Assembly: GCA_023384095.1 (NCBI GenBank) | Contig: JAHDXT010000001.1 | Location: forward strand, 62,001 to 126,000 | Direction of reading: 5' to 3' | Length of the DNA: 64,000 bases | From: Hyphomicrobiaceae bacterium | GTDB lineage: Bacteria; Pseudomonadota; Alphaproteobacteria; Rhizobiales; Hyphomicrobiaceae | Shown here: one piece after another, positions 1 through 64,000 of the stretch | How positions within the stretch are numbered: position 1 is the first letter of the stretch | Layout: every line of letters starts with the position of its first letter | The notes under the pieces: model-generated | What the model was told of the DNA's origin: nothing | Database searches by the model: none | Seen by the model: the letters and a program-made list of their open reading frames with translations, nothing else | Program-made: the position numbers and the translations under genes

Positions 1-170
1 GCCTTGCGCGCGGCCGGGTCCGGCGCGCGGCTTTCCGGGATCTCGACGAGGACGAGCGGCCCCCAGCCGAGCGCGCGCCCGCTCGCCGTCACGCGGTCAC
101 GATAACGCTCGAAGAGTTGGCGCTCCGGCCCCTCCTTGAGGCGCCCGACGGCGGCGATGACGAGGCGCAT
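1..170 (-). CDS. rlmH: 23S rRNA (pseudouridine1915-N3)-methyltransferase RlmH, C-terminus cut by window edge
   Basis: Only the first 56 or so residues are in the window; the gene runs off the left edge. The visible start MRLVIAAVGRLKEGPE and the following LFERYRDR match the N-terminus of the SPOUT-class RlmH family, which methylates pseudouridine 1915 in helix 69 of 23S rRNA on assembled 70S ribosomes. The SAM-binding knot lies in the missing C-terminal part. It follows rsfS on the same strand with a gap of about 65 bases, the common alphaproteobacterial order nadD-rsfS-rlmH, so it is probably the last or near-last gene of that operon. Confidence 0.9.
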   Translation of the reverse strand, partial: MRLVIAAVGRLKEGPERQLFERYRDRVTASGRALGWGPLVLVEIPESRAPDPAARK

Positions 171-235
171 GGCCGGACCCTGCGCGGGCCCGGCCCGCGG
201 CAATCACGAGACGACTTCCAAACTCGCTCGGGTCG

Positions 236-646
236 TCAGTGCGCCGCGCTCTCCGACGGGCGCTCTGCCGACCACATCTTCTCCAGGTTGTAGAACTCGC
301 GCACTTCCGGCCGGAAGACGTGGACGATCACGTCGACGGCATCGATCAGCACCCAGTCGCGGGCTTCCATGCCCTCGACGCGGACACGGCCATGACCATG
401 CTCTTTGAGCTTGCGCTGGATCTGATCGGCGATGGCCCCGACGTGGCGGTCGGAACGGCCCGTTGCGATCAGCATGTAGTCGCCGATCGAGGATTTCCCT
501 CTGAGATCGATCACGACCACGTTCTCGGCCTTGGCTTCGTCGAGCCAGTGCGAGATCTCGGCGAGGAGAGCTTCCGAGCCCATTCCTTCGGAGACGAGCT
601 CGGCTGGAGGCGCGCCCCTGCGGGCGCCCTCAAGAGCGGTTTGCAT
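236..646 (-). CDS. rsfS: Ribosome silencing factor RsfS
   Basis: The 136-residue product carries the RsfS core: AENVVVIDLRGKSSIGDYM, then a GRSDRHV segment and ARDWVLIDAVDVIVHVF near the C-terminus. RsfS binds ribosomal protein uL14 and blocks subunit joining when nutrients are scarce. Length is typical once an N-terminal extension is allowed for. The track start at 646 gives a leader of about 21 residues; the internal Met in EGMGSEALL is an equally plausible start. It sits between nadD and rlmH. The 161-base gap to nadD is unusually wide for this operon and I see no gene in it. Confidence 0.93.
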   Translation of the reverse strand: MQTALEGARRGAPPAELVSEGMGSEALLAEISHWLDEAKAENVVVIDLRGKSSIGDYMLIATGRSDRHVGAIADQIQRKLKEHGHGRVRVEGMEARDWVLIDAVDVIVHVFRPEVREFYNLEKMWSAERPSESAAH

Positions 647-807
647 CGTGCGGTGGGTTTCCTTTCGCCATCAAGTCCCGTTCAGGGTGCTGCCCGGACC
701 GCCTGCCAAGCAGGGTCCCGGAGGCAGCCATCGTGGTCGGTCCCAGGGGGCGACCATGCCTAGAATAAGTGATTTCCCCGCCTCATTTCAATCCGCCCCG
801 CCCGATT

Positions 808-1464
808 TCATGAGCGGGGTTGCCTTGGCGCGTCCGTCCGGCGCGCGGCCCGCAGCGCCGTGGAGGACAGCGGCGACAGCGGGCCGGTGAGGAGCGTCCA
901 GGCCGGTGGGCTGAGCTCCGGCAGATCGGCCGCCCGCCGCTCGGGCACGTAGGCCCGGCGGTAGGCCAGCGCAGCCTTGGACGCCATCGCGCGATGCCGC
1001 CAGCCCGGCCGGTCCACCACGGCGACCGGCATGGTGCGCATGATCTCCCGCCAATGCTGCCAGCGGTGAAAGCCCGCCAGGTTGTCGGCGCCCATGATCC
1101 ACACGAAACGGACCCCCCGATGGCGCCGCACGAGGAAAGCCAGCGTGGCCGCCGTGTAGGGCGTGCCGAGGTCGGCCTCGAAGCCGGTCACCTTGATTCG
1201 AGCGTCGGTCGTCATGGCGCGGCAGGCCGCGATCCGGTCCTCCTGCGGCGGCAGGTCGCCCGTCTCCTTGAGGGGATTGCCCGGCGTCACCACCCACCAG
1301 AGCTGGTCGAGGTCGAGCCGCCTGAGGGCCGTGTGGCTGATCAGCACATGGCCGGAGTGGGGCGGGTTGAAGCTGCCCCCCATGACGCCGACGCGCAGAC
1401 CCGGCACGACGAGCGGCGTCCTGACTCTGACCGAGCCGAAGCGGACCGGTGCGCTCCGGCGCAT
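808..1464 (-). CDS. nadD: Nicotinate-nucleotide adenylyltransferase NadD
   Basis: NadD converts nicotinate mononucleotide and ATP to deamido-NAD in NAD synthesis. The nucleotidyltransferase signature GSFNPPHSGH (T/HxGH type) lies about 30 residues in, followed by LWWVVTPGNPLK and FVWIMGADNLAGFHRW, which are family-typical. At 218 residues it is normal length. The segment before VGVMGGSF is slightly long, so a later start is possible. It follows proA with 26 bases between them and precedes rsfS, all on the minus strand. Confidence 0.94.
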   Translation of the reverse strand: MRRSAPVRFGSVRVRTPLVVPGLRVGVMGGSFNPPHSGHVLISHTALRRLDLDQLWWVVTPGNPLKETGDLPPQEDRIAACRAMTTDARIKVTGFEADLGTPYTAATLAFLVRRHRGVRFVWIMGADNLAGFHRWQHWREIMRTMPVAVVDRPGWRHRAMASKAALAYRRAYVPERRAADLPELSPPAWTLLTGPLSPLSSTALRAARRTDAPRQPRS

Positions 1465-1490
1465 CGCTCAGCGCCTCGCGCGGGCGTGAC

Positions 1491-2783
1491 TCATGCCGGC
1501 CTCACCTGGCCGGCGCCGCGCACGGCGTACTTGAAGCTCGTGAGCTGCTCCACTCCCACAGGGCCGCGCGCGTGCAGCTTGCCCGTCGCGATGCCGATCT
1601 CGGCGCCGAACCCGAACTCGCCGCCGTCGGCGAACTGCGTCGAGGCGTTGTGCAGGACGATGGCCGAATCGACCCGCTCGAGGAAGCGCTCCGCCGCAGC
1701 CGCGGAAGCCGTGACGATGGCGTCGGTGTGCTGGGAGCCGTAGCGGGCGATATGATCGATGGCGCCGTCGACCCCCTCGACCACCTTCACCGAGATGATC
1801 GCGTCCAGATACTCGGTCGACCAGTCCTCCTCCGTGGCGGGGGTCACGCGCGGATCGGCCTGTTGCGCGGCCTCGTCGCCCCGCACCGCGCAGCCGGCAT
1901 CGATGAGCGCCCGGATCAGATCGGGCAGGACGCGGCCTGGCGCGGCCCGATCGACGAGCAGGGTCTCGGTGGCGCCGCAGACGCCCGTCCGGCGCAGCTT
2001 GGCGTTGAGGACGATCTCCCGCGCCATCTCGAGGTCGGCGTCGCGGTCGACGTAGGTATGGCAGATGCCCTCGAGGTGGGCGAGCACCGGAACCCGCGCC
2101 TCTTCCTGCACGCGCGCCACGAGGCTCTTGCCGCCGCGCGGAACGATGACGTCGATGGCGCCGTCGAGCCCCTTCAGCATGAGCCCGACCGCCTCGCGGT
2201 CAGTCGTGGGCACGAGCTGGACGGCGCTCTCCGGCAACCTTGCCGCGCGCAGCCCGTCGACCAGGCAGGAGTGAATGGCGCGGCTCGAATGCCTGCTCTC
2301 CGAGCCGCCGCGCAGGATCGACGCGTTGCCGCTTTTCAGGCACAGCGCACCGGCGTCGGCGGTCACATTGGGCCGGCTCTCGTAGACGATGCCGACGACC
2401 CCCAGCGGCACCCGCACGCGCTCGATGACGAGGCCGTTGGGCCGCTGCCATCTCGCGAGCACCGCCCCGACGGGGTCTTCGAGCCGCGCAATGCTCTCAA
2501 GGCTGAGCGCGATCGCCTCGATGCGGCCGGCGTCCAGCGCCAGCCGGTCGAGGAAGGCGTTCGGCGCCCCCTTGCCGCGCGCCGTCCCGAGGTCCGTCGC
2601 GTTGGCCTCCAGAATGGCGGCAACCGAGCCGCGGACGGCCGTCGCGGCAGCCGACAGCGCTGCGTTCCTCGTTGCCGCGGATGCGACGGCGAGCTCGCGC
2701 GCGGCCGAGCGCGCCGCGGCTCCCATGCCCCGCATCAGCTCCGCCGTGCCGGCTATCCCGGCGCTGCGCTCCGGCCTGCTCAT
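1491..2783 (-). CDS. proA: Gamma-glutamyl phosphate reductase ProA
   Basis: This is the second step of proline synthesis, NADPH-dependent reduction of gamma-glutamyl phosphate to glutamate semialdehyde. The 430-residue protein has the aldehyde-dehydrogenase fold, with [13 protein letters not shown] holding the catalytic cysteine around residue 255 and family motifs [15 protein letters not shown] and [20 protein letters not shown]. The ORF track extends the frame to 3899, but that extra part is an out-of-frame shadow of proB. The true start is MSRPERSAG, 5 bases after the proB stop, which implies co-transcription. Confidence 0.95.
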
Positions 2784-2788
2784 GGCGG

Positions 2789-5526
<2,738 letters not shown>

Positions 5527-5529
5527 CTA

Positions 5530-5573
5530 CCGTCATCTCCTCGCCGCGTCGAGGCTCGTCGTCCGGGATGACG
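5530..5573. repeat. Palindromic intergenic repeat (CCGTCAT...ATGACGG ends)
   Basis: The segment begins ACCGTCATCTCC and ends CCGGGATGACGGC, giving complementary ends around a GC-rich core. The same ends bound the longer element at 18522-18677. It lies between rpmA and the acetyltransferase gene. Such elements are common in Rhizobiales intergenic DNA; function unknown. Confidence 0.55.
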
Positions 5574-5601
5574 GCACTGCAATTGAACGCATCTGAACAT
5601 C

Positions 5602-5630
5602 AAAAAAGGGAGATGGCTCGCCATCCCCCC
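5602..5630 (-). terminator. Rho-independent terminator downstream of rpmA
   Basis: Read on the minus strand, GATGGC-GA-GCCATC forms a stem flanked by a G run and a C run and is followed by six T residues. It lies 27 bases past the rpmA stop. It could end most rplU-rpmA transcripts and reduce read-through into the acetyltransferase-obg-proBA genes. Confidence 0.75.
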
Positions 5631-5656
5631 GAAGAGCCGCCGACTGCCCGCGCCGA

Positions 5657-5929
5657 CTACTCCGCGGCTTCGAGCTTGGCCGGCCGCACGGAAACGAATA
5701 TGCGACCCTTGCTCTTCGTCCGGAACTCGACCTGGCCCTCGGCCACGGCGAACAGCGTATGGTCGGTGCCCATGCCGACGTTGTCGCCGGGATGCCACTG
5801 GGTGCCGCGCTGGCGCACGATGATGTTGCCCGGCACGACCGTCTCGCCGCCGAACCGCTTCACGCCGAGCCGCTTGGAATGGGAATCGCGCCCGTTGCGC
5901 GACGACCCGCCCGCCTTCTTGTGTGCCAT
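5657..5929 (-). CDS. rpmA: 50S ribosomal protein L27 (bL27)
   Basis: The 90-residue protein starts [16 protein letters not shown] and continues [10 protein letters not shown], the near-invariant L27 N-terminus that reaches into the peptidyl-transferase centre. There is no Firmicutes-type N-terminal prepeptide. The C-terminal tail LEAAE is normal for alphaproteobacteria. It follows rplU by 31 bases on the same strand, the standard rplU-rpmA operon, and is closed by the hairpin at 5602-5630. Confidence 0.97.
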
Positions 5930-5960
5930 GTCCGTAACCTCTTGGTCGGGTCGGCTGCCG

Positions 5961-6275
5961 TCAGGCGCCGATGATGCTGGTGATGCGGACCATCGTCAGG
6001 TCCTGCCGGTGTCCCTTCTTGCGCCGCGAGTTCTTGCGGCGGCGCTTCTTGAAAGCGATCAGCTTCGGCCCGCGCGTCTGCTCGACGAGCTCCGCCGTGA
6101 CCTTGGCGCCGGGAAGCGTCGGCGTCCCGATCCGCGGCGTCCCGTTGCCGCCGATCATCAGCACGTCCGTGAACTCCACCTGGGCCCCGGCCTCTCCGTC
6201 GAGCTTCTCGACGGTCAGCACCTCGTCGGTGGCCACACGGTACTGCTTGCCGCCTGTCTTGATGACTGCGTACAT
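5961..6275 (-). CDS. rplU: 50S ribosomal protein L21 (bL21)
   Basis: The 104-residue product [19 protein letters not shown] is an unmistakable bL21 start; the basic segment [17 protein letters not shown] near the C-terminus contacts 23S rRNA. It is the first gene of the minus-strand operon. Upstream there is a promoter-like pair at 6457-6486 and a leader of about 175 bases with a strong hairpin. Confidence 0.97.
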
Positions 6276-6308
6276 GATGAACCCTCGTCGTATCCGCGCC
6301 CTGCGGCG

Positions 6309-6329
6309 CCGCGGGTGGTGGACCCGCGG
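6309..6329 (-). promoter_or_regulatory. Hairpin in the rplU 5' leader
   Basis: An exact 8-base inverted repeat, CCGCGGGT and ACCCGCGG with a 5-base loop, sits 33 bases upstream of the rplU start and inside its predicted transcript. L21-L27 leaders are often autoregulated in bacteria. Whether this hairpin binds L21 or attenuates transcription cannot be told from sequence. Confidence 0.5.
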
Positions 6330-6456
6330 ACTTCAACTCAACCGGCTCGCCGGACCCAGAACGGCCCATCGGAGTCGGTCTACCGGCGGGATGCCGGCGT
6401 TATGCCTCGGACAGCGCCTCTTGCGCGATGGCGCCTCAGCCATCGCGTGCGGCCGC

Positions 6457-6486
6457 ACTATCCATCGGACAGGGGCCCCAAGTCAA
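6457..6486 (-). promoter_or_regulatory. Predicted sigma-70-type promoter for rplU-rpmA
   Basis: On the minus strand TTGACT is followed after 18 bases by GATAGT, a good -35 and a fair -10 for a housekeeping alphaproteobacterial promoter. It lies about 180 bases upstream of rplU, in the gap that separates rplU from the divergent amidase gene. Confidence 0.6.
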
Positions 6487-6539
6487 TGCTGTTGCTGGCC
6501 ACGTGTGGCGCGAAGGCGGGCCGTGGTGTAGGGAACCCG

Positions 6540-7568
6540 ATGCTCGGTCGAACGACATCGCAGCCCCGACAGGATCGGGAGACGGCCCTGGTCCCCATTC
6601 CGGTGATCGACGTCGGCCCCGGCTTCCCGATGGCCACGCTGATCGCCGAGGAGGCCCGCGCGCATGCCCTGCTCGACATGGCGACGCGCCATCTGCCGCG
6701 GGCGGCGTTGCGGGGCGCCGACGCGATCTCGCGGCACTGGCTGGCGAAGTGGAACAACGCGCATCTGGACGAGATCGACGCCATCGCGGCGAGGCTCGGC
6801 CGGCCAGGAGCCTACTTCCTCTCGGTGAACTACGAATGGGGCTGCACGGTCGGCGTGAAGCCCTGCCCGGAGGCGAGGACGGCGCGGCTCGTGCGTGTGC
6901 TGGACTGGCGCACGCCGGGGCTCGGCCGCTGCGTGCTCGCGGCCAGGGTCCGCGGCGCGGCGGGGCCGTTCACGACGCTCACCTGGCCGGGCTACACGGG
7001 GATCCTGCAGGCCATGGCCCCCGGGCGCTTCGCCGCCGCGCTCAACCAGGCGCCGATGCGCATGGCCGGCGGCGGACTGCTGCCGCTCGATTGGGCCGCG
7101 AACCGGGCCCGGGTCTGGCGCATGCCGCATCCGACGCCGGCGCATCTCTTGCGCCTCGTGTTCGAGACCGCCGGGAGCTTCGCCGAGGCGAAGCGGCTCC
7201 TGAGCGAGCATCCGGTCGCCAGCCCGGCGATCTTCAGTCTCGCCGGCCTGGACGCGCGGCAGACAACGGTGATCGAGCGGACGGAAGAGGCGGCTCGTGT
7301 CCATGACGGGCCAGCCGTTGCCGCCAACCACTGGCAGGCGCCCGGCTGGCACGGCCGGCCGCGCGGCCGCGACAGCGCCGGCCGCACCCGCATGATGCAG
7401 GCGGTGGCGAGCGACCTCGATCCCCGGTTTGCATGGCTGAAGCCGCCGATCCTGAACGACCGCACCCGGCTCGCCATGGTCGCCGACGCGGCAGGGGGGA
7501 GGCTCGTCGCCCAAGGGTTCGAGGCCTACGGCCCGGCGACGCTGCCGCTCGAGCTCGCATCCGCCTGA
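6540..7568 (+). CDS. Ntn-hydrolase amidase of the acid ceramidase / choloylglycine hydrolase type
   Basis: The 342-residue product fits the linear-amide C-N hydrolase superfamily. About 100 N-terminal residues would be a propeptide; then EWGCTVGV offers Cys102 as the autoprocessing nucleophile, LVRVLDW supplies the conserved Arg and Asp, and [10 protein letters not shown] a conserved Asn. Relatives cleave N-acyl amides such as N-acylethanolamines, ceramides or penicillins; the substrate here is unknown. I see no signal peptide, so it is probably cytoplasmic. Start 6540 is chosen for the AGGGAA element upstream; 6486 is an alternative but overlaps the rplU promoter. Confidence 0.75.
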
Positions 7569-7678
7569 GCCCGCCGCGAAAATCCTTCAGACGCCGGCAC
7601 TTTACCCCTCGTTAGCAGCGCATTGCGCAGATTGACACGACCGAGGGCACCTCGAGCGATCTAAAGGGAGTTGTTGTC

Positions 7679-8992
7679 ATGATCAGGCGGGATTTTCTCT
7701 GGGCAGTTACCTCACTCGCGGCAGTAGGCGCTCTGCGCGGCACGGCAGCCGAGGCCAAGGAGGCGAGCATAGCCGACGGCAGAGTCGAACGAGGCGCCAC
7801 CCGCATCGCAGGGTTTCGGACCGGCGAGCTCGACTTTCAACTGATGCGATCGCTCGGCGCCACGAGCTACGGCGGGGCCGCGCCGGGCGAGATTTTCGCG
7901 GCGCGCGCGGCCGTTCAGGGCGACGACCCCTACGCCTGGCGCTCCGCCATGGCGGGGATGGGCGAGCGCGGGCTGCAAGGGGCGAGGAGCGCGCTGGACC
8001 GTGGCCACCGCATCAGCGCGCGCGATCATTTCCTGCGCGCGTCCATGTATTACCGCGCCGCGGAGTATTTCGCCGATCCGTTCGGGACGGAAGCCCTGCC
8101 CTGGGGTTTCGCGAGCCGCGACGCATTCCACGCGGCGGCAAAGCTGATGGCCCACCGCATCGAGCCGATCCAGGTGCCGTTCGAGGGCAAGTCGCTGCCC
8201 GGCTATTTCATGTCGCCCGCCGCAGGTGCTGCGCGGGGCAAGACCCTCATCGTGCTGACGGGGTTCGACGGCACCGCCGAGGAGCTCTATTTCGTGGTTG
8301 CGGCCGCTGCGCTCGAGCGCGGCTACAATATCCTCATCGCCGAGGGCCCGGGACAGGTCGGCTGCATGCGCGTCAATCCCGAGCTGAAGTTCCGCCCCGA
8401 CTACGAGAAGCCGATCGGCGCCATGATCGACGCGGCGCTGGCGCGGCCGGAGGTGGCGGCCGAGCGTCTCGCCCTCTACGGCATCAGCTTCGGCGGGCAT
8501 TTCGTCACGCGCGCAGGCGGGCACGACCCGAGGATCAAGGCGCTGGTCGTGAACTCGCCCATCATCGACCTGTTCGCCTACATGGCGGGCTTCGTCTCCC
8601 CCCAGATGGCGAACGACCCGCCGCCGGTGACGCTGGCCGACGTCGACGGCATCCCCGACGACGAGCTCCCGCGCACGGCGAAGCTCAGCTTCAAGTCCGC
8701 CTGCCGCCGCTTCGGGGTCGACAGCTTCGCCGGCTGGATGGGACGCCTGAAGGACTTCAAGTCGATCGATCGCCTCGCCGAGATCCGCTGCCCGACGCTG
8801 CCCATGGTGGGGATCGGCGAAGGGGCCGAAGCCATTGCCCAGTTCGAGCGTTACTCGGCTGCGGTGTCGGGTCCGGTCAAGCAGCGGGTCTTCGCCGCTG
8901 ACGAAGGCGCGGACATGCATTGCCAGGCGGGCAACCTGCCCCTTTCCAATGCCGTCGTCCTCGACTGGCTGGACGAGCTTTTCGACGCCTGA
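7679..8992 (+). CDS. Exported alpha/beta hydrolase (FrsA / pseudooxynicotine-hydrolase-like)
   Basis: The N-terminus MIRRDFLWAVTSLAAVGALRG looks like a twin-arginine signal, so the 437-residue enzyme is probably exported. A helical lid-type N-domain leads into an alpha/beta hydrolase core: TLIVLTGFDG as oxyanion-hole strand, LYGISFGGHF with Ser270 as nucleophile, and GADMHCQAGN with the candidate catalytic His. The layout resembles 2,6-dihydroxypseudooxynicotine hydrolase and FrsA-like proteins, which split C-C or ester bonds. Substrate unknown. AAGGGAG lies upstream of the ATG. It is isolated between the amidase and amn. Confidence 0.8.
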   Translation: MIRRDFLWAVTSLAAVGALRGTAAEAKEASIADGRVERGATRIAGFRTGELDFQLMRSLGATSYGGAAPGEIFAARAAVQGDDPYAWRSAMAGMGERGLQGARSALDRGHRISARDHFLRASMYYRAAEYFADPFGTEALPWGFASRDAFHAAAKLMAHRIEPIQVPFEGKSLPGYFMSPAAGAARGKTLIVLTGFDGTAEELYFVVAAAALERGYNILIAEGPGQVGCMRVNPELKFRPDYEKPIGAMIDAALARPEVAAERLALYGISFGGHFVTRAGGHDPRIKALVVNSPIIDLFAYMAGFVSPQMANDPPPVTLADVDGIPDDELPRTAKLSFKSACRRFGVDSFAGWMGRLKDFKSIDRLAEIRCPTLPMVGIGEGAEAIAQFERYSAAVSGPVKQRVFAADEGADMHCQAGNLPLSNAVVLDWLDELFDA

Positions 8993-9068
8993 GCGGCCAG
9001 GCTGACGACAACGCGTTCGCGCGCGGCTACGTTGGGGGAGGCCAGGACGAACCGGCAAGGCGCGGGTC

Positions 9069-10538
9069 ATGGGCAAGAGGCAGACCACCGGCCACGCACT
9101 CCCCCCCGAAGCGGCGATCGATGCGCTCGAGCACCTCTACGCCAATGCGTCAGCCGCGCTGGTGCGGGCGCTCGACCGCTATCTCGACACGCGCGAGCCG
9201 CCCACGACGAAGGAACGGGCGGCCTTCCGCTATCCGCTGCTGCGGGTGATCTACTACGGCGCCGAGGAGCCGCAGCGCACCCGCCGGGCGTTCGCCAAGT
9301 TCCAGCGGCCCGGGGTCTATGCGACCACGGTGACGCACCCGCGCCATTTCCGCGGCTACCTGCTCGAGCAGTTGAGGCCGCTGGTGGCCGAGTATGGGGC
9401 CGAGATCGAGGTCGGGGTCAGCAGCCAGGAGATCCCCTTCCCCTACACCATGGAGCGCGTCGACGAGATCGGCAGGATGGGCATCACGGCGGTCGAGCTC
9501 GCCCGCCATTTCCCGACGCCGCTGCTGTCGCTCGTCGGCGACGAGGTGGCAGACGGGGAATGGGATGCGCCCGAGGGCGAGCCACGGCCGCTGGCGCTGT
9601 TCGATGCGGTCAGGGTCGACTATTCACTGCGCCGGCTCGTGCATTACACGGGCAGCGACTGGCGCAACGTGCAGAACTGGGTCCTGCTCACCAACTATCA
9701 CCGCTACGTCGACCAGTTCGTCCACTGGGGCGTGATGCGCCTGAGCGACGGCGGGCCCTATCAGCGACTGGTCCTGCCCGGCGGCGCCGAGATCCGCCGC
9801 GGCGAGGCGCAGGATGCGGTGGAGGGCGTGATCGCGGCGAGCCCTTGGCACCGTTTCCAGATGCCGGCCTATCACCTCGTTGCGCCGGGCGGCGAGGGCG
9901 TGACGCTGGTCAACATCGGCGTCGGCCCGTCCAACGCCAAGAACATCACCGATCATCTGGCCGTGCTGCGCCCCAACTGCTGGCTGATGGTCGGCCACTG
10001 CGGCGGCCTGCGCCAGTCGCAGCAGATCGGCGACTACGTCCTCGCCCACGCCTACCTGCGCCAGGACCGCATCCTCGACACGCTGGTGCCGCCGGACGTG
10101 CCCATCCCGGCGCTGGCCGAGGTGCAGGTCGCGCTGCAGGACGCCGCCGCCATGGTCACCGGCGAGCGGGGCGATTCGCTGAAGGAACGGCTCAGAACCG
10201 GCACCGTCGTCACCAACGACGACCGCAACTGGGAGCTGCGCTACTCGCACGAGCGGCGGCGCATCAATCTCTCACGCGCCATCGCCGTCGACATGGAGAG
10301 CGGCACCATCGCCGCCAACGGCTACCGCCTGCGCGTGCCCTACGGCACGCTGCTCTGCGTCTCCGACAAGCCCCTGCATGGCGAGATCAAGCTGCCCGGC
10401 GCCGCCAACGCCTTCTACGAGGCCGCCGTCGCGCAGCATCTGGAGATCGGGCTGAAGGCGCTCGACCTCCTGCGCGAGCGCCGCGACACCCTCCACTCCC
10501 GCAAGCTGCGCTCCTTCGACGAGCCGCCGTTCAGGTGA
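9069..10538 (+). CDS. amn: AMP nucleosidase Amn
   Basis: Amn cleaves AMP to adenine and ribose 5-phosphate, regulating adenylate pools. The 489-residue product has an N-terminal Amn-specific domain (about residues 1-180, with RYPLLRVIYYGAEEPQRT and QEIPFPYTMER) and a C-terminal phosphorylase-type domain with LVNIGVGPSNAKNITDH, WLMVGHCGGLR and AIAVDMESGTIAANGYR. Length and order match the family. The adenine produced could be recycled by Apt, encoded 40 kb away in this window. It converges with the downstream PLP-enzyme gene. Confidence 0.93.
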   Translation: MGKRQTTGHALPPEAAIDALEHLYANASAALVRALDRYLDTREPPTTKERAAFRYPLLRVIYYGAEEPQRTRRAFAKFQRPGVYATTVTHPRHFRGYLLEQLRPLVAEYGAEIEVGVSSQEIPFPYTMERVDEIGRMGITAVELARHFPTPLLSLVGDEVADGEWDAPEGEPRPLALFDAVRVDYSLRRLVHYTGSDWRNVQNWVLLTNYHRYVDQFVHWGVMRLSDGGPYQRLVLPGGAEIRRGEAQDAVEGVIAASPWHRFQMPAYHLVAPGGEGVTLVNIGVGPSNAKNITDHLAVLRPNCWLMVGHCGGLRQSQQIGDYVLAHAYLRQDRILDTLVPPDVPIPALAEVQVALQDAAAMVTGERGDSLKERLRTGTVVTNDDRNWELRYSHERRRINLSRAIAVDMESGTIAANGYRLRVPYGTLLCVSDKPLHGEIKLPGAANAFYEAAVAQHLEIGLKALDLLRERRDTLHSRKLRSFDEPPFR

Positions 10539-10574
10539 AATGAAATGCTCGTTCGCTTTTGCGAGCGGCTTGCT

Positions 10575-11882
10575 TCAACCAAGCGCCTTGCGGATCGAGC
10601 CTTCCAGGATTTCCGCAGCCTGATCGAGCTGGGCGTCGGTGGTGGTGAACGGCGGCACGAAACGCAGCACGTTCTTGTGGCGGCCGCGCACCGAGAACAT
10701 GAGCCCGTTCGCCAGCCCGTGCCGGTAGACGTCGGTCGCGAGCCCGGCCGCCGGCTCCTTGGTGCGGCGGTCGCGGACGAGCTCTATGCCCTGCAGGAGC
10801 CCCCGGCCGCGGATGTCGCCGACGACCTCGTGGCGTTGCTGCAGCGCGCGAATGTTGTCCTGCCAGCGCCGGCCGATCGCCAGCGCCCGCTGCGGCAGGT
10901 CGTTCTCGACGATCTCGTCGATGCTGGCCGTCCCGGCCTTGCAGGCGAGCGGGTCGGAGCTGTGCGAATGTCCGCAGGAGAACCCGTTGGCGGTGGCGCG
11001 CGCGGCGACGGCGTCGGTGGTGACCGTGGCGCTGATGGCGATGCCGCCGCCGAGGTGCTTGGAGATCGTCAGGATGTCGGGCTGCACTCCGTAGGCCTGG
11101 TAAGCGAACATGGTCCCGAGCTTTCCGAGCCCGGTCTGGGCCTCGTCGTAGATCAGCAGCGCGCCGCGCCTGTCGAGCTCGCGGCGCAGGCCCTCGAGGT
11201 ACTCGGCCGGCAGCTCGATGACCCCGCCGGCGCTGACGATGGGCTCGACGATCACGGCGGCGGGGAGGCCCGCCGACTGCTTGTCGAGCGTCTCCATGCC
11301 GAAGTGCAGCGGCGCCATGCAGCAGCCCTTGCCCTCGCTCTCGTAGGGACAGCGATAGCAATAGGGTGTCGGGATCGCGAACATCTCGGGCATGGCCGGG
11401 CCGTAGCCCGGAGCCGCGGCCGAGAAGCTGATGGCGCGCGTCGCGTCGCTGAGGCCGTGGAAGCTCAAGGACAGCGCGCCGATCGACATCCGCCCGGTGG
11501 CGCGGCGGGCGAGCAGCACGGCCAGCTCGTTCGAATCGGAGCCCGATTCACCGAACACCGATTTGCGCAACGGGGCATCGTTGATGGACGCGATGCGCTC
11601 GGCGAGCTCGACCTGCGGCAGGTTGTAGTAGACCGTGCTGGCGTGCGTCAGCACCGCGCTCTGCTCGCGGATGACGGCCTGGATGCGCGGGTTGTTGTGG
11701 CCGAGCGTCGAGCACATCTGGCCGGAGTTGAAATCGAGATAGCTGCGCCCTTCCGTGTCCCAGACGACGCTCGCGTCCGCCCGCTCGATCACGGGCCCCT
11801 CCTCGGCCGGCACGATGTCCGACAGCAGGCTCGTCGGGAGCAGGTACTCGCGAGCCCTGCCGATCGCCTCGTCTCGCTTCAT
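10575..11882 (-). CDS. Class III PLP enzyme resembling 2,2-dialkylglycine decarboxylase
   Basis: The 435-residue protein follows 2,2-dialkylglycine decarboxylase (DGD) closely at diagnostic sites: YLDFNSGQMCSTLGH near the N-terminus, EPIVSAGGVIELP, DEAQTGLGKLGTMFAYQ, and LTISKHLGGG with the PLP-binding lysine. DGD decarboxylates 2,2-dialkylglycines and then transaminates pyruvate. A cysteine-rich insert (CYRC, then CC eight residues on) is absent from the Burkholderia DGD I recall but similar ones occur in other class III transaminases. It could therefore be a transaminase with another substrate. No regulator or partner gene is adjacent. Confidence 0.8.
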   Translation of the reverse strand: MKRDEAIGRAREYLLPTSLLSDIVPAEEGPVIERADASVVWDTEGRSYLDFNSGQMCSTLGHNNPRIQAVIREQSAVLTHASTVYYNLPQVELAERIASINDAPLRKSVFGESGSDSNELAVLLARRATGRMSIGALSLSFHGLSDATRAISFSAAAPGYGPAMPEMFAIPTPYCYRCPYESEGKGCCMAPLHFGMETLDKQSAGLPAAVIVEPIVSAGGVIELPAEYLEGLRRELDRRGALLIYDEAQTGLGKLGTMFAYQAYGVQPDILTISKHLGGGIAISATVTTDAVAARATANGFSCGHSHSSDPLACKAGTASIDEIVENDLPQRALAIGRRWQDNIRALQQRHEVVGDIRGRGLLQGIELVRDRRTKEPAAGLATDVYRHGLANGLMFSVRGRHKNVLRFVPPFTTTDAQLDQAAEILEGSIRKALG

Positions 11883-12105
11883 CGCGCGTTCCGCCCGCTC
11901 GGGCGCCCTCGTCCAAAATCCAGTCCCCTGTCTGTTTCGGAACTGTTTCCCTCGCGATGAACGATGTCAACGAACTCGGTAACTGTTTTGCTGTAACCTA
12001 GGGAACAGGAGTGGATCGGCGCTCCCTGGTATCCTTCCGGTCAGTCGGCGTCCCAGCGCCGTAACCAGGGGGAAGGCTGATCGTTTCGATACGCGGGCGT
12101 GTGCC

Positions 12106-13050
12106 ATGCGGACAACTGCATACCTCATCGCGCTTTCGGCGTTCTCGGCGAGCATCGCCGGGGCCCAGGCCACCGACAGGCCGCAGATCGGATCCACGGT
12201 CGCCGTCGTCAATCACGTGATGGCCGAGTACGACCGCGACCGGCGCAATCTGCAGGCCGGCGACCGGGTGCACCAGGACGAGGTCATCGAGGTGGGGGAT
12301 GATTCGAAGGGCGAGCTGATGCTCGACGACAGCACCATGCTGGTCCTGGGTCCGAAGTCGCGGCTGCTGCTGGACGAGTTCGTCTACAACGGAGCGCGCA
12401 CCAAGGGCGACATCGCCGTCAACCTCCTCAAGGGCGCCTTCCGCTTCATCACCGGCAGCGCGACCAGGACGTCATACCGGATCAGGACGCCCGTCGCCGC
12501 GATCACCGTCCGCGGCACGATCTTCGACGTCTATCTCGCCGACACCGGGCTCTGGCTGCTGCTGCTCGAAGGCGGCATCCGGGCCTGCAACGACCAGGGC
12601 ACATGCCGCAACCTGAGCCAGCCCGGCCAGATCCTGCACGTCGGCAGCGACGGGAGCATGGGCCAGCCAAGCCGCTGGGCATCGCTGCGCGACCGTGACG
12701 CGCTCCCGTTCGATACGGCGTTTCCATTCGTGACCGATGCGCCGGTCCTGGACCCCGACCCGGTGCTGACGCGCGACGAGATCCTGGCCGTCCCGGCCCT
12801 GAAGCCGCCGCGCAGACCTCCTTCTCCGCCCGTCAGGACCAGGAAGCCTGGCCGCCAGCCGCCGGTCGAGCGGCAAAGGGAGGCTTATGTGCCCGACAGC
12901 CCGGGTCTTCCGGTCGCGATCGGAATCGATATAGGTCTGGGCAAGATCGGCAAGCATCGCCGGCCGCGCTACCCTAAATGGGAGCGCTCGCCGGACGAGT
13001 CCAAGCTTCCTCGGTTTCCGAGCCGCAGGCACAACGACAGCAAGTACTGA
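12106..13050 (+). CDS. Secreted FecR-domain protein
   Basis: The 314-residue product has an N-terminal signal peptide (MRTTAYLIALSAFSASIAGA). A FecR domain spans about residues 40-180, with LQAGDRVHQDEVIEVGD, LLKGAFRFITG and the hallmark IRTPVAAITVRGTIFDV. The C-terminal third is proline- and arginine-rich (RRPPSPPVRTRKPGRQPP) and probably disordered. It lacks the cytoplasmic anti-sigma segment of true FecR and no sigma factor is nearby, so it is a stand-alone periplasmic FecR-domain protein of unknown role. A small gene overlaps its stop codon. Confidence 0.85.
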   Translation: MRTTAYLIALSAFSASIAGAQATDRPQIGSTVAVVNHVMAEYDRDRRNLQAGDRVHQDEVIEVGDDSKGELMLDDSTMLVLGPKSRLLLDEFVYNGARTKGDIAVNLLKGAFRFITGSATRTSYRIRTPVAAITVRGTIFDVYLADTGLWLLLLEGGIRACNDQGTCRNLSQPGQILHVGSDGSMGQPSRWASLRDRDALPFDTAFPFVTDAPVLDPDPVLTRDEILAVPALKPPRRPPSPPVRTRKPGRQPPVERQREAYVPDSPGLPVAIGIDIGLGKIGKHRRPRYPKWERSPDESKLPRFPSRRHNDSKY

Positions 13051-13301
13051 TGGCGTCCGATGGCGCCGCGGGGACTATCCTGATCATGCAGCATGATGCA
13101 AGCGCGACGAGACTGGGACGCGACTGCGCATTGGCAGCCCTGCGCGCAAAGCTGGACAAGGCGCGGCAGGGCGAAGCCAGGGCCACGGCCGGGCGTGCCG
13201 CGGACATCGACACGCTCGAGATGCGGCAGGTCTACGCCAGCCACATCGCGTGGCTGGAGGACCGGATCTGCGAGATGGAGACGAGCAAGGGCGAAGAATA
13301 G
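13050..13301 (+). CDS. Small putative coiled-coil protein translationally coupled to the FecR gene
   Basis: I do not recognise this 83-residue protein. Its ATG shares bases with the upstream stop in a TGATG junction, which favours a real coupled gene. The sequence is rich in Ala, Arg and Glu, and RDCALAALRAKLDKARQ and HIAWLEDRICEMET read as amphipathic helices, probably a short coiled coil. There is no signal peptide. A shorter start at Met 13086 (MQHDAS) is possible. The ORF track start at 12978 lies inside the FecR gene and is less likely. Confidence 0.55.
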   Translation: MASDGAAGTILIMQHDASATRLGRDCALAALRAKLDKARQGEARATAGRAADIDTLEMRQVYASHIAWLEDRICEMETSKGEE

Positions 13302-13320
13302 CCCTGCCTCGCCGCAGCCG

Positions 13321-14043
13321 TCACTCCTCCTCCGGGCGCGCCGCCGCATCGTCCGACTTGCGGCTCCAGGCCTGCTCGCGTTTCAGAAAATCGTGCAGCG
13401 TCTTGCCGGGATCGCTGCGAAAGCGGTCCGGCAGGACCTCGAGCGCATCGATCCGATCGAGCCGGAACGTGCGGAAATCGTCCCTCAGCTCGCACCAGGC
13501 CGCCAACAGCCACACGGGCCCGAAATAGGCTAGCGACAGCGGCCGCACCGTACGCACGGTCTCCCGGGCAGCGAAGTCGCTGTACCGGAAGTGCACCTTG
13601 AGCTGCCCGCGCAGCGCGTGCCTGAGGCGCGCCAGATCGAACCGGATCGGCTCCATGTAGCGGTGGGCCGGCGCCAGCAGCGCCGTGTTGGCCATGAAGC
13701 CGCGCAGGCGGTCCGGGATCACCGCCTCGATCTTGGCGATGGCGTTGGACGCCGCCTCCGCCAGCTCTGCATCCGCCCACGATTCGACGATGCGCGCGCC
13801 CAGCACGAGGGCCTCGATCTCCTGCTCCTTGAACATCAGCGGCGGCAGGTCGAATCCCGCCTTCATCACGTAGCCGATGCCGGCCTCGCCCTCGATCGGC
13901 ACCCCGCTGGCGATCAGGTCCTGGATGTCGCGGTAGATCGTCCGCTCCGACACCTCCAGCGCCGCGCCGAGATCGCGCGCCCGCACCGGCGCCTTGCGGC
14001 GCATGAGCTGAATGATCTCGAACAGTCGGTCGGCGCGGCGCAC
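13321..14043 (-). CDS. YafY-type transcriptional regulator, HTH plus WYL domain
   Basis: The 240-residue protein starts at GTG with RRADRLFEIIQLMRR and a DeoR-like winged helix-turn-helix (VRARDLGAALEVSERTIYRDI). A linker and a WYL-type ligand domain follow (HFRYSDFAARETVRTVRPL, WLLAAWCELR, FRTFRLDRI). WYL domains sense small ligands or nucleic acids. It is divergent from a DUF1127 gene, and five TGTCAG-type half-sites lie between them, so it probably controls itself and that neighbour. The neighbouring FecR pair converges with it. Confidence 0.88.
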   Translation of the reverse strand: MRRADRLFEIIQLMRRKAPVRARDLGAALEVSERTIYRDIQDLIASGVPIEGEAGIGYVMKAGFDLPPLMFKEQEIEALVLGARIVESWADAELAEAASNAIAKIEAVIPDRLRGFMANTALLAPAHRYMEPIRFDLARLRHALRGQLKVHFRYSDFAARETVRTVRPLSLAYFGPVWLLAAWCELRDDFRTFRLDRIDALEVLPDRFRSDPGKTLHDFLKREQAWSRKSDDAAARPEEE

Positions 14044-14094
14044 CTTGCAAACCCATCCCTGATCTGGCGCGCGAAGGTGTCTACGCTACCACTG

Positions 14095-14146
14095 CTGACA
14101 CCGCGTTGTCAGTAGCCTGTCAGACCTCCTGACGGCATGCTGTCAG
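14095..14146. promoter_or_regulatory. Cluster of five helically phased TGTCAG/CTGACA half-sites, predicted YafY operator
   Basis: In the divergent gap the hexamers CTGACA (14095), TGTCAG (14107), TGTCAG (14118), CTGACG (14129) and TGTCAG (14141) recur with start-to-start steps of 12, 11, 11 and 12 bases, about one helical turn each. Both orientations occur, so paired sites form inverted repeats. Placement between the regulator and DUF1127 gene suggests cooperative binding by the YafY protein; this is inference. Confidence 0.65.
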
Positions 14147-14200
14147 GGGCTCTCGGCCATAGTGCGAGGACAAGAGAAACGAGATGACAGGAGCCCTGAA

Positions 14201-14443
14201 ATGTCGCATTCGCCCAGCACGTGCGTCTCCCCGGTCGCCCGGCCGAGCCTCGCAATCCGGCTGTTGTCGGCCGCGAGATCGGCGCAGTGCGCCTATGTGA
14301 AATGGTACGAGCGGCGGGCCGCCCGCCACCACCTCGGCAGCCTCGACGACCGCTTGCTGAAGGACATCGGGATTTCCCGGAGCGAGATCGAGCCGGCCGT
14401 CCGCGGCGATCGCTTCCGCCGGAACGGGCGGCATGCCGGGTGA
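14201..14443 (+). CDS. DUF1127 (YjiS-like) small protein
   Basis: The 80-residue product ends in the canonical DUF1127 signature LGSLDDRLLKDIGISRSEIE, preceded by an arginine-rich stretch (KWYERRAARHH). DUF1127 proteins are widespread in alphaproteobacteria; some bind RNA or affect phosphate, motility or stress traits. Start 14201 is chosen because AGGAG lies 6 bases upstream; the track start at 14162 has no such signal. It is divergent from the YafY-type regulator and probably its target. Confidence 0.85.
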   Translation: MSHSPSTCVSPVARPSLAIRLLSAARSAQCAYVKWYERRAARHHLGSLDDRLLKDIGISRSEIEPAVRGDRFRRNGRHAG

Positions 14444-14592
14444 AGCCAGTCCTCCCGACTCGTGCCTTCTGCCATCTGATGGCCTTGAATGTGTCCGAGA
14501 CACGTACCGTTCACATCCCGTTCAGCCGCAGGCGTCCAGTGTTGCAGCGGCAGCGGGCTCGAGGCGTCTGCGTTCGGCGGTGAGGAGGGAAA

Positions 14593-15708
14593 ATGCTGCG
14601 GGTTGGGGGGATGGTTGCACTCTGCCTGATGTTGCTGGCGTTGCCGGCGCAGGCGCAGAAGCAGGCCGACTGGGTCCTGCTCGGCGAAACGACGGTCGGG
14701 TTCGGCGTCGACCGCGACGTCATCAACATCGGCCGTAACGAGGACTGGTTCCGCAATCGCTCGTTCCGGCAACTGCACCTCGCGGCCGAGCGCAACGACG
14801 TGCACATGGTCTCGATCCGGGTCGTCTACCTCAACGGCTTCTCCGAGGAGATCCGGATCGACAAGCAGATCCGCGCCGGCCGGCAGCTCCCGGTCGATCT
14901 GCGCGGCGACAGGAGCTACCTGCAGCGGGTCGAGCTGATCTACCGGTCGCGCCCGAGCTTCCGCGGACAGGCGGTGGTCCAGGTCTACGGCGAGCCGGCC
15001 CGGCCCCAACGCCCCGCGCCCGAGACGAGCTGGCTGCTGCTCGGAGAGACGACCGTCGGGTTCGGCGTCGACCGCGACGTCATCAACATCGGCCAGTCGG
15101 AGGAGTGGTTCCGGAACCGGGCGTTCCGGCAGCTCCATTTCGCGGCCGAGCGCAACGACGTGCACCTGCTCGCCGTCCGTCTCGTCTACTTCAACGGCTT
15201 CGCGGAGGACGTCAGGATCGACCGGCTGGTCCGAGCGGGCGGGCAGATTCCAGTCGACCTGCGCGGCGACAGGAGCTTTCTGCGTCGGATCGAGATGACC
15301 TACCGCGCGCGGCCGAGCTTCCGCGGGCAGGCGGTCGTCAAGGTCTACGGCGAGCCTGCCCGGCGGGGCGGTGCCGATGCCGGGCCGAACCTGGAGCTGC
15401 TCGGGAAGAAGGGCGTCGGCTTTCTCCGCGACCGCGACGTCATTCAGGTAGGCCGGCGCGAAGGCGCCTTTCGCCAGCTCGTGCTGAAGGTTCTCGACAA
15501 CGATATCGAGATCGTCGAGCTGACGGTCGTCTACGGCAACGGCGAGAAGGACCGGATCCCCGTCAAGCGCACGATCCGCCGCAACCAGCAGAGCGAGCCT
15601 TTGGATCTCAAAGGGCAGCGGCGCGCGATCGACCGCATCGAGCTCGTCTATCGCAGCAAGCCGAGCCTGCGCGGCGAGGCCACGCTCGAGATCTATGGCG
15701 TGCAATGA
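14593..15708 (+). CDS. Secreted protein with three tandem DUF2541-like repeats
   Basis: A signal peptide (MLRVGGMVALCLMLLALPAQA) precedes three repeats of about 110-125 residues. Repeats 1 and 2 both open with LLGETTVGFGVDRDVINIG, contain FRQLH, AAERNDVH, VDLRGDRS and RPSFRGQAVV, and end VYGEPAR. Repeat 3 is diverged and shorter: LLGKKGVGFLRDRDVIQVGR and LRGEATLEIYG. It resembles single-domain DUF2541-like secreted proteins, here triplicated. Function is unknown; a beta-rich periplasmic or surface module is likely. Repeats 1 and 2 keep a 40-base identical DNA stretch, so that duplication is fairly recent. Confidence 0.8.
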   Translation: MLRVGGMVALCLMLLALPAQAQKQADWVLLGETTVGFGVDRDVINIGRNEDWFRNRSFRQLHLAAERNDVHMVSIRVVYLNGFSEEIRIDKQIRAGRQLPVDLRGDRSYLQRVELIYRSRPSFRGQAVVQVYGEPARPQRPAPETSWLLLGETTVGFGVDRDVINIGQSEEWFRNRAFRQLHFAAERNDVHLLAVRLVYFNGFAEDVRIDRLVRAGGQIPVDLRGDRSFLRRIEMTYRARPSFRGQAVVKVYGEPARRGGADAGPNLELLGKKGVGFLRDRDVIQVGRREGAFRQLVLKVLDNDIEIVELTVVYGNGEKDRIPVKRTIRRNQQSEPLDLKGQRRAIDRIELVYRSKPSLRGEATLEIYGVQ

Positions 15709-15741
15709 GCCGGAGCGGGGCCGCGGGCGCTCGACGCTAAA

Positions 15742-15975
15742 GCCTGTTCGGCTGAGATTGAAACAGTATCGACGAGCACATCTCCCCTCCCCCTTGCGGG
15801 GAGGGGTGGGGGTGGGGGTCGGACGTTGCAGTCGCGGCCCCACCCCACCCGCGCGGCTTTCGCCGCGCCGCCCTCCCCGTCAAGGGGAGGGCATCGTATC
15901 GCCACCCGATGGCCCTCAACCTAGCCCTCTCTCGCTGGAACGCGAGAATAGGCGCAACCTGATATGCTTCGATCA
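15742..15975. repeat. Dispersed ~235-bp composite palindromic repeat, copy 1
   Basis: This element aligns along nearly its whole length with the reverse complement of 51437-51678. Shared blocks are CTCCCCTCCCCCTTGCGGGG, the block CCACCCGCGCGGCT followed by CGCCGCGCCGCCCTCCCC, and TGATATGCT near the right end. It occupies most of the 467-base gap 15709-16175; I see no gene in the remaining 200 bases up to the next CDS. Confidence 0.75.
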
Positions 15976-16175
15976 AAGCCGAACACGCTGTAGCCCGCGG
16001 CCCTGCTCGACCATCCGGATCGCCTTCCGGGGGACGTTGAGGCGAGGCCGATCGACTTTGGGAAGTATACGGGCGGCTCCATGCCCGAAAGCTGGCGTAA
16101 TTGTGCCCTCGATTAATGGCACGTCTGACCGTAAGGTTGGTGTGGGGGACTTTCTCGAGGAGCCGTTGCCGAACG

Positions 16176-16823
16176 ATGCCGCTGCGGAGTTTCTTTGCGT
16201 TTGTGACCAGCCTCCCGGTGCTGCTGCTGGCGCCGGCCATCGCCGCCGAGGCGGGCAAGTACGAGTTCCGCGTTACCGGTGTCTCGCGCGCGGATTCCCT
16301 GAATATCCGCGAGCGCGTCGAGGATCAGGCCAGCATCAGCGACGCTAAGATTCTGGGCCAGATTCCCGCCAACGAAGGCGGCGTGCTCGGTTCGGGCGCC
16401 AGCCTCAAGGTCGGCAGGGTGCGCTGGTTCGAGGTCCGCTACAAGGAGACGCGCGGCTGGGTCAACGGCCGCTACCTGGCGCCGGTCTCGCCCGAGCTCG
16501 GGAGCGAGCTCGACTCCAATCTGTTCTGCGCCGGCACCGAGCCGTTCTGGTCGCTGAAGGTCGCGGACGGCCTCGCCGAGGTGACCCAGCCCGATGCGCC
16601 GCCGGAGCGCTATGCCGTCGCTATCCGCGAGCCGTTCCAGGGTCGCGACGACGCGCTGGCGCTGCGGCTCGTCAGCGAGGAGGGACCCGAGATCAGCGCC
16701 CTCGTGCAGCACAGGGAGTGGTGCAGCGACGGCATGTCGGACCTCGACTACGCGTTCGAGGTCAGCATCGTCGGCCTCGACGGCGAACGTCGGCTGCGCG
16801 GCTGCTGCAGCCTGCTCAGGTAA
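16176..16823 (+). CDS. Secreted SH3-domain protein with COG3650-like C-terminus
   Basis: The 215-residue product starts MPLRSFFAFVTSLPVLLLAPAIA, a signal peptide. Residues about 30-110 look like a bacterial SH3 domain: YEFRVTGVSRADSLNIRERV, then VRWFEVRYKETRGWVNGRYL. The C-terminal part begins with FCAGTEPFWSLKV, the hallmark of the COG3650-like family, and holds cysteines in HREWCSDGMSDLDYAFEV and GCCSLL that could form disulfides. It may bind cell-wall or small ligands. The start at 16176 is preferred over 16101 because it begins the signal peptide; AGGAG lies 14 bases upstream. Confidence 0.75.
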   Translation: MPLRSFFAFVTSLPVLLLAPAIAAEAGKYEFRVTGVSRADSLNIRERVEDQASISDAKILGQIPANEGGVLGSGASLKVGRVRWFEVRYKETRGWVNGRYLAPVSPELGSELDSNLFCAGTEPFWSLKVADGLAEVTQPDAPPERYAVAIREPFQGRDDALALRLVSEEGPEISALVQHREWCSDGMSDLDYAFEVSIVGLDGERRLRGCCSLLR

Positions 16824-16962
16824 GGGCTCGACCGCAGCCCATCGCCGGAACATCGCTCGCCCGCCCTGCCTCACTGAGGCTGCGAAAACAGTTGACGCAC
16901 GCCCTTTCGACCGTGCTCAAATCACCAGACGAACAATCAATCCGAGTGGGAGGAAAACAACC

Positions 16963-18477
16963 ATGCTCAACCGATCGCTGCTCGCAGCGGCCATTCTCGC
17001 CTCGGTCGCCGCTGCCCCCGTGCAGGCGGCGAAGAAGGACAACTCGGTCCGCTTCGCCTACGACCAGGTGCTGGAGAACATCGACCCCTATTTCAACAAC
17101 GTCCGCCTCGGCGTCATCATGAGCCACGCAGTCTGGGATACGCTCATCTATCGCGATCCCAACTCCAACGAGTACAAGCCGGGCCTCGCGACCTCCTGGA
17201 AGTGGATCGACGACCGGACGCTGGAGCTGGAGCTGCGCCAGGGCGTCAAGTTCCACAACGGCGAAGCCTTCGACGCCGACGATGTGGTCTACACCCTGAA
17301 CTTCGCCTCCGACCCTGCCAACAAGGCAACGGCCCAGCAGAACATCAGCTGGGTGGAGAAGGCGGAGAAGGTCGAACAGTACAAGGTGCGGATCAGGACC
17401 AAGCGTCCGTTCCCGGCTGCCATCGAATATCTCGCCGGCCCGATCCCGATGCACCCGAACGAGTACTACGCCACGGCCGGACCCAAGGGGATGAACGAGA
17501 AGCCGGTCGGCACCGGACCCTACAAGGTCACCGAGCACGTCGTCGGCAAGGTGATCCGGCTCGAGGCCAACAAGGACTATTGGGCGAGCGCGCCGAAGCC
17601 GAAGGCCACGATCGAGAGGATCGAGGTCCGCATGATCCCCGACCGGCAGACGCAGGTCGCCGAGATGCTTTCCGGCGGGCTCGACCTGATCATGAACGTG
17701 CCGGTCGAGCAGGCCGAGCAGCTCAAGGCGGCGCCGCACCTGGCGGTGACCTCCGGCCTGACCATGCGCATCGTCTTCATCCTGTTCAATTCCGGCCAGA
17801 ATGGCCCCAACGATGCGATCAAGGACGTGCGCGTGCGCCAGGCCATCGCGCATTCGATCGACAAGGTGACGATGGCCAGGCAGCTCGTCGGCGAGCAGGC
17901 ACGGGTGATCGAGACGATCTGCTTCCCGACCCAGTTCGGATGCACGGACGAGGGCGCCAGGCGCTATCCTTACGATCCCGCCAAGGCCAAGGCCCTGCTG
18001 GCCGAGGCCGGCTTCAAGGACGGCTTCGACCTCGAGTTCCTCGGCTACCGCGAGCGGCCGCAGACCGAGGCGATGGTCAACTACATGCGTGCCGCCGGCA
18101 TCCGCGCCAACCTCAAGTTCATGCAGTATGCCGCCATGCGCGAGCAGCACCGCGCCAACAAGGCGGCGGCCACTCACCAGACCTGGGGCTCGTTCAGCAT
18201 CAACGACGTGTCCGCCGGCCCGTCGGCCTACTTCAAGGGCATAGACGACGATATGATCAAGGATCCGGAGGTGATCGCGCAGTTCGAGAAGGGTGACACC
18301 AGCGTCGATCCCGCGGTGCGCAAGGAAGCCTACAAGCGCGGGCTGCAGCTCGTGAACGAGCGGGCCTACGCGGTGCCGCTCTACGCCCTGACGACCAACT
18401 ACGTCTCCGACAAGGACCTCCAGTTCAAGGCCTATCCCGACGAGCTGCCGCGGTTCTGGGAGATGAAGTGGAAGTGA
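16963..18477 (+). CDS. ABC transporter substrate-binding protein, dipeptide/oligopeptide type
   Basis: The 504-residue periplasmic protein has a signal peptide (MLNRSLLAAAILASVAAAPVQA) and the SBP_bac_5 fold: LATSWKWIDDRTLELELRQGVKFHNGE and DVVYTLNFA early, VGTGPYKV mid-protein and VRQAIAHSIDK later. These proteins deliver peptides, or in some cases opines, nickel or sugars, to a DppBCDF-type permease; the ligand here is unknown. GGGAGG precedes the ATG. A TTGACG hexamer at 16892 might be a -35. It is separated from the permease genes by a repeat-filled 265-base gap, which may lower downstream expression. Confidence 0.9.
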   Translation: MLNRSLLAAAILASVAAAPVQAAKKDNSVRFAYDQVLENIDPYFNNVRLGVIMSHAVWDTLIYRDPNSNEYKPGLATSWKWIDDRTLELELRQGVKFHNGEAFDADDVVYTLNFASDPANKATAQQNISWVEKAEKVEQYKVRIRTKRPFPAAIEYLAGPIPMHPNEYYATAGPKGMNEKPVGTGPYKVTEHVVGKVIRLEANKDYWASAPKPKATIERIEVRMIPDRQTQVAEMLSGGLDLIMNVPVEQAEQLKAAPHLAVTSGLTMRIVFILFNSGQNGPNDAIKDVRVRQAIAHSIDKVTMARQLVGEQARVIETICFPTQFGCTDEGARRYPYDPAKAKALLAEAGFKDGFDLEFLGYRERPQTEAMVNYMRAAGIRANLKFMQYAAMREQHRANKAAATHQTWGSFSINDVSAGPSAYFKGIDDDMIKDPEVIAQFEKGDTSVDPAVRKEAYKRGLQLVNERAYAVPLYALTTNYVSDKDLQFKAYPDELPRFWEMKWK

Positions 18478-18521
18478 GGTTAGCTGGCCGGGCGGCGGCG
18501 CGCCGCCCGCAACCAACGCCT

Positions 18522-18677
18522 CCGTCATCCCCGACAAGGGAGCGAAAGCGACCGCAGATCCGGGACCCAGAGGAAGAGTCGTCCATAGGACGCTGGATGT
18601 CGTGCCTTCGGCACTCCTTGCGCTGGATCCCGGATCTTCCTCGCCGCTGAAAAGCGGCTCGTAGTCCGGGATGACGG
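18522..18677. repeat. Palindromic element with 10-bp inverted ends between SBP and permease genes
   Basis: The element starts CCGTCATCCC and ends GGGATGACGG, exact inverted complements, and holds internal partial repeats (ATCCGGGACC and GGATCCCGGAT). It fills the gap between the binding-protein gene and the first permease gene. Similar ends occur at 5530-5573. A transcript would fold strongly, and the element could attenuate or stabilise the operon mRNA. Confidence 0.65.
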
Positions 18678-18742
18678 CAGGACATGAAGCGTTGTTTTCG
18701 AGGGGCTAGAGTACAGACCAGAATGCCGCGCCGGAGGCTGTC

Positions 18743-19660
18743 ATGCTGCTCTATGCACTGAAGCGGCTCGGGCTGGCCCTTCTCGTCGCCGCCTTCGTGT
18801 CGGTGGTGGCCTTCCTGCTGCTGCGCCTCTCGGGCGACGCAGCCCTCGCCATCGCCGGGGAGGGCGCCCGCGACGAGGACATCGCGCTCGTTCGCCGGAC
18901 CTACGGCCTCGACCGGCCCCTCATCGTGCAGTACGGCGACTGGCTGCTGCGGACGCTCGCCGGCGACCTCGGCCAGTCGCTCTATTTCAAGACCGACGTC
19001 GCCGCCCTGATCGCGGACAAGCTGCCGGTCACCTTCCTGATCGGCAGCTTTTCGCTGCTCTTCGCTCTGGCACTGTCCGTGCCGCTCGGCGTCCTCTCGG
19101 CGGTCTATGCCGGAAGCTGGATCGACCGCCTCGCGCTGGCGCTCGCGGTGGCGGGCCAGGCGCTGCCGAACTTCTTCTTCGCGCTCGTGCTCATGATGCT
19201 GTTCTCGATCACGCTGCGCTGGCTTCCGGTCTCGGGAAGCGACACCTGGGCGCATTTCGTGATGCCGACGATCGCGCTCGGCTACTACGTGACGCCACCG
19301 ATGATGCGCCTCGTGCGCGCCGGCATGGTCGAGGTGCTGGGCTCCGACTACATCCGCACGGCGCGCGCCAAGGGGCTGTCCCCGGCGAGCGTCGTCTTCA
19401 AGCACGGTCTGCGCAATGCGCTCGTCCCGGTGGTGGCGCTCGCCGCGGTCCAGCTCGGCTACCTGCTCGGCGGCTCCATCGTCATCGAGACGATCTTCGC
19501 GCTCGATGGCCTCGGCTACCTCGCCTACCAGTCGATCACGCACAAGGATTTCCCCGTCACGCAGGCCGTCCTGCTGCTGCTGGCGCTGATCTACGTGCTG
19601 CTGACGCTGGTCTCGGACCTGCTCAATGCGTTCCTCGATCCGCGCATGAGGGTGGCCTGA
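18743..19660 (+). CDS. ABC transporter permease, DppB type
   Basis: The 305-residue membrane protein begins MLLYALKRLGLALLVAAFVSVVAFLLLRLSGD, typical of DppB/GsiC permeases with the first transmembrane helix at the very start. The EAA-loop sequence YIRTARAKGLSPASVVFKHGLRNALVPVV contacts the ATPase subunits. Five to six further membrane spans are visible. Its ATGA overlap with the next gene points to coupled translation. It forms the inner-membrane channel with the DppC-type partner. Confidence 0.92.
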   Translation: MLLYALKRLGLALLVAAFVSVVAFLLLRLSGDAALAIAGEGARDEDIALVRRTYGLDRPLIVQYGDWLLRTLAGDLGQSLYFKTDVAALIADKLPVTFLIGSFSLLFALALSVPLGVLSAVYAGSWIDRLALALAVAGQALPNFFFALVLMMLFSITLRWLPVSGSDTWAHFVMPTIALGYYVTPPMMRLVRAGMVEVLGSDYIRTARAKGLSPASVVFKHGLRNALVPVVALAAVQLGYLLGGSIVIETIFALDGLGYLAYQSITHKDFPVTQAVLLLLALIYVLLTLVSDLLNAFLDPRMRVA

Positions 19661-20553
19661 TGAGCGACGCCGTCATCCTGCCCATCGAGACCGTCACCAC
19701 CAAGGTCGGCTCGCCCGCGGCCCGGATGGCGGCCAACCCTTCTGTGGTCACCGGGCTGCTGCTCGTCGGGGCGGTCGTGGCGATCGCGCTGCTGGCCCCG
19801 CTGCTGGCGCCGCACGACCCTTACGCGCAGGACCTCACCCGCCGGCTCATCCCGCCCATCTGGCACGACAAGGGGGTCTGGTTCAACCCGCTCGGCACCG
19901 ACAATCTCGGCCGCGACTACCTCTCGCGGGTGCTTTATGGCGCCCGCATCTCGCTGCTCATCGGCCTCTCGGTGATGGTGATCTCGGGCCTGATCGGCAC
20001 GGCGCTCGGCCTCGCCGCGGGCTATTTCGGCGGCCGGACGGATCTCGTCATCAGCTTCGTCATCACCGCCAGGCTGGCCATGCCGGTGGTGCTGGTCGCG
20101 CTGGCCGTCGTCGCCATGATCGGCGGCTCCCTGCCGGTCGTGATCCTCACGCTCGGCCTGCTCAAGTGGGACCGCTTCGCGGTCGTCATGCGCAGCGCCA
20201 CGCAGCAGGTGCGCTCGCTCGACTACGTGACAGCCGCCGAGGCGGCCGGCGCCTCGCGCAGCCGCATCGTGCTGGGCGAGATCCTGCCCAACGTCTTCCC
20301 GCACCTGATCGTCGTCGCGACAGTCGAAGCGGGCAGCGCCATCCTGCTCGAGGCGGCGCTGTCGTTTCTCGGACTCGGAGTGCAGCCGCCGCTGCCGTCG
20401 TGGGGGCTGATGATCGCGGAAGCCAAGAACCTGATGTTCTTCTCGTTCTGGCTGATCGCCATTCCCGGCACGGCGCTGGCGCTGCTGGTGCTCGGCATCA
20501 ACCTGCTCGGCGACGGCCTGCGCGACGTGTTCGCACCCGACGGGAGATCCTGA
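19660..20553 (+). CDS. ABC transporter permease, DppC type
   Basis: This 297-residue protein has the DppC layout: a short cytoplasmic N-terminus, a first helix (VVTGLLLVGAVVAIALLAPLL), the loop NPLGTDNLGRDYLSRVLYGARISLLIG, and the EAA motif region DYVTAAEAAGASRSRIVLGEILPN. ALSFLGLGVQPPLPSWG near the C-terminus is also characteristic. It pairs with the preceding permease. Its stop overlaps the start of the first ATPase gene in a TGATG junction. Confidence 0.92.
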   Translation: MSDAVILPIETVTTKVGSPAARMAANPSVVTGLLLVGAVVAIALLAPLLAPHDPYAQDLTRRLIPPIWHDKGVWFNPLGTDNLGRDYLSRVLYGARISLLIGLSVMVISGLIGTALGLAAGYFGGRTDLVISFVITARLAMPVVLVALAVVAMIGGSLPVVILTLGLLKWDRFAVVMRSATQQVRSLDYVTAAEAAGASRSRIVLGEILPNVFPHLIVVATVEAGSAILLEAALSFLGLGVQPPLPSWGLMIAEAKNLMFFSFWLIAIPGTALALLVLGINLLGDGLRDVFAPDGRS

Positions 20554-21569
20554 TGGCCTCAGCCGCGGCATCGGCGGCCGTGCTGGAGGTCGAGGACCTC
20601 TCGGTGACGATCCGCACGCCCGCCGGCCCGCTGCACGCCGTGCGCGGCGTCAGCTTCGACGTGCGCCGCGGCGAGACGGTCTGCCTCGTCGGCGAATCCG
20701 GCTGCGGCAAGTCGATGACGTCGCTCGCCATCATGAGCCTGCTGCCCGAGACCGCGACGCGACGCGCCCGCCGCCTCGCCTTCGCGGGCGCCGATCTCGC
20801 CGGCGCCACGGGCGCCGAGATCAACGCACTGCGCGGCAACCGCATGGCGATGATCTTCCAGGAGCCGATGACCGCGCTCAATCCGGCCTGGACCATCGGC
20901 GACCAGCTCGTCGAGGTCCATCGCCGCCACAAGCGGTCGGGACGCGCCGAGGCAAGGGAGCGGGCGGTCGATCTCCTGGGCAAGGTCGGCATCGCCTCGC
21001 CGGTCGAGCGGCTCGGGCAATACCCCCATCAGCTCTCGGGCGGCCTGCGGCAGCGCGTCATGATCGCCATGGCGCTGATGTGCGGCCCCGACCTCATCAT
21101 CGCCGACGAGCCGACCACCGCCCTTGACGTGACCATCCAGGCGCAGATCCTGCGCCTCCTGGCGGGATTGCAGCGCGAGCTCGGCATCGCGCTGCTGCTC
21201 ATCACGCACGACCTCGGCATCGTGGCGCGCATCGCCGACCGGGTGCACGTCATGTATGCCGGCGCCATCGTGGAGCGCGCGACGGCGGCGGAGCTCTTCG
21301 CGCGCCCTTGCCATCCCTATACCCGCGGCCTGCTCTCCTGCCTGCCCGCCCCGGGCGTCACCGAGGCCGGCACGCGCCTCGGCACGATCCCCGGCGTCGT
21401 GCCGAGCCTGATCGGCGGCATCGAGGGCTGCGCGTTCCGCTCCCGTTGCGAGCACGCGCGCGCCGGCTGCGCGCAGGCAGTGCCGGTCCGCCGCGCATCG
21501 GCCACTCACCATTACGTCTGCGTGGAGGAGGTCGCGGAGATGGCGGCACTCGGGGAGGCGACGGCGTGA
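20553..21569 (+). CDS. ABC transporter ATP-binding protein, DppD type
   Basis: The 338-residue ATPase shows Walker A GESGCGKS, the Q-loop in [17 protein letters not shown], the signature LSGGLRQRV, Walker [13 protein letters not shown] and the switch His in [10 protein letters not shown]. The C-terminal oligopeptide-transporter extension has [16 protein letters not shown], a cysteine arrangement that in some relatives binds an iron-sulfur cluster. The start is the ATG overlapping the DppC-type stop; the longer track ORF is run-through. It powers import with the following ATPase. Confidence 0.93.
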
Positions 21570-22537
21570 GCGCCCTCATCGAGGCTCGCGGGCTGTCGCG
21601 GACGTTCAGCGTCAGCCGTGGCCTGTTCGCGAGACGCGCCACGCTCAACGCAGTCGCAGGCGTCGACCTCGATGTCCACAAGGGCGAGGTGCTGGGCATC
21701 GTCGGCGAGTCGGGCTGCGGCAAGAGCACGCTCGCCCGCATGATCCTCGGCCTGCTGCCGCCGTCCTCCGGAACCGTCCGGCTTTCTGGCCGGGATATCC
21801 GGGTGATGCCCCGGCGCGCCCTCGCCCGACGCATGCAGCCGGTGTTCCAGGACCCCTACTCGTCGCTCAACCCGCGCCGGCGGGTTGCGTCCATCGTGGC
21901 GCTGCCGCTGGCGGTCCAGGGGTCGCATTCGGCCGAGGAGCGGCGCGCCCGGGCGATCGCGGCGCTCGACAAGGTCGGCCTGCCGGCGCGCTACGCCGAC
22001 AACTTCCCGAGCCAGCTCTCCGGCGGCCAGCGGCAGCGGGTGGCCATCGCGCGGGCCCTCGTCACGGAGCCGGAGATCGTCGTCTGCGACGAGCCGACGT
22101 CCGCTCTCGACGTCTCCGTGCAGTCGCAGATCCTCAACCTGCTGATCGACTTGAAGGAGAACCTCGGGCTGACCTACGTCTTCATCAGCCACAACCTGGC
22201 CGTCGTCGAGCACCTGGCGACGCGCGTCGCCGTCATGTACCTCGGCCGCATCGTGGAGCTCGGTGCGACAGCGGAGCTGTTCCGCAACCCTCGCCATCCC
22301 TATACGCAGGCGCTGCTGGCCTCCGTGCTCACGCCAGAGCCCGGCCTCGGCATCCCCGAGGCGCTGCTGGGGACGGCTTCTCCCGACCCCCTCAATGTGC
22401 CGGCCGGCTGCCCGTTCCACCCCCGCTGCCCGCAGGCGGTGGAGATGTGCCGCGGCGCCGTCCCGAAGCCGGTCGATACAGCGGCCGGTTTTGCCGCCTG
22501 CCATCTCGTCACGGACGCTGCGAGCCGGGCAGCCTGA
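21566..22537 (+). CDS. ABC transporter ATP-binding protein, DppF type
   Basis: The 323-residue protein starts at GTG, overlapping the previous stop in a GTGA junction. It has Walker [11 protein letters not shown]-loop FQDPYSSLNPRRRV, signature LSGGQRQRVAIARAL, Walker B IVVCDEPTSALDVS and switch FISHNLAVVEHL. The DppF-type C-terminus carries CPFHPRCPQAVEMC. As usual for DppF, it directly follows the DppD-type gene. It completes a five-gene importer; no hydrolase or regulator lies in the operon to reveal the substrate. Confidence 0.93.
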   Translation: MSALIEARGLSRTFSVSRGLFARRATLNAVAGVDLDVHKGEVLGIVGESGCGKSTLARMILGLLPPSSGTVRLSGRDIRVMPRRALARRMQPVFQDPYSSLNPRRRVASIVALPLAVQGSHSAEERRARAIAALDKVGLPARYADNFPSQLSGGQRQRVAIARALVTEPEIVVCDEPTSALDVSVQSQILNLLIDLKENLGLTYVFISHNLAVVEHLATRVAVMYLGRIVELGATAELFRNPRHPYTQALLASVLTPEPGLGIPEALLGTASPDPLNVPAGCPFHPRCPQAVEMCRGAVPKPVDTAAGFAACHLVTDAASRAA

Positions 22538-22621
22538 CCTGCACTCCGCGAATCTCCACCTCGCCCCTACCCGCCATCGCCCGGCCGTGGTACGGCGACT
22601 GCCGTGAGAGGCCGAGGACCC

Positions 22622-23530
22622 ATGACTGTCGATATCGAGTTCAAGAAGAGCATGCAGTTCGCCTACGGCGAGCCGCGCGAGCTTGCGCCCGGCGTGGTGC
22701 GGCTGGTCGCCAACAACCCGAGCCCGTTCACGTTCCACGGCACCAACACGTATCTGATCGGGACGGCCGAGCTGGCGCTGATCGACCCCGGCCCGGAGGA
22801 CGAGGCGCACTTCGAGGCCATCATGCGGACGGCCGCCGGCCGCCCGATCAGCCACATCTTCGTCACGCATACCCACCGCGACCACACGGACGGCCTCGAG
22901 CGGCTGCTGAGAGCGACCGGCGCCAAGGTGTGCGCGCGCGGACGCTCGGTCCGTTCGCCCGGAAGCCTGAAGTCGAGCCCGTCGGGGGCCGAGTTCATCG
23001 ACATCGATTTCAAGCCCGACCTGGTGCTGGGCGACGGGGACGTCGTCCGCGGCGCGGGCTGGCGACTCGAGGCGCTGCACACGCCCGGACACGCGCCCGA
23101 TCATCTCTGCTTCGCCGAGACCACCAGCAAGGTGCTGTTCTGCGGCGATCACGTGATGGGCTGGAACACTCCCGTCGTGGCGCCGCCCGAGGGCAACATG
23201 ACCGATTACATGCGCTCGCTCGAGAAGCTGCTGGAGCGCCAGGAGCCCGTGTTCATGCCGGGGCACGGGGGGCGCATCGAGCAGCCCGCCCGCATGGTCA
23301 AGGCCTACATCGTGCACCGGCGCTGGCGCGAGCAGGCGATCCTCGAAGCCGTGCGAGAGGGCAGGACAACCATCGCCGGCGTTGTCGAGGTCGTTTACCG
23401 GGGCATCGATTCACGCCTCGTCCACGCGGCCTCGCTGTCGGTTCTGGCCCACGTCGAGAGCCTCATCGACCGCGGTCTCCTCCGCTGCGACGGCCCGCCC
23501 GGCCTCGATCGTCCCCTTTCGGCTGCTTAG
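22622..23530 (+). CDS. MBL-fold metallohydrolase, LACTB2-like
   Basis: The 302-residue protein has the metallo-beta-lactamase fold: FHGTNTYLIG, then THTHRDHTDG as the HxHxDH metal motif, LHTPGHAPDHLCF for a further His ligand, CGDHVMGW and MPGHGG. The C-terminal 75 residues (HRRWREQAILEAVREG onward) match the winged-helix-like tail of LACTB2-type enzymes, some of which are ribonucleases or thioesterases; the substrate here is unknown. GAGG precedes the ATG. Its 3' end overlaps the convergent DUF1499 gene by 68 bases. Confidence 0.85.
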   Translation: MTVDIEFKKSMQFAYGEPRELAPGVVRLVANNPSPFTFHGTNTYLIGTAELALIDPGPEDEAHFEAIMRTAAGRPISHIFVTHTHRDHTDGLERLLRATGAKVCARGRSVRSPGSLKSSPSGAEFIDIDFKPDLVLGDGDVVRGAGWRLEALHTPGHAPDHLCFAETTSKVLFCGDHVMGWNTPVVAPPEGNMTDYMRSLEKLLERQEPVFMPGHGGRIEQPARMVKAYIVHRRWREQAILEAVREGRTTIAGVVEVVYRGIDSRLVHAASLSVLAHVESLIDRGLLRCDGPPGLDRPLSAA

Positions 23531-24419
23531 AGGCCGCGCCTTTGCCAGACTTCTGTTTGCTCCGCGCGGCGCGAGGATCGATGGGCGCCGGCACGGTGCT
23601 CTCGAGCCGCGTCCTGAGCTCCTGGAATATGGCGCGAACCCGGCTTGCATTGCGGCCGAGGTCGTGGCGGCCGTACCGGGAGGCCGAGCGGACGTCGATC
23701 TGCGCGCTCTGCTCGTCGCCCTGGATGCGGATGACGACGTCGTCGTAGAACCCGATGATCGGCGTGCGGTCGACAGCCTCGATCAGTCCGGGCCGGTCGA
23801 GGTCATCGCCGGGCGGCGTCTCCGCGACGACTTGGAAATTCAGACGACGGACGGCATCTGCTGCGAGCTCGAATGCCTCGTCGGCCGATCGGGCGATCAG
23901 GAACGGCTGCAGGTCCGGATAGGCGATCGCCTGCATCTCGGCAAAAGTCTCGCCGGGGTAAGCCTGGGGGTTGGCGCCGGGGCCGCGCAACCGCGCCAGG
24001 GCGACGAGCGGCGGCGGGGCGTGAGGGTCGGTCGTCACGTCGTTGATCGGCGGCAGGCTTCTCAATGCCGGCAGATAGATGGCGGGCCATGCGAACAGAG
24101 CCAGGCTCGCGAGCATGGCGACGAACGCCATGCCCGCGCCCGCCCTGCCGGTAAGCCAGATCCGCACGGCGGCGGCGAGGCCGAGCAGCAGCGCCGCGGC
24201 GGCGCCGGCGAGCCCGGCCTTGATCACGTTGAGCAGGACGGGAGTCGGCAGGCCCAGCAGCCGGTGCAGGGCGATGGCGACGATCACCAGCGCACCGCTG
24301 AAGAGGGCCAGTCGGAGGCTCCAGACCGCTGAGAATTCAGGCCGTTGCAGGGCGGTATCCATCATCCGGCGCACGGCATTGCGGGAGAGCTCCGGGCTGA
24401 ACACCCTCACCGGCTGCAT
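23463..24419 (-). CDS. Membrane protein with DUF1499 domain
   Basis: The 318-residue protein starts with a soluble segment, then three predicted membrane helices (about residues 32-130; for example LFSGALVIVAIALHRLLGL and AGMAFVAMLASLALFAWPAIY). The C-terminal DUF1499 domain contains AIAYPDLQPFLI, GFYDDVVIRIQ and IDVRSASRYGRHDLGRNASRVRAI, the family's most conserved part. Function is unknown. The last 30 residues are low-complexity and basic (SKQKSGKG, RGRAGRRSGG) and overlap the convergent MBL gene, so the tail may be a late extension. Confidence 0.82.
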   Translation of the reverse strand: MQPVRVFSPELSRNAVRRMMDTALQRPEFSAVWSLRLALFSGALVIVAIALHRLLGLPTPVLLNVIKAGLAGAAAALLLGLAAAVRIWLTGRAGAGMAFVAMLASLALFAWPAIYLPALRSLPPINDVTTDPHAPPPLVALARLRGPGANPQAYPGETFAEMQAIAYPDLQPFLIARSADEAFELAADAVRRLNFQVVAETPPGDDLDRPGLIEAVDRTPIIGFYDDVVIRIQGDEQSAQIDVRSASRYGRHDLGRNASRVRAIFQELRTRLESTVPAPIDPRAARSKQKSGKGAASKQPKGDDRGRAGRRSGGDRGR

Positions 24420-24518
24420 GGGTGGCCCTCGCGCAGCGGGCAGAGGAACTCTTTGTCAGACACTCGCGTCATGGCTAATGATACCGCAGATCCGAGCCAA
24501 GCACAGGGCAGGCGCACC

Positions 24519-25901
24519 ATGACCCTTTCCAATTTCGCCATGCGGGACGTCGAGACGATCCTGCACCCGGCCACCAACCTCGCACTGCACCGCACGACCG
24601 GTCCTCTGGTGACCGACCGCGCGGAGGGGATCTACGTCTGGGATACGGACGGCAAGCGCTACATCGAGGGGCTCGCCGGGCTGTGGTGCACCGGGCTCGG
24701 CTACGGCAACCAGGAGCTGGTCGAAGCCGCCCGCGAGCAGATGAGCAAGCTCTCCTTCACGCATCTCTTCGGCGGGCGCAGCCACGAGCCGGCGATCGCG
24801 CTCGCCGAGAAGCTGAAGGAGCTGGTGCCGGCGCCGGCGTCGAAGATTTTCTTCACGAGCTCGGGCTCGGAGGCGAACGACACCCAGATCAAGCTCGCCT
24901 GGTACTACAACAACGCCCGCGGCCTGACGAAGAAGAAGAAGATCATCAGCCGCATGCGCGCCTATCACGGCGTGACGATCGCGACCGCCAGCCTTACCGG
25001 TCTGCCCGTGTTCCACACCGACTTCGACCTCCCGATGGCGCGCGTGCTGCATACCGACTGCCCACATCACTACCGGGGCGCCGAGCCGGGGGAGACGGAG
25101 GAGGAGTTCGCGACACGCCTCGCCAACAGCCTGGATGAGATGATCGAGCGCGAGGGGCCAGACACCGTCGCCGCGTTCATCGCCGAGCCGGTGATGGGCG
25201 CCGGCGGCGTCGTCGTTCCGCCGCGCACTTACTTCGAGAAGATCCAGGCGGTGCTGCGGCGCCATGACGTGGCGATGATCGCCGACGAGGTGATCTGCGG
25301 CTTCGGGCGGACCGGCAACTGGTTCGGCTCGCAGACCTACGGGATCATGCCCGACACCATGACCATGGCCAAGGCGATCACGTCGGCGTACATGCCGCTC
25401 GGCGCCGTCACCGTCAGCGAGCCGGTCTACCAGGCGCTGCTCGACGAGAGCAGGAAGCTCGGGGTGTTCGCGCACGGGTTCACCTATTCGGGCCATCCTG
25501 TGTCGTGCGCCGTTGCCGTGAAGACCCTCGAGATCTACGAGCGCATCGACATCGTCCGGCACGTGCAGCGCGTCGCCCCGGTGTTCCAGATGCGCCTGGA
25601 GGCCCTGCGCGATCACCCGCTGGTCGGTGAGACGCGCGGCGTCGGGCTCATCGGCGGCGTCGAGCTGGTGAAGGACAAGGCGGGCAAGCAGAGCTTCGAC
25701 GCACGCCAGGGCGTGGGCTCGAAATTGGTCGCCTTGGCGCAGGAGGAGGGCCTCATCTGCCGCGCCGTCGCCGGCGACACCATCGCACTCTGTCCGCCGC
25801 TGATCATCGACGGGGCCGAGATCAACCAGATGTTCGACACCTTCGTCCGCGCGCTCGAGCGGGTCGAGGCCTGGGTCACATCGGAGGGCCTGCGCGGCTG
25901 A
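24519..25901 (+). CDS. Class III omega-aminotransferase, SpuC-like
   Basis: The 460-residue PLP enzyme shows GLWCTGLGYGNQELVEAA, TSSGSEANDTQIKLAWYY, IADEVICGFGRTGNWFGSQ, TMAKAITSAYMPLGAV with the Schiff-base lysine, and HGFTYSGHPVSCAVA. These fit the pyruvate-dependent omega-transaminases acting on putrescine, beta-alanine or similar amines. Start 24519 is preferred for GGGCAGG upstream and because family members start close to LSNFAMRDV; 24471 is possible. It lies 5 kb from xsc, but nothing here shows it to be a taurine transaminase. Confidence 0.88.
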   Translation: MTLSNFAMRDVETILHPATNLALHRTTGPLVTDRAEGIYVWDTDGKRYIEGLAGLWCTGLGYGNQELVEAAREQMSKLSFTHLFGGRSHEPAIALAEKLKELVPAPASKIFFTSSGSEANDTQIKLAWYYNNARGLTKKKKIISRMRAYHGVTIATASLTGLPVFHTDFDLPMARVLHTDCPHHYRGAEPGETEEEFATRLANSLDEMIEREGPDTVAAFIAEPVMGAGGVVVPPRTYFEKIQAVLRRHDVAMIADEVICGFGRTGNWFGSQTYGIMPDTMTMAKAITSAYMPLGAVTVSEPVYQALLDESRKLGVFAHGFTYSGHPVSCAVAVKTLEIYERIDIVRHVQRVAPVFQMRLEALRDHPLVGETRGVGLIGGVELVKDKAGKQSFDARQGVGSKLVALAQEEGLICRAVAGDTIALCPPLIIDGAEINQMFDTFVRALERVEAWVTSEGLRG

Positions 25902-26003
25902 CGCCGTTTCCCTCCTCGCCTGAGGTGAGAGGGAGCGATCCTTCTCGCGCGCACCCAAATCAGGCAGACTGGCACTCAACCTGAGCGTGCAGCGGGGTGC
26001 CGG

Positions 26004-26975
26004 ATGGGAACTGATCGATGTGTGATGTGGCGGACCGTCCTCGGCGGCTGTCTGGCCGCCCTGATCGTCTGTCCCGTGCCACTGACCAGCCGCATGAGCC
26101 TTGCGCAGCCGGACCTGCGGCGCGACGCCGGCAGCAAGGAGCGGCTACGGCTGCGCATCGCCAGCATGAACGTCTCCGGCAGGCAGATCGCGGCGAGCCC
26201 GCCCGAGGCGCTGCCGCAGTCCTCATGGCGCCACACGTTCGGCTCCGAGCGCGTGGCGGCGAGGACGGCGCGCCAGCCCGTGCGCTTCTCGGCCGACGTC
26301 GTCGTTCTCCAGGGCGTCACCAGCCTCGCCCCGGTGCGCCAGATGCTCCCGGCGCGCAAGTATCACCTGGTGGTCTCGCGGCAGATCCTGCAGCAGGCCG
26401 ACACGGTCGCAACCCCGGTCGAGCCGGTGGGCACCACGGCCCTCGCCATCCGGCGCGACTCGGGTCTTCGCGTCACCGCGCAGGACCACCTGCTCGGCAC
26501 GGCCGAGCCGCCCGCTGGCGCGGAAATGGCCGCCGCCGCGACCGCGGTGCGGTTGACGGGCAGCGGCCGCACTCTCTGGGTCATGGCGCTCGATGTGGCA
26601 CAGGGTTGCGCCGGCGAGACATCACCAGAAGACGTCGCCCCCTGCCAGGCGGCAAAGCGGCAGCTCGATGCCATCGACGCGTGGCTTTCCGATCGCCTCG
26701 GCGCCGGCGAGACCGTCATCCTGGCCGGCAGGTTTCATCGCCCGTTCGGAACGGCTCGCCTGCCGGGGCCTCTCGGCAAGCTCATTCGCTTTCCCTCGGC
26801 CGGGGGCATCCCCGGGACCTGCGCGGCCGACGACGGGAGCATGGCGGCGACCCATGTCCTGGCGACACAGCGCCCGCACGGGCACGCAGAAACCACGCTG
26901 GACGGCAGGCTGCTGCCCGTGGACGAGGCGGCGCCCGAGAGCGGCTGCCTCCTCATGGTCGACGCGAGCCTGTGA
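26004..26975 (+). CDS. Secreted EEP-fold-like protein with lost catalytic residues
   Basis: The 323-residue protein has a signal-type N-terminus (MWRTVLGGCLAALIVC). What follows tracks the endonuclease/exonuclease/phosphatase fold: RLRIASMNVSG for the first strand with its Asn, ADVVVLQGV where active enzymes have LQE, ALAIRRDSGLRV, and VILAGRFHRPFG where they have LAGDFN. The C-terminus (GCLLMVDASL) has no SDHxP motif. So Glu, Asp and His ligands are missing and it is probably a non-catalytic relative. The assignment rests on weak motif order. It could instead be an unrelated secreted protein. Start 26025 is an alternative. Confidence 0.6.
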   Translation: MGTDRCVMWRTVLGGCLAALIVCPVPLTSRMSLAQPDLRRDAGSKERLRLRIASMNVSGRQIAASPPEALPQSSWRHTFGSERVAARTARQPVRFSADVVVLQGVTSLAPVRQMLPARKYHLVVSRQILQQADTVATPVEPVGTTALAIRRDSGLRVTAQDHLLGTAEPPAGAEMAAAATAVRLTGSGRTLWVMALDVAQGCAGETSPEDVAPCQAAKRQLDAIDAWLSDRLGAGETVILAGRFHRPFGTARLPGPLGKLIRFPSAGGIPGTCAADDGSMAATHVLATQRPHGHAETTLDGRLLPVDEAAPESGCLLMVDASL

Positions 26976-26981
26976 CCACGC

Positions 26982-27740
26982 TCACACGTGCTGGCCGCCG
27001 TTGATGTGCAGCTCCGCGCCGTTGACGTAGCTCGACTGGTCCGTGCACAGGAAGTAGATGGCCTTGGCCACCTCCTCCGGCTCGCCGAGGCGCCTCAGCG
27101 GGATCTGCTCGCGCACGATCCGGTCGGTCCCGGGCGACAGGATTGCGGTATCGATCTCGCCGGGCGAGATGGCGTTGACGCGGATGCCGCGCGGCCCGAA
27201 ATCCGCCGCCATCTCGCGCGTGAGCGCGGCCAGCGCCGATTTCGACGTGGCGTAGGCCGCGCCCGCGAACGGGTGCACGCGGCCGCCCGCGATCGAGGTG
27301 ACGTTGACGACCGCACCCCGCGCCGTCGCGAGCTCGGCGATCAATCCGCGGGCCAGCATGATCGGTGCGAAGAAGTTCACCTGGAACACCCGCTGCCAGT
27401 CCGCCAGCGGCGTCTCGATGCTGCCGAGCCGCACTCCGTCCGGCCCCTTCGGGCTGATGGCGGCGTTGTTGACGAGTGCGTTGAGGCGGGAGTCCTGCGC
27501 CTCGAGACGCTTGCGCATCAGACCGATCGCCTGCAGCGTCCCGTCGGCGTCGGCGAGATCGACCTGGATGTGGTCCTCAGGCCCCATCTCCCAGGGGCAG
27601 TTCTCGGGGAACGGCTGGCGCGAGCACGTGATCAACCGCCAGCCGGCGGACGCGAAGCGCTTGACGGTCGCGTGCCCGATCCCGCGCGAGGCGCCGGTCA
27701 GAATGAGGGTCTTGCGTTCGGCGTTGGATTGGCTGGCCAT
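26982..27740 (-). CDS. SDR-family oxidoreductase
   Basis: The 252-residue protein is a classical short-chain dehydrogenase: GASRGIGHAT for the NAD(P) glycine motif, LVNNAAIS, NVTSIAG with the catalytic Ser, YATSKSALAAL holding the Tyr-x-x-x-Lys pair, and the C-terminal SSYVNGAELHINGGQHV. Cofactor preference and substrate cannot be set; RQPF after the second strand hints at NADPH. It converges with the EEP-like gene (6-base gap) and precedes pdxH on the other side; I infer no functional link. Confidence 0.9.
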   Translation of the reverse strand: MASQSNAERKTLILTGASRGIGHATVKRFASAGWRLITCSRQPFPENCPWEMGPEDHIQVDLADADGTLQAIGLMRKRLEAQDSRLNALVNNAAISPKGPDGVRLGSIETPLADWQRVFQVNFFAPIMLARGLIAELATARGAVVNVTSIAGGRVHPFAGAAYATSKSALAALTREMAADFGPRGIRVNAISPGEIDTAILSPGTDRIVREQIPLRRLGEPEEVAKAIYFLCTDQSSYVNGAELHINGGQHV

Positions 27741-27859
27741 GATGTCCTGCAGGTCCTCGCGGCGAAGAGATCACCGACCCGGATCGGGCGCACACCATAG
27801 CCGAAAACGACCCGGTCGGCATCGGCCCGTCGATGCATTGCGAGGCCGACCGCCGCGGG

Positions 27860-28516
27860 TCACGGATAGAGGCGTGTCCTGCTCCAGGGCTCGCTCGTTG
27901 CGGCGCGGCGGAACTGGACGCGGTCGTGCAGGCGGAACGGCCGGTCGTGCCAGAACTCGATCTCCAGCGGCACGATGCGGAAGCCGGACCAGTGCGGCGG
28001 CCGCGGGATCTCGCCAACGGCGTATTTGGCCGCATGGAGCGCCACGGCCTTCTCCAGGGCGAAGCGGCTCTCAAGCGGCCGCGACTGCATGCTGGCCCAC
28101 GCCCCGATGCGGCTGGTGCGGGCGCGGGTGGCGAAATAGGCATCCGCCTCATCGCCCGTGGCTTGGGCGGCGAGCCCGCGCACGCGCACCTGCCGGCGCA
28201 GGCTCTTCCAATGGAAGCAGAGCGCCGCCCTGCCGGAGGCCAGCAGCTCGCGGCCCTTGGCGCTCTCGTAATTGGTGAAGAACACGAAGCCGCGGTCGGG
28301 CCGGCCGGCCGGGTCGAGACCCTTGAGCAGCACCATGCGGACGTTGGGCAGGCCGTCCGGATCGACGGTGGCCAGCGCCATGGCGTTCGGGTCGTTCGGC
28401 TCGTGCGCCACGGCGTCCTGGAACCAGGCATCGAACAGCGCGAACGGCTCGTCCGCAGCCGCGAAGTCCCCGGCCTGCGGCCCCGTGTAGAAGTCGGGCT
28501 TCGGTGATTCGGCCAT
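27860..28516 (-). CDS. pdxH: Pyridoxamine 5'-phosphate oxidase PdxH
   Basis: PdxH uses FMN and oxygen to make pyridoxal 5'-phosphate from PNP or PMP, the cofactor of the several PLP enzymes in this window. The 218-residue product has [56 protein letters not shown] and the C-terminal [24 protein letters not shown] followed by WSRTRLYP, all family-typical. It stands alone, with about 120 bases to the SDR gene and a divergent small secreted-protein gene on the other side. Confidence 0.95.
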
Positions 28517-28660
28517 GGTCTCTCGTCCCGCTCTCCGTCGGCCGCCCGCCGGGCGGGACAGCCGTTGAGATCATCTTAACCCTGCTGCGGCATGCTCGTG
28601 GCTACGAGTAGCCCGTCCCGAGGCGGCGGGTCCAGCAGGTTCGAGTTCGAGTGAGTCGAC

Positions 28661-29083
28661 ATGCGTCATCCTCACCGCGCCACCATCAGCGCAACCCTCG
28701 TCGCAACCCTCGCGGCCCTGGCGCTCAACGTGTCACTGGCCCCCCCCGGCAGCGCCACGGCAGCCGAGCCCGAGAAGCAGCCCGAGCCGCGTGCCGGCTC
28801 CGGCGCGGCGATGGCGCGGCTGGCGCTGGATGCCTCCGACGAGACCGCGGCTCTCCAGGCCGTGCACATCGGCCTGACGCAGGTGCCCGACGGGGCCACC
28901 TTCGTCTGGCGCCGCGCGCACGGCCGCCTGAGCGGCGCCGTGCGTCCGGTGTCGTCCTTCAAGAACGCCGAGGGCGACGTCTGCCGCCATTTGGTGCTGA
29001 CCCTGAGGTCGGGCGCCTATACCCGGACAGTCGAAGGCGCCGCCTGCCGCAGCCCGGACGGCAGATGGACGCTCGAAGGGTGA
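28661..29083 (+). CDS. Small secreted protein resembling the C-terminus of rickettsial surface-antigen-type proteins
   Basis: The 140-residue protein has a signal peptide (about residues 1-34) and a low-complexity spacer (EKQPEPRAG). Its C-terminal domain, RRAHGRLSGAVRPVSSFKN, then GDVCRHLVLTLRSGAYTRTVEGAACRSPDGRWTLEG, matches the conserved SG...V.P....CR......G.ACR..DG.W pattern of 16/17-kDa surface-antigen-like outer-membrane proteins in alphaproteobacteria. The N-terminal glycine-zipper of those proteins is missing, so this is a truncated or specialised variant. It ends just before tRNA-Ser on the opposite strand. Confidence 0.7.
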   Translation: MRHPHRATISATLVATLAALALNVSLAPPGSATAAEPEKQPEPRAGSGAAMARLALDASDETAALQAVHIGLTQVPDGATFVWRRAHGRLSGAVRPVSSFKNAEGDVCRHLVLTLRSGAYTRTVEGAACRSPDGRWTLEG

Positions 29084-29098
29084 TGAGCAGCCATCTGG

Positions 29099-29189
29099 CG
29101 GAGACGGGGGGATTCGAACCCCCGGTACGGCTTTACAACCGTACAACGGTTTAGCAAACCGCCGCCTTCAGCCACTCGGCCACGTCTCC
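29099..29189 (-). tRNA. tRNA-Ser (anticodon GCT)
   Basis: Read on the minus strand the sequence opens GGAGACGTGGCCGAGTGGCT, with acceptor stem GGAGACG pairing with CGTCTCC. The anticodon stem-loop GGTTTGCTAAACC presents GCT, serving AGC/AGU serine codons. A long variable arm (about 20 bases) and T-loop GGTTCGAATCC are present, as expected for a class II tRNA. The 91-base gene does not encode CCA. Confidence 0.96.
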
Positions 29190-29205
29190 AGCAAGGCAAG
29201 GCTTT

Positions 29206-29234
29206 CCTATAGTGGGCCGCCCCGCCCATTGCAA
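29206..29234 (-). promoter_or_regulatory. Predicted promoter of tRNA-Ser
   Basis: On the minus strand TTGCAA and TATAGG are separated by exactly 17 bases, with the -10 lying 16 bases before the tRNA 5' end, which would give a leader of about 9-10 bases. The -35 directly abuts the hairpin that follows xsc. Confidence 0.65.
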
Positions 29235-29264
29235 GGCGCTGGGCGGCCCGGCGGCCGCAGCGCC
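29235..29264 (-). terminator. GC-rich hairpin after xsc, possible terminator
   Basis: Immediately after the xsc stop, GGCGCTG pairs with CAGCGCC and inner GGCC-type arms extend the stem. Only TTGCA follows, so there is no proper T run; termination may be inefficient or Rho-assisted. Confidence 0.45.
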
Positions 29265-31019
29265 TCAATCGACGTTGGTGTGCTTGTACTTGTCGAGCAG
29301 CCGCCTCGGCTTCTTGAGCGCATCGCGGCGGAACGGGTCGCCGAGCTCCTGCGTCACCATCACCTCGAGCACGGTCGTCTTGCCGTGCTTCATCTGGGCG
29401 TCGACGGCCTTCTCGAGCGCCTCGCCCACGTCGCCGAGGTTGCGTACGGTGACGGCCTCGGCGCCGAGCGATCGGGCCACGTCCGCCCAGCAGGGGTTCT
29501 TCAGGTTCACGCCCTCGAAGCGGTAGTTGTAGAAGTCGACCTGGTTCTTCTTCTCCGCGCCCCACTGCTCGTTGTGGAACACGACCGCGGTGACGGGGAT
29601 GTCCTCGCGAACGCAGGTCAGAATCTCGCCGAAGCTCATGCCCCAGGCGCCGTCGCCGACGTAGGCGACCGCCGGGCGATCGGGGGCGGCCGCCTTGGTG
29701 CCGATGATGGTCGGCAGCGCGTAGCCGCAGTTGCCGAAGCTCATGGCCGCGAACATGCTGGGCGACTGGCTGAAGCGCAGGTAGCTGTTCGACACCGAGC
29801 AGATGTTGCCGATGTCGGTCGAGACCATGGCGTTTTTCGGCATGGCCTTCTCGAGCTCGCGCAGCATCTGGCGCGGATGCATGCTCGGCGAATTCTTAGA
29901 AACCTCGAGGCTCCAGGGGTCGCGCTCGTGCGTCCACTCGGAAAGCTCGGCCTCCCAGGCCGCCTTCTCCGCGTTCACCTTCTTCAGGCGCTCGGCGGCG
30001 TTCTTGCGCGCAACGGGATCGCGGTTCGCAAGCCGGTGATGCAGCGCCTTGGCCGCGGCCTTCGCGTCGCCCACGACGCCGACCGAGATCTGCTTCACCA
30101 GCCCCAGCATGCGGTGGTCGGTGTCGACCTGGATGATCCTGGCGTTCTTCGGCCAGTAGTCGAGGCCGTGCTGCGGCAGCGTGCCGAACGGCCCGAGCCG
30201 GGTGCCGAGCGCCAGCACGACGTCGGCCTCGGCGATGATCTTCATGCCGGCCTTGGAGCCCTGATAGCCGAGCGGGCCGCACCACAGCGGATGATCGGCG
30301 GGGAAGCTGTCGTTGTGCAAATAGCTGTTGACGACCGGCATCTGCAGGTATTCGGCGAGCGCCTTCGCCTCCTCCGTGCCGCCGGAGAAGATGACACCGC
30401 CTCCGGCCACCATGACCGGGAACCTGGCCTTGGCCAGCAGCTCGGCGGCCTCGTCCAGCGCCTCGTCGGCGCCGGGGCCGCGGGCGATCCTCTTCGGCAC
30501 CGGAATGGCGTAGTCGGCCTCGCCATAGAAGTTGTCGCGCGGGATGTTGAGCTGCGTCGGGCCGCGCTCGCTCATCGCCATGTCGAAGCAGCGGGCCGTC
30601 AGCTCCGCCATGCGGTCCTGGCGCGAGACGTGGGCCTGATACCTGGTGATCCTGGAGAAGATCGGAAGCTGCTCCGTCTCCTGGAAGCCGCCGAGGCCGA
30701 TGGTGCCCGAACCCGTTTCAGGCGTGATCACGACAACCGGCGAGTGCGCCCAATAGGCGGCGGCCGTGGAGGTGACGAAGTTGGTCACGCCCGGGCCGTT
30801 CTGCGCGATGCACACCCCGTGCCGCCCGGAGACGCGGCTGTAGCCGTCGGCCATGTGGCCGGCGCCCTGCTCGTGAACGGTCGGGATGAAACGGATGCCT
30901 GCAGACGGAAACAGGTCGAGCGCATCCATGAACGCCGAGCCGACGATGCCGAACACGTCGGTGACGCCATGGGCAACCAGAGTTTCGACGAAGGCTTCGC
31001 TCGGAGTCATTCTCGTCAT
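29265..31019 (-). CDS. xsc: Sulfoacetaldehyde acetyltransferase Xsc
   Basis: Xsc is a thiamine-diphosphate enzyme that converts sulfoacetaldehyde and phosphate to acetyl phosphate and sulfite, the C-S bond-cleaving step of taurine, isethionate and sulfoacetate breakdown. The 584-residue protein begins MTRMTPSEAFVETLVAHG and has FGIVGSAFMDALDLFPSAGI and VHEQGAGHMADGYSRVSGR, which I take as Xsc-specific among acetolactate-synthase relatives. The ThDP site GDGAWGMSFGEI...NEQW lies near residues 430-470. AGGGAGG sits 5 bases upstream of the chosen ATG. The IclR-type gene lies 108 bases upstream on the same strand. Confidence 0.93.
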   Translation of the reverse strand: MTRMTPSEAFVETLVAHGVTDVFGIVGSAFMDALDLFPSAGIRFIPTVHEQGAGHMADGYSRVSGRHGVCIAQNGPGVTNFVTSTAAAYWAHSPVVVITPETGSGTIGLGGFQETEQLPIFSRITRYQAHVSRQDRMAELTARCFDMAMSERGPTQLNIPRDNFYGEADYAIPVPKRIARGPGADEALDEAAELLAKARFPVMVAGGGVIFSGGTEEAKALAEYLQMPVVNSYLHNDSFPADHPLWCGPLGYQGSKAGMKIIAEADVVLALGTRLGPFGTLPQHGLDYWPKNARIIQVDTDHRMLGLVKQISVGVVGDAKAAAKALHHRLANRDPVARKNAAERLKKVNAEKAAWEAELSEWTHERDPWSLEVSKNSPSMHPRQMLRELEKAMPKNAMVSTDIGNICSVSNSYLRFSQSPSMFAAMSFGNCGYALPTIIGTKAAAPDRPAVAYVGDGAWGMSFGEILTCVREDIPVTAVVFHNEQWGAEKKNQVDFYNYRFEGVNLKNPCWADVARSLGAEAVTVRNLGDVGEALEKAVDAQMKHGKTTVLEVMVTQELGDPFRRDALKKPRRLLDKYKHTNVD

Positions 31020-31127
31020 GGGCGCCTCCCTGGAGCTTCGCCGGCGCCGGCACGGGCCGACGGCATGGAACTGTCTCAGAATACAAGACAACTCGTCTCG
31101 GTTAGTGGCATGCGACCACAGATGGAG

Positions 31128-31982
31128 TCAATCACCGACTCGTGCGGGAGCAGCTCTCCTGCGGGCGGGTCGGCCGGCTGGCCGCCCGGTGGGACCCGCA
31201 GCATCGCGTCCTCCGGTCCACGCCCGGGCCATGGCGCGGGCAGCCTCATCGAGCCGCGGCACGAAGCCGATCGCCCGCTGTAGATCCAGGCGCGGCGCCG
31301 GTCCGTGCACGGCGAGGGCCGCCAGCACGCGGCCGTGGCTGTCCGCGACGGGGACCGCGACGCCGATGATCCCTATCGTGAACTCCTGGTTGTTGACCGC
31401 ATAGCCTCGCGTCCGGACCTGAGCGAGATCGGCCTCGAGAGCGGCGACGCGCGTGATCGTGTGCTCGGTATGCGCCTTGAGCTCGATGCTGCCGAGCAGC
31501 CTCGCGCGCACGGACTCGTCGAGATGGGCCAGCATCACCTTGCCGCCGGAGGTGCAGTGGGCCGGCACCCGGCTGCCCGCCTGCAGATGCACGCGCAGCG
31601 ACCAGTGGCACTCGATGCGCTCGAGGTAGACGAACTGCAGCCCATCCAGCACGCCGATGTTGCAGGTTTCCTCGAGGTCGTCGACGAGCACCTGCAGGAT
31701 GGCGCGGACCGGCGCCGACTGGTTGTGGGTCTGCAGTGCGTTGAGGGCCAGCGTGGACAGGCGCGGACCGACCGAGAACCGGTCGCGCGAGGGATCGCGC
31801 ACGATGAGCCCCGCGGCTTCGAGCTGCACGAGCACGCGATGGACGGTCTGCCGCGGCAGGTCGAGGCGCGCGCTGAGATCGGGAAGCCCGATCGGCTGCG
31901 ACTGCGCGATGATCGCCTCGAGGACGGCGAGCGCCTTGTCGAGCGCCGACCCGCGTTCCTGGACTGCACCGCGCTCCCGCAT
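31128..31982 (-). CDS. IclR-family transcriptional regulator, probable sulfonate regulator
   Basis: The 284-residue protein has an N-terminal winged helix (KALAVLEAIIAQSQPIGLPDLSARLDLPRQTVHRVLVQLEAAGL) and the IclR effector domain with NIGVLDGLQFVYLERIE, PAHCTSGGKVMLAHL and GYAVNNQEFTIGIIGVAVPV. The described sulfoacetate cluster of Cupriavidus necator also carries an IclR-type gene, SauR, from memory. It lies between xsc and the divergent dehydrogenase gene, so it probably regulates both. The C-terminal 30 residues are low-complexity Arg/Ala/Pro, an odd tail. Start 31982 is the Met just before the HTH region. Confidence 0.88.
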   Translation of the reverse strand: MRERGAVQERGSALDKALAVLEAIIAQSQPIGLPDLSARLDLPRQTVHRVLVQLEAAGLIVRDPSRDRFSVGPRLSTLALNALQTHNQSAPVRAILQVLVDDLEETCNIGVLDGLQFVYLERIECHWSLRVHLQAGSRVPAHCTSGGKVMLAHLDESVRARLLGSIELKAHTEHTITRVAALEADLAQVRTRGYAVNNQEFTIGIIGVAVPVADSHGRVLAALAVHGPAPRLDLQRAIGFVPRLDEAARAMARAWTGGRDAAGPTGRPAGRPARRRAAPARVGD

Positions 31983-32113
31983 GGCTCTGTCATTTCTCCA
32001 CCCGGCTGACCAGACCGCGCGGGCGACGGCGGGTCGATGCCCTGAACCACAGTTATCCGAAGTTTCTTCGCCGCGCAAAAGAGCGATGGATCAAATCAGG
32101 CTCACACGATCGT

Positions 32114-32176
32114 GTTCGGGCCGTTCCCCGGAACCGGAACGAGCAGGTTGACCGCACGGCCCGTGGCGTACAGAAT
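32114..32176 (+). promoter_or_regulatory. Predicted promoter with adjoining dyad operator for the dehydrogenase-ligase genes
   Basis: TTGACC (32148) and CAGAAT (32171) are spaced by 17 bases, about 37 bases upstream of the ATG at 32213. Just before the -35 lies the near-palindrome GTTCCCCGGAAC (32123-32134), flanked by GTTCGG (32114) and a further GGAAC (32136). This dyad is a good candidate for the IclR-type regulator site. Confidence 0.55.
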
Positions 32177-32212
32177 GAGACAAGGTATCCCGTTTATTTT
32201 CATAGAGTGCAG

Positions 32213-33661
32213 ATGATGCAGGACACGCCCGCAAAGAGCAAGCCCGGCGAAACCTCCGTCCCGCCGGACCCTGTACCGGCTCTCGTGGAGCGTGCGCGCG
32301 CAGCCATGGCCATCTACGCGCACCAGATCGAGACCGGCGGCCAGGCGCGGATCGACGAGGCGGTGACCGCGCTCGCCTGGTCGCTCTACAAGCCCGAGAA
32401 CGCCCGGCGGCTGGCCGAGATCGCCGTCGAGGTGACGGGCATCGGCGAGGTCGAGAGCAAGGTCGTCAAGAACCAGCGCAAGACGTTCGGCACGCTGCGC
32501 GACCTGCTGCGCGTGAAATCCACCGGCATCATCGAGGAGGTCCCGGAGAAGGGCCTCGTCAAGTACGCCAAGCCCGTCGGCGTCGTGGCGGCGATCTCGC
32601 CCTCGACGAACCCGTCGGCCACCCCGGTCAACAAGGCGATGATGGCGCTCAAGGGCGGCAACGCCATCATCATCGCGCCGCCGCCGACGGCCTGGGGAGC
32701 GTCCAGGCCGACCGTCGACCTCATGCGCGCGGAGCTGAGAAAGATCGGCCTGCCGGAAGACCTGGTGCAGATCCTGCCGGCGCCTGTAACCCGCGAGGCG
32801 ACCACGCGGCTGATGGAGCTGTCGGACCTCGTGGCCTGCACGGGCAGCCAGGTCAACGTGCGCCAGTCCTACAGGTCGGGCAAGCCGGCGCTGGGCGTCG
32901 GCCTCGGAAATGTGCCGGTGATCGTCGATGACACGGCCGACCTCGACGATGCCGCGCACAAGATCATGCTGTCGAAGACGTTCGACCACGCCACGAGCTG
33001 CTCGTCCGAGAACGCGCTCGTGGTCGTCGATGCCGTGTACGATCGGGCCATCGCGGCGCTGGAGAAGCAGGGCGGCTATCTTGCGACGTCCGAGGAGCGC
33101 GAGCGCATCGTCACGCGGCTGTGGCAGGACGGCAAGCTCAACCGGAGCGTCATTGCGCAAGGTCCGGAGGCGCTCATCGATGTGTTCGAGCTCGGACCCA
33201 AGGCTCAAGGCTGCAGCTTCGTCATGGCCGAGGAGAAGGGGATCGGCAAGGCTCATCCGCTGTCGGGGGAGAAGCTGTCGCTGGTGCTGACGGTTTATCG
33301 CGCCAGGGACTTCCAGCATGCCAAGCGCATCGTGCGCGACATCCTCGACTATCAGGGCAAGGGCCACTCCTGCGGCATTCACACGATGACGCCGGAGCAC
33401 GCCCGCGAGCTGGCCGAGGACATCGACGTCGTGCGTGTGCTGGTGAACCAGGCGCACACCTTCGGCAACGGCGGCGGGTTCAATAACGGATTGCCGTTCA
33501 CGCTCTCGATGGGCTGCGGCACCTGGCAGGCCAACTCGCTCTCCGACAACCTCAACTGGCGCTGCTTCGTCAACATCACACACCTCGTCACGACCATCCC
33601 GGAGGACAAGCCGGAGGAAAGCGAGCTGTTCGGCGGCTACTGGGCGAAGTTCGGGAAGTGA
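32213..33661 (+). CDS. sauS: CoA-acylating sulfoacetaldehyde dehydrogenase, SauS-like
   Basis: The 482-residue protein belongs to the acetaldehyde-dehydrogenase (acylating) branch of ALDHs: YAKPVGVVAAISPSTNPSATPVNKAMMALKGGNAIIIAP, catalytic Cys in FDHATSCSSENALVVV, and AHTFGNGGGFNNG. SauS interconverts sulfoacetyl-CoA and sulfoacetaldehyde with NAD(P)H. Substrate is inferred from xsc and the IclR gene next door; acetaldehyde or another small aldehyde remains possible. GTG 32207 and ATG 32216 are alternative starts; none has a strong ribosome site. The two ligase genes follow on the same strand after a 133-base repeat-filled gap. Confidence 0.78.
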   Translation: MMQDTPAKSKPGETSVPPDPVPALVERARAAMAIYAHQIETGGQARIDEAVTALAWSLYKPENARRLAEIAVEVTGIGEVESKVVKNQRKTFGTLRDLLRVKSTGIIEEVPEKGLVKYAKPVGVVAAISPSTNPSATPVNKAMMALKGGNAIIIAPPPTAWGASRPTVDLMRAELRKIGLPEDLVQILPAPVTREATTRLMELSDLVACTGSQVNVRQSYRSGKPALGVGLGNVPVIVDDTADLDDAAHKIMLSKTFDHATSCSSENALVVVDAVYDRAIAALEKQGGYLATSEERERIVTRLWQDGKLNRSVIAQGPEALIDVFELGPKAQGCSFVMAEEKGIGKAHPLSGEKLSLVLTVYRARDFQHAKRIVRDILDYQGKGHSCGIHTMTPEHARELAEDIDVVRVLVNQAHTFGNGGGFNNGLPFTLSMGCGTWQANSLSDNLNWRCFVNITHLVTTIPEDKPEESELFGGYWAKFGK

Positions 33662-33668
33662 CTTAGTT

Positions 33669-33780
33669 CCCTCTCCCCAGCTGCGTTGGGGTGGGGGTTG
33701 GGGTGAGGGGCAGAGGCTTGTGCTGCAGCCTGTTGCTGCCCCTCACCCCGACCCTCTCCCCGCACGCGGGGAGAGGGAGA
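33669..33780. repeat. REP-like palindromic repeat between dehydrogenase and ligase genes
   Basis: Two arms, CCTCTCCCC with GGGGTGGGGG and CCCTCACCCC with CCGCACGCGGGGAGAGGG, form a large hairpin filling the gap. The 41 bases at 33737-33777 recur with one mismatch at 47003-47043. It may act as an mRNA processing or attenuation element between the two parts of the operon. Confidence 0.65.
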
Positions 33781-33794
33781 AAAGAGGACAGCGA

Positions 33795-34928
33795 ATGAAC
33801 TTCGAGGAATACGCCGCCAAGCCACTGCTCAGGGCTGTCGGGATCGAGACACCAAGGAGCGGGCTCGCCACCACGCCGGACGAGGCCGAGTCAGTCGCCC
33901 GCGAGATCGGCCCCTGCGTGGTCAAGGCGCAGGTGCCGACCGGCAAGCGCGGCAAGGCGGGCGGCATCAAGCTGGCGGCGAGCCCGGCGGAGGGCCGCGC
34001 CCATGCCGGGCGCATCCTGGGCATGACCATCGGCGAGCACAGGGTGGAGCGGCTTCTGGTCGAAGCGCAGGTGCCGATCGCCAAGGAGATGTACGCCGCA
34101 GTCCTCAACGACCCCGATTCGAAAGGTCCGCTGCTGCTGTTCTCGGCCGAGGGCGGCATGGACATCGAGGAGATCGCGGAGCAGCACCCGGGCGCGCTGC
34201 TGCGCCTTCCCGTCGACATTCGCAAGGGCCTCGACCGCGGTGCGCTCGCCGCCGCGCTGCCGAAGGAGCTGCCGGCCGACCGCGCGGCGCTGATCGACAC
34301 GCTGGCGCGGCTCTACGATGCCTACGCCGAGAACGATGCCGAGCTGATCGAGATCAACCCGCTGGTGCTGACTCGGGATGGCAAGCTCGTCGCGCTCGAC
34401 TGCAAGCTCGTGATCGACGACAGCGCGATTCCCCGGCACGAGGCGCTCGCCAAGTCCGGCACTCCCGACAAGGCGACCGAGTTGGAGGCGAAGGCCAAGC
34501 CCCTCGGGCTCAAGTTCATCGAGCTCGACGGCAACGTCGGCGTGCTGGCCAATGGCGCCGGCCTGACCATGACCTCCATGGACGCCGTGCGCCATTTCGG
34601 CGGCGAGCCGGCCAACTTCCTCGAGATCGGCGGCGAGAGCTACACCAAGGCCAAGCCGGCGCTCGAGCTTGTGCTCGCCAACCCACGGGTGAAGGCGCTG
34701 CTGGTCAACTTCTGCGGCGCCTTCGCGCGCACGAACGTGATGGCCGAGGGCGTCGTCACCGCTTGGCAGGAGCTGAAGCCCGATATCCCCATCGTCTTCA
34801 CCATCCACGGCACCAGCGAGGAGGAGGCGATCGCGCTGGTGAGGGATCGCCTCGGCATCGAGCCCTACGACCTGATGGACGATGCCGTGAGAGCGGCGGT
34901 GGCGGCCGCGACGGGGGCATCGCAATGA
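33795..34928 (+). CDS. ADP-forming acyl-CoA ligase, beta (ATP-grasp) subunit; proposed sulfoacetate-CoA ligase
   Basis: The 377-residue protein resembles succinyl-CoA synthetase beta: MNFEEYAAKPLLRAVGIETP, VVKAQVPTGKRGKAGGIKL, LIEINPLVLTRDGKLVALDCKL in the ATP-grasp domain (about residues 1-230), then NFLEIGGESYTKAKPALEL of the ligase domain. It would charge an acid with CoA using ATP, giving ADP. The sequence is too diverged from standard SucC to be the TCA enzyme. Context with sauS and xsc points to sulfoacetate; SqwKL-type sulfoacetate-CoA ligases are the closest described analogue I know. It overlaps the alpha gene by ATGA. Confidence 0.72.
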   Translation: MNFEEYAAKPLLRAVGIETPRSGLATTPDEAESVAREIGPCVVKAQVPTGKRGKAGGIKLAASPAEGRAHAGRILGMTIGEHRVERLLVEAQVPIAKEMYAAVLNDPDSKGPLLLFSAEGGMDIEEIAEQHPGALLRLPVDIRKGLDRGALAAALPKELPADRAALIDTLARLYDAYAENDAELIEINPLVLTRDGKLVALDCKLVIDDSAIPRHEALAKSGTPDKATELEAKAKPLGLKFIELDGNVGVLANGAGLTMTSMDAVRHFGGEPANFLEIGGESYTKAKPALELVLANPRVKALLVNFCGAFARTNVMAEGVVTAWQELKPDIPIVFTIHGTSEEEAIALVRDRLGIEPYDLMDDAVRAAVAAATGASQ

Positions 34929-35800
34929 TCGTGCGCGGCGGCGAATCCGTGCTCGTGATGGGCATCACGGGCAAGCAGGGCACGTTCTGGGCCGACAAGA
35001 TGCGGGCCTACGGCACGCGGATCATCGGCGGCACGAACCCGAAGCGGGCCGGCGAGACGCATCTGGAGCGGCCGGTGTGGGCGACTGGCACCGATGCAGC
35101 CAAGGAAACGAGGATCGACTGCGCGGTGATGTTCATCCCCCCGTTCGGGGTCAAGGCCGCCGCCCTCGACGCCATCGAGGCGGGCATCGGCAAGATCGTC
35201 TGCCTGACCGAGCACGTGCCGGTGCACGATACGATGTACCTGCTGGCGGCGGCGCGCGAGCGCGGAGCCCAAGTCATCGGCCCGAATACGGCCGGGCTGG
35301 TGACCACCGGCGAATGCTTCGTCGGCTTCATGCCGGCCTTCAACGAGCGCGTATTCCGGCCGGGCGAGGTGGGCGTCATCTCGCGGTCGGGCTCGCTCGG
35401 AACGCTGCTCTGCCTCAACCTAGTGCAGGCGGGGCTCGGCATCTCCTCGTTCGTCGGCATCGGCGGCGACCCGATCATCGGCACGACGACGCGCGACGCG
35501 CTGGAGAGCCTCGACCGCGACCCGCGAACGAAAGCCATCGCGCTGGTCGGTGAGATCGGCGGCTCCATGGAGGAGCAGGCGGCCGAGTACGCCCGCACCA
35601 TGACGAAACCCGTCGCCGCCTTCATTGCCGGCGCCGCCTCCCCGCCCGGCAGGAAGATGGGTCACGCCGGCGCCATCGTCATGGGCAACCGGGGCTCCTA
35701 TGCCGCCAAGAAGTCGGCGCTCGAGGCGGCTGGCGTCAGCGTATGCGCGACGCCCAACGGAGTACCCGAGGTGCTCAGGGGGCGGCTTGCATCGGCCTGA
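34925..35800 (+). CDS. ADP-forming acyl-CoA ligase, alpha (CoA-binding) subunit; proposed sulfoacetate-CoA ligase
   Basis: The 291-residue protein matches succinyl-CoA synthetase alpha: VLVMGITGKQGTFWADKMRAYGTRIIGGTNP is the CoA-binding Rossmann domain, GPNTAGLV and GVISRSGSLGTLL follow, and GRKMGHAGAIVMG contains the phosphorylated active-site His. FVGIGGDPIIGTTTRDAL is a typical SucD-type motif. With the beta subunit it forms a complete two-subunit ligase. Active-site residues are intact. The pair directly follows the SauS-like gene, so it probably makes the CoA ester that SauS reduces, or runs in reverse to make ATP. Confidence 0.74.
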   Translation: MIVRGGESVLVMGITGKQGTFWADKMRAYGTRIIGGTNPKRAGETHLERPVWATGTDAAKETRIDCAVMFIPPFGVKAAALDAIEAGIGKIVCLTEHVPVHDTMYLLAAARERGAQVIGPNTAGLVTTGECFVGFMPAFNERVFRPGEVGVISRSGSLGTLLCLNLVQAGLGISSFVGIGGDPIIGTTTRDALESLDRDPRTKAIALVGEIGGSMEEQAAEYARTMTKPVAAFIAGAASPPGRKMGHAGAIVMGNRGSYAAKKSALEAAGVSVCATPNGVPEVLRGRLASA

Positions 35801-35877
35801 CATCCTCGCAACACTGATTTGAGCGGCAGGGCTTACCCGGCGGCCTGGGAAATGCCGCATCGCGGAGGAGAGGTGAC

Positions 35878-36591
35878 ATGCCCGAGCGCCCGATCGAGCT
35901 CTACTACTGGCCGACGCCCAACGGCCACAAGATCACGATCATGCTGGAGGAGTGCGGGCTGCCGTACGAGGTCAGGTATATCAACATCATGCGCGGCGAC
36001 CAGTTCGCGCCCTCGTTCCTGGCCATCTCGCCCAACAACCGCATGCCCGCCATCGTCGATCCCCACGGCCCGGGCGGGGAGCCGATCTCGGTGTTCGAAT
36101 CCGGCGCCATCCTCCAGTACCTCGGGCGCAAGACCGGCCGGTTCTATCCCGAGGACGAGCGCGCCCGCGTCGAGGTCGAGCAGTGGCTGTTCTGGCAGAT
36201 GGCGAACCTCGGGCCCATGGCCGGCCAGTGCCATCACTTCCGCAACTACGCCAAGCGGAAGATCGTCTATGCCATCGACAGGTACGTGAACGAGGTCAAC
36301 AGGCTCTATGGCGTGATGGACACCCGGCTCGAAGACAGGCCGTACCTCGCGGGCGAATACTCGATCGCCGACATGGCCTGCTATCCCTGGGTCAGGCCCT
36401 ACAGGAACCAGGGCCAGGATCTGGCCGAGTTCCCCAACCTCGAGGGGTGGTTCAAGCGCATTCACGATCGCGCTGCGGTCGCCAGGGCAGTGACGGTGGG
36501 CGCCGAGGAGCGCGAGAAGTGGAATCTCGCCAAGGACAAGGATGCGCAGAAGATCCTGTTCGGCCAGCGGGCGCGGAGGAGGACGGGTTAG
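35878..36591 (+). CDS. Glutathione S-transferase, YfcG / Nu-class-like
   Basis: The 237-residue protein matches YfcG-type disulfide-bond reductases: IELYYWPTPNGHKITIMLEECGLPYEV at the start, FLAISPNNRMPAIVDPHGPGG for glutathione contacts, and SVFESGAILQYLGRKTG. The all-helical C-domain includes YLAGEYSIADMACYPWV. Such enzymes reduce disulfides or peroxides with glutathione. It lies 77 bases after the ligase alpha gene on the same strand, so it may belong to that transcript, but no role in sulfonate breakdown is known to me. Confidence 0.87.
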   Translation: MPERPIELYYWPTPNGHKITIMLEECGLPYEVRYINIMRGDQFAPSFLAISPNNRMPAIVDPHGPGGEPISVFESGAILQYLGRKTGRFYPEDERARVEVEQWLFWQMANLGPMAGQCHHFRNYAKRKIVYAIDRYVNEVNRLYGVMDTRLEDRPYLAGEYSIADMACYPWVRPYRNQGQDLAEFPNLEGWFKRIHDRAAVARAVTVGAEEREKWNLAKDKDAQKILFGQRARRRTG

Positions 36592-37206
36592 ATCGAAGCC
36601 TGTTCAGGGCGGATCGATCCCCACGTGGAAACCGCACACAGTTTGTCCGGGATTTGAGCGGTATGAGCCGCTGAGCGGGTCTGCGTTCTGTGCAGGATGT
36701 GCAAGCAGCAGAGGATGCCGTCTGTCCCCAAGCCTCTCGACACCCGCGCCAATCCCGCCATGGCCGCCCCGGATCGAGGTCCGGGGCAGGCTCCGGCGGC
36801 ACCCCTCAGTATGCTATCCACATCCTATCCACCCCCATCCCGTCATGGCCGCGCAGGCGGCCATCCGCGATGCCTCTAAGCGAGTGCTCGTGGGGATCGC
36901 GTCACGGATTCCCGCCTCCGCGGGAATGACGGTGAGGGCAGGCGGCGTTGCGGAAATGAAGTCTGGACACCTCTATTCCTAGCCGGTGAACGCCATGCCG
37001 GCTGTCGTGCGCAGCGGCTGACCCAACAAAATCCCGGAGGGCTCTGGGAAACCGCCCACCCCAGGATCGTCATTCCCTGAACACGAACACCTTGCGCGAG
37101 TTTGTTCGGGACACAGGGCCAATCAGCATCGAGTCCGTTGCCCCTGGTCCCGGCTCAGCGCGGCCGCTTGGCCGGAACGACATCGCCTTGCTGCGATTGG
37201 AACGAT
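36592..37206. other. 615-base intergenic region without a supported gene
   Basis: It holds the repeat at 36839-36933 and other short palindromes such as GGATCGAGGTCC near 36770. Several short ORFs in the track (for example 36542-36982) cross these repeats and have no recognisable content. I see no gene, RNA or clear promoter in the rest. Confidence 0.6.
36839..36933. repeat. Dispersed palindromic repeat, family C copy 1
   Basis: CGTCATGGCCGCGCAGGCGG at the left and GGATTCCCGCCTCCGCGGGA, then ATGACGGTG, at the right recur in the same order and orientation at 59431-59520 with a diverged centre. The right block is itself a hairpin (TCCCGCCTCCGCGGGA). Confidence 0.7.
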
Positions 37207-37452
37207 TCAGTCCAGCTCCGTCAGACGGGCCGGGTCGGGCTTGCGTCCCGTGACCCTCTCCAGCGCGATCGCCGCCAGCACCTTGGCTGCCATGCTCTTC
37301 TTGCCGAGATGGCGGGCCTCCAGCTCCGAATCGATGTCGGCGGCTTCGGGCGCGCGCGTGGTCTGGTAGCCGAACACCGCCGTCCCGCGCTCCTGGGCGC
37401 AGCCCGAGAACGCCATCGCGGCAGCGATCAGCGCGGCAGACTTCCAGACCAT
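37207..37452 (-). CDS. Small lipoprotein of unknown function
   Basis: The 81-residue product starts MVWKSAALIAAAMAFSGCAQ, a lipoprotein signal with Cys18 as the lipidated residue. The mature part is short and charged, with TRAPEAADIDSELEARHLGKKSMAAKVLAAIALERVTGRKPD. I do not recognise a domain. AAGGGGGG lies just upstream of the chosen ATG, favouring it over the 87-residue version. It sits alone among repeats. Confidence 0.62.
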   Translation of the reverse strand: MVWKSAALIAAAMAFSGCAQERGTAVFGYQTTRAPEAADIDSELEARHLGKKSMAAKVLAAIALERVTGRKPDPARLTELD

Positions 37453-37720
37453 GAACCCCCCTTCCCGCATCCCCTACGGCCAGCCGGCCGGTCGGATCCC
37501 TGCTGCTCTATGTTGCCCGACGCTACAGAGACTACCGGCCGACGTCATCTCGGCCGATCGCACTCCAGTCGATCGAATCATGCAAGCAATGATTGCCAGC
37601 TTGCACCTGAACTGCGTCTGAATGCAGCACCCAGGGCACGTCGCCGCAAGGACCGGACCTTCGCGCGGCGGACGGCAGCCTCAACCTCGGATGCGGCTGG
37701 GGCTTCGCCCACGCCGCGGG

Positions 37721-38230
37721 TCAGCAGTCCTGGAACAGCGAGGCGAGGCAGCCCCAGCCCTTCTTGACGGCGCTGCCGACGGCAGAGCCCGTCTTCTGGA
37801 GCTGGTCCTTCGATGCAGAGGCGGTGCGGCGGGCAAGCTCCTCGACGGTCTTGGGAGGGCCCGGCTGAGCGACCGGGCCGGCTGTGGTGTCCGGCTCATC
37901 CGCCGGGACCTCGACCGGTTCCGTTTCCAAGCGTGTCGCCAGCGCCTCGAGTGATCCAGTCAGCGAGACGGTCCGCTCGAGCCCGATGCAATCTTCGGAC
38001 CCCGAGCGCCGGACGCGGCATTTCTCATGCCCTTGCTTCGCCGCGAGCTCCGTGATGCACACGAGCTGCAGCACCCGGTCGGCGTGGCGATAGCGCTCGA
38101 CCTTGCTCGCCTGTTCGACCGTGCAGCGATAGACGGCCGGCGGCCCCGAGCAGGTCACGCATATCTCGGCGGCTGCGGCGGGCAGCGCCGCGGCCGCCAG
38201 TGCGAGACCGATAACTGCCTGACGGATCAC
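37721..38230 (-). CDS. Secreted cysteine-rich protein of unknown function
   Basis: From a GTG start at 38230 the 169-residue product has a signal peptide (IRQAVIGLALAAAALPAAAA). The mature N-domain contains EICVTCSGPPAVYRCTVEQA, LQLVCITELA, KCRV and DCIG, probably forming disulfides in the periplasm. An acidic linker (EPVEVPADEPD) leads to a C-terminal part ending KKGWGCLASLFQDC. No known domain recognised. The 197-residue track ORF adds 28 residues before the signal peptide and is less likely. Confidence 0.65.
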   Translation of the reverse strand: MIRQAVIGLALAAAALPAAAAEICVTCSGPPAVYRCTVEQASKVERYRHADRVLQLVCITELAAKQGHEKCRVRRSGSEDCIGLERTVSLTGSLEALATRLETEPVEVPADEPDTTAGPVAQPGPPKTVEELARRTASASKDQLQKTGSAVGSAVKKGWGCLASLFQDC

Positions 38231-38347
38231 GGTCGCGCGACACTCCCTCGCAAAGCTGGCGGATGCCCCGATTGAAGGCCGGAAACGGGGCGACAGTGGG
38301 GCGCGCTCATGCATCGCGCCCCCCTGGCCGGGGCCTCTAGCCGGGCC

Positions 38348-38971
38348 TCAAGGTGTGCCGTTGCGGCCATGCCGGCGATAGGCCGGCCGCTCCGCAAGCC
38401 GGTCGTAATAGGCGCTCACCGCCTTCAGCTCCGGCTTGTCGAACGGGACCGAGAACCAGCGATTGACGCTGAGCCCGGCCGGAACATCGGCCAGCGTGAA
38501 GTCCTCGCCCATCAGGTAAGGGCCGTGCCCTGCCAGATAGGAATCGAGCATCTCCATCTGCCGGGTCCATTCGGCAATGCCGAATTCGATCATCTTCGGA
38601 TCCTGGAACGCGGGCATCTTCACGACGAGCCCGAGGAACGGTGCGCGCGCGCCCTGGTGGAGCTCCGTCTGACCCCAATCCATCCAGGCCTCGACCTCGG
38701 CGCGCCGGGCGAGGCCGGCCGGATAGAGATCGGTGCGGACGTGCTTGGCGGCGAGATAGCGCACGATGGCATGGCTCTCCCGCAGCACGAACCCGTCGTC
38801 GTCGATCACCGGCACCAGGGCGAACGGATTGACCTTCAGGAACTCGGGCTCCGTCGTCGGCCGGAACCCGCGCCCCCAGTCCTCGCGCGTGTATTGAAGC
38901 CCGATCTCGTCGGCGGTCCACAGGACCTTGCGGACATTTATCGAGTTGGCCCGGCCGTAGATCTTCAGCAT
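38348..38971 (-). CDS. Glutathione S-transferase family protein
   Basis: The 207-residue protein has the thioredoxin-like GST N-domain (MLKIYGRANSINVRKVLWTADEIGL, then FLKVNPFALVPVIDDDGFVLRESHAIVRYLAAKH) and a helical C-domain with YLMGEDFTLADVPAGLSVNRW. The Ser/Asn at RANSINVRK is where catalytic Ser is found in Theta/Beta-like relatives. Substrate unknown. It lies 21 bases downstream of the quinone-oxidoreductase gene, so the two probably form a small detoxification operon. Confidence 0.9.
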   Translation of the reverse strand: MLKIYGRANSINVRKVLWTADEIGLQYTREDWGRGFRPTTEPEFLKVNPFALVPVIDDDGFVLRESHAIVRYLAAKHVRTDLYPAGLARRAEVEAWMDWGQTELHQGARAPFLGLVVKMPAFQDPKMIEFGIAEWTRQMEMLDSYLAGHGPYLMGEDFTLADVPAGLSVNRWFSVPFDKPELKAVSAYYDRLAERPAYRRHGRNGTP

Positions 38972-38992
38972 CGTCGTCCTCCTCGGCAGGGC

Positions 38993-39964
38993 TCAGGGCA
39001 GCAGGATGGTGGAGCCGGTCGTCTTGCGCGCCTCCAGGTCGCGGTGCGCCTGGGCGGCATGCTCGAGTGGATAGGTCTGGTTGACGCTGATCTTGACGAT
39101 GCCGCGACCGACCACGTCGAAGAGATCGTTGGCGCTGGCCACGAGATCCTCGCGCCTGGCCGTGTAGGTCACCAAAGTCGGGCGGGTCGCATAGAGCGAG
39201 CCTTTGGCCGCCAGCGTCAGGATATCGAGCTTGGGCACGGGTCCCGACGCGTTGCCGAAGCTCACCCACAATCCCCGCGGCTTGAGGCAGTCGAGGGAGC
39301 CGGGGAACGTGTCCTTGCCGACGGAATCGTAGACCACATCGACGCCGCGGCCCTTGGTGATCTCCTTCGTGCGGGCGGCGAAATCCTCGGTCCTGTAATC
39401 GATGACGTGCGTGCAGCCGTGCTCCTGGGCAAGCTTCATCTTCTCCGGCGACCCCGCCGTGCCGATGATGGTGGCGCCGAGGTGCTTGGCCCACTGACAG
39501 GCGATCAGCCCGATGCCGCCCGCGGCGGCATGCAGCAGCATGGTTGTCTCGGGGCCGACCTTGTAGGTCTCCTTCAGCAGATAGCGGACGGTCATGCCCT
39601 GCAGCATCATGGCTGCCGCCGTCTGATCGTCGATGCCATCGGGAACTTTGACCACGCGGTCGGCCGGGATCAGCCGCTCCTCGGCATAGCCGCCCATGGG
39701 GCTGGCGTAGGCGACCCGGTCGCCCACCTTGATGTCGGTGACGCCGGGCCCGACGGCCGTGACCGCGCCCGCGCCCTCGGTGCCGATCACCGCCGGAAGG
39801 CTGATCTTGTAAAGGCCGGAGCGGTGGTATGTATCGATGTAGTTGAGGCCAATCGCGCGGTGCTTCAGGCGCACCTGGCCCTCTCCAGGCTGTCCGACGT
39901 CGACATCCTCCCACACCATGACCTCGGGGCCGCCATGCCGGTGAATTCGGATTGCGTGGACCAT
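38993..39964 (-). CDS. NADPH:quinone oxidoreductase, zinc-free MDR family
   Basis: The 323-residue protein starts MVHAIRIHRHGGPEVMVWEDV and has LKHRAIGLNYIDTYHRSGLY, GTEGAGAVTAVGPGV, LLHAAAGGIGLIACQWAK for NADPH binding and VYDSVGKDTF. These fit quinone oxidoreductase QorA. Zinc-binding residues of alcohol dehydrogenases are lacking. It would reduce quinones or reactive enones. The downstream GST gene shares the strand. GAGGAAACG lies upstream of the ATG. Confidence 0.92.
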   Translation of the reverse strand: MVHAIRIHRHGGPEVMVWEDVDVGQPGEGQVRLKHRAIGLNYIDTYHRSGLYKISLPAVIGTEGAGAVTAVGPGVTDIKVGDRVAYASPMGGYAEERLIPADRVVKVPDGIDDQTAAAMMLQGMTVRYLLKETYKVGPETTMLLHAAAGGIGLIACQWAKHLGATIIGTAGSPEKMKLAQEHGCTHVIDYRTEDFAARTKEITKGRGVDVVYDSVGKDTFPGSLDCLKPRGLWVSFGNASGPVPKLDILTLAAKGSLYATRPTLVTYTARREDLVASANDLFDVVGRGIVKISVNQTYPLEHAAQAHRDLEARKTTGSTILLP

Positions 39965-40114
39965 GAGCTCGTTTCCTCGTGATATGCGCTGTGAGCCGTG
40001 CGTCGGATGCTTGCGTCGGACCGCCGATACTGTATCGATGCCGCGCAGTCCACGCCACATCGCCGCCATTCCTGCCTTCTATGGGCTTCACAGCGTCTTC
40101 ACAAGGGTCGGGAC

Positions 40115-40564
40115 ATGAACTGCATGCCAGCCGCGCGGCTCCTGCCGTTCCGCCTGGTTTTCGCCCTTGCGGGACTGGCGATGACTGCATGCAGCGCCGG
40201 CCTCGATTCCGCTTCGGGATCGGCCGGGATCGGCTGCGTCGACGATTCCAGCCATTGCATCGAGCAGCGCCGCACGGCGCTGCATTCGATCATGAGCGAC
40301 AAGGACCGCAAATGGGTGCGCGAGGCGCCGAGCCCCGCCGCTTATGCCTCGGGTGTGCGGCTGTTCGCCTTCAAGACCCGCAAGGCGGAGCTGTCCTGCG
40401 ACGAGCTGGCGCTGGGGCGCCGCGAGGCGGATGGCGCTCCTGCCGCGCTGCGCGGCCCCGGATCGACAAGCCTGACGCCGGCTCAAGTGTCGCGCGGCCT
40501 GATGCTGGGCGCCGAGGTCTCGCGCGAGCTGGCGGCGGAGATGAAGCGACGTTGCAGAGCGTGA
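40115..40564 (+). CDS. Putative lipoprotein of unknown function
   Basis: The 149-residue product starts MNCMPAARLLPFRLVFALAGLAMTAC, a lipoprotein signal with the lipid-attached Cys in LAMTACSAG. The mature part has CVDDSSHCIEQRRTALHSIMSDKDRKWVREA and later SCDELALGRREADG, conserved-looking but not recognised. Cysteines in pairs suggest disulfides. It is divergent from the quinone oxidoreductase and 46 bases upstream of the TPR-methyltransferase, so the two may be co-transcribed. Confidence 0.7.
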   Translation: MNCMPAARLLPFRLVFALAGLAMTACSAGLDSASGSAGIGCVDDSSHCIEQRRTALHSIMSDKDRKWVREAPSPAAYASGVRLFAFKTRKAELSCDELALGRREADGAPAALRGPGSTSLTPAQVSRGLMLGAEVSRELAAEMKRRCRA

Positions 40565-40610
40565 CGGACGGGCCGCGAAGTACAGGTGAACCAGCCATGA
40601 CGTGCCGATC

Positions 40611-42431
40611 ATGACAGCTTCGAGCCGAAGGCCACCCGCCAGGCAGGACTGGGAGGCGCTCGCCGCGCGCGCCGTCCATACCGGCGATCTCAAGGGGGCG
40701 AGAGCTGCCTACATCGAGGCGCTCCGCCACGATCGCCGCAACGCCCAGGTCCATTTCAATCAGGCCGCGGTTCTGGCTGCGTTGGGCGAGATCGACGAGT
40801 CCGCTGTCCACCTGACCGAGGCCCTGCGCCTCAAACCGCAACACGAGGAGGCGGCGATCAGGCTGTCGCGCCTGCTGGCCCGTTTTGCGGTCGACGCCAG
40901 CCGTCTGGACCCGTTCGGGCTCAAGGCGGCGCTCGGGATCGCCGCCATCGACTCGCAGCCCGCCGCCGACGCGGCCTTCAGGCTTCTCGCCGCGGCTTCG
41001 CCGGAGCTTGCCGGTGCCTTGCAGGCGGCGCGGGCGGGACAGGCGGAGGATACGGCGCACAGGCTGCTCGCAAGCCGCACCTCGGAAGTCCTCAAGTCCG
41101 ACCTGCTGCTCGCGGCGCTGGCGGCCGGGGTCGTCATGGATGCCGGCCTCGAGCGGCTGCTGACGGCGCTGAGGCGCACCCTGCTCCTCGAGGTCGCTCC
41201 CGAGCGCTTCGAGGACCGCGCGCTCTATGCCTTCGCGCTCGGCCTGCTGGTGCAGGGCTGGAACAACGACCAGGCCTGGGCCGTCAGCGACGAGGAGGCC
41301 CGGGCGCTCGACAGGATCGCGATCGACAAGTCTGCCCTCCTAGCCGGCGACCTGGAAATGGCGCGCCGCCTGCTGCTGCTCGGGCTCTACCGCCCGCTCG
41401 ACGGCATTCTTGCCCCGGCGGAGGCCAATTCATGGAGCCATATCCGGCCCAAGCCGCTGCGCGACCTCGTCGGGCCGCGGCTCGAGCGCCAGCGCGAGGA
41501 GGAGCGCGCTGCCGCTGCCATCCCCCGGCTTGCGCCAGTTGCCGACGACACGTCACGCCGGGTCGCGCGCCAGTACGAGGCGAGCCCCTATCCGCGCTGG
41601 CAGAGTCTGCACGTCTCGGCCGCGGGGGCCATGAAGGCCGTCCTCTCCCGGTTCGTGGAGCCCGCGCGCCTGGTGTTCATGGACGGCCGCTTCGACGTGC
41701 TGATCGCGGGCGCCGGCACCGGCAAGCAGGCGCTGCAGTCGGCCTTCGCATACGGGCCGGACGCCCGGCTGCTCGCCGTGGACCTGTCGGCCGCGAGCCT
41801 CGGTTACGCCCAGTGCGCAGCCACGCGCTACGGCGTCGGCAACGTCGAGCTCATGGTCGCCGACATCCTCGACCTCGGCCGGCTCGAGAGACGCTTCGAT
41901 ATCATCGAGTGCGTCGGCGTGCTGCATCACATGGCCGACCCGTGGAACGGCTGGCGCAAGCTGCTCGCGTGCCTGAAGCCCGGCGGCCTCATGTATGTCG
42001 GCCTCTACAGCGCCGTGTCGCGCGCCAACCTCCGAGCTCTGCGGGAGGACCCGGATTATCCCGGCCCGGACTGCGACGACGACGCCGCACGAGCCTACCG
42101 CGCCCGGATCCTCGGCCGGCCGGCCGGCTCGCCCGCCGCCGAGCTGACCGCCTCCCGCGACTTCTATACGCTCCACGAGTTCCGCGACCTCGCGCTCCAC
42201 GCCTCGGAGCAGCACGTGACGCTCGACGAGATCGGCCGCTTCCTCGACGAGAACGGGCTCGCGTTCCGCGGCTTCACGCTCGATCCGGTGATCCTGAACG
42301 CGTTCATGGCCGAGCATCCCGGGAGCCAATGGCCGGGCAGCCTGGCCGAGTGGCAGGAGTTCGAGCGCGCCCGGCCCAGCACCTTCGACGCCATGTATCG
42401 CTTCTGGTGCGAGCGGCTGCCGCCCGGCTGA
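40611..42431 (+). CDS. TPR-domain protein fused to a class I methyltransferase
   Basis: The 606-residue protein has TPR-type helices at residues about 15-100 (AVHTGDLKGARAAYIEALRHDRRNAQVHFNQAAVLAALGEIDES), a long helical middle region, and from about 360 a SAM-dependent methyltransferase: FDVLIAGAGTGKQALQSA as motif I, LLAVDLSAASLGYA, FDIIECVGVLHHMADP and LLACLKPGGLMYVGLYS. The substrate is unknown; TPRs suggest a protein target or partner. PYPRW before the methyltransferase is common in this group. Start at ATG 40611; GTG 40602 is in frame. Confidence 0.83.
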   Translation: MTASSRRPPARQDWEALAARAVHTGDLKGARAAYIEALRHDRRNAQVHFNQAAVLAALGEIDESAVHLTEALRLKPQHEEAAIRLSRLLARFAVDASRLDPFGLKAALGIAAIDSQPAADAAFRLLAAASPELAGALQAARAGQAEDTAHRLLASRTSEVLKSDLLLAALAAGVVMDAGLERLLTALRRTLLLEVAPERFEDRALYAFALGLLVQGWNNDQAWAVSDEEARALDRIAIDKSALLAGDLEMARRLLLLGLYRPLDGILAPAEANSWSHIRPKPLRDLVGPRLERQREEERAAAAIPRLAPVADDTSRRVARQYEASPYPRWQSLHVSAAGAMKAVLSRFVEPARLVFMDGRFDVLIAGAGTGKQALQSAFAYGPDARLLAVDLSAASLGYAQCAATRYGVGNVELMVADILDLGRLERRFDIIECVGVLHHMADPWNGWRKLLACLKPGGLMYVGLYSAVSRANLRALREDPDYPGPDCDDDAARAYRARILGRPAGSPAAELTASRDFYTLHEFRDLALHASEQHVTLDEIGRFLDENGLAFRGFTLDPVILNAFMAEHPGSQWPGSLAEWQEFERARPSTFDAMYRFWCERLPPG

Positions 42432-42524
42432 TCTCTCCTCAGCCGCAATGAGGGCTTGCGCCGGGTGGCGAAGGAACCTAGCTGAACGCAGGCCTTCAAG
42501 GGGTGGGATCAGGACAGCCAGACG

Positions 42525-43049
42525 ATGGACTTCACGGAGTATGTCGGCCCGACTGTGGCGTTCATCCAGGCGAACCAGGCTTGGGCCCCGCCGATCGTCT
42601 TCGGCCTCGCGCTCGGGGAGAGCCTCGCGTTCCTGTCGCTCGTTCTGCCGTCGACGGTGTTCCTGATCGCGATCGGCGGCATGCTCGGAGCCAGCGGCAT
42701 CGACTTCTTCCCGGTCTGGATCGCGGCGGGGCTCGGCGGCTCCCTCGGCTATGCCTTGTCGTACTGGGCGGGGCTCTACTTCAAGGATTCGATCCACAAG
42801 GCCTGGCCGTTCAGCCGCTACCCGGAGATGATCCCCAAGGGGCAGCAGTTCTTCGACAAGTATGGCGCCTTCGGCGTATTCCTCGGCCACTTCTTCGGGC
42901 CGGTCCGCGCCGTCATCCCCGTGGTGGCCGGAATGTACGCCATGCGCCAGCTCCCGTTCCAGATCGCCAACGTCAGCTCGGCGTTTCTCTGGGCGGCCGG
43001 CGTCCTGGCGCCCAGCACGTTCGGCATGAAGTGGCTGGTGGGAGCATGA
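42525..43049 (+). CDS. DedA-family membrane protein, first of a tandem pair
   Basis: The 174-residue protein has DedA/SNARE-associated domain features: PPIVFGLALGESLAFLSLVLPSTVFLIAIGGMLG, LGYALSYWAGLYF, and FFDKYGAFGVFLGHFFGPVRAVIPVVAGMYAM with the conserved Gly-Arg region. DedA proteins are membrane transporters or flippases affecting undecaprenyl phosphate recycling, proton-motive force and envelope integrity. Four or five membrane spans are visible. The second copy follows 124 bases later. Confidence 0.87.
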   Translation: MDFTEYVGPTVAFIQANQAWAPPIVFGLALGESLAFLSLVLPSTVFLIAIGGMLGASGIDFFPVWIAAGLGGSLGYALSYWAGLYFKDSIHKAWPFSRYPEMIPKGQQFFDKYGAFGVFLGHFFGPVRAVIPVVAGMYAMRQLPFQIANVSSAFLWAAGVLAPSTFGMKWLVGA

Positions 43050-43173
43050 ACGTCCCCGGCGCGCGGGCCGCAAGAGCATAAATTGTGGCAGCCGTGCTCC
43101 CGATCATCATCGAAACGACATTCCGGGCTGGATAGTTGAACCAGGCGGCGTTGCAACAGGCGGTGTCCCCAGG

Positions 43174-43707
43174 GTGCTTACGACGCTGTTCTCGGCCGAG
43201 GGCTGGACAGATGCGATATTGTCGCTGGTCGGCGGCAATGTGCATTTCACCGGACTGCTGGTGTTCGTCCTGGGACTGGCCGAAAGCATTGCGCTGATAT
43301 CGCTGTTCGTCCCCTCCACGATCCTCTTCCTCGGCATCGGCGCCGTGCACAGCGCCGCTGGCGGCGAGTTCTGGCCGGTGTGGCTGTCGGGCGCCGCAGG
43401 AGCCTGGATCGGCGATTGCTTCTCGTACGGCCTCGGGCGCTATTTCAAGCAGGATGCCGGCAGGGTCTGGCCGATCCGCAAGTTCCCGGACCTCATCCCG
43501 AGGGGCCAGATGCTGTGCGAGCGATGGGGCATCCTCGGCATCGTCGTCGGCAAGTTCATCGGGGGCTTGAGACCGTTCGTGCCCGTCGTCGCCGGCATGC
43601 TGAGCATGCCCTGGGCCCTGTTCCTGCCCGGCAGCGCCGTCTCCTGTCTGATATGGGCGGGCGCCTTCCTGGCCCCGGGCTACGGCATCAACATCATGCT
43701 GAACTAG
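43174..43707 (+). CDS. DedA-family membrane protein, second of a tandem pair
   Basis: This 177-residue protein starts at GTG and parallels its neighbour: LVFVLGLAESIALISLFVPSTILFLGIG, IGDCFSYGLGRYFKQ, and LCERWGILGIVVGKFIGGLRPFVPVVAGMLSM. The two are clearly paralogous but diverged, with differing loops, so the duplication is old. The catalytic-type residues (Glu in AES, Arg in GLRPF) are present in this copy, and the first has the corresponding GES and GPVRAV. They may form a heteromer. Confidence 0.86.
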   Translation: MLTTLFSAEGWTDAILSLVGGNVHFTGLLVFVLGLAESIALISLFVPSTILFLGIGAVHSAAGGEFWPVWLSGAAGAWIGDCFSYGLGRYFKQDAGRVWPIRKFPDLIPRGQMLCERWGILGIVVGKFIGGLRPFVPVVAGMLSMPWALFLPGSAVSCLIWAGAFLAPGYGINIMLN

Positions 43708-44116
43708 CGCGAGGGGCCGTGCAGGTACAGGCGACCCAGGGCCGCAATACGCGTGGGGGCGAGCTCGTGGCCACTTATGATCGCCGGTGAGGCTTCGCCA
43801 CGGAGGTCCGCGTCACTCGTCATATCCGGTCGTTGGCGCCCGCTACGGCAGAAGAGCCGTGCCGGGCGCTCGATATGCGCCAAATTGCCTCTTTGCCGCA
43901 GGGCTCCCGCGCCTTGAGGCCATCAACAAACGGTGCCAAAAGGTCTGCGTGGCAAAAAGCGCCGTTCTGAGCGGGGGACTTGCCGACTTATAGATTGCGG
44001 CTGTTCGGTACGATCGCCGCGCGGGCTCTGGCGCTCGCCGGAGTGCGGGGCGGCGGCAGTCCAAGGTCGCGCGGATCGCTGGGGATCGGGCATTCGCAGG
44101 TAGCAGGGAGGCTCAA
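43708..44116. other. 409-base region upstream of petABC without a supported gene
   Basis: It should hold the petABC promoter. TATAGA at 43989 is a possible -10, but I find no convincing -35 17 bases before it. Track ORFs 43787-43993 and 43843-44064 (minus) lack recognisable content and ribosome sites. No repeats seen. Confidence 0.4.
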
Positions 44117-44653
44117 TTGAGCTCACACGCCGAGGAGCCAACACGTCGGGACTTCCTGACGATCGCGGGCACCGCCTTCGCGGCCGTCGGCGGCGCCATG
44201 GCGCTGTGGCCGTTCATCGCGCAGATGAACCCCGATGCATCGACCCAGGCGCTCGCCTCCGTCGAGATCGACCTGACGCCGGTCAAGGCCGGGCAGGCGA
44301 TCACGGTGATGTGGCGCGGCAAGCCCGTCTTCATCCGCAACCGCACGCCGGAGGAGATCGAGAAGGCGGCGGCGACCCCTGTCGGCGAGCTTCCCGATCC
44401 CGAATCCGATCTGCAGCGCGTCAAGAAGGGCCGCGAGAACTGGCTCGTGCTCGTCGGCATCTGCACCCACCTCGGCTGCATCCCGAAGGGCCAGAGCCTC
44501 GCTGACATGAAGGGGGACTACGGCGGCTGGTTCTGCCCGTGCCACGGCTCCCACTACGACCTTTCGGGGCGCATCCGCAAAGGCCCCGCACCTCGCAACC
44601 TCGAGGTGCCGGCTTACGAGTTCGTCGAGGACACCAAGATCAGGATCGGCTGA
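44117..44653 (+). CDS. petA: Ubiquinol-cytochrome c reductase Rieske iron-sulfur subunit
   Basis: The Rieske subunit passes electrons from ubiquinol at the Qo site of the bc1 complex to cytochrome c1. The 178-residue protein has a twin-arginine signal anchor ([18 protein letters not shown]) and cluster-binding motifs CTHLGC and CPCHGSHYD, then [16 protein letters not shown]. The start is TTG, supported by AGGGAGG 6 bases upstream; no ATG fits. It heads the petABC operon and is followed 14 bases later by petB. Confidence 0.96.
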
Positions 44654-44667
44654 GGATCGCCAACGTC

Positions 44668-45948
44668 ATGTCTACACATCCGTCGTCCTACGAGCCGAGG
44701 TCCGGCGTCGCGAAGTGGATGGACGAGCGCCTGCCGGTCGCGCGCCTGATGCACGGGCAGTTCGTCGACTTCCCGACTCCGCGCAACCTGAACTATCTGT
44801 GGACCTTCGGCGGCATCCTGACGTTCGTGCTGGGCGTCCAGCTCCTGACCGGCATCGTGCTCGCGATGCATTACGTGCCGAGCGCAGGCGGCGCGTTCGA
44901 TTCGATCGAGCACATCCGCCGTGACGTCAACTACGGCTGGCTGCTGCGCAATCTGCACGCGGTCGGCGCGTCCATGTTCTTCTTCGCCGTCTACGTCCAC
45001 ATCTTCCGCGGCCTCTATTACGGGTCCTACAAGGCCCCGCGCGAGGTGCTGTGGATCATCGGCGTCATCATCTATCTGGTCATGATGGCCACCGCCTTCC
45101 TCGGCTACACGCTGCCCTGGGGCCAGATGAGCTTCTGGGGCGCCACCGTCATCACGAACTTCTTCTCCGCCATCCCCCTGGTAGGCGAGAGCGTCGTGCA
45201 GTGGCTGTGGGGCGGCTACGCGGTCTCAGGCGTCACGCTCAACCGCTTCTACAGTCTGCACTACCTGCTGCCGTTCGTGCTGGTCGGGCTGGTCGCGCTG
45301 CACATCTGGGCCCTGCACGTGACCGGGCAGAACAACCCGACGGGCATCGAGCCGCAGACCAGGTCCGACACGGTGCCGATGAGCCCCTACGCGATCTCGA
45401 AGGACATGTTCGCGCTGGCGGTGTTCATCATCCTGTTCGCGTGGTTCGTGTTCTTCATGCCCGACTATCTCGGGCATGCCGACAACTACAATCAGGCGAA
45501 CCCGCTGGTGACCCCATCGCACATCGTGCCCGAATGGTACTTCCTGCCCTTCTACGCGATCCTGCGCGCCGTCCCCTCCAAGCTCGGCGGCGTCGTCGCG
45601 ATGGTCGGGGCCATAGCGATCCTGGTCTTCGTACCGTGGCTCGACACCTCGCGGGTGCGGTCGACCAAGTACCGGCCGCTCTATTTCTGGTTCTTCTGGG
45701 CGTTCGTGTTCACCTGCCTCGCACTCGGCTATCTCGGCGCCAAGCCGGCGGAGGGCGTCTACGTGACGTGGGCCCGCGTCTTCACCTTCTACTATTTCGC
45801 GCACTTCCTGATCGTCATGCCGATAGTCGGCGTGATCGAGACACCGACCGGGATGCCCCGCTCGATCAGCGACGACGTCCTCGGCAAGGGCAATGGAGGA
45901 AGCGCGCTATCCCCCGCGACAGCGGCGGCGGCGGCCGAGAAGCGGTGA
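44668..45948 (+). CDS. petB: Cytochrome b subunit of the bc1 complex
   Basis: Cytochrome b carries two hemes and the Qo and Qi sites. The 426-residue protein starts [23 protein letters not shown] and has [28 protein letters not shown] with heme-ligand histidines, [40 protein letters not shown] with the second pair, and [21 protein letters not shown] holding the Qo PEWY loop. Eight membrane spans fit. It ends as a stand-alone cytochrome b, not fused to c1. Confidence 0.97.
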
Positions 45949-45974
45949 GGGTCGGGGAGGCGAGGTTCGAAGCA

Positions 45975-46841
45975 ATGGTCACAATCAGGAAAAACTTCGG
46001 GGTCCTGCTGGCGGCGGGTCTGCTGGCCGTGACGGCGCAAGCCGCGCCGGCCGCCGAGGCCGTTCAGATCGAGCGGCAGAGCTGGCCCTTCGCCGGCTTC
46101 TTCGGCACCTTCGACCGGGCGCAACTGCAGCGGGGCTATCAGGTCTACACCGAGGTGTGCGCGAGCTGCCACGAGCTCAAGCGGATCCACTATCGCAACC
46201 TGGCGCAAGAGGGTGGGCCCGAGTTCCCGGCCGATGCCGTCGCCGCACTGGCGGCCGCAGCCGAGGTCCAGGACGGGCCCAACGACGAGGGCAAGATGTT
46301 CAAGCGGCCGGGCCGTCTGTCCGACCCGCTGCCGACGCTCTACGCCAACGAGCAGGAGGCGCGCTCGATCCACAACGGCGCCTACCCGCCCGACCTGTCG
46401 CTGATGGCGCGGGCGCGCAACGCCGAGAACGTGGCGCCCTGGTTCATCCATCCGTTCCTGATGCTGCGCGACATCGCGGTCGGCTACCAGGAGGGCGGCG
46501 CCGACTACCTCCACGCGCTGCTGACCGGCTACGAGGAGACGCCGCCGGAGGGCGTCGAGGTGATGGAGGGGATGAACTACAATACGGCTTTCCCCGGCCA
46601 CCAGATCGCCATGGTCAATCCATTCGGCGGCGGCGACGGCCAGGTGACCTACGCCGACGGCACACGCCCCACGGTGGAGAACTACGCGCGCGACGTCGCC
46701 GCGTTCCTGTCATGGACCGCCGATCCGCGGCTCGAGGAGCGCAAGCGCATCGGATGGATGGTCATTCTGTACCTCGTCATCACCGCCGGGCTGCTCTATG
46801 CCGGCAAGAAGCGGCTCTGGTCGCGTTTGGGCGGCCACTAG
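45975..46841 (+). CDS. petC: Cytochrome c1 of the bc1 complex
   Basis: The 288-residue protein has a signal peptide (about residues 1-27), the heme motif VCASCHELKRIHYRNL at residues 62-66, and FPGHQIAMVNPF with the probable axial Met. A C-terminal anchor (RIGWMVILYLVITAGLLYAGKKRLW) holds it in the inner membrane. It takes electrons from the Rieske centre to soluble or membrane cytochrome c. It follows petB by 26 bases and is closed by a clear terminator. Confidence 0.96.
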   Translation: MVTIRKNFGVLLAAGLLAVTAQAAPAAEAVQIERQSWPFAGFFGTFDRAQLQRGYQVYTEVCASCHELKRIHYRNLAQEGGPEFPADAVAALAAAAEVQDGPNDEGKMFKRPGRLSDPLPTLYANEQEARSIHNGAYPPDLSLMARARNAENVAPWFIHPFLMLRDIAVGYQEGGADYLHALLTGYEETPPEGVEVMEGMNYNTAFPGHQIAMVNPFGGGDGQVTYADGTRPTVENYARDVAAFLSWTADPRLEERKRIGWMVILYLVITAGLLYAGKKRLWSRLGGH

Positions 46842-46859
46842 CCGGCACCGCGCCCATCT

Positions 46860-46887
46860 GAAAGGCCTCGTCAGCGAGGCCTTTTCT
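46860..46887 (+). terminator. Rho-independent terminator of petABC
   Basis: AAGGCCTCG, a 4-base loop TCAG and CGAGGCCTT form a perfect 9-bp stem followed by TTCT, 20 bases after the petC stop. Confidence 0.85.
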
Positions 46888-47002
46888 CGTTAAGTCTTCC
46901 CCGGTTGCTGAACGTCCTCTCTTCCCATTGCTGGGGAGAGCGAGAGCCTGCCCCGGACTTGATCCCCGAGGGTGAGCAGGAATTGGCGCTGCGGCCCGCG
47001 AC

Positions 47003-47043
47003 TGCCCCTCACACCGACCCTCTCCCCGCACGCGGGGAGAGGG
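47003..47043. repeat. REP-like repeat, second copy of the 33737-33777 sequence
   Basis: The 41 bases match 33737-33777 with one mismatch and include the hairpin CCCTCTCCCCGCACGCGGGG. A weaker related arm (CCATTGCTGGGGAGAG) lies at about 46925. It fills the gap between petC and mtnP. Confidence 0.7.
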
Positions 47044-47130
47044 GGATGGCGGCAGGCGTGGCCGACGGCCCTCAGACCCTCGCAAGCGGGGAGAAGGAGG
47101 GGATGGCGGCAGCATGAAAGGCAAACGGTC

Positions 47131-48006
47131 ATGACGCGGGCGGTTCTCGGCATCATCGGCGGCAGTGGGCTCTATCATCTGCCGAACCTCGCCAACCCGC
47201 GCTGGGAGAAGGTGGCGAGCCCCTGGGGCGAGCCGTCGGACGAGATCCTGTTCGCCGAGGTCGACGGGCTGCCGGTCCGCTTCCTGCCCCGCCATGGCCG
47301 CGGTCATCCGCACTCGCCCACCGGCATCGACTACCGGGCCAACATCGACGCCCTGAAGCGGACCGGAGTCACCGACCTCGTGTCGGTCTCGGCCTGCGGC
47401 TCGCTGCGCGAGGATCTGCCGCCCGGCATGTTCGTGCTCGTCGACCAGTTCATCGACCGCACCTTCGCGCGCGAGAAGAGCTTCTTCGGCAACGGGCTCG
47501 TCGCGCACGTCTCGGTCGCCGACCCGGTCAGCCCGGCGCTCGCCGACGAGGTCGAGAAGGCGCTCAGGTCCGAAGGGCTCGCCTATCGCCGCGGCGGCAC
47601 CTACCTCGTCATGGAGGGTCCGCAGTTCTCCACGCGCGCGGAATCGAACCTCTATCGGTCCTGGGGCTGCGACGTGATCGGCATGACCAACATGCCTGAG
47701 GCCAAGCTCGCCCGCGAGGCGGAGATCTGCTATGCGACGCTCGCCATGGTCACCGATTACGACTGCTGGCACGAGGAGCACGCCCATGTCGATGTCCCGG
47801 CCGTGCTCGCGGTCATGAAGACCAATACAGAGCACGCGCAGCGCATGCTCGGCCGGCTGGCTGCCCAGTTCCCGCGCGAGCACATCCCGTGTCCGATCGG
47901 CTCCGACCGGGCGCTCGAGGCGGCCATCATCACGGCGCCCGACCTGCGCGATCCCGCCCTCGCGGCCAAGCTCGATGCAGTCGCCGGCCGTGTCCTCGGG
48001 GCGTGA
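47131..48006 (+). CDS. mtnP: S-methyl-5'-thioadenosine phosphorylase MtnP
   Basis: MtnP splits 5'-methylthioadenosine with phosphate to adenine and 5-methylthioribose 1-phosphate. The 291-residue product has GIIGGSGLYHLPNL, FLPRHGRGHPHSPTGIDYRANI, VSACGSLREDLPPGMFVLVDQFIDRT, VMEGPQFSTRAESNLYRSWGCDVIGMTNMPEAKLAREAE and TDYDCWHEE, all diagnostic. The products are handled by Apt (adenine) and MtnA (methylthioribose 1-phosphate) encoded just downstream. It sits between the repeat-filled gap and two opposite-strand genes. Confidence 0.95.
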   Translation: MTRAVLGIIGGSGLYHLPNLANPRWEKVASPWGEPSDEILFAEVDGLPVRFLPRHGRGHPHSPTGIDYRANIDALKRTGVTDLVSVSACGSLREDLPPGMFVLVDQFIDRTFAREKSFFGNGLVAHVSVADPVSPALADEVEKALRSEGLAYRRGGTYLVMEGPQFSTRAESNLYRSWGCDVIGMTNMPEAKLAREAEICYATLAMVTDYDCWHEEHAHVDVPAVLAVMKTNTEHAQRMLGRLAAQFPREHIPCPIGSDRALEAAIITAPDLRDPALAAKLDAVAGRVLGA

Positions 48007-48012
48007 GGCCGC

Positions 48013-48375
48013 TCACGAGCCGCCGGATTGCCCGGCCTTGGGCGGCGCGGCCTTGTCCATCTCGTCGATGGCGAGGATGGAATGCGCGTAAGCCCCTCCG
48101 GCGCGCATCTCTGCCGCGACCCAGATCGCCTCCATCAACTCCTCCCTGGTCGCGCCATGCCGAAGAGCAGCCTTGGTATGCCCCTTGATGCAATACGGGC
48201 ACTGGGTGACATGCGCCACGGCGACCGCAATGATCTGCTTCATCTTGGCGGGGAGCGCCCCGTCGGCGAACACCTGCTTGCTGAAGGCCCGGAAAGCAGC
48301 CTCGGTCTCCGGCGCAAGCTGGCGGCGCTTCTGCGCAGTCTCGATCGATGCCGACGGATAGAGTGCGTCCGACAT
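48013..48375 (-). CDS. Carboxymuconolactone decarboxylase-like (AhpD-fold) protein
   Basis: The 120-residue protein has the AhpD-like core: KMKQIIAVAVAHVTQCPYCIKGHTKAALRHGATREELMEAIWVAAEM. The CPYC pair with the following His matches the thiol-active AhpD/YciW type, not the true decarboxylase, so a peroxide or disulfide reductase role is likely. The start MSDALYPSAS is chosen; the longer ORF has no content. It converges with mtnP with 6 bases between stops and splits mtnP from apt. Confidence 0.88.
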   Translation of the reverse strand: MSDALYPSASIETAQKRRQLAPETEAAFRAFSKQVFADGALPAKMKQIIAVAVAHVTQCPYCIKGHTKAALRHGATREELMEAIWVAAEMRAGGAYAHSILAIDEMDKAAPPKAGQSGGS

Positions 48376-48530
48376 GAATGCCTCCTCGTTGGGGAGTCCG
48401 GCGTCAGCCCGCCCGCGGCGGAGCGCGGGAGCTTCGCCCTGCCGGCATCGTGCCGGCAGCGCAACGAGTATGGGTCGGCCTGCGCGCGCGAGGCAACGCG
48501 ACCTTTCGCATGCCTCGGCCCTGATCCCGA

Positions 48531-48917
48531 TCAGCTCGGCGGGAACAGAATGAGGATCTGCATCTTTACCAGATCGGGGAACCAGGCCTGCAGCGCGTGC
48601 CCCGCGCTCCACACCATCAGCCCGAGCACGATGAGCGCCGGCACGGCCGCGAACACCGCCTTCAGGAAGAAGCCCATGAGGTGGAGCAGGGGAATCTCGA
48701 GCCGGGTCACGGTGACCGAGCCGGAGCCCGCCGCCTGCATCAGGTCCTGCGCGCCGGTGCGATAGGCTGCGGGTTCCGCGGCCTCGGCCAGCGCGCGCTC
48801 TCGTGCTTCGCGGGCCTGCCGCTCCCGGGCGGCGCGTTCCCGCCGGAACGTGCGGGGCAGATCGTCCGGTCCGCCATCCGCAACCGGGATCGTGAAAGGA
48901 GGGTCAGAAACAGCCAT
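48531..48917 (-). CDS. Small protein with C-terminal membrane helix, unknown function
   Basis: The 128-residue product starts MAVSDPPFTIPVADGG. A charged, probably coiled segment (RRERAARERQAREARERALAEAAE) at residues about 25-50 precedes a hydrophobic stretch (IPLLHLMGFFLKAVFAAVPALIVLGLMVWSAGHALQAWF) forming one or two helices. So it is a tail-anchored type membrane protein. I recognise no family. It is divergent from apt with 146 bases between the starts. Confidence 0.65.
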   Translation of the reverse strand: MAVSDPPFTIPVADGGPDDLPRTFRRERAARERQAREARERALAEAAEPAAYRTGAQDLMQAAGSGSVTVTRLEIPLLHLMGFFLKAVFAAVPALIVLGLMVWSAGHALQAWFPDLVKMQILILFPPS

Positions 48918-49063
48918 GATGAAACCTCGAACCGCCAGCTCGCGAGCGCGCTTGCGGCCGGCATCCCCGGCGATGCCGACCCGCGGGCGCACCCTCAACT
49001 CCCTACCCTCCGTCAACCGATATTGATACTTTGCGCCGCCAATTGGGCGCCGAGGAGGTGGAG

Positions 49064-49594
49064 GTGGAGAATCTGAAGCGGCTGATCCGCACCATTCCGG
49101 ATTATCCCAAGCCGGGCATCATGTTCCGCGACGTCACGACCCTTCTGCGCGACGCGGACGGCTTCGAGCAGGCGATCATCGCGCTGGCCAGGCCGTTCGA
49201 GACGGAACGGGTCGATGCGGTCGCCGGCATCGAGGCGCGCGGGTTCATTCTCGGCGGCGCCGTCGCCGACCGGCTCGGCTGCGGCTTCGTCCCGATCCGC
49301 AAGAAGGGCAAGCTGCCCTGGAAGACCATCGGGCAGGAGTACACGCTGGAGTACGGCGTCGATGCCATCGAGATCCACGAGGATGCGATCCGCACGGGCG
49401 AGCGCATCCTCATCGTCGACGACCTGATCGCCACGGGCGGCACCGCCGAGGCGGCCGCCAAGCTCGTGCGCCGCTCGGGCGGCGAGGTGGTCGGCGCCGC
49501 GTTCGTCATCGACCTCCCGGAGCTGGGCGGGCTCGGCAAGCTCGAGGAGCATGGCGTCAGGTGCCATGCGCTGGTCGCTTTCGAGGGACATTGA
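49064..49594 (+). CDS. apt: Adenine phosphoribosyltransferase Apt
   Basis: Apt joins adenine and PRPP to AMP, recycling the adenine released by MtnP and Amn. The 176-residue protein starts (GTG) with [22 protein letters not shown] and shows [28 protein letters not shown] and the PRPP-binding [17 protein letters not shown]. The GTG at 49064 is chosen because GAGGAGG lies 5 bases upstream and the length matches family members; TTG 49031 would add 11 residues. A zinc-ribbon gene abuts its stop. Confidence 0.94.
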
Positions 49595-49837
49595 ATGGGC
49601 GGCGCGGGAAAGCGCCTGCCGCCGGAGAGGCTCCCCGAGGCGCTGGCGGCGATCGCATCCTGGCGCAGGGCTCCGGCTGCGGCCGTGGCCTGTCCGGTCT
49701 GCGGCGCTCCGGGGCTGGCGATCGTGGACCGCTCGGCCCGGCCGCACGCCGAGTGGTATGCGCTCTCGTGCGCGACTTGCGGATTGAGCGACACGATCCA
49801 CATTCCCATGAGGTCGGGCCGGGGCAGCATCGATTGA
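49595..49837 (+). CDS. Small zinc-ribbon protein in the apt-mtnA operon
   Basis: The 80-residue protein has CPVCGAPG near residue 33 and CATCGLSD near residue 60, a treble-clef or ribbon-type four-cysteine zinc site. Its ATG directly follows the apt stop codon, so it is almost certainly translated from the same message. I do not recognise a family beyond the zinc ribbon. Size suits a regulator, chaperone or enzyme accessory for nucleotide or methylthio salvage; this is only a guess from position. Confidence 0.72.
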   Translation: MGGAGKRLPPERLPEALAAIASWRRAPAAAVACPVCGAPGLAIVDRSARPHAEWYALSCATCGLSDTIHIPMRSGRGSID

Positions 49838-49876
49838 TCCGCGGGGCCTCGGGACAGGACGGTTTCGGAGCAGGCG

Positions 49877-50971
<1,095 letters not shown>

Positions 50972-51072
50972 CGCCCGACCCGAGGGATGCAGCGGGGCAC
51001 TCGCGGGCAGTTGATTTGACCGAGGCGCCGGGTGCGGTTTGATGCGGGACGGCAGCCGAAGGGAGATCCGCC

Positions 51073-51423
51073 ATGCCGACCCGCGCGAGCATTGCAGCCA
51101 CTCTCCTTCTCGCCGCGCTTGCGCCTGCGGCCGCGCACCATGGCTGGGGCAGCTACGACGCCCGCAATCCGGTCACCGTCGAGGGCAAGATCGTCACCTC
51201 GAAGTACGAGAATCCCCACGTGACCCTGACGGTCGAGGGCAACGACAAGGTGTGGACCCTGACGCTCGCCCCCACCTCGCGGATGCTCAACCGGGGGGCG
51301 CTGAAGGAGATGGTGGCGCCCGGCAACACGATCTCCGCCGTCGGCTATCCTTCGACGGTCAATGCGGACGAGATGCGTGCGGAGCGGATCACGGTCGACG
51401 GCAAGACGGTCGAGATGCGTTAG
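51073..51423 (+). CDS. Secreted DUF6152-family protein
   Basis: The 116-residue product has a signal peptide (MPTRASIAATLLLAALAPAAA) followed directly by HHGWGSYDARNPVTVEGKIV, the family's hallmark start. The rest, ENPHVTLTVEGNDKVWTLTLAP and ISAVGYPSTVNADEMRAERITVDGKTVEM, predicts a small beta-barrel of OB type. DUF6152 members often occur next to DUF6644 membrane proteins, as here (next gene). The adjacent histidines might bind a metal. Function unknown. Confidence 0.82.
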   Translation: MPTRASIAATLLLAALAPAAAHHGWGSYDARNPVTVEGKIVTSKYENPHVTLTVEGNDKVWTLTLAPTSRMLNRGALKEMVAPGNTISAVGYPSTVNADEMRAERITVDGKTVEMR

Positions 51424-51436
51424 AGTGTGTCAGACT

Positions 51437-51678
51437 TGAAACGGAGCATATCAGTTCACGCCTATCCCCCTTTCCAGCGGAAGCGGGCCAGGATGAGGGT
51501 GGCGCCAGTCGGTACGGGCGCCCTCCCCTTGACGGGGAGGGCGGCGCGGCGGAGCCGCGCGGGTGGGGTGGAGTTACGAGTGAGACGCCTGCGCCCGGGC
51601 ACCCCCACCCCCGACCCCTCCCCGCAAGGGGGAGGGGAGACGTGCTCGCTGCGCCTCAGTCGAACTCAACCGGAAAGA
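51437..51678. repeat. Dispersed ~240-bp composite palindromic repeat, copy 2 (inverted relative to copy 1)
   Basis: This element is the reverse complement of 15742-15975 in block order and sequence, with diverged spacers. Its ends lie 13 bases after the DUF6152 stop and 6 bases before the next start codon, so it fills the gap between the two genes. GGAAAG in its right end could serve as ribosome site for the next gene. Confidence 0.75.
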
Positions 51679-51684
51679 CGTTAG

Positions 51685-52176
51685 ATGTCGCCCGAAGCGC
51701 CGGCGATCCTCATCGCGCTCGAGCAGTCCGGTCTCGGGATGGCGATCCGGCAGTCGGTATGGGTCTATCCCGCTGCCAACGTCGCCCACGTGCTGGCGCT
51801 CACCGTCCTCGCCGGGTCCGTGAGCGTCATGGACCTGCGCCTCCTCGGCGCCTTCCGGGAAACGGCGCCTGCCGCCGTCATCGCGCCCGCCCGCCGGGTC
51901 GCACTGCTGGCGCTGTCGGCCATGGTCTTCACGGGGCTCGTGCTGTTCACCGCCGAGGCGAGCCACGTCGCCATGAACCCCGTCTTCCAAGTCAAGATGG
52001 GCCTGATCGCGCTCGGCGTTCTCAACGCCCTGATCGTGCAGCGCTCGCTCGCCTCGGTGCTGGCCAAGACGCCCGCCATGACGGCGCTGGCGCTCAGGTT
52101 CCGCACCGCAGCGGTACTGTCGCTGGCGATCTGGTTCTGCGTCGCCGCCTCGGGGCGGTTCATCGCCTACTTCTGA
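51685..52176 (+). CDS. DUF6644-family membrane protein
   Basis: The 163-residue protein begins MSPEAPAILIALEQSGLGMAIRQSVWVYPAANVAHVLALTVLAGSVSVMDLRLLG, which fits the DUF6644 family, and has four membrane helices. Conserved histidine in NVAHVL and in EASHVAMNPVFQVKMGL could be heme or metal ligands. Family members occur beside DUF6152 secreted proteins. Start is the ATG right after the palindromic repeat. It abuts the convergent CobW-type gene with no gap. Confidence 0.78.
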   Translation: MSPEAPAILIALEQSGLGMAIRQSVWVYPAANVAHVLALTVLAGSVSVMDLRLLGAFRETAPAAVIAPARRVALLALSAMVFTGLVLFTAEASHVAMNPVFQVKMGLIALGVLNALIVQRSLASVLAKTPAMTALALRFRTAAVLSLAIWFCVAASGRFIAYF

Positions 52177-53226
52177 TTACGCCGCCCCTGCCGCGTTCAT
52201 CAGCGGCGCGAAGTGCGCGCGGACCGCGGCTTCCTCGAGGTCGCGGGTGATGAACACGATCCGCGTGCGCCGGTCGTCCGACGGCCAGCGCTCCAGCGTC
52301 TCGACCGGGTAGAACACGTGCTGGACGCCGTGAATGACGAACGGCTGCTCGTGCTCGACCACGTTGAGGAGGCCCTTGACGCGCAGCAGGCTGCCGCCGT
52401 GAGCCGCGCGCAGGAGCTCGATCGCCAGCTCGAGCTTGGCGGCCTCGAGCGGCGCGTCGAAGGTGAGGCAGAACGAGCGGATGCCGTGCAGGTGCCTGTG
52501 GCCGTGATTGTGGTGAGGGTGGTCGCAATCTTCCGATGAGCAGGTTGCATCGTGAGCCGCGTAACGCTCGGCGGCGAGCCACCGGTCCGCATCGGCCTCG
52601 CCGCGGATCTCGTAGGCATGGAGGTCCAGAAGCTGCGAGGCGTCGATCGCGCCCTTGACGGCCGTGCGCATCGGCGCGCCCGGATTGAGCGCCCGCACCC
52701 GCGCCGCCACCCGATCGACGGCGTGAGCCTCGACCAGGTCGGATTTCGTCAGCACGATCCGGTCCGCGACCGCGATCTGCCTGGCGGTCTCGTAGGTCGT
52801 ATCGAGCTGGTCGAGCCCGTGCTGCGCATCGACGGTCGCAACGATGCCGTCGAGCCGGTAGATGCGGAAAAGGTCGCGATCCTCGATCAGCGTCTGGGAG
52901 ATCGGGGCCGGGTCGGCGAGCCCCGTCGTCTCGAGCACGACGCGCCGCAGATCCGGGATCGCGCCCCGCATCACGTCCTCGTGCAGCCCGAGGAGGGCCC
53001 TGACGAGGTCGCCGCGCACCGCGCAGCACACGCATCCCGACGGCAGCAGCACCGCGTCCCCCTCGGCCGTCTCGATCAGCGCATCGTCGAGCCCGACCTC
53101 GCCGAACTCGTTGACGATGACGGCTGTGCCGGCCATCTCGGGGCGCGTCAGCAGCGCCTTCAGCAGCGTCGTCTTGCCGGAGCCGAGATATCCGGTCAGC
53201 ACGGTCAGTGGGATCGGCAGATCCAC
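52177..53226 (-). CDS. CobW/COG0523-family GTPase, putative metallochaperone
   Basis: The 349-residue protein has Walker A GYLGSGKT (residues 12-19), the metal motif GCVCC (64-68), ETTGLADPAPI, LTKSDL as the NKxD-type motif, and a histidine-rich loop CDHPHHNHGHRHLHG at about residue 235. A C-terminal CobW domain follows (FVIHGVQHVFYPVETLERW). COG0523 GTPases deliver zinc or cobalt to enzymes, often under zinc limitation. No Zur box was recognised upstream. It is transcribed toward the DUF6644 gene. Confidence 0.92.
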   Translation of the reverse strand: MDLPIPLTVLTGYLGSGKTTLLKALLTRPEMAGTAVIVNEFGEVGLDDALIETAEGDAVLLPSGCVCCAVRGDLVRALLGLHEDVMRGAIPDLRRVVLETTGLADPAPISQTLIEDRDLFRIYRLDGIVATVDAQHGLDQLDTTYETARQIAVADRIVLTKSDLVEAHAVDRVAARVRALNPGAPMRTAVKGAIDASQLLDLHAYEIRGEADADRWLAAERYAAHDATCSSEDCDHPHHNHGHRHLHGIRSFCLTFDAPLEAAKLELAIELLRAAHGGSLLRVKGLLNVVEHEQPFVIHGVQHVFYPVETLERWPSDDRRTRIVFITRDLEEAAVRAHFAPLMNAAGAA

Positions 53227-53262
53227 GGGCGTGGGCTCACCATGTTCAAGCGAGAAAGCCGA

Positions 53263-53844
53263 TCAATCGCCGCTCTCCAGCGTCGCCGGCCCGGTGCCGA
53301 GCCGCGAGCGCGTCAGCGCCTCGAACGAGCGCACGAACGCGTCGAGCGCGGCCCAGTCGGTCAGCTCCGTATCGCCCGAAGGATGTCGCTCGACGCCCTT
53401 CGAATCGACGATGGCGTGGAGCACCGCTCGCTCGATGACGTTGAGCTGGCGGTCGTGGACGGCGCCGGCGGCGTGATGGACGAGGTCCGGCATCCAGCCG
53501 ACCTCGGCAAGGTGGCCTTGCACGATCTCGTCGATGGCGGCTCTCTCGCTCTCCTCGTGTGATGCGGCCGACAGGCTGACGGCCAGGAACGCGGAAGGAC
53601 TGCGCCGCAGCGCCTCGCCATGGCGCATGATGAAAGGGGCCAGCTCCGGCTCGAAGCGCCCGCGGTGCACGGAGCCGGCGATCACCATGGCGTCGCAGTC
53701 GTCGGCGCCGGCCTCGCTCTCTCTCGCCCTGATGTCGATGAGCCGCACCAGCGAGCCGTCGTCCTCGATGCGCCGGGCGACATGGTGGGCGATCTTGCCG
53801 GTCTGCCCCTCGCGCGTGACGAAGGCTACGAGGTATCGCTGCAT
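53263..53844 (-). CDS. HemG-like flavodoxin, protoporphyrinogen oxidase family
   Basis: The 193-residue protein resembles E. coli HemG: VAFVTREGQTGKIAHHVARRI is the FMN phosphate loop, DAMVIAGSVHRGRF and SAFLAVSLSA follow, and DTELTDWAALDAFVRSF ends it. HemG oxidises protoporphyrinogen IX using the quinone pool, but alphaproteobacteria usually use HemJ or HemY, so a general flavodoxin-type oxidoreductase role is possible. It is upstream of the CobW gene on the same strand with 36 bases between. Confidence 0.8.
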   Translation of the reverse strand: MQRYLVAFVTREGQTGKIAHHVARRIEDDGSLVRLIDIRARESEAGADDCDAMVIAGSVHRGRFEPELAPFIMRHGEALRRSPSAFLAVSLSAASHEESERAAIDEIVQGHLAEVGWMPDLVHHAAGAVHDRQLNVIERAVLHAIVDSKGVERHPSGDTELTDWAALDAFVRSFEALTRSRLGTGPATLESGD

Positions 53845-53950
53845 GGATCGATCCTTGGAGCAGAGAGACTGCCGTACCGAACCAGCAGGCGAAGCAACCG
53901 CCGGTCGGGGAGACGGAATGTCAAATAGATCGGGTTGGCGTTGATCGCGG

Positions 53951-54439
53951 TCAAGCTTCGTAGGCTATGCGCCGCTCTACGAAAACCTTGCTGACAACGG
54001 AAAACACCACCTCGTTGTTCTGGTTGACGGCTTCGTTCTCGAACAGGACGAGGCCCAGGACGGGCCGGGACCGGGAGTCGATCTTCCCCGAGATCCGGCT
54101 CGTGAAGGTGAGCGTGTCGCCGACGAGCACCGGCTTGAGCCAGCGCAGCTTCTCGAACCCCGGCGAAGGCCCGTACCGCGCCGGCCGCTCGCCCCGGAAG
54201 AGCATCAGATCCGCCTCGCGCTTGCGGAAATCCATGAGATGGCGCAGCCAGACGGCGCCGGTATGCCAGCCGCTCGCGCAGAGGGCGCCGAACAGGCTCT
54301 GCCGAGCCGCGTCCTCGTCCAGATGAAACGGCTGCGGGTCGTACTTGCGGGCGAAGTCGATGATCTCCTCCCGGCCGAACGTGTGGGAGCCGAGCTCGAA
54401 GACGGCGCCGATCTCGAGATCCTCGAAGTAGGTGCTCAT
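53951..54439 (-). CDS. MaoC-family (R)-specific enoyl-CoA hydratase-like protein, second of a tandem pair
   Basis: The 162-residue hot-dog-fold protein starts MSTYFEDLEIGAVFELGSHTFGREEIIDFARKYDPQPFHLDEDAA, with the MaoC Asp-x4-His hydratase motif (YDPQPFH), and has WLKPVLVGDTLTF. It probably hydrates or dehydrates an acyl-CoA. The gene overlaps the upstream MaoC gene by an ATGA junction. The two are paralogous (ASGWHTGAVWLRHLMD against ASGWHSCAIFMRMIVD). Confidence 0.87.
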   Translation of the reverse strand: MSTYFEDLEIGAVFELGSHTFGREEIIDFARKYDPQPFHLDEDAARQSLFGALCASGWHTGAVWLRHLMDFRKREADLMLFRGERPARYGPSPGFEKLRWLKPVLVGDTLTFTSRISGKIDSRSRPVLGLVLFENEAVNQNNEVVFSVVSKVFVERRIAYEA

Positions 54440-54915
54440 CGGCCGCTCTCCGGGGTGCGAAGCCCGATGAGCTGGGCCGCGTTCCAGGTCATCACCACGT
54501 CTCCGTTCTGATTGAGCATTTCGAACAGGATCTGGCACAGGCCCACCTCCGGGCGCGACCGAAGCACGCGCTTCGCGGTGCAGGTGTACCGGCCCGTCAG
54601 CTCGTCGCCAGGAAACACCGGCTTCAGCCACTTCACCTCGTCGAGTCCCGGTGAGCCGAGTCCGGCGGCCGAGCTCAGCACGCCGTCCACGATCATGCGC
54701 ATGAAGATCGCGCAGGAATGCCAGCCCGAGGCGCACAGGCGGCCGATCAGCGAGCTCCTGGCGGCCTCCTCGTCGAGATGGAAAGGCTGCGGATCGAAGG
54801 CGCTCGCAAATTCGATGATCTCCTCCTTGCTCACCGGCCGCCGTCCGAACGCGACCGTCTCGCCGACGACCACCTCCTCCCAGAAAAGCGACTTCGACGA
54901 GGATTGCCGTTGCAT
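54436..54915 (-). CDS. MaoC-family enoyl-CoA hydratase-like protein, first of a tandem pair
   Basis: The 159-residue product starts MQRQSSSKSLFWEEVVVGETVAFGRRPVSKEEIIEFASAFDPQPFHLDEEAA and has the same FDPQPFH hydratase motif and KWLKPVFPGDELTG. With its neighbour it could form a heterodimer, as split MaoC pairs do. The long track ORF adds 73 residues upstream without content. It is divergent from the lysozyme-like gene over 219 bases. Confidence 0.87.
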   Translation of the reverse strand: MQRQSSSKSLFWEEVVVGETVAFGRRPVSKEEIIEFASAFDPQPFHLDEEAARSSLIGRLCASGWHSCAIFMRMIVDGVLSSAAGLGSPGLDEVKWLKPVFPGDELTGRYTCTAKRVLRSRPEVGLCQILFEMLNQNGDVVMTWNAAQLIGLRTPESGR

Positions 54916-55134
54916 CGCGTGTACCCCTTTGGCGCGCCGCTGGCGCGGACTGTCAGCCCCGCCTGATAGCGTCCCCTGGTCCCCGATGGAAGATGCCGCG
55001 CGCCAATTCGTCCGAACCAGCCGGCCTATGCAGCGGAAACGCGAACAATTTTTGGGCAAACTCGCGCCATAAACTCGCCAATGTCCAGTGTTCGATGAGC
55101 AACGTGATGCAGAAGGACAGAAAAGGGGCTTCAC

Positions 55135-56070
55135 GTGTTCAGTTACAGAACAGGATTAAGTCAGTCGTCCGCCATTCGTCTCTTGGGCGCTTGCAGCGCA
55201 GTGTCCGTCATCTTCTTTTCTATGACAGCGATCACGCCAGCAGGCGCGTTTCCAAAACTCAGTGATCCAACATCCGTTCCGGCCGAGCAGCCGGAGTCGC
55301 CGGCACAGCCCGACGCCCAGCCGGAACCCGATCAGTCGAACGCCGCGATCGACAAGTTCCTCGACAAGCTGATGATGGCCGAGTCGGGCGGCAGGCTGAC
55401 TGCCAAAAACCCGCGCTCGTCGGCGCTGGGTCCCTACCAGTTCATCAATTCGACCTTCATCGAGGTCGTCGACCGGCATTTCCCCGACGAGGTCGAGGGC
55501 CTCAGCCGGTCTCAGATCCTGGCGCTGCGGACCGACATGGACTTCTCGCGCCGTGCGGCGACGGCCTTCAACACCGACAACGCCGACTACCTCCGCGAGC
55601 GCGGGCTGCCGGCCACTTTCGCCAACCTCAGGCTGAGCTATCTCCTGGGCGCACCCGGCGCAGCCCAGATGCTGCGTGCGGGTGCCAACACACCTCTGAC
55701 CAAGGTGTTGCCAGCTCCCGTGATCAGGGCCAACCCGTTCATGCGGCGGCTCACCGTCGCAGGTCTCGTCAGCAGGGCCGAGCGCGAGGTCGGCATCGGC
55801 ACCTGGACGATCTCGAGCCAGGTGGCGCAGTCCGCGACCGACTTCTCGACATCGGAGACCCAGGAGCAGGAGACGGCGACCCCGACCCCCTCCTCCGAGA
55901 CCAAGGAGACCAGCAAGGCGCCTTCCTCCGCGAGCAAGAAGGCGAAGGCGACCCGCAAGGCCGGCAAGCCATCCAAGCCGCGCCAGGCCGCAACCAGCCG
56001 CAAGCCGAATGGCTCGGCGAAGCAGGGCCGCCGCGAGGCAGACGGCAAGCGCGGCCGCCGCTCGCTCTGA
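55135..56070 (+). CDS. Secreted lysozyme / transglycosylase-like protein with basic tail
   Basis: From a GTG start (AAAAGGGG upstream) the 311-residue protein has a signal-type hydrophobic N-terminus (SAIRLLGACSAVSVIFFSMTAITPAGA) and a Pro/Glu spacer. The core, KFLDKLMMAESGGRLTAKNPRSSALGPYQFINSTFIEVVDRHF, holds a candidate catalytic Glu (AESGG) and GPYQF of SLT-type lysozyme folds. The last 70 residues are Ser/Thr, then Lys/Arg-rich (KKAKATRKAGKPSKPRQ), likely to bind the envelope. It may cut peptidoglycan or serve assembly of envelope machines. Confidence 0.78.
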   Translation: MFSYRTGLSQSSAIRLLGACSAVSVIFFSMTAITPAGAFPKLSDPTSVPAEQPESPAQPDAQPEPDQSNAAIDKFLDKLMMAESGGRLTAKNPRSSALGPYQFINSTFIEVVDRHFPDEVEGLSRSQILALRTDMDFSRRAATAFNTDNADYLRERGLPATFANLRLSYLLGAPGAAQMLRAGANTPLTKVLPAPVIRANPFMRRLTVAGLVSRAEREVGIGTWTISSQVAQSATDFSTSETQEQETATPTPSSETKETSKAPSSASKKAKATRKAGKPSKPRQAATSRKPNGSAKQGRREADGKRGRRSL

Positions 56071-56152
56071 CTTCGAGAGGCTCCCCTCCAGGAGAACCCT
56101 GCAATCGTCGCCGTTTCCGCCCTCCCCGTGCGGGGGAGGGTGGTTGCGCGAC

Positions 56153-57250
56153 TCAGGTAGCGAAGCGGAAATGCAGTACGTCGCCATCCTTGACGACGTA
56201 CTCCTTGCCTTCCAGCCGCATCCGCCCGGCCTCCCGTGCGCCGGCCTCGCCGCCGAACCCGATGTAATCCTCCCAGGCGATGGTCTCGGCGCGAATGAAG
56301 CCCCTCTCGAAGTCCGTATGGATGACGCCTGCGGCCTTCGGCGCCCTGGTGCCGGCCGGCACGGTCCAGGCGCGCGCCTCCTTCGGCCCGACCGTGAAGA
56401 ACGTGATCAGGCGCAGCAGCTGGTAGCCCTCGCCGATCAGCTTGTCGAGCCCCGGCTCGGGGAGTCCCAGCTCTTCGAGATAGGCCGCCCGCTCGGCCGG
56501 GGGCAGCGCCGCCAGCTCCGCCTCGATCTTGGCCGATATGACCACGCACCCCGCCCCTTCGGCCCGCGCGCGCTCCTCGACGCTGCGCGAATAGGCGTTG
56601 CCGGTCGCGGCGGAGGCCTCGTCGACATTGCAGACGTAGAGCACGGGCTTGGCCGTCAGAAACTGGAGCTGCCGGTAGAGCGGCTCCTCCTCGGGGGCGA
56701 GCCTGGCCAGCCGCGCCGGCCTGCCCTCGCGCAGCAGCACGAGCGCCTTGTCGATGATCGAGACCTGGATGCGGGCCTCCTTGTCGCCGGACCTCGCCTT
56801 CTTCTCCAGCGGCAGACGGCGCCTCTCCAGGCTGTCGAGATCGGCCAGCATCAGCTCGGTCTCGACCACCTCGGCGTCGGCCAGGGGATCGATGCGGCCC
56901 TCGACATGGGTGACGTCGGCGTCCTCGAAGCATCGCAGCACGTAGGCGACGGCGTCGACCTCGCGGATGTGAGCCAGGAACTGGTTGCCGAGCCCCTCGC
57001 CTGCCGAGGCGCCGCGGACGAGACCGGCGATGTCGACGAACGTCAGCCGGGTCGGCAGCTTCTGGGCGCTCTTACCGGTCTCCGCCAGACTGTCGAGCCG
57101 CGGGTCGGGCACCCCGACCTCGCCGACGTTCGGCTCTATGGTGCAGAACGGGTAGTTGGCAGCCTCCGCCGCAGCGGTCTGCGTCAGCGCGTTGAAGAGA
57201 GTGGACTTGCCGACGTTCGGCAGGCCCACGATACCGCATTTGAAGCCCAT
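56153..57250 (-). CDS. ychF: Redox-regulated ATPase YchF (OLA1)
   Basis: YchF is an Obg-type P-loop protein that prefers ATP and binds ribosomes; it is linked to stress response. The 365-residue product has MGFKCGIVGLPNVGKSTLFNALTQ (G1), NYPFCTIEPNVG, FVDIAGLVRGASAGEGLGN and the YchF-specific VCNVDEAS in place of NKxD; the TGS-type C-domain ends EGKEYVVKDGDVLHFRF. Length is standard. It converges with the lysozyme-like gene. Confidence 0.97.
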   Translation of the reverse strand: MGFKCGIVGLPNVGKSTLFNALTQTAAAEAANYPFCTIEPNVGEVGVPDPRLDSLAETGKSAQKLPTRLTFVDIAGLVRGASAGEGLGNQFLAHIREVDAVAYVLRCFEDADVTHVEGRIDPLADAEVVETELMLADLDSLERRRLPLEKKARSGDKEARIQVSIIDKALVLLREGRPARLARLAPEEEPLYRQLQFLTAKPVLYVCNVDEASAATGNAYSRSVEERARAEGAGCVVISAKIEAELAALPPAERAAYLEELGLPEPGLDKLIGEGYQLLRLITFFTVGPKEARAWTVPAGTRAPKAAGVIHTDFERGFIRAETIAWEDYIGFGGEAGAREAGRMRLEGKEYVVKDGDVLHFRFAT

Positions 57251-57490
57251 GTAATTCCGATCCTGTCAGGGAGAGCCAGGCCGGGCGGAACCCCGCATGG
57301 CACGCTGCGCATCTAAGCCGGACCGGCCCCGTTGAAAAGGCCCCCAGTGCCGCAGATCAGCGCCGCTCCACCGCCCTGTGCTGATTTTCGCGGTGCGCGC
57401 GGGGCGAGCAGGGCCTAGAAAGAATGAAAACATGCGGGCGCCTTGTTCCGGGTGCGTGCGGCAAAAGCAATCGAGATGGAGGAAGCGCCA

Positions 57491-58510
57491 ATGGCTGCGA
57501 AGGCGCGCCGATTGCTCGCTGTGGCCACGGCCCTGGCCATAGCGGTGGCGGGATCGGGAATGCCGGCAGTTGCCGCGCCCGTCGAGATGCGCGTCTCGCA
57601 TCAGTGGCAGCAGGGCACCGACGCCCGCGACCGCGCGCTGCGGGTGTTCGTGGACGCGGTGAGCAGGCGCGTAGCCGACGTCAAGTTCCGCATCCACCCG
57701 AGCCTGTCGCTCAACATCAAGGCGGTGGCGCAGTACGACGCGCTGCAGTCCGGCACGCTTGAGATGTCGATCTATCCGCTGGTCTATGCCGCGGGCAAGG
57801 TCCCCGAGTTCTCGATCACCATTCTTCCCGGCGCGGTCAGCAGCCTGGATGAGGCGGTCAGGCTCAGGAACTCCGCCTTCCACAAGAAGCTGCAGGAGAT
57901 CGCGCATCGCAACGGCGTGCACATTCTGACGTGGTGGTGGACCCCGGGCGGCTTCGTCTCCAGGAGCAAGCCGATCGGCCACCCGGACTCGGTCAAGGGA
58001 CTGGCGATGCGCGCCGCCGATCCCGTCTACGAGTCGATGCTGAAGTCGGCTGGCGCCTCGATCAGGAGCATGCCTTCCTCGGAGCTCTACCCGGCCCTGC
58101 ATTCCGGAGCTCTCGACGCGCTACTGACATCGACGGAATCGCTGGTGTCCATGCGGCTCTATGATCAGGTGAAGGAGGCGACGATCGGCGGTGACTATAC
58201 GATGTTCATGCTGCTGCAGCCGCTGCTGGTCTCGACGAAGAGCTGGGAGGCGCTGACGCCGGAGCAGAAGGCGGCTTTCGAGGAGGCGGCCCGCGTCAGC
58301 GAGAGCTTCTTCGAGGGAACGCAACGGCAGTCGGTCGACAAGGCCGTCGAGGCCTACACGAAAGCCGGCGTCAACGTTCGGCCCTTGACGAAAGCCGACT
58401 ACGAGGCATGGATCGCGCTGGCCAGGAAGACGGCCTGGCCCGAGTACGAATCGAAGAGCGCCGACGCCAGGGATCTGCTCAAGCTGCTGCTCGCCGGCCT
58501 CGGCAAGTAG
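57491..58510 (+). CDS. TRAP transporter substrate-binding protein, DctP family
   Basis: The 339-residue protein has a signal peptide (MAAKARRLLAVATALAIAVAGSGMPAVAA) and the DctP pattern: VEMRVSHQWQQGTDARDRALRVFVDAVSRR, FRIHPSLSL, LEMSIYPLVYAAGKVPEFSI, and VKGLAMRAADPVYESMLKSAGASIRSMPSSELYPALHSGALDA with the conserved Arg for the ligand carboxylate. GGAGGAAG precedes the ATG. The DctQ and DctM membrane genes are absent nearby; the binding protein must use a partner encoded elsewhere or have another role. Confidence 0.88.
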   Translation: MAAKARRLLAVATALAIAVAGSGMPAVAAPVEMRVSHQWQQGTDARDRALRVFVDAVSRRVADVKFRIHPSLSLNIKAVAQYDALQSGTLEMSIYPLVYAAGKVPEFSITILPGAVSSLDEAVRLRNSAFHKKLQEIAHRNGVHILTWWWTPGGFVSRSKPIGHPDSVKGLAMRAADPVYESMLKSAGASIRSMPSSELYPALHSGALDALLTSTESLVSMRLYDQVKEATIGGDYTMFMLLQPLLVSTKSWEALTPEQKAAFEEAARVSESFFEGTQRQSVDKAVEAYTKAGVNVRPLTKADYEAWIALARKTAWPEYESKSADARDLLKLLLAGLGK

Positions 58511-58545
58511 GCTGCAGGCGCACGACTGTCGGACGGGATGGGGAC

Positions 58546-59160
58546 ATGGACCTTACATCGCTCGTGATTTTCGGCGGCGCCCTGCTGGTTGCCGCCGCCT
58601 CGCCCGGGCCTGGGATCGCGGCGATCGTCGCCCGTGTTCTCGGCCGCGGCACCGAAGGGGCTTTCGCGTTCACCGCCGGTGTTGCGCTCGGCGACGTGGT
58701 CTGGCTGACCCTGGCCGTGCTCGGGCTTTCGGCCATCGCGCAGAGCTTCGAGGGCGTGTTCCTGGCCATCAAATATGCCGGCGCCGCCTACCTCCTCTAT
58801 CTCGCCTGGAGGCTGTGGACGGCTCCGGCCGACGTCCAGGACCTGCGGGCGGACCCGACGGACGCGCACGCGCTGCGTCTGTTCCTCGGCGGCCTGGCGG
58901 TGACGATGGGCAACCCGAAGGTGATGGTCTTCTACCTGGCACTGCTGCCGAGCCTCATCGAGGTGGCGCGCGTGAGCTGGATCGGCTGGCTCGAGCTGTC
59001 GGCCGTGACGCTCGCCGTCCTGACGCTCGTCTTCGGCGGCTATATCCTCCTCGCGGTCCGGACGCGGGCGCTGTTCACCAGCCCGCGCGCCATGCGGCTC
59101 GTCAACCGCGGCTCCGGGGCGGTCATGGCCTCGGCCGCGGTCGCCATCGCCAGCAGGTGA
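58546..59160 (+). CDS. LysE/RhtB-family amino-acid exporter
   Basis: The 204-residue membrane protein has LysE-family marks: ASPGPGIAAIVARVLGRGTEGAFAFTAGVALGDVVWLTLAVLGLS, IKYAGAAYLLYLAWRLW, and FLGGLAVTMGNPKVMVFYLALLP. Six membrane helices fit. These exporters remove excess amino acids such as Lys, Arg, Thr or homoserine; the substrate is unknown. It follows the TRAP binding-protein gene by 35 bases on the same strand and might be co-transcribed with it. Confidence 0.9.
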   Translation: MDLTSLVIFGGALLVAAASPGPGIAAIVARVLGRGTEGAFAFTAGVALGDVVWLTLAVLGLSAIAQSFEGVFLAIKYAGAAYLLYLAWRLWTAPADVQDLRADPTDAHALRLFLGGLAVTMGNPKVMVFYLALLPSLIEVARVSWIGWLELSAVTLAVLTLVFGGYILLAVRTRALFTSPRAMRLVNRGSGAVMASAAVAIASR

Positions 59161-59270
59161 GGAGCCGCCGCAGCCGGTCAGAGCGCATTTTTCGATCGAA
59201 TGGCATCAGTGAAGGCACCCGACCAGTGCCTTCTGACCGCTGTGTCCCGGACTCTCCGCTGACGCGCTGC

Positions 59271-59520
59271 GGCCGGGACGACACCGGAGACAGCTTGGCA
59301 GTGTCGTCATCCCGGCCCCAGCAGGGAGGGGGTCAGACCCTGCGGGTCTGAAACGAAACTGAGCCGAAGGGGCCAGCCCCCCGATCAGCGTCGACGCCAG
59401 TGTTCCGCCTGGTCCCTTTGCCCTTCCTTCCGTCATGGCCGCGAAGGCGGCCATCCACGCAACTCTCCACACCTGATCTGCGGCGTGTCGTGGATTCCCG
59501 CCTCCGCGGGAATGACGGTG
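59271..59520. repeat. Cluster of palindromic repeats, including family C copy 2
   Basis: GGCCGGGACGACAC (59271 on) faces GTGTCGTCATCCCGGCC to form a long hairpin; CAGACCCTGCGGGTCTG at about 59334 is another palindrome. The part at 59431-59520 matches 36839-36933. Together they fill most of the 451-base gap after the LysE gene; the rest shows nothing I can name. Confidence 0.65.
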
Positions 59521-59611
59521 TGGGTAGGCAGTGGCAATCGTTTCGTCATCGAGGGCCGGCAAAGCCGGTGAGCGGCTGACCCCGGCTCGGGCGCTTGTGC
59601 GCGGAAAGACT

Positions 59612-59776
59612 CTAGCCAGCCTTCGCGGCGTCGCCGCGCGCCTTGCCGGCCTCCTTCTTCAGGCGTTTGCGGACCGCGGCGGTGTTGCCCTGATTCCGCG
59701 TCAGCTTCGGGCGCGGGATCGCCCGTCTGGCCTTCTTCTTCTGGGTCTCGACGCTCCTCAGCGACCGTTTGGACAT
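59612..59776 (-). CDS. Small very basic protein, 54 residues, unknown function
   Basis: This frame is not in the ORF track. Read on the minus strand it runs from ATG (MSKRSLRSVETQKKKARRAI) through PRPKLTRNQGNTAAVRKRLKKEAGKARGDAAKAG to a TAG stop. About a third of residues are Lys or Arg, as in small ribosomal, nucleoid or RNA-binding proteins. CCGGAG lies about 10 bases upstream. I do not recognise a family. The competing ORFs over this region lack such features. Confidence 0.5.
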   Translation of the reverse strand: MSKRSLRSVETQKKKARRAIPRPKLTRNQGNTAAVRKRLKKEAGKARGDAAKAG

Positions 59777-60111
59777 CGTTGGCTCCGGCAATGCTCTCGT
59801 GGATGGGATGCGCCCCGGTTACGGGCGGGTTGCGCCGATGTAGGCGAACGGCGCGCATCAAGCAAGCGCCACCCGTGTCGAGCGCCCCAGTGCGGGCGCT
59901 ATCCGGTACACGGGGGGATGGCGTGACACCGGCACGTGGTGCTCTTCCCCGCCGCAGCAGCCGCGTCGGGCGCGTCTGCGAAGCGCCGGGACCGGGGAAG
60001 CGGGGTCAGACCCGCAGGGTCTCTTATCCCGGCTCTCCGTACTATGCGCTTCGGCCGGGACCCTGGAGCAGGGAGCAGCGATCTTCCAATCGGACCTGAT
60101 CGAAAAAAGCT
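59777..60111. other. 335-base intergenic region without a supported gene
   Basis: It holds a short palindromic repeat near 60003 (GGGTCAGACCCGCAGGGTCT, related to 59331-59351) and a GAAAAAAGC run near 60100 that could serve as the U tract downstream of the dehalogenase gene on the minus strand. Nothing else recognised. Confidence 0.4.
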
Positions 60112-60831
60112 TCAGGGGCACCCCAGAGCGTCGGCAAGGCCGAGGAAGCTGCCGGTCACGACGTCCCAGTCACGCTCGGCTCTGAAATCTTTCGTCTGAC
60201 GTGGACCATACTCTGTCGGACGCGCGACGAACGCGGTGGCGAAGCCCTGCGCCGCTGCGGCCGCCAGGTCGTCGTTGTGGGCGGCGACCAGCATCACCTG
60301 CTCCGGCCCGAGCCCCAGCATCACGGCCGTGCGCAGATAGGCTTCGGGCAGCGGCTTGTAGGCGCGCGCCGTCTCGGCGCCGAGGATCACGTCCCAGGGC
60401 AGGCCGGCGTTCTTCGCCATCCACGCCAGCAGCCCCACGTTGCCGTTCGACAGCGTGCCGATGAGATAGCGCGACTTGAGCCGCAGCAACCCGGGCACGC
60501 TGTCCGGCCACGGGGAGAGCCGGTGCCAGACCTTGTTGAGGTGGTCCTTCTCGGTCTCCGGAAGCCCCGTAACGCGGTATTTCGTGAGCAGCGTCTCCAG
60601 GCTCTCCCGGTGCAGCACGTCGAGAATGGTCCAGGGGCGGCGCCCGGAGCGCACCTCCTCCATCGCGGGCTGATAGAGCCCGCGCCAGTCGTCCGTGAAG
60701 GCGGTCCAGTCGGTCGCGACGCCCTTCGCCGCGCCCCAGGCCTCGAGCTCGCGCACGATGCTCGAGCGCCAGTCGACGACGGTGCCGAAGACGTCGAACA
60801 CCAGCGCCATCACCTGCGGGACGCCGCCCAT
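60112..60831 (-). CDS. Haloacid dehalogenase, type II (HAD superfamily)
   Basis: The 239-residue protein has VMALVFDVFGTVVDWRSSI with the nucleophilic Asp in a DVFGT motif typical of L-2-haloacid dehalogenases, TLSNGNVGLLAWMAKNAGLPWDVILGAE, ARAYKPLPEAYL with the conserved Lys, and MLVAAHNDDLAAAAAQGFATAFV. It may hydrolyse 2-haloacids with inversion or act on another small substrate. It lies 1 base after the aroC stop and is probably co-transcribed. MALVF (21 bases in) is a possible alternative start. Confidence 0.88.
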   Translation of the reverse strand: MGGVPQVMALVFDVFGTVVDWRSSIVRELEAWGAAKGVATDWTAFTDDWRGLYQPAMEEVRSGRRPWTILDVLHRESLETLLTKYRVTGLPETEKDHLNKVWHRLSPWPDSVPGLLRLKSRYLIGTLSNGNVGLLAWMAKNAGLPWDVILGAETARAYKPLPEAYLRTAVMLGLGPEQVMLVAAHNDDLAAAAAQGFATAFVARPTEYGPRQTKDFRAERDWDVVTGSFLGLADALGCP

Positions 60832-60832
60832 G

Positions 60833-61930
60833 TCAGAGCCCCCACTTCCCCGTCTGCGCGCGATGGCGCAAGGCGTGATCCGCGAGCACGATGGCGACCA
60901 TCGCTTCCCCGACCGGCACCGCGCGGATGCCGACGCAGGGGTCGTGCCGGCCCTTGGTGACGATTTCCGTCTCGTTGCCGAAGCGGTCGATCGTCTTGCG
61001 TGGACTGAGGATGGACGAGGTCGGTTTCACCGCGAAGCGGCAGACGATGGGCTGGCCCGTCGAGATGCCGCCCAGGATGCCGCCGGCGCTGTTGGTCAGG
61101 AAAACCGGCCGGCCATCCGCGCCGACGCGCATCTCGTCGGAGCTCTCCTCGCCCGAGAGCCCTGCCGCCGCCATGCCGGCGCCGATCTCGACGCCCTTGA
61201 CGGCATTGATGCTCATCAGCGCCGAGGCGAGATCCTGGTCGAGCTTGCCGTAGACAGGGGCGCCAAGTCCAGGCGGCACGCCCTCGGCCACCACCTCGAC
61301 GGCCGCGCCGGCGGACGAGCCGGCCTTGCGGATCTGATCGAGATGCGCCGCCCAGGTCTGCACCGTGCCGTGATCGGGACAGAAGAACGGGTTGCTGTCC
61401 ACCTCGTCCCAGCTCCAGCGCGAGCGGTCGATCTCGTGCGGCCCGATGCGGACGAGGGCGCCGCGGACGACGACGCCGGAGAGGATCTTGCGCGCAATGG
61501 CGCCGGCCGCGACCCGCATGGCCGTCTCGCGCGCCGAGGAGCGCCCGCCGCCGCGGTAGTCGCGGATGCCGTACTTCTCATAATAGGTGTAGTCGGCGTG
61601 GCCGGGACGGAACTTGTCCTTGATGTCCCCATAGTCCTTCGAGCGCTGATCGACGTTGCGGACGAGGAGCGAGATGGGGGCGCCCGTGGTCACCTGCCGG
61701 CCGTCCTCGTCGGCGAAAACGCCTGAAAGGATCTCGACCTGGTCGGGCTCGCGGCGCTGCGTGGTGTAGCGGGACTGGCCCGGGCGGCGGCGGTCGAGGT
61801 AGCCCTGGATGTCGTCCTCCGCGAGCGGGATGCCCGGCGGGCAGCCGTCCACGACGCAGCCGATCGCCGGTCCGTGGCTCTCGCCCCAGGTCGTGACACG
61901 GAAGAGATGGCCGAACGTATTGTGCGACAT
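60833..61930 (-). CDS. aroC: Chorismate synthase AroC
   Basis: AroC makes chorismate from EPSP, the last common step of aromatic amino-acid synthesis, using reduced FMN. The 365-residue protein starts [34 protein letters not shown] and has [42 protein letters not shown] and [42 protein letters not shown]. Start is chosen at this Met; the track's 33 upstream residues lack content. Confidence 0.97.
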
Positions 61931-62071
61931 CGTATTCTGCACCAGCCGGGGCAGTCGGTGAGCGGGCTGACCAAGGCTTAGCCGACGCGGGCCGGAGCGG
62001 CAACGCCGATCGGCAAGCACGAGGACCACACGCGCGCCTCGCTATTCGCTATTCGCCATGCGCCGCTCGCT

Positions 62072-62737
62072 CTATTTCCCCTTCGCTCCGAGGCGCGCCA
62101 GCCCCACCTCGGCCTCCTCCCTGTCGGGATCGAGCTCGAGCGCCCGGCGGAAGTCCCCGATGGCCCTGTCGCGGTCGCCGATGGCCTCGCGGGATTCGCC
62201 GCGGATCGTCAGCACGGCGGCGTCGTCCGGGTCCTCGGCCAGCGCAGCGTCGAAGTCGGGGATGGCCTTGACGTGGTCGCCCAGGGCGGCATGGGAGAGG
62301 CCGCGATAAACGAGAGCCTCGGTGTCCTTCGGGTCGAGCCTGATCGCCTCCGAGAAGTCGGCGATGGCGAGGTCCGTCTTGCCCTCCCGGTCGTAAGCGA
62401 GGCCGCGGCGGTGATAGAGCGCGCGATACTCGGGGTTCAGCTTCAGGCCTTGGGTATAGTCCTCGATGGCGTCGGCGGGCCTGCCCAGCTCCTCGTGCGC
62501 ATTGCCTCGGTTCAGGTAGGCTTCGGCGCGGATCTCGCCGAGCCGCGACGTGTCGCCGATCACGTTCGTGCAGCTCTTGAGCCGCAGCTCGACCATCGTC
62601 TCCGCGCGCCGGCACTGCTCGAAGTCGTCCGCCCTGGCTATGCCGACCTGGGCGAGTGCCGGCCCGCAGCAGGCCATCCCGACGGCGGCGCCGGCCAGCA
62701 TGCCGATGCGGTATGCGGATTGCGCAGTAGACTGCAT
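62072..62737 (-). CDS. Secreted TPR-repeat protein
   Basis: The 221-residue protein has a signal peptide (SAYRIGMLAGAAVGMACCGPALA) and a cysteine pair around QCRRAE and KSCTNVIG. It then has four TPR units with the usual spacing: AEAYLNRGNAHEELGRPADAIEDYTQGLKLNP, RALYHRRGLAYDREGKTDLAIADFSEAIRLDP, ALVYRGLSHAALGDHVKAIPDFDAALAEDP and VLTIRGESREAIGDRDRAIGDFRRALELDP. It probably scaffolds a periplasmic complex. The track ORF to 63952 is run-through from the FAD-oxidoreductase gene frame. Confidence 0.8.
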   Translation of the reverse strand: MQSTAQSAYRIGMLAGAAVGMACCGPALAQVGIARADDFEQCRRAETMVELRLKSCTNVIGDTSRLGEIRAEAYLNRGNAHEELGRPADAIEDYTQGLKLNPEYRALYHRRGLAYDREGKTDLAIADFSEAIRLDPKDTEALVYRGLSHAALGDHVKAIPDFDAALAEDPDDAAVLTIRGESREAIGDRDRAIGDFRRALELDPDREEAEVGLARLGAKGK

Positions 62738-62856
62738 CTCGACGTCACCTCTTCGCGGCGCCCCCTCGATCGACAAGAAGAAGCCGCTACTGCGCCTCCT
62801 GGTTCCGCTTTGGCGCGATACCGGCTCCTTTGCTAAGCCCAGTCGAATGGGACCGT

Positions 62857-64000
62857 TCAGGAAGCCGAATCGCTGTCGACCATGCCGCGGCTCTTGCCGG
62901 AGCGGGCGGCTGCGCAGCGCTGCCGGAACGCGTCGGAGGTCGGGTCGACGCGGCCGAAGCGGTCGGGCCGGTAGGCGCTGATGTCGATCGCGGGCGTCAC
63001 GCCGCGCACCAGATCCGCGACGACCTGGCCGAAGCCGCCGGACGCGGCCACCCCCGATCCGCAGCATCCGCCCGCCAGCACGAACCCGTCGACGCCCGGG
63101 ACGGTACCGATCACGAACTTCCCGTCCGGCGTGTAATTCGACAGGCCCGCGATGTGATGGGCAAAGCCCCACCGGTCGATGTCCGGGATGATGCCACGCA
63201 GGGCGCCGGCCTGCTCGACCAGAAGCTCCAGGTCGCGCTCCTCCTCGAACAGCGGCATGTCGTTCATGTCCGCGGTCAACTGCATCGGATGGTAGGTGCG
63301 CGACTGCGGCTCCTGCATGCCGATCAGCACGCCGCCGAGCTCGGAGCGCAGGTAGGTGCGCATGTCCGGCAGGTGCACGTTCGGCCAGCCGGTGGCGCCG
63401 TCCGGCTCCGGCGCCGTGATCCAGTAATGGCTGCGGGTGGGCGCCGCGGCGAAGCCCCAGCCCAGCCACGAGGCGACCTCCGCGCCCCAGACCCCCGCCG
63501 CATCGACGATCCAGCCCGCCCGGATGGTGCCCTGGTCCGTCACGACGCCCGACACCCGGGTGCCGTCCGTGACGAGACCGGTGGCCGCGACCTCGCGCCG
63601 GATGCGCGCTCCGAGGCGCCGGGCGGCGGCGGCGTAGGCCGTCCCGAGCCGCGCGCCGTCGATGTACCCGTCGACCGCCAGATGGATGATGCGGCGTGCG
63701 CCGCCGAGCTCGAGCCACGGGCACAGGCTGCGGGCGGCCGCGGGGTCGATCGCCTCGGCCGCCACGCCAGCGGCGTCGAGGCAGGCTTCCATGGTCGCCA
63801 GCTCGCTCTCGCGCGTCTCGCCGAGGACCGCGCGGATGCTGCCGACCTGGTGGAAGTCGAGCCTGTCGTCCAGCAGCTGCTCCAGCTCGAGGATGGCGGC
63901 CCGCGTGCGGCTGACCATCTTGATGGTGCCGACGTCCGACCGGGCGTGACACAGCAGGCCGGCGGCCCGCGCCGTCGCGCCGCCGGAAAGCTCGCTGCGC
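62857..64000 (-). CDS. FAD-dependent amine oxidoreductase (sarcosine/dimethylglycine oxidase-like), N-terminus beyond window edge
   Basis: The C-terminal about 380 residues of a DAO-type flavoenzyme are visible; the frame continues through RSELSGGATARAAGLL past the right edge, so the FAD-binding GxGxxG is outside. YIDGARLGTAYAAAARRLGA, VDAAGVWGAEVASWLGW, and GIIPDIDRWGFAHHIAGLSNYTPDGKFVIGTVPGVDGFVLAGGCCGSGVAASGGFGQVVADLVRG fit sarcosine-oxidase-beta-like enzymes, which demethylate or deaminate N-methyl amino acids. The M at 63918 in the track is internal, not a start. Confidence 0.82.
   Translation of the reverse strand, partial: RSELSGGATARAAGLLCHARSDVGTIKMVSRTRAAILELEQLLDDRLDFHQVGSIRAVLGETRESELATMEACLDAAGVAAEAIDPAAARSLCPWLELGGARRIIHLAVDGYIDGARLGTAYAAAARRLGARIRREVAATGLVTDGTRVSGVVTDQGTIRAGWIVDAAGVWGAEVASWLGWGFAAAPTRSHYWITAPEPDGATGWPNVHLPDMRTYLRSELGGVLIGMQEPQSRTYHPMQLTADMNDMPLFEEERDLELLVEQAGALRGIIPDIDRWGFAHHIAGLSNYTPDGKFVIGTVPGVDGFVLAGGCCGSGVAASGGFGQVVADLVRGVTPAIDISAYRPDRFGRVDPTSDAFRQRCAAARSGKSRGMVDSDSAS

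Follow-up and report, generated by a model that had tools for sequence, protein, structure and literature searches.

A SauCD-SauS-Xsc gene cluster of a Hyphomicrobiaceae bacterium as a probable module for sulfoacetate catabolism

Introduction

Sulfoacetate arises in the metabolism of sulfoquinovose and taurine. The SauRSTU system of Cupriavidus necator H16 has an IclR-type regulator, with Xsc acting downstream. Cupriavidus SauR has been characterized as part of a sulfoacetate-inducible system (PMC7057948). In Bilophila wadsworthia, SauCD is followed by isethionate and a glycyl-radical lyase (Liu et al. 2023, doi 10.1016/j.jbc.2023.105010, as described in PMC12890257). A sauSCD cluster with a tripartite transporter (TTT) was reported in 2025 for the sponge-symbiont MAG OTU3, and the same MAG encodes xsc and pta (PMC12625764). 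An initial annotation of the locus studied here proposed that an ADP-forming ligase is combined with Xsc and held that this exact combination was not known to be characterized. The statement stands in so far as our literature search, outside which the primary SauCD and SqwKL papers lay, found no paper testing SauCD together with Xsc, but the report of a sauSCD MAG with xsc and pta limits it. Here, we analyze the locus within a stretch of 64,000 nucleotides (G000:C88:62001-126000; hereafter the window) from a Hyphomicrobiaceae genome of 4.58 Mb in 93 contigs.

Results

Gene calls and profile searches confirmed the arrangement first described for the locus, in which a minus-strand pair, xsc and an IclR gene, faces away from a dehydrogenase gene and a ligase pair on the plus strand. 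The minus strand carries xsc (29265-31019, the ORF extending to 31091; TIGR03457), the gene of the ThDP enzyme sulfoacetaldehyde acetyltransferase, and an IclR-family regulator gene of uncertain start codon, the product of which is probably SauR-like (31128-32078; PF01614 and PF09339). The divergent intergenic region between the IclR gene and sauS (32079-32206) contains a single sigma-70-like site (32148-32176) as well as an inverted repeat with 8-nt arms (32117-32124 and 32156-32163), elements that hint at a possible operator region. On the plus strand, sauS (32207-33661; NF047625), encoding the CoA-acylating sulfoacetaldehyde dehydrogenase, is separated from sauC by a spacer (33662-33794) with a strong palindromic element (inverted repeats of 26 and 12 nt) that probably represents an interspersed repeat outside the pathway. 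The genes sauC (33795-34928; PF08442 and PF00549) and sauD (34925-35800; PF02629, PF00549 and PF13607), also on the plus strand, encode the beta (ATP-grasp) and alpha subunits of a proposed ADP-forming sulfoacetate-CoA ligase, and the start of sauD overlaps the stop of sauC via ATGA.

Xsc and SauS both scored far above their equivalog cut-offs. Xsc reached 920.8 bits against the TIGR03457 cut-off of 676.4, aligned to positions 1-579 of the 579 in the profile and carries GDGA and QWGAE as conserved motifs; no other Xsc of the genome exceeds the cut-off, and no relatives were found in the PDB at E 1e-80. SauS scored 734.3 bits against 600 for NF047625, and its TSCSSE motif is found in 55 of 56 homologues.

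The identity of the ligase pair is less obvious from family models, as its subunits match succinate-CoA ligase models with scores just below the cut-offs (SucC/SucD equivalogs: 356.3 vs 370, 335.5 vs 375.55 and, for alpha, 314.9 vs 336). This resemblance would fit a ligase acting on another acid, such as succinate, malate, 3-sulfopropionate or similar, that lies beside xsc by accident. The pair was rejected as SucCD of the citric acid cycle on the missed cut-offs, on the sequence NFCGAF in place of NIFGGI and on a separate true SucC, which is encoded on another contig and scores 531 bits, well above the cut-off; it was likewise rejected as the malate-CoA ligase MtkAB (274.8 bits against the NF010647 cut-off of 604). 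The window SauC is 53-60% identical to genes in plasmid records of Azospirillum, Indioceanicola and Rhodococcus, as opposed to about 41% or less to SucC and malate-CoA ligase in these records, and the ligase has its nearest named relatives in Hyphomicrobium and other Hyphomicrobiaceae. SauD retains the active-site phosphohistidine motif GHAGAI, which 32 of 35 aligned proteins share, all 35 having at least GHAG. The pair is a two-subunit ligase of the succinyl-CoA synthetase type with a phosphohistidine motif, encoded with SauS. Mammalian succinyl-CoA synthetase binds succinate in the CoA-ligase domain at the C-terminus of its beta subunit. The same domain holds the site at which solved succinyl-CoA synthetases and the SucC of these genomes have NIFGGI and at which the clade signature is NFCGA[FIV], with NFCGA invariant in 31 SauC proteins found via SauS neighborhoods or plasmids. 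Independent counts of the motif come only from loci L047-L101 and L225-L230, those for L122-L201 being circular because that scan was seeded with NFCGA. The changed motif, the distinct SucC and the repeated linkage with SauS and xsc described below all speak against another acid as the substrate, and a 3-sulfopropionate route would not supply Xsc with its substrate; we regard an accidental neighbor of this kind as highly improbable. The Azospirillum and Indioceanicola copies carry the label sucC in their records, and databases mislabel the SauCD-type ligase as a citric acid cycle enzyme, succinate-CoA ligase.

The initial annotation suggested searching genomes for xsc beside the ligase pair. 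Among 398 genomes of the same order, SauS exceeded the cut-off in 51, and we examined 52 SauS loci with up to 10 kb of flanking sequence on each side. SauC and SauD were found beside SauS at 29 of the 52, and within about 10 kb of these 29 loci there was an xsc at 15, a TTT transporter at 16 and a Pta relative at 8. As one xsc placed randomly in a 4-Mb genome would fall within this distance in about 0.5% of cases, the proximity of xsc to SauS-SauCD exceeds chance, although the binomial estimate takes the loci as unrelated; xsc was absent from this distance at the other 14 of the 29 loci, some of which are on short contigs. IclR genes similar to that of the window occur beside many SauSCD clusters. 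What these data show directly is the gene content of the module, the family of each of its proteins and its recurring linkage.

Xsc could nevertheless be an independent gene for taurine or isethionate with no functional tie to the neighboring sauSCD. It lies on the opposite strand to sauSCD, the genome encodes the taurine ABC transporter TauABC and a class III aminotransferase gene is located about 3 kb away. But the layout of xsc and IclR divergent from SauSCD is repeated in L074, L077, L078, L079 and L080, the xsc of the window is the sole copy over the cut-off in the genome, and the aminotransferase is not conserved beside other clusters. A meaningless proximity therefore seems improbable to us.

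The SauS proteins divide into a group linked to SauCD and a clade associated with AMP-forming ligases. At the 23 of the 52 loci without SauCD, ten long neighboring genes were tested and five were AMP-forming ligases adjoining SauS, an arrangement resembling that of SauT (L067, L086, L089, L091 and L096); several further loci have a gene of equal length in this position. One starred clade of the SauS tree comprises 13 loci, among them four of the five with an AMP-forming ligase. A starred group of 42 holds every SauCD-linked SauS, that of the window among them, and additionally nine without adjoining SauCD, while the SauS beside AMP-forming ligases of the order lie outside the SauCD-linked group. 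SauS was present in all eight related genomes examined, in six of which it was not seen beside SauCD. For unlinked SauS, SauC was found elsewhere in the genomes G274, G057, G094 and G006 (58-69% identity), whereas no SauC-type ligase was found in G073, G030 and G283, which have SauS of the window's group; unlinked SauS and SauCD are thus usually still present in the same genome. The Xsc proteins beside SauSCD are of two kinds, 67-78% or about 46% identical to that of the window, even among close relatives, an indication that SauSCD acquired an Xsc partner more than once.

Fuller clusters are found on plasmids. Those of Indioceanicola profundi and Azospirillum brasilense carry genes for IclR, a Pta-type protein, TTT, SauS, SauC, SauD, a SoeABC-type three-subunit molybdopterin oxidoreductase and Xsc, and a Rhodococcus plasmid combines SauSCD with pta, xsc, an NAD(P) transhydrogenase and an MFS transporter. 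By association, these near-complete sets would supply the remaining steps of the pathway. A scan of 84,980 species genomes seeded with NFCGA gave up to 410 relatives; among the best 80 of the 410, many on short contigs, 73 had SauS, 21 xsc, 38 TTT and 12 Pta nearby. Linkage with SauS and xsc spans alpha-, beta- and gammaproteobacterial records and Rhodococcus. In a phylum sample, 2 of 399 genomes were positive, including that of the window, and the data point to a SauSCD-type cluster in about 0.5% of species or less.

The window was initially described as having no transporter, pta or sulfite dehydrogenase. It indeed yielded no relative of Pta, TTT or SoeABC, but two types of transporter are present, an ABC transporter of the oligopeptide type (16594 to ~22.5 kb) and a binding protein of the DctP type (57443-58510), neither with a tie to the cluster. 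The DctP-type protein does not significantly resemble the DctP gene adjoining SauD in L079 and was rejected as the cluster transporter. Elsewhere in the genome there are good candidates for all three steps, which amends the first description. A TTT system on contig C83 is ~76% identical (TctA and TctC) to that adjoining SauSCD at L085, the Hyphomicrobium MAG of L122, with the other TctA copies of the genome that were compared at most 38% identical to the SauSCD-linked permease of L085. Another TTT system, which shares the contig with xsc at a distance of ~31 kb, was rejected, as it is 31-34% identical to cluster-linked TTT permeases vs ~76% for C83. Relatives of SoeABC (66, 65 and 55% identity) are encoded on contig C82 together with a Pta that exceeds the TIGR00651 cut-off, and another gene of the Pta type adjoins acetate kinase on C26. 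These TTT, Pta and SoeABC candidates are unlinked to the cluster in this genome. With TauABC in the genome, taurine may feed Xsc too. The class III aminotransferase (24345-25901) was rejected as a taurine transaminase of the cluster, being unconserved near other clusters and having a general aminotransferase as its best family. A GST gene (35878-36591) was dropped as a module member, as most relatives have no close counterpart there and only distant GSTs. At L133, a Hyphomicrobiales MAG, a GST-fold gene directly follows SauD, which makes the exclusion of GST provisional.

Discussion

We consider it very likely that the cluster is a catabolic sulfoacetate module of SauCD, SauS and Xsc, in which the substrate, the direction, the regulation and the roles of distant genes are predicted. 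A SauXYZ-type TTT importer encoded outside the window would likely bring in the substrate. SauC and SauD would convert sulfoacetate, CoA and ATP to sulfoacetyl-CoA, ADP and phosphate via a phosphohistidine, SauS would reduce sulfoacetyl-CoA to sulfoacetaldehyde, and Xsc would turn this and phosphate into acetyl-phosphate and sulfite. Phosphate acetyltransferases and a SoeABC-type sulfite dehydrogenase, likewise encoded outside the window, may then produce acetyl-CoA from acetyl-phosphate and act on sulfite, respectively. The IclR-family regulator encoded between xsc and sauS probably responds to the substrate or to an intermediate. This route, essentially that of the initial annotation, is supported by the recurring neighborhoods, some of which add Pta, TTT and a SoeABC-type molybdoenzyme. 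Points against it are the 14 SauS-SauCD loci with no nearby xsc, the three genomes that have SauS of the window's group but no SauC-type ligase, the lack of linkage of the TTT, Pta and SoeABC candidates to the cluster, and TauABC as a sign that taurine may be a second source for Xsc.

The SauSCD steps are in principle reversible. SauS and SauCD could convert sulfoacetaldehyde from taurine or another sulfonate to sulfoacetyl-CoA and on to sulfoacetate with a gain of ATP, making Xsc a competing cleavage branch, and both the reported running of SqwD-SqwKL toward sulfoacetate and the presence of TauABC agree with such a flow. However, TTT importer and IclR genes recur beside SauSCD, Pta and SoeABC occur in the complete sets, and carbon sent to sulfoacetate would waste material that Xsc can use. 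We find the reverse flow unlikely and favor the catabolic direction.

The idea of activation with one ATP is not new by itself, and the module is not a new kind of system; it is a variant pathway assembled from known enzymes, which recurs and is widely misannotated. On balance, we lean toward the view that SauCD-SauS-Xsc is a largely overlooked aerobic sulfoacetate route in ~0.5% of sequenced prokaryote species, hidden as succinate-CoA ligase, in which the ligase is a separate lineage with the substrate-site signature NFCGA and a SauS lineage to match, to which two Xsc lineages were joined, and which is one ATP equivalent cheaper than the AMP-forming SauT route. The module predicts which bacteria can mineralize sulfoacetate to sulfite and acetyl-CoA while spending one ATP equivalent rather than two, and NFCGA offers a testable signature separating sulfoacetate-CoA ligases from succinyl-CoA synthetases, now confused by annotation pipelines.

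Among described systems, HpfX-HpfYZ of Enterococcus gilvus has the same enzyme classes but is specific to 3-sulfopropionate and inactive with sulfoacetate (PMC11489063). SqwD-SqwKL, of the sulfo-transketolase variant (Chu et al. 2023, cited in PMC11489063), resembles our module in that a CoA-acylating dehydrogenase and an ADP-forming ligase together handle C2 sulfonates; it differs in running toward sulfoacetate with a gain of ATP, and no Xsc is described for it. The sponge-symbiont OTU3 shares the sauSCD with a TTT type, and xsc and pta in the genome, as a prediction only, its text being silent on xsc being inside the sau cluster (PMC12625764). As compared by description, Bilophila wadsworthia SauSCD has the same ADP-forming two-subunit ligase, reductive SauS and TTT transporter (PMC12625764 and PMC12890257), but sulfoacetaldehyde goes there via isethionate and a glycyl-radical lyase, while Xsc is linked here. 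With SauRSTU of Cupriavidus necator H16, the module shares SauS and the sulfoacetaldehyde intermediate (Weinitschke et al. 2010, as cited in PMC12625764) as well as an IclR-family regulator within the cluster. Unlike that system, in which SauT is AMP-forming and SauU an MFS transporter (PMC12625764), the window has a pair of the succinyl-CoA synthetase type beside SauS, not an AMP-forming SauT of PF00501, and SauCD thus replaces SauT.

Intergenic palindrome within the sauSCD genes

The genes for the dehydrogenase SauS and the ligase subunit SauC are separated in many relatives by a few bases only, whereas in the window the gap holds a very strong palindromic element of 133 nt (33662-33794), which contains two inverted repeats and has a predicted fold of about -96 kcal/mol. 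A related half-copy is located at 47007-47027, and the element reads as an interspersed repeat.

Gene neighborhoods in relatives

The proposed ligase SauCD and SauS can also be found apart. At three Hyphomicrobiaceae loci (L127, L129, and L145), SauCD lies away from SauS and adjoins housekeeping-type genes, for example one encoding polyprenyl synthetase in the first two and RimK in the third; each of these genomes encodes SauS at another place. SauS has no ligase nearby at L053, L057, and L060, from three genomes of one family, and each of these encodes SauC elsewhere; a GAF/PAS/guanylate-cyclase protein is found near SauS on the same strand. SauSCD at L198 has additional SauD-like copies and several TctC-like genes in its vicinity; this locus comes from a MAG record titled Bordetella parapertussis, a name that may have been wrongly assigned.

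Transporter genes and further Xsc-like and ligase-like genes

The initial annotation described the window as devoid of transporters, which is contradicted by oligopeptide-type ABC transporter genes at 16594-22537 (SBP_bac_5, two BPD_transp_1, and an ABC ATPase with oligo_HPY), for which we saw no link to the proposed sulfoacetate module. Elsewhere in the same genome (G000), contig C5 encodes a second Xsc-like ThDP enzyme (L223, 8902-10590), scoring 416 bits, below the Xsc cut-off. On contig C76 (L222, 1144-5061), a further succinate-CoA-ligase-like pair is followed by a 573-aa protein; this pair has NVGGGM at the position of the SauC clade signature NFCGA and its counterpart in succinyl-CoA synthetases, NIFGGI.
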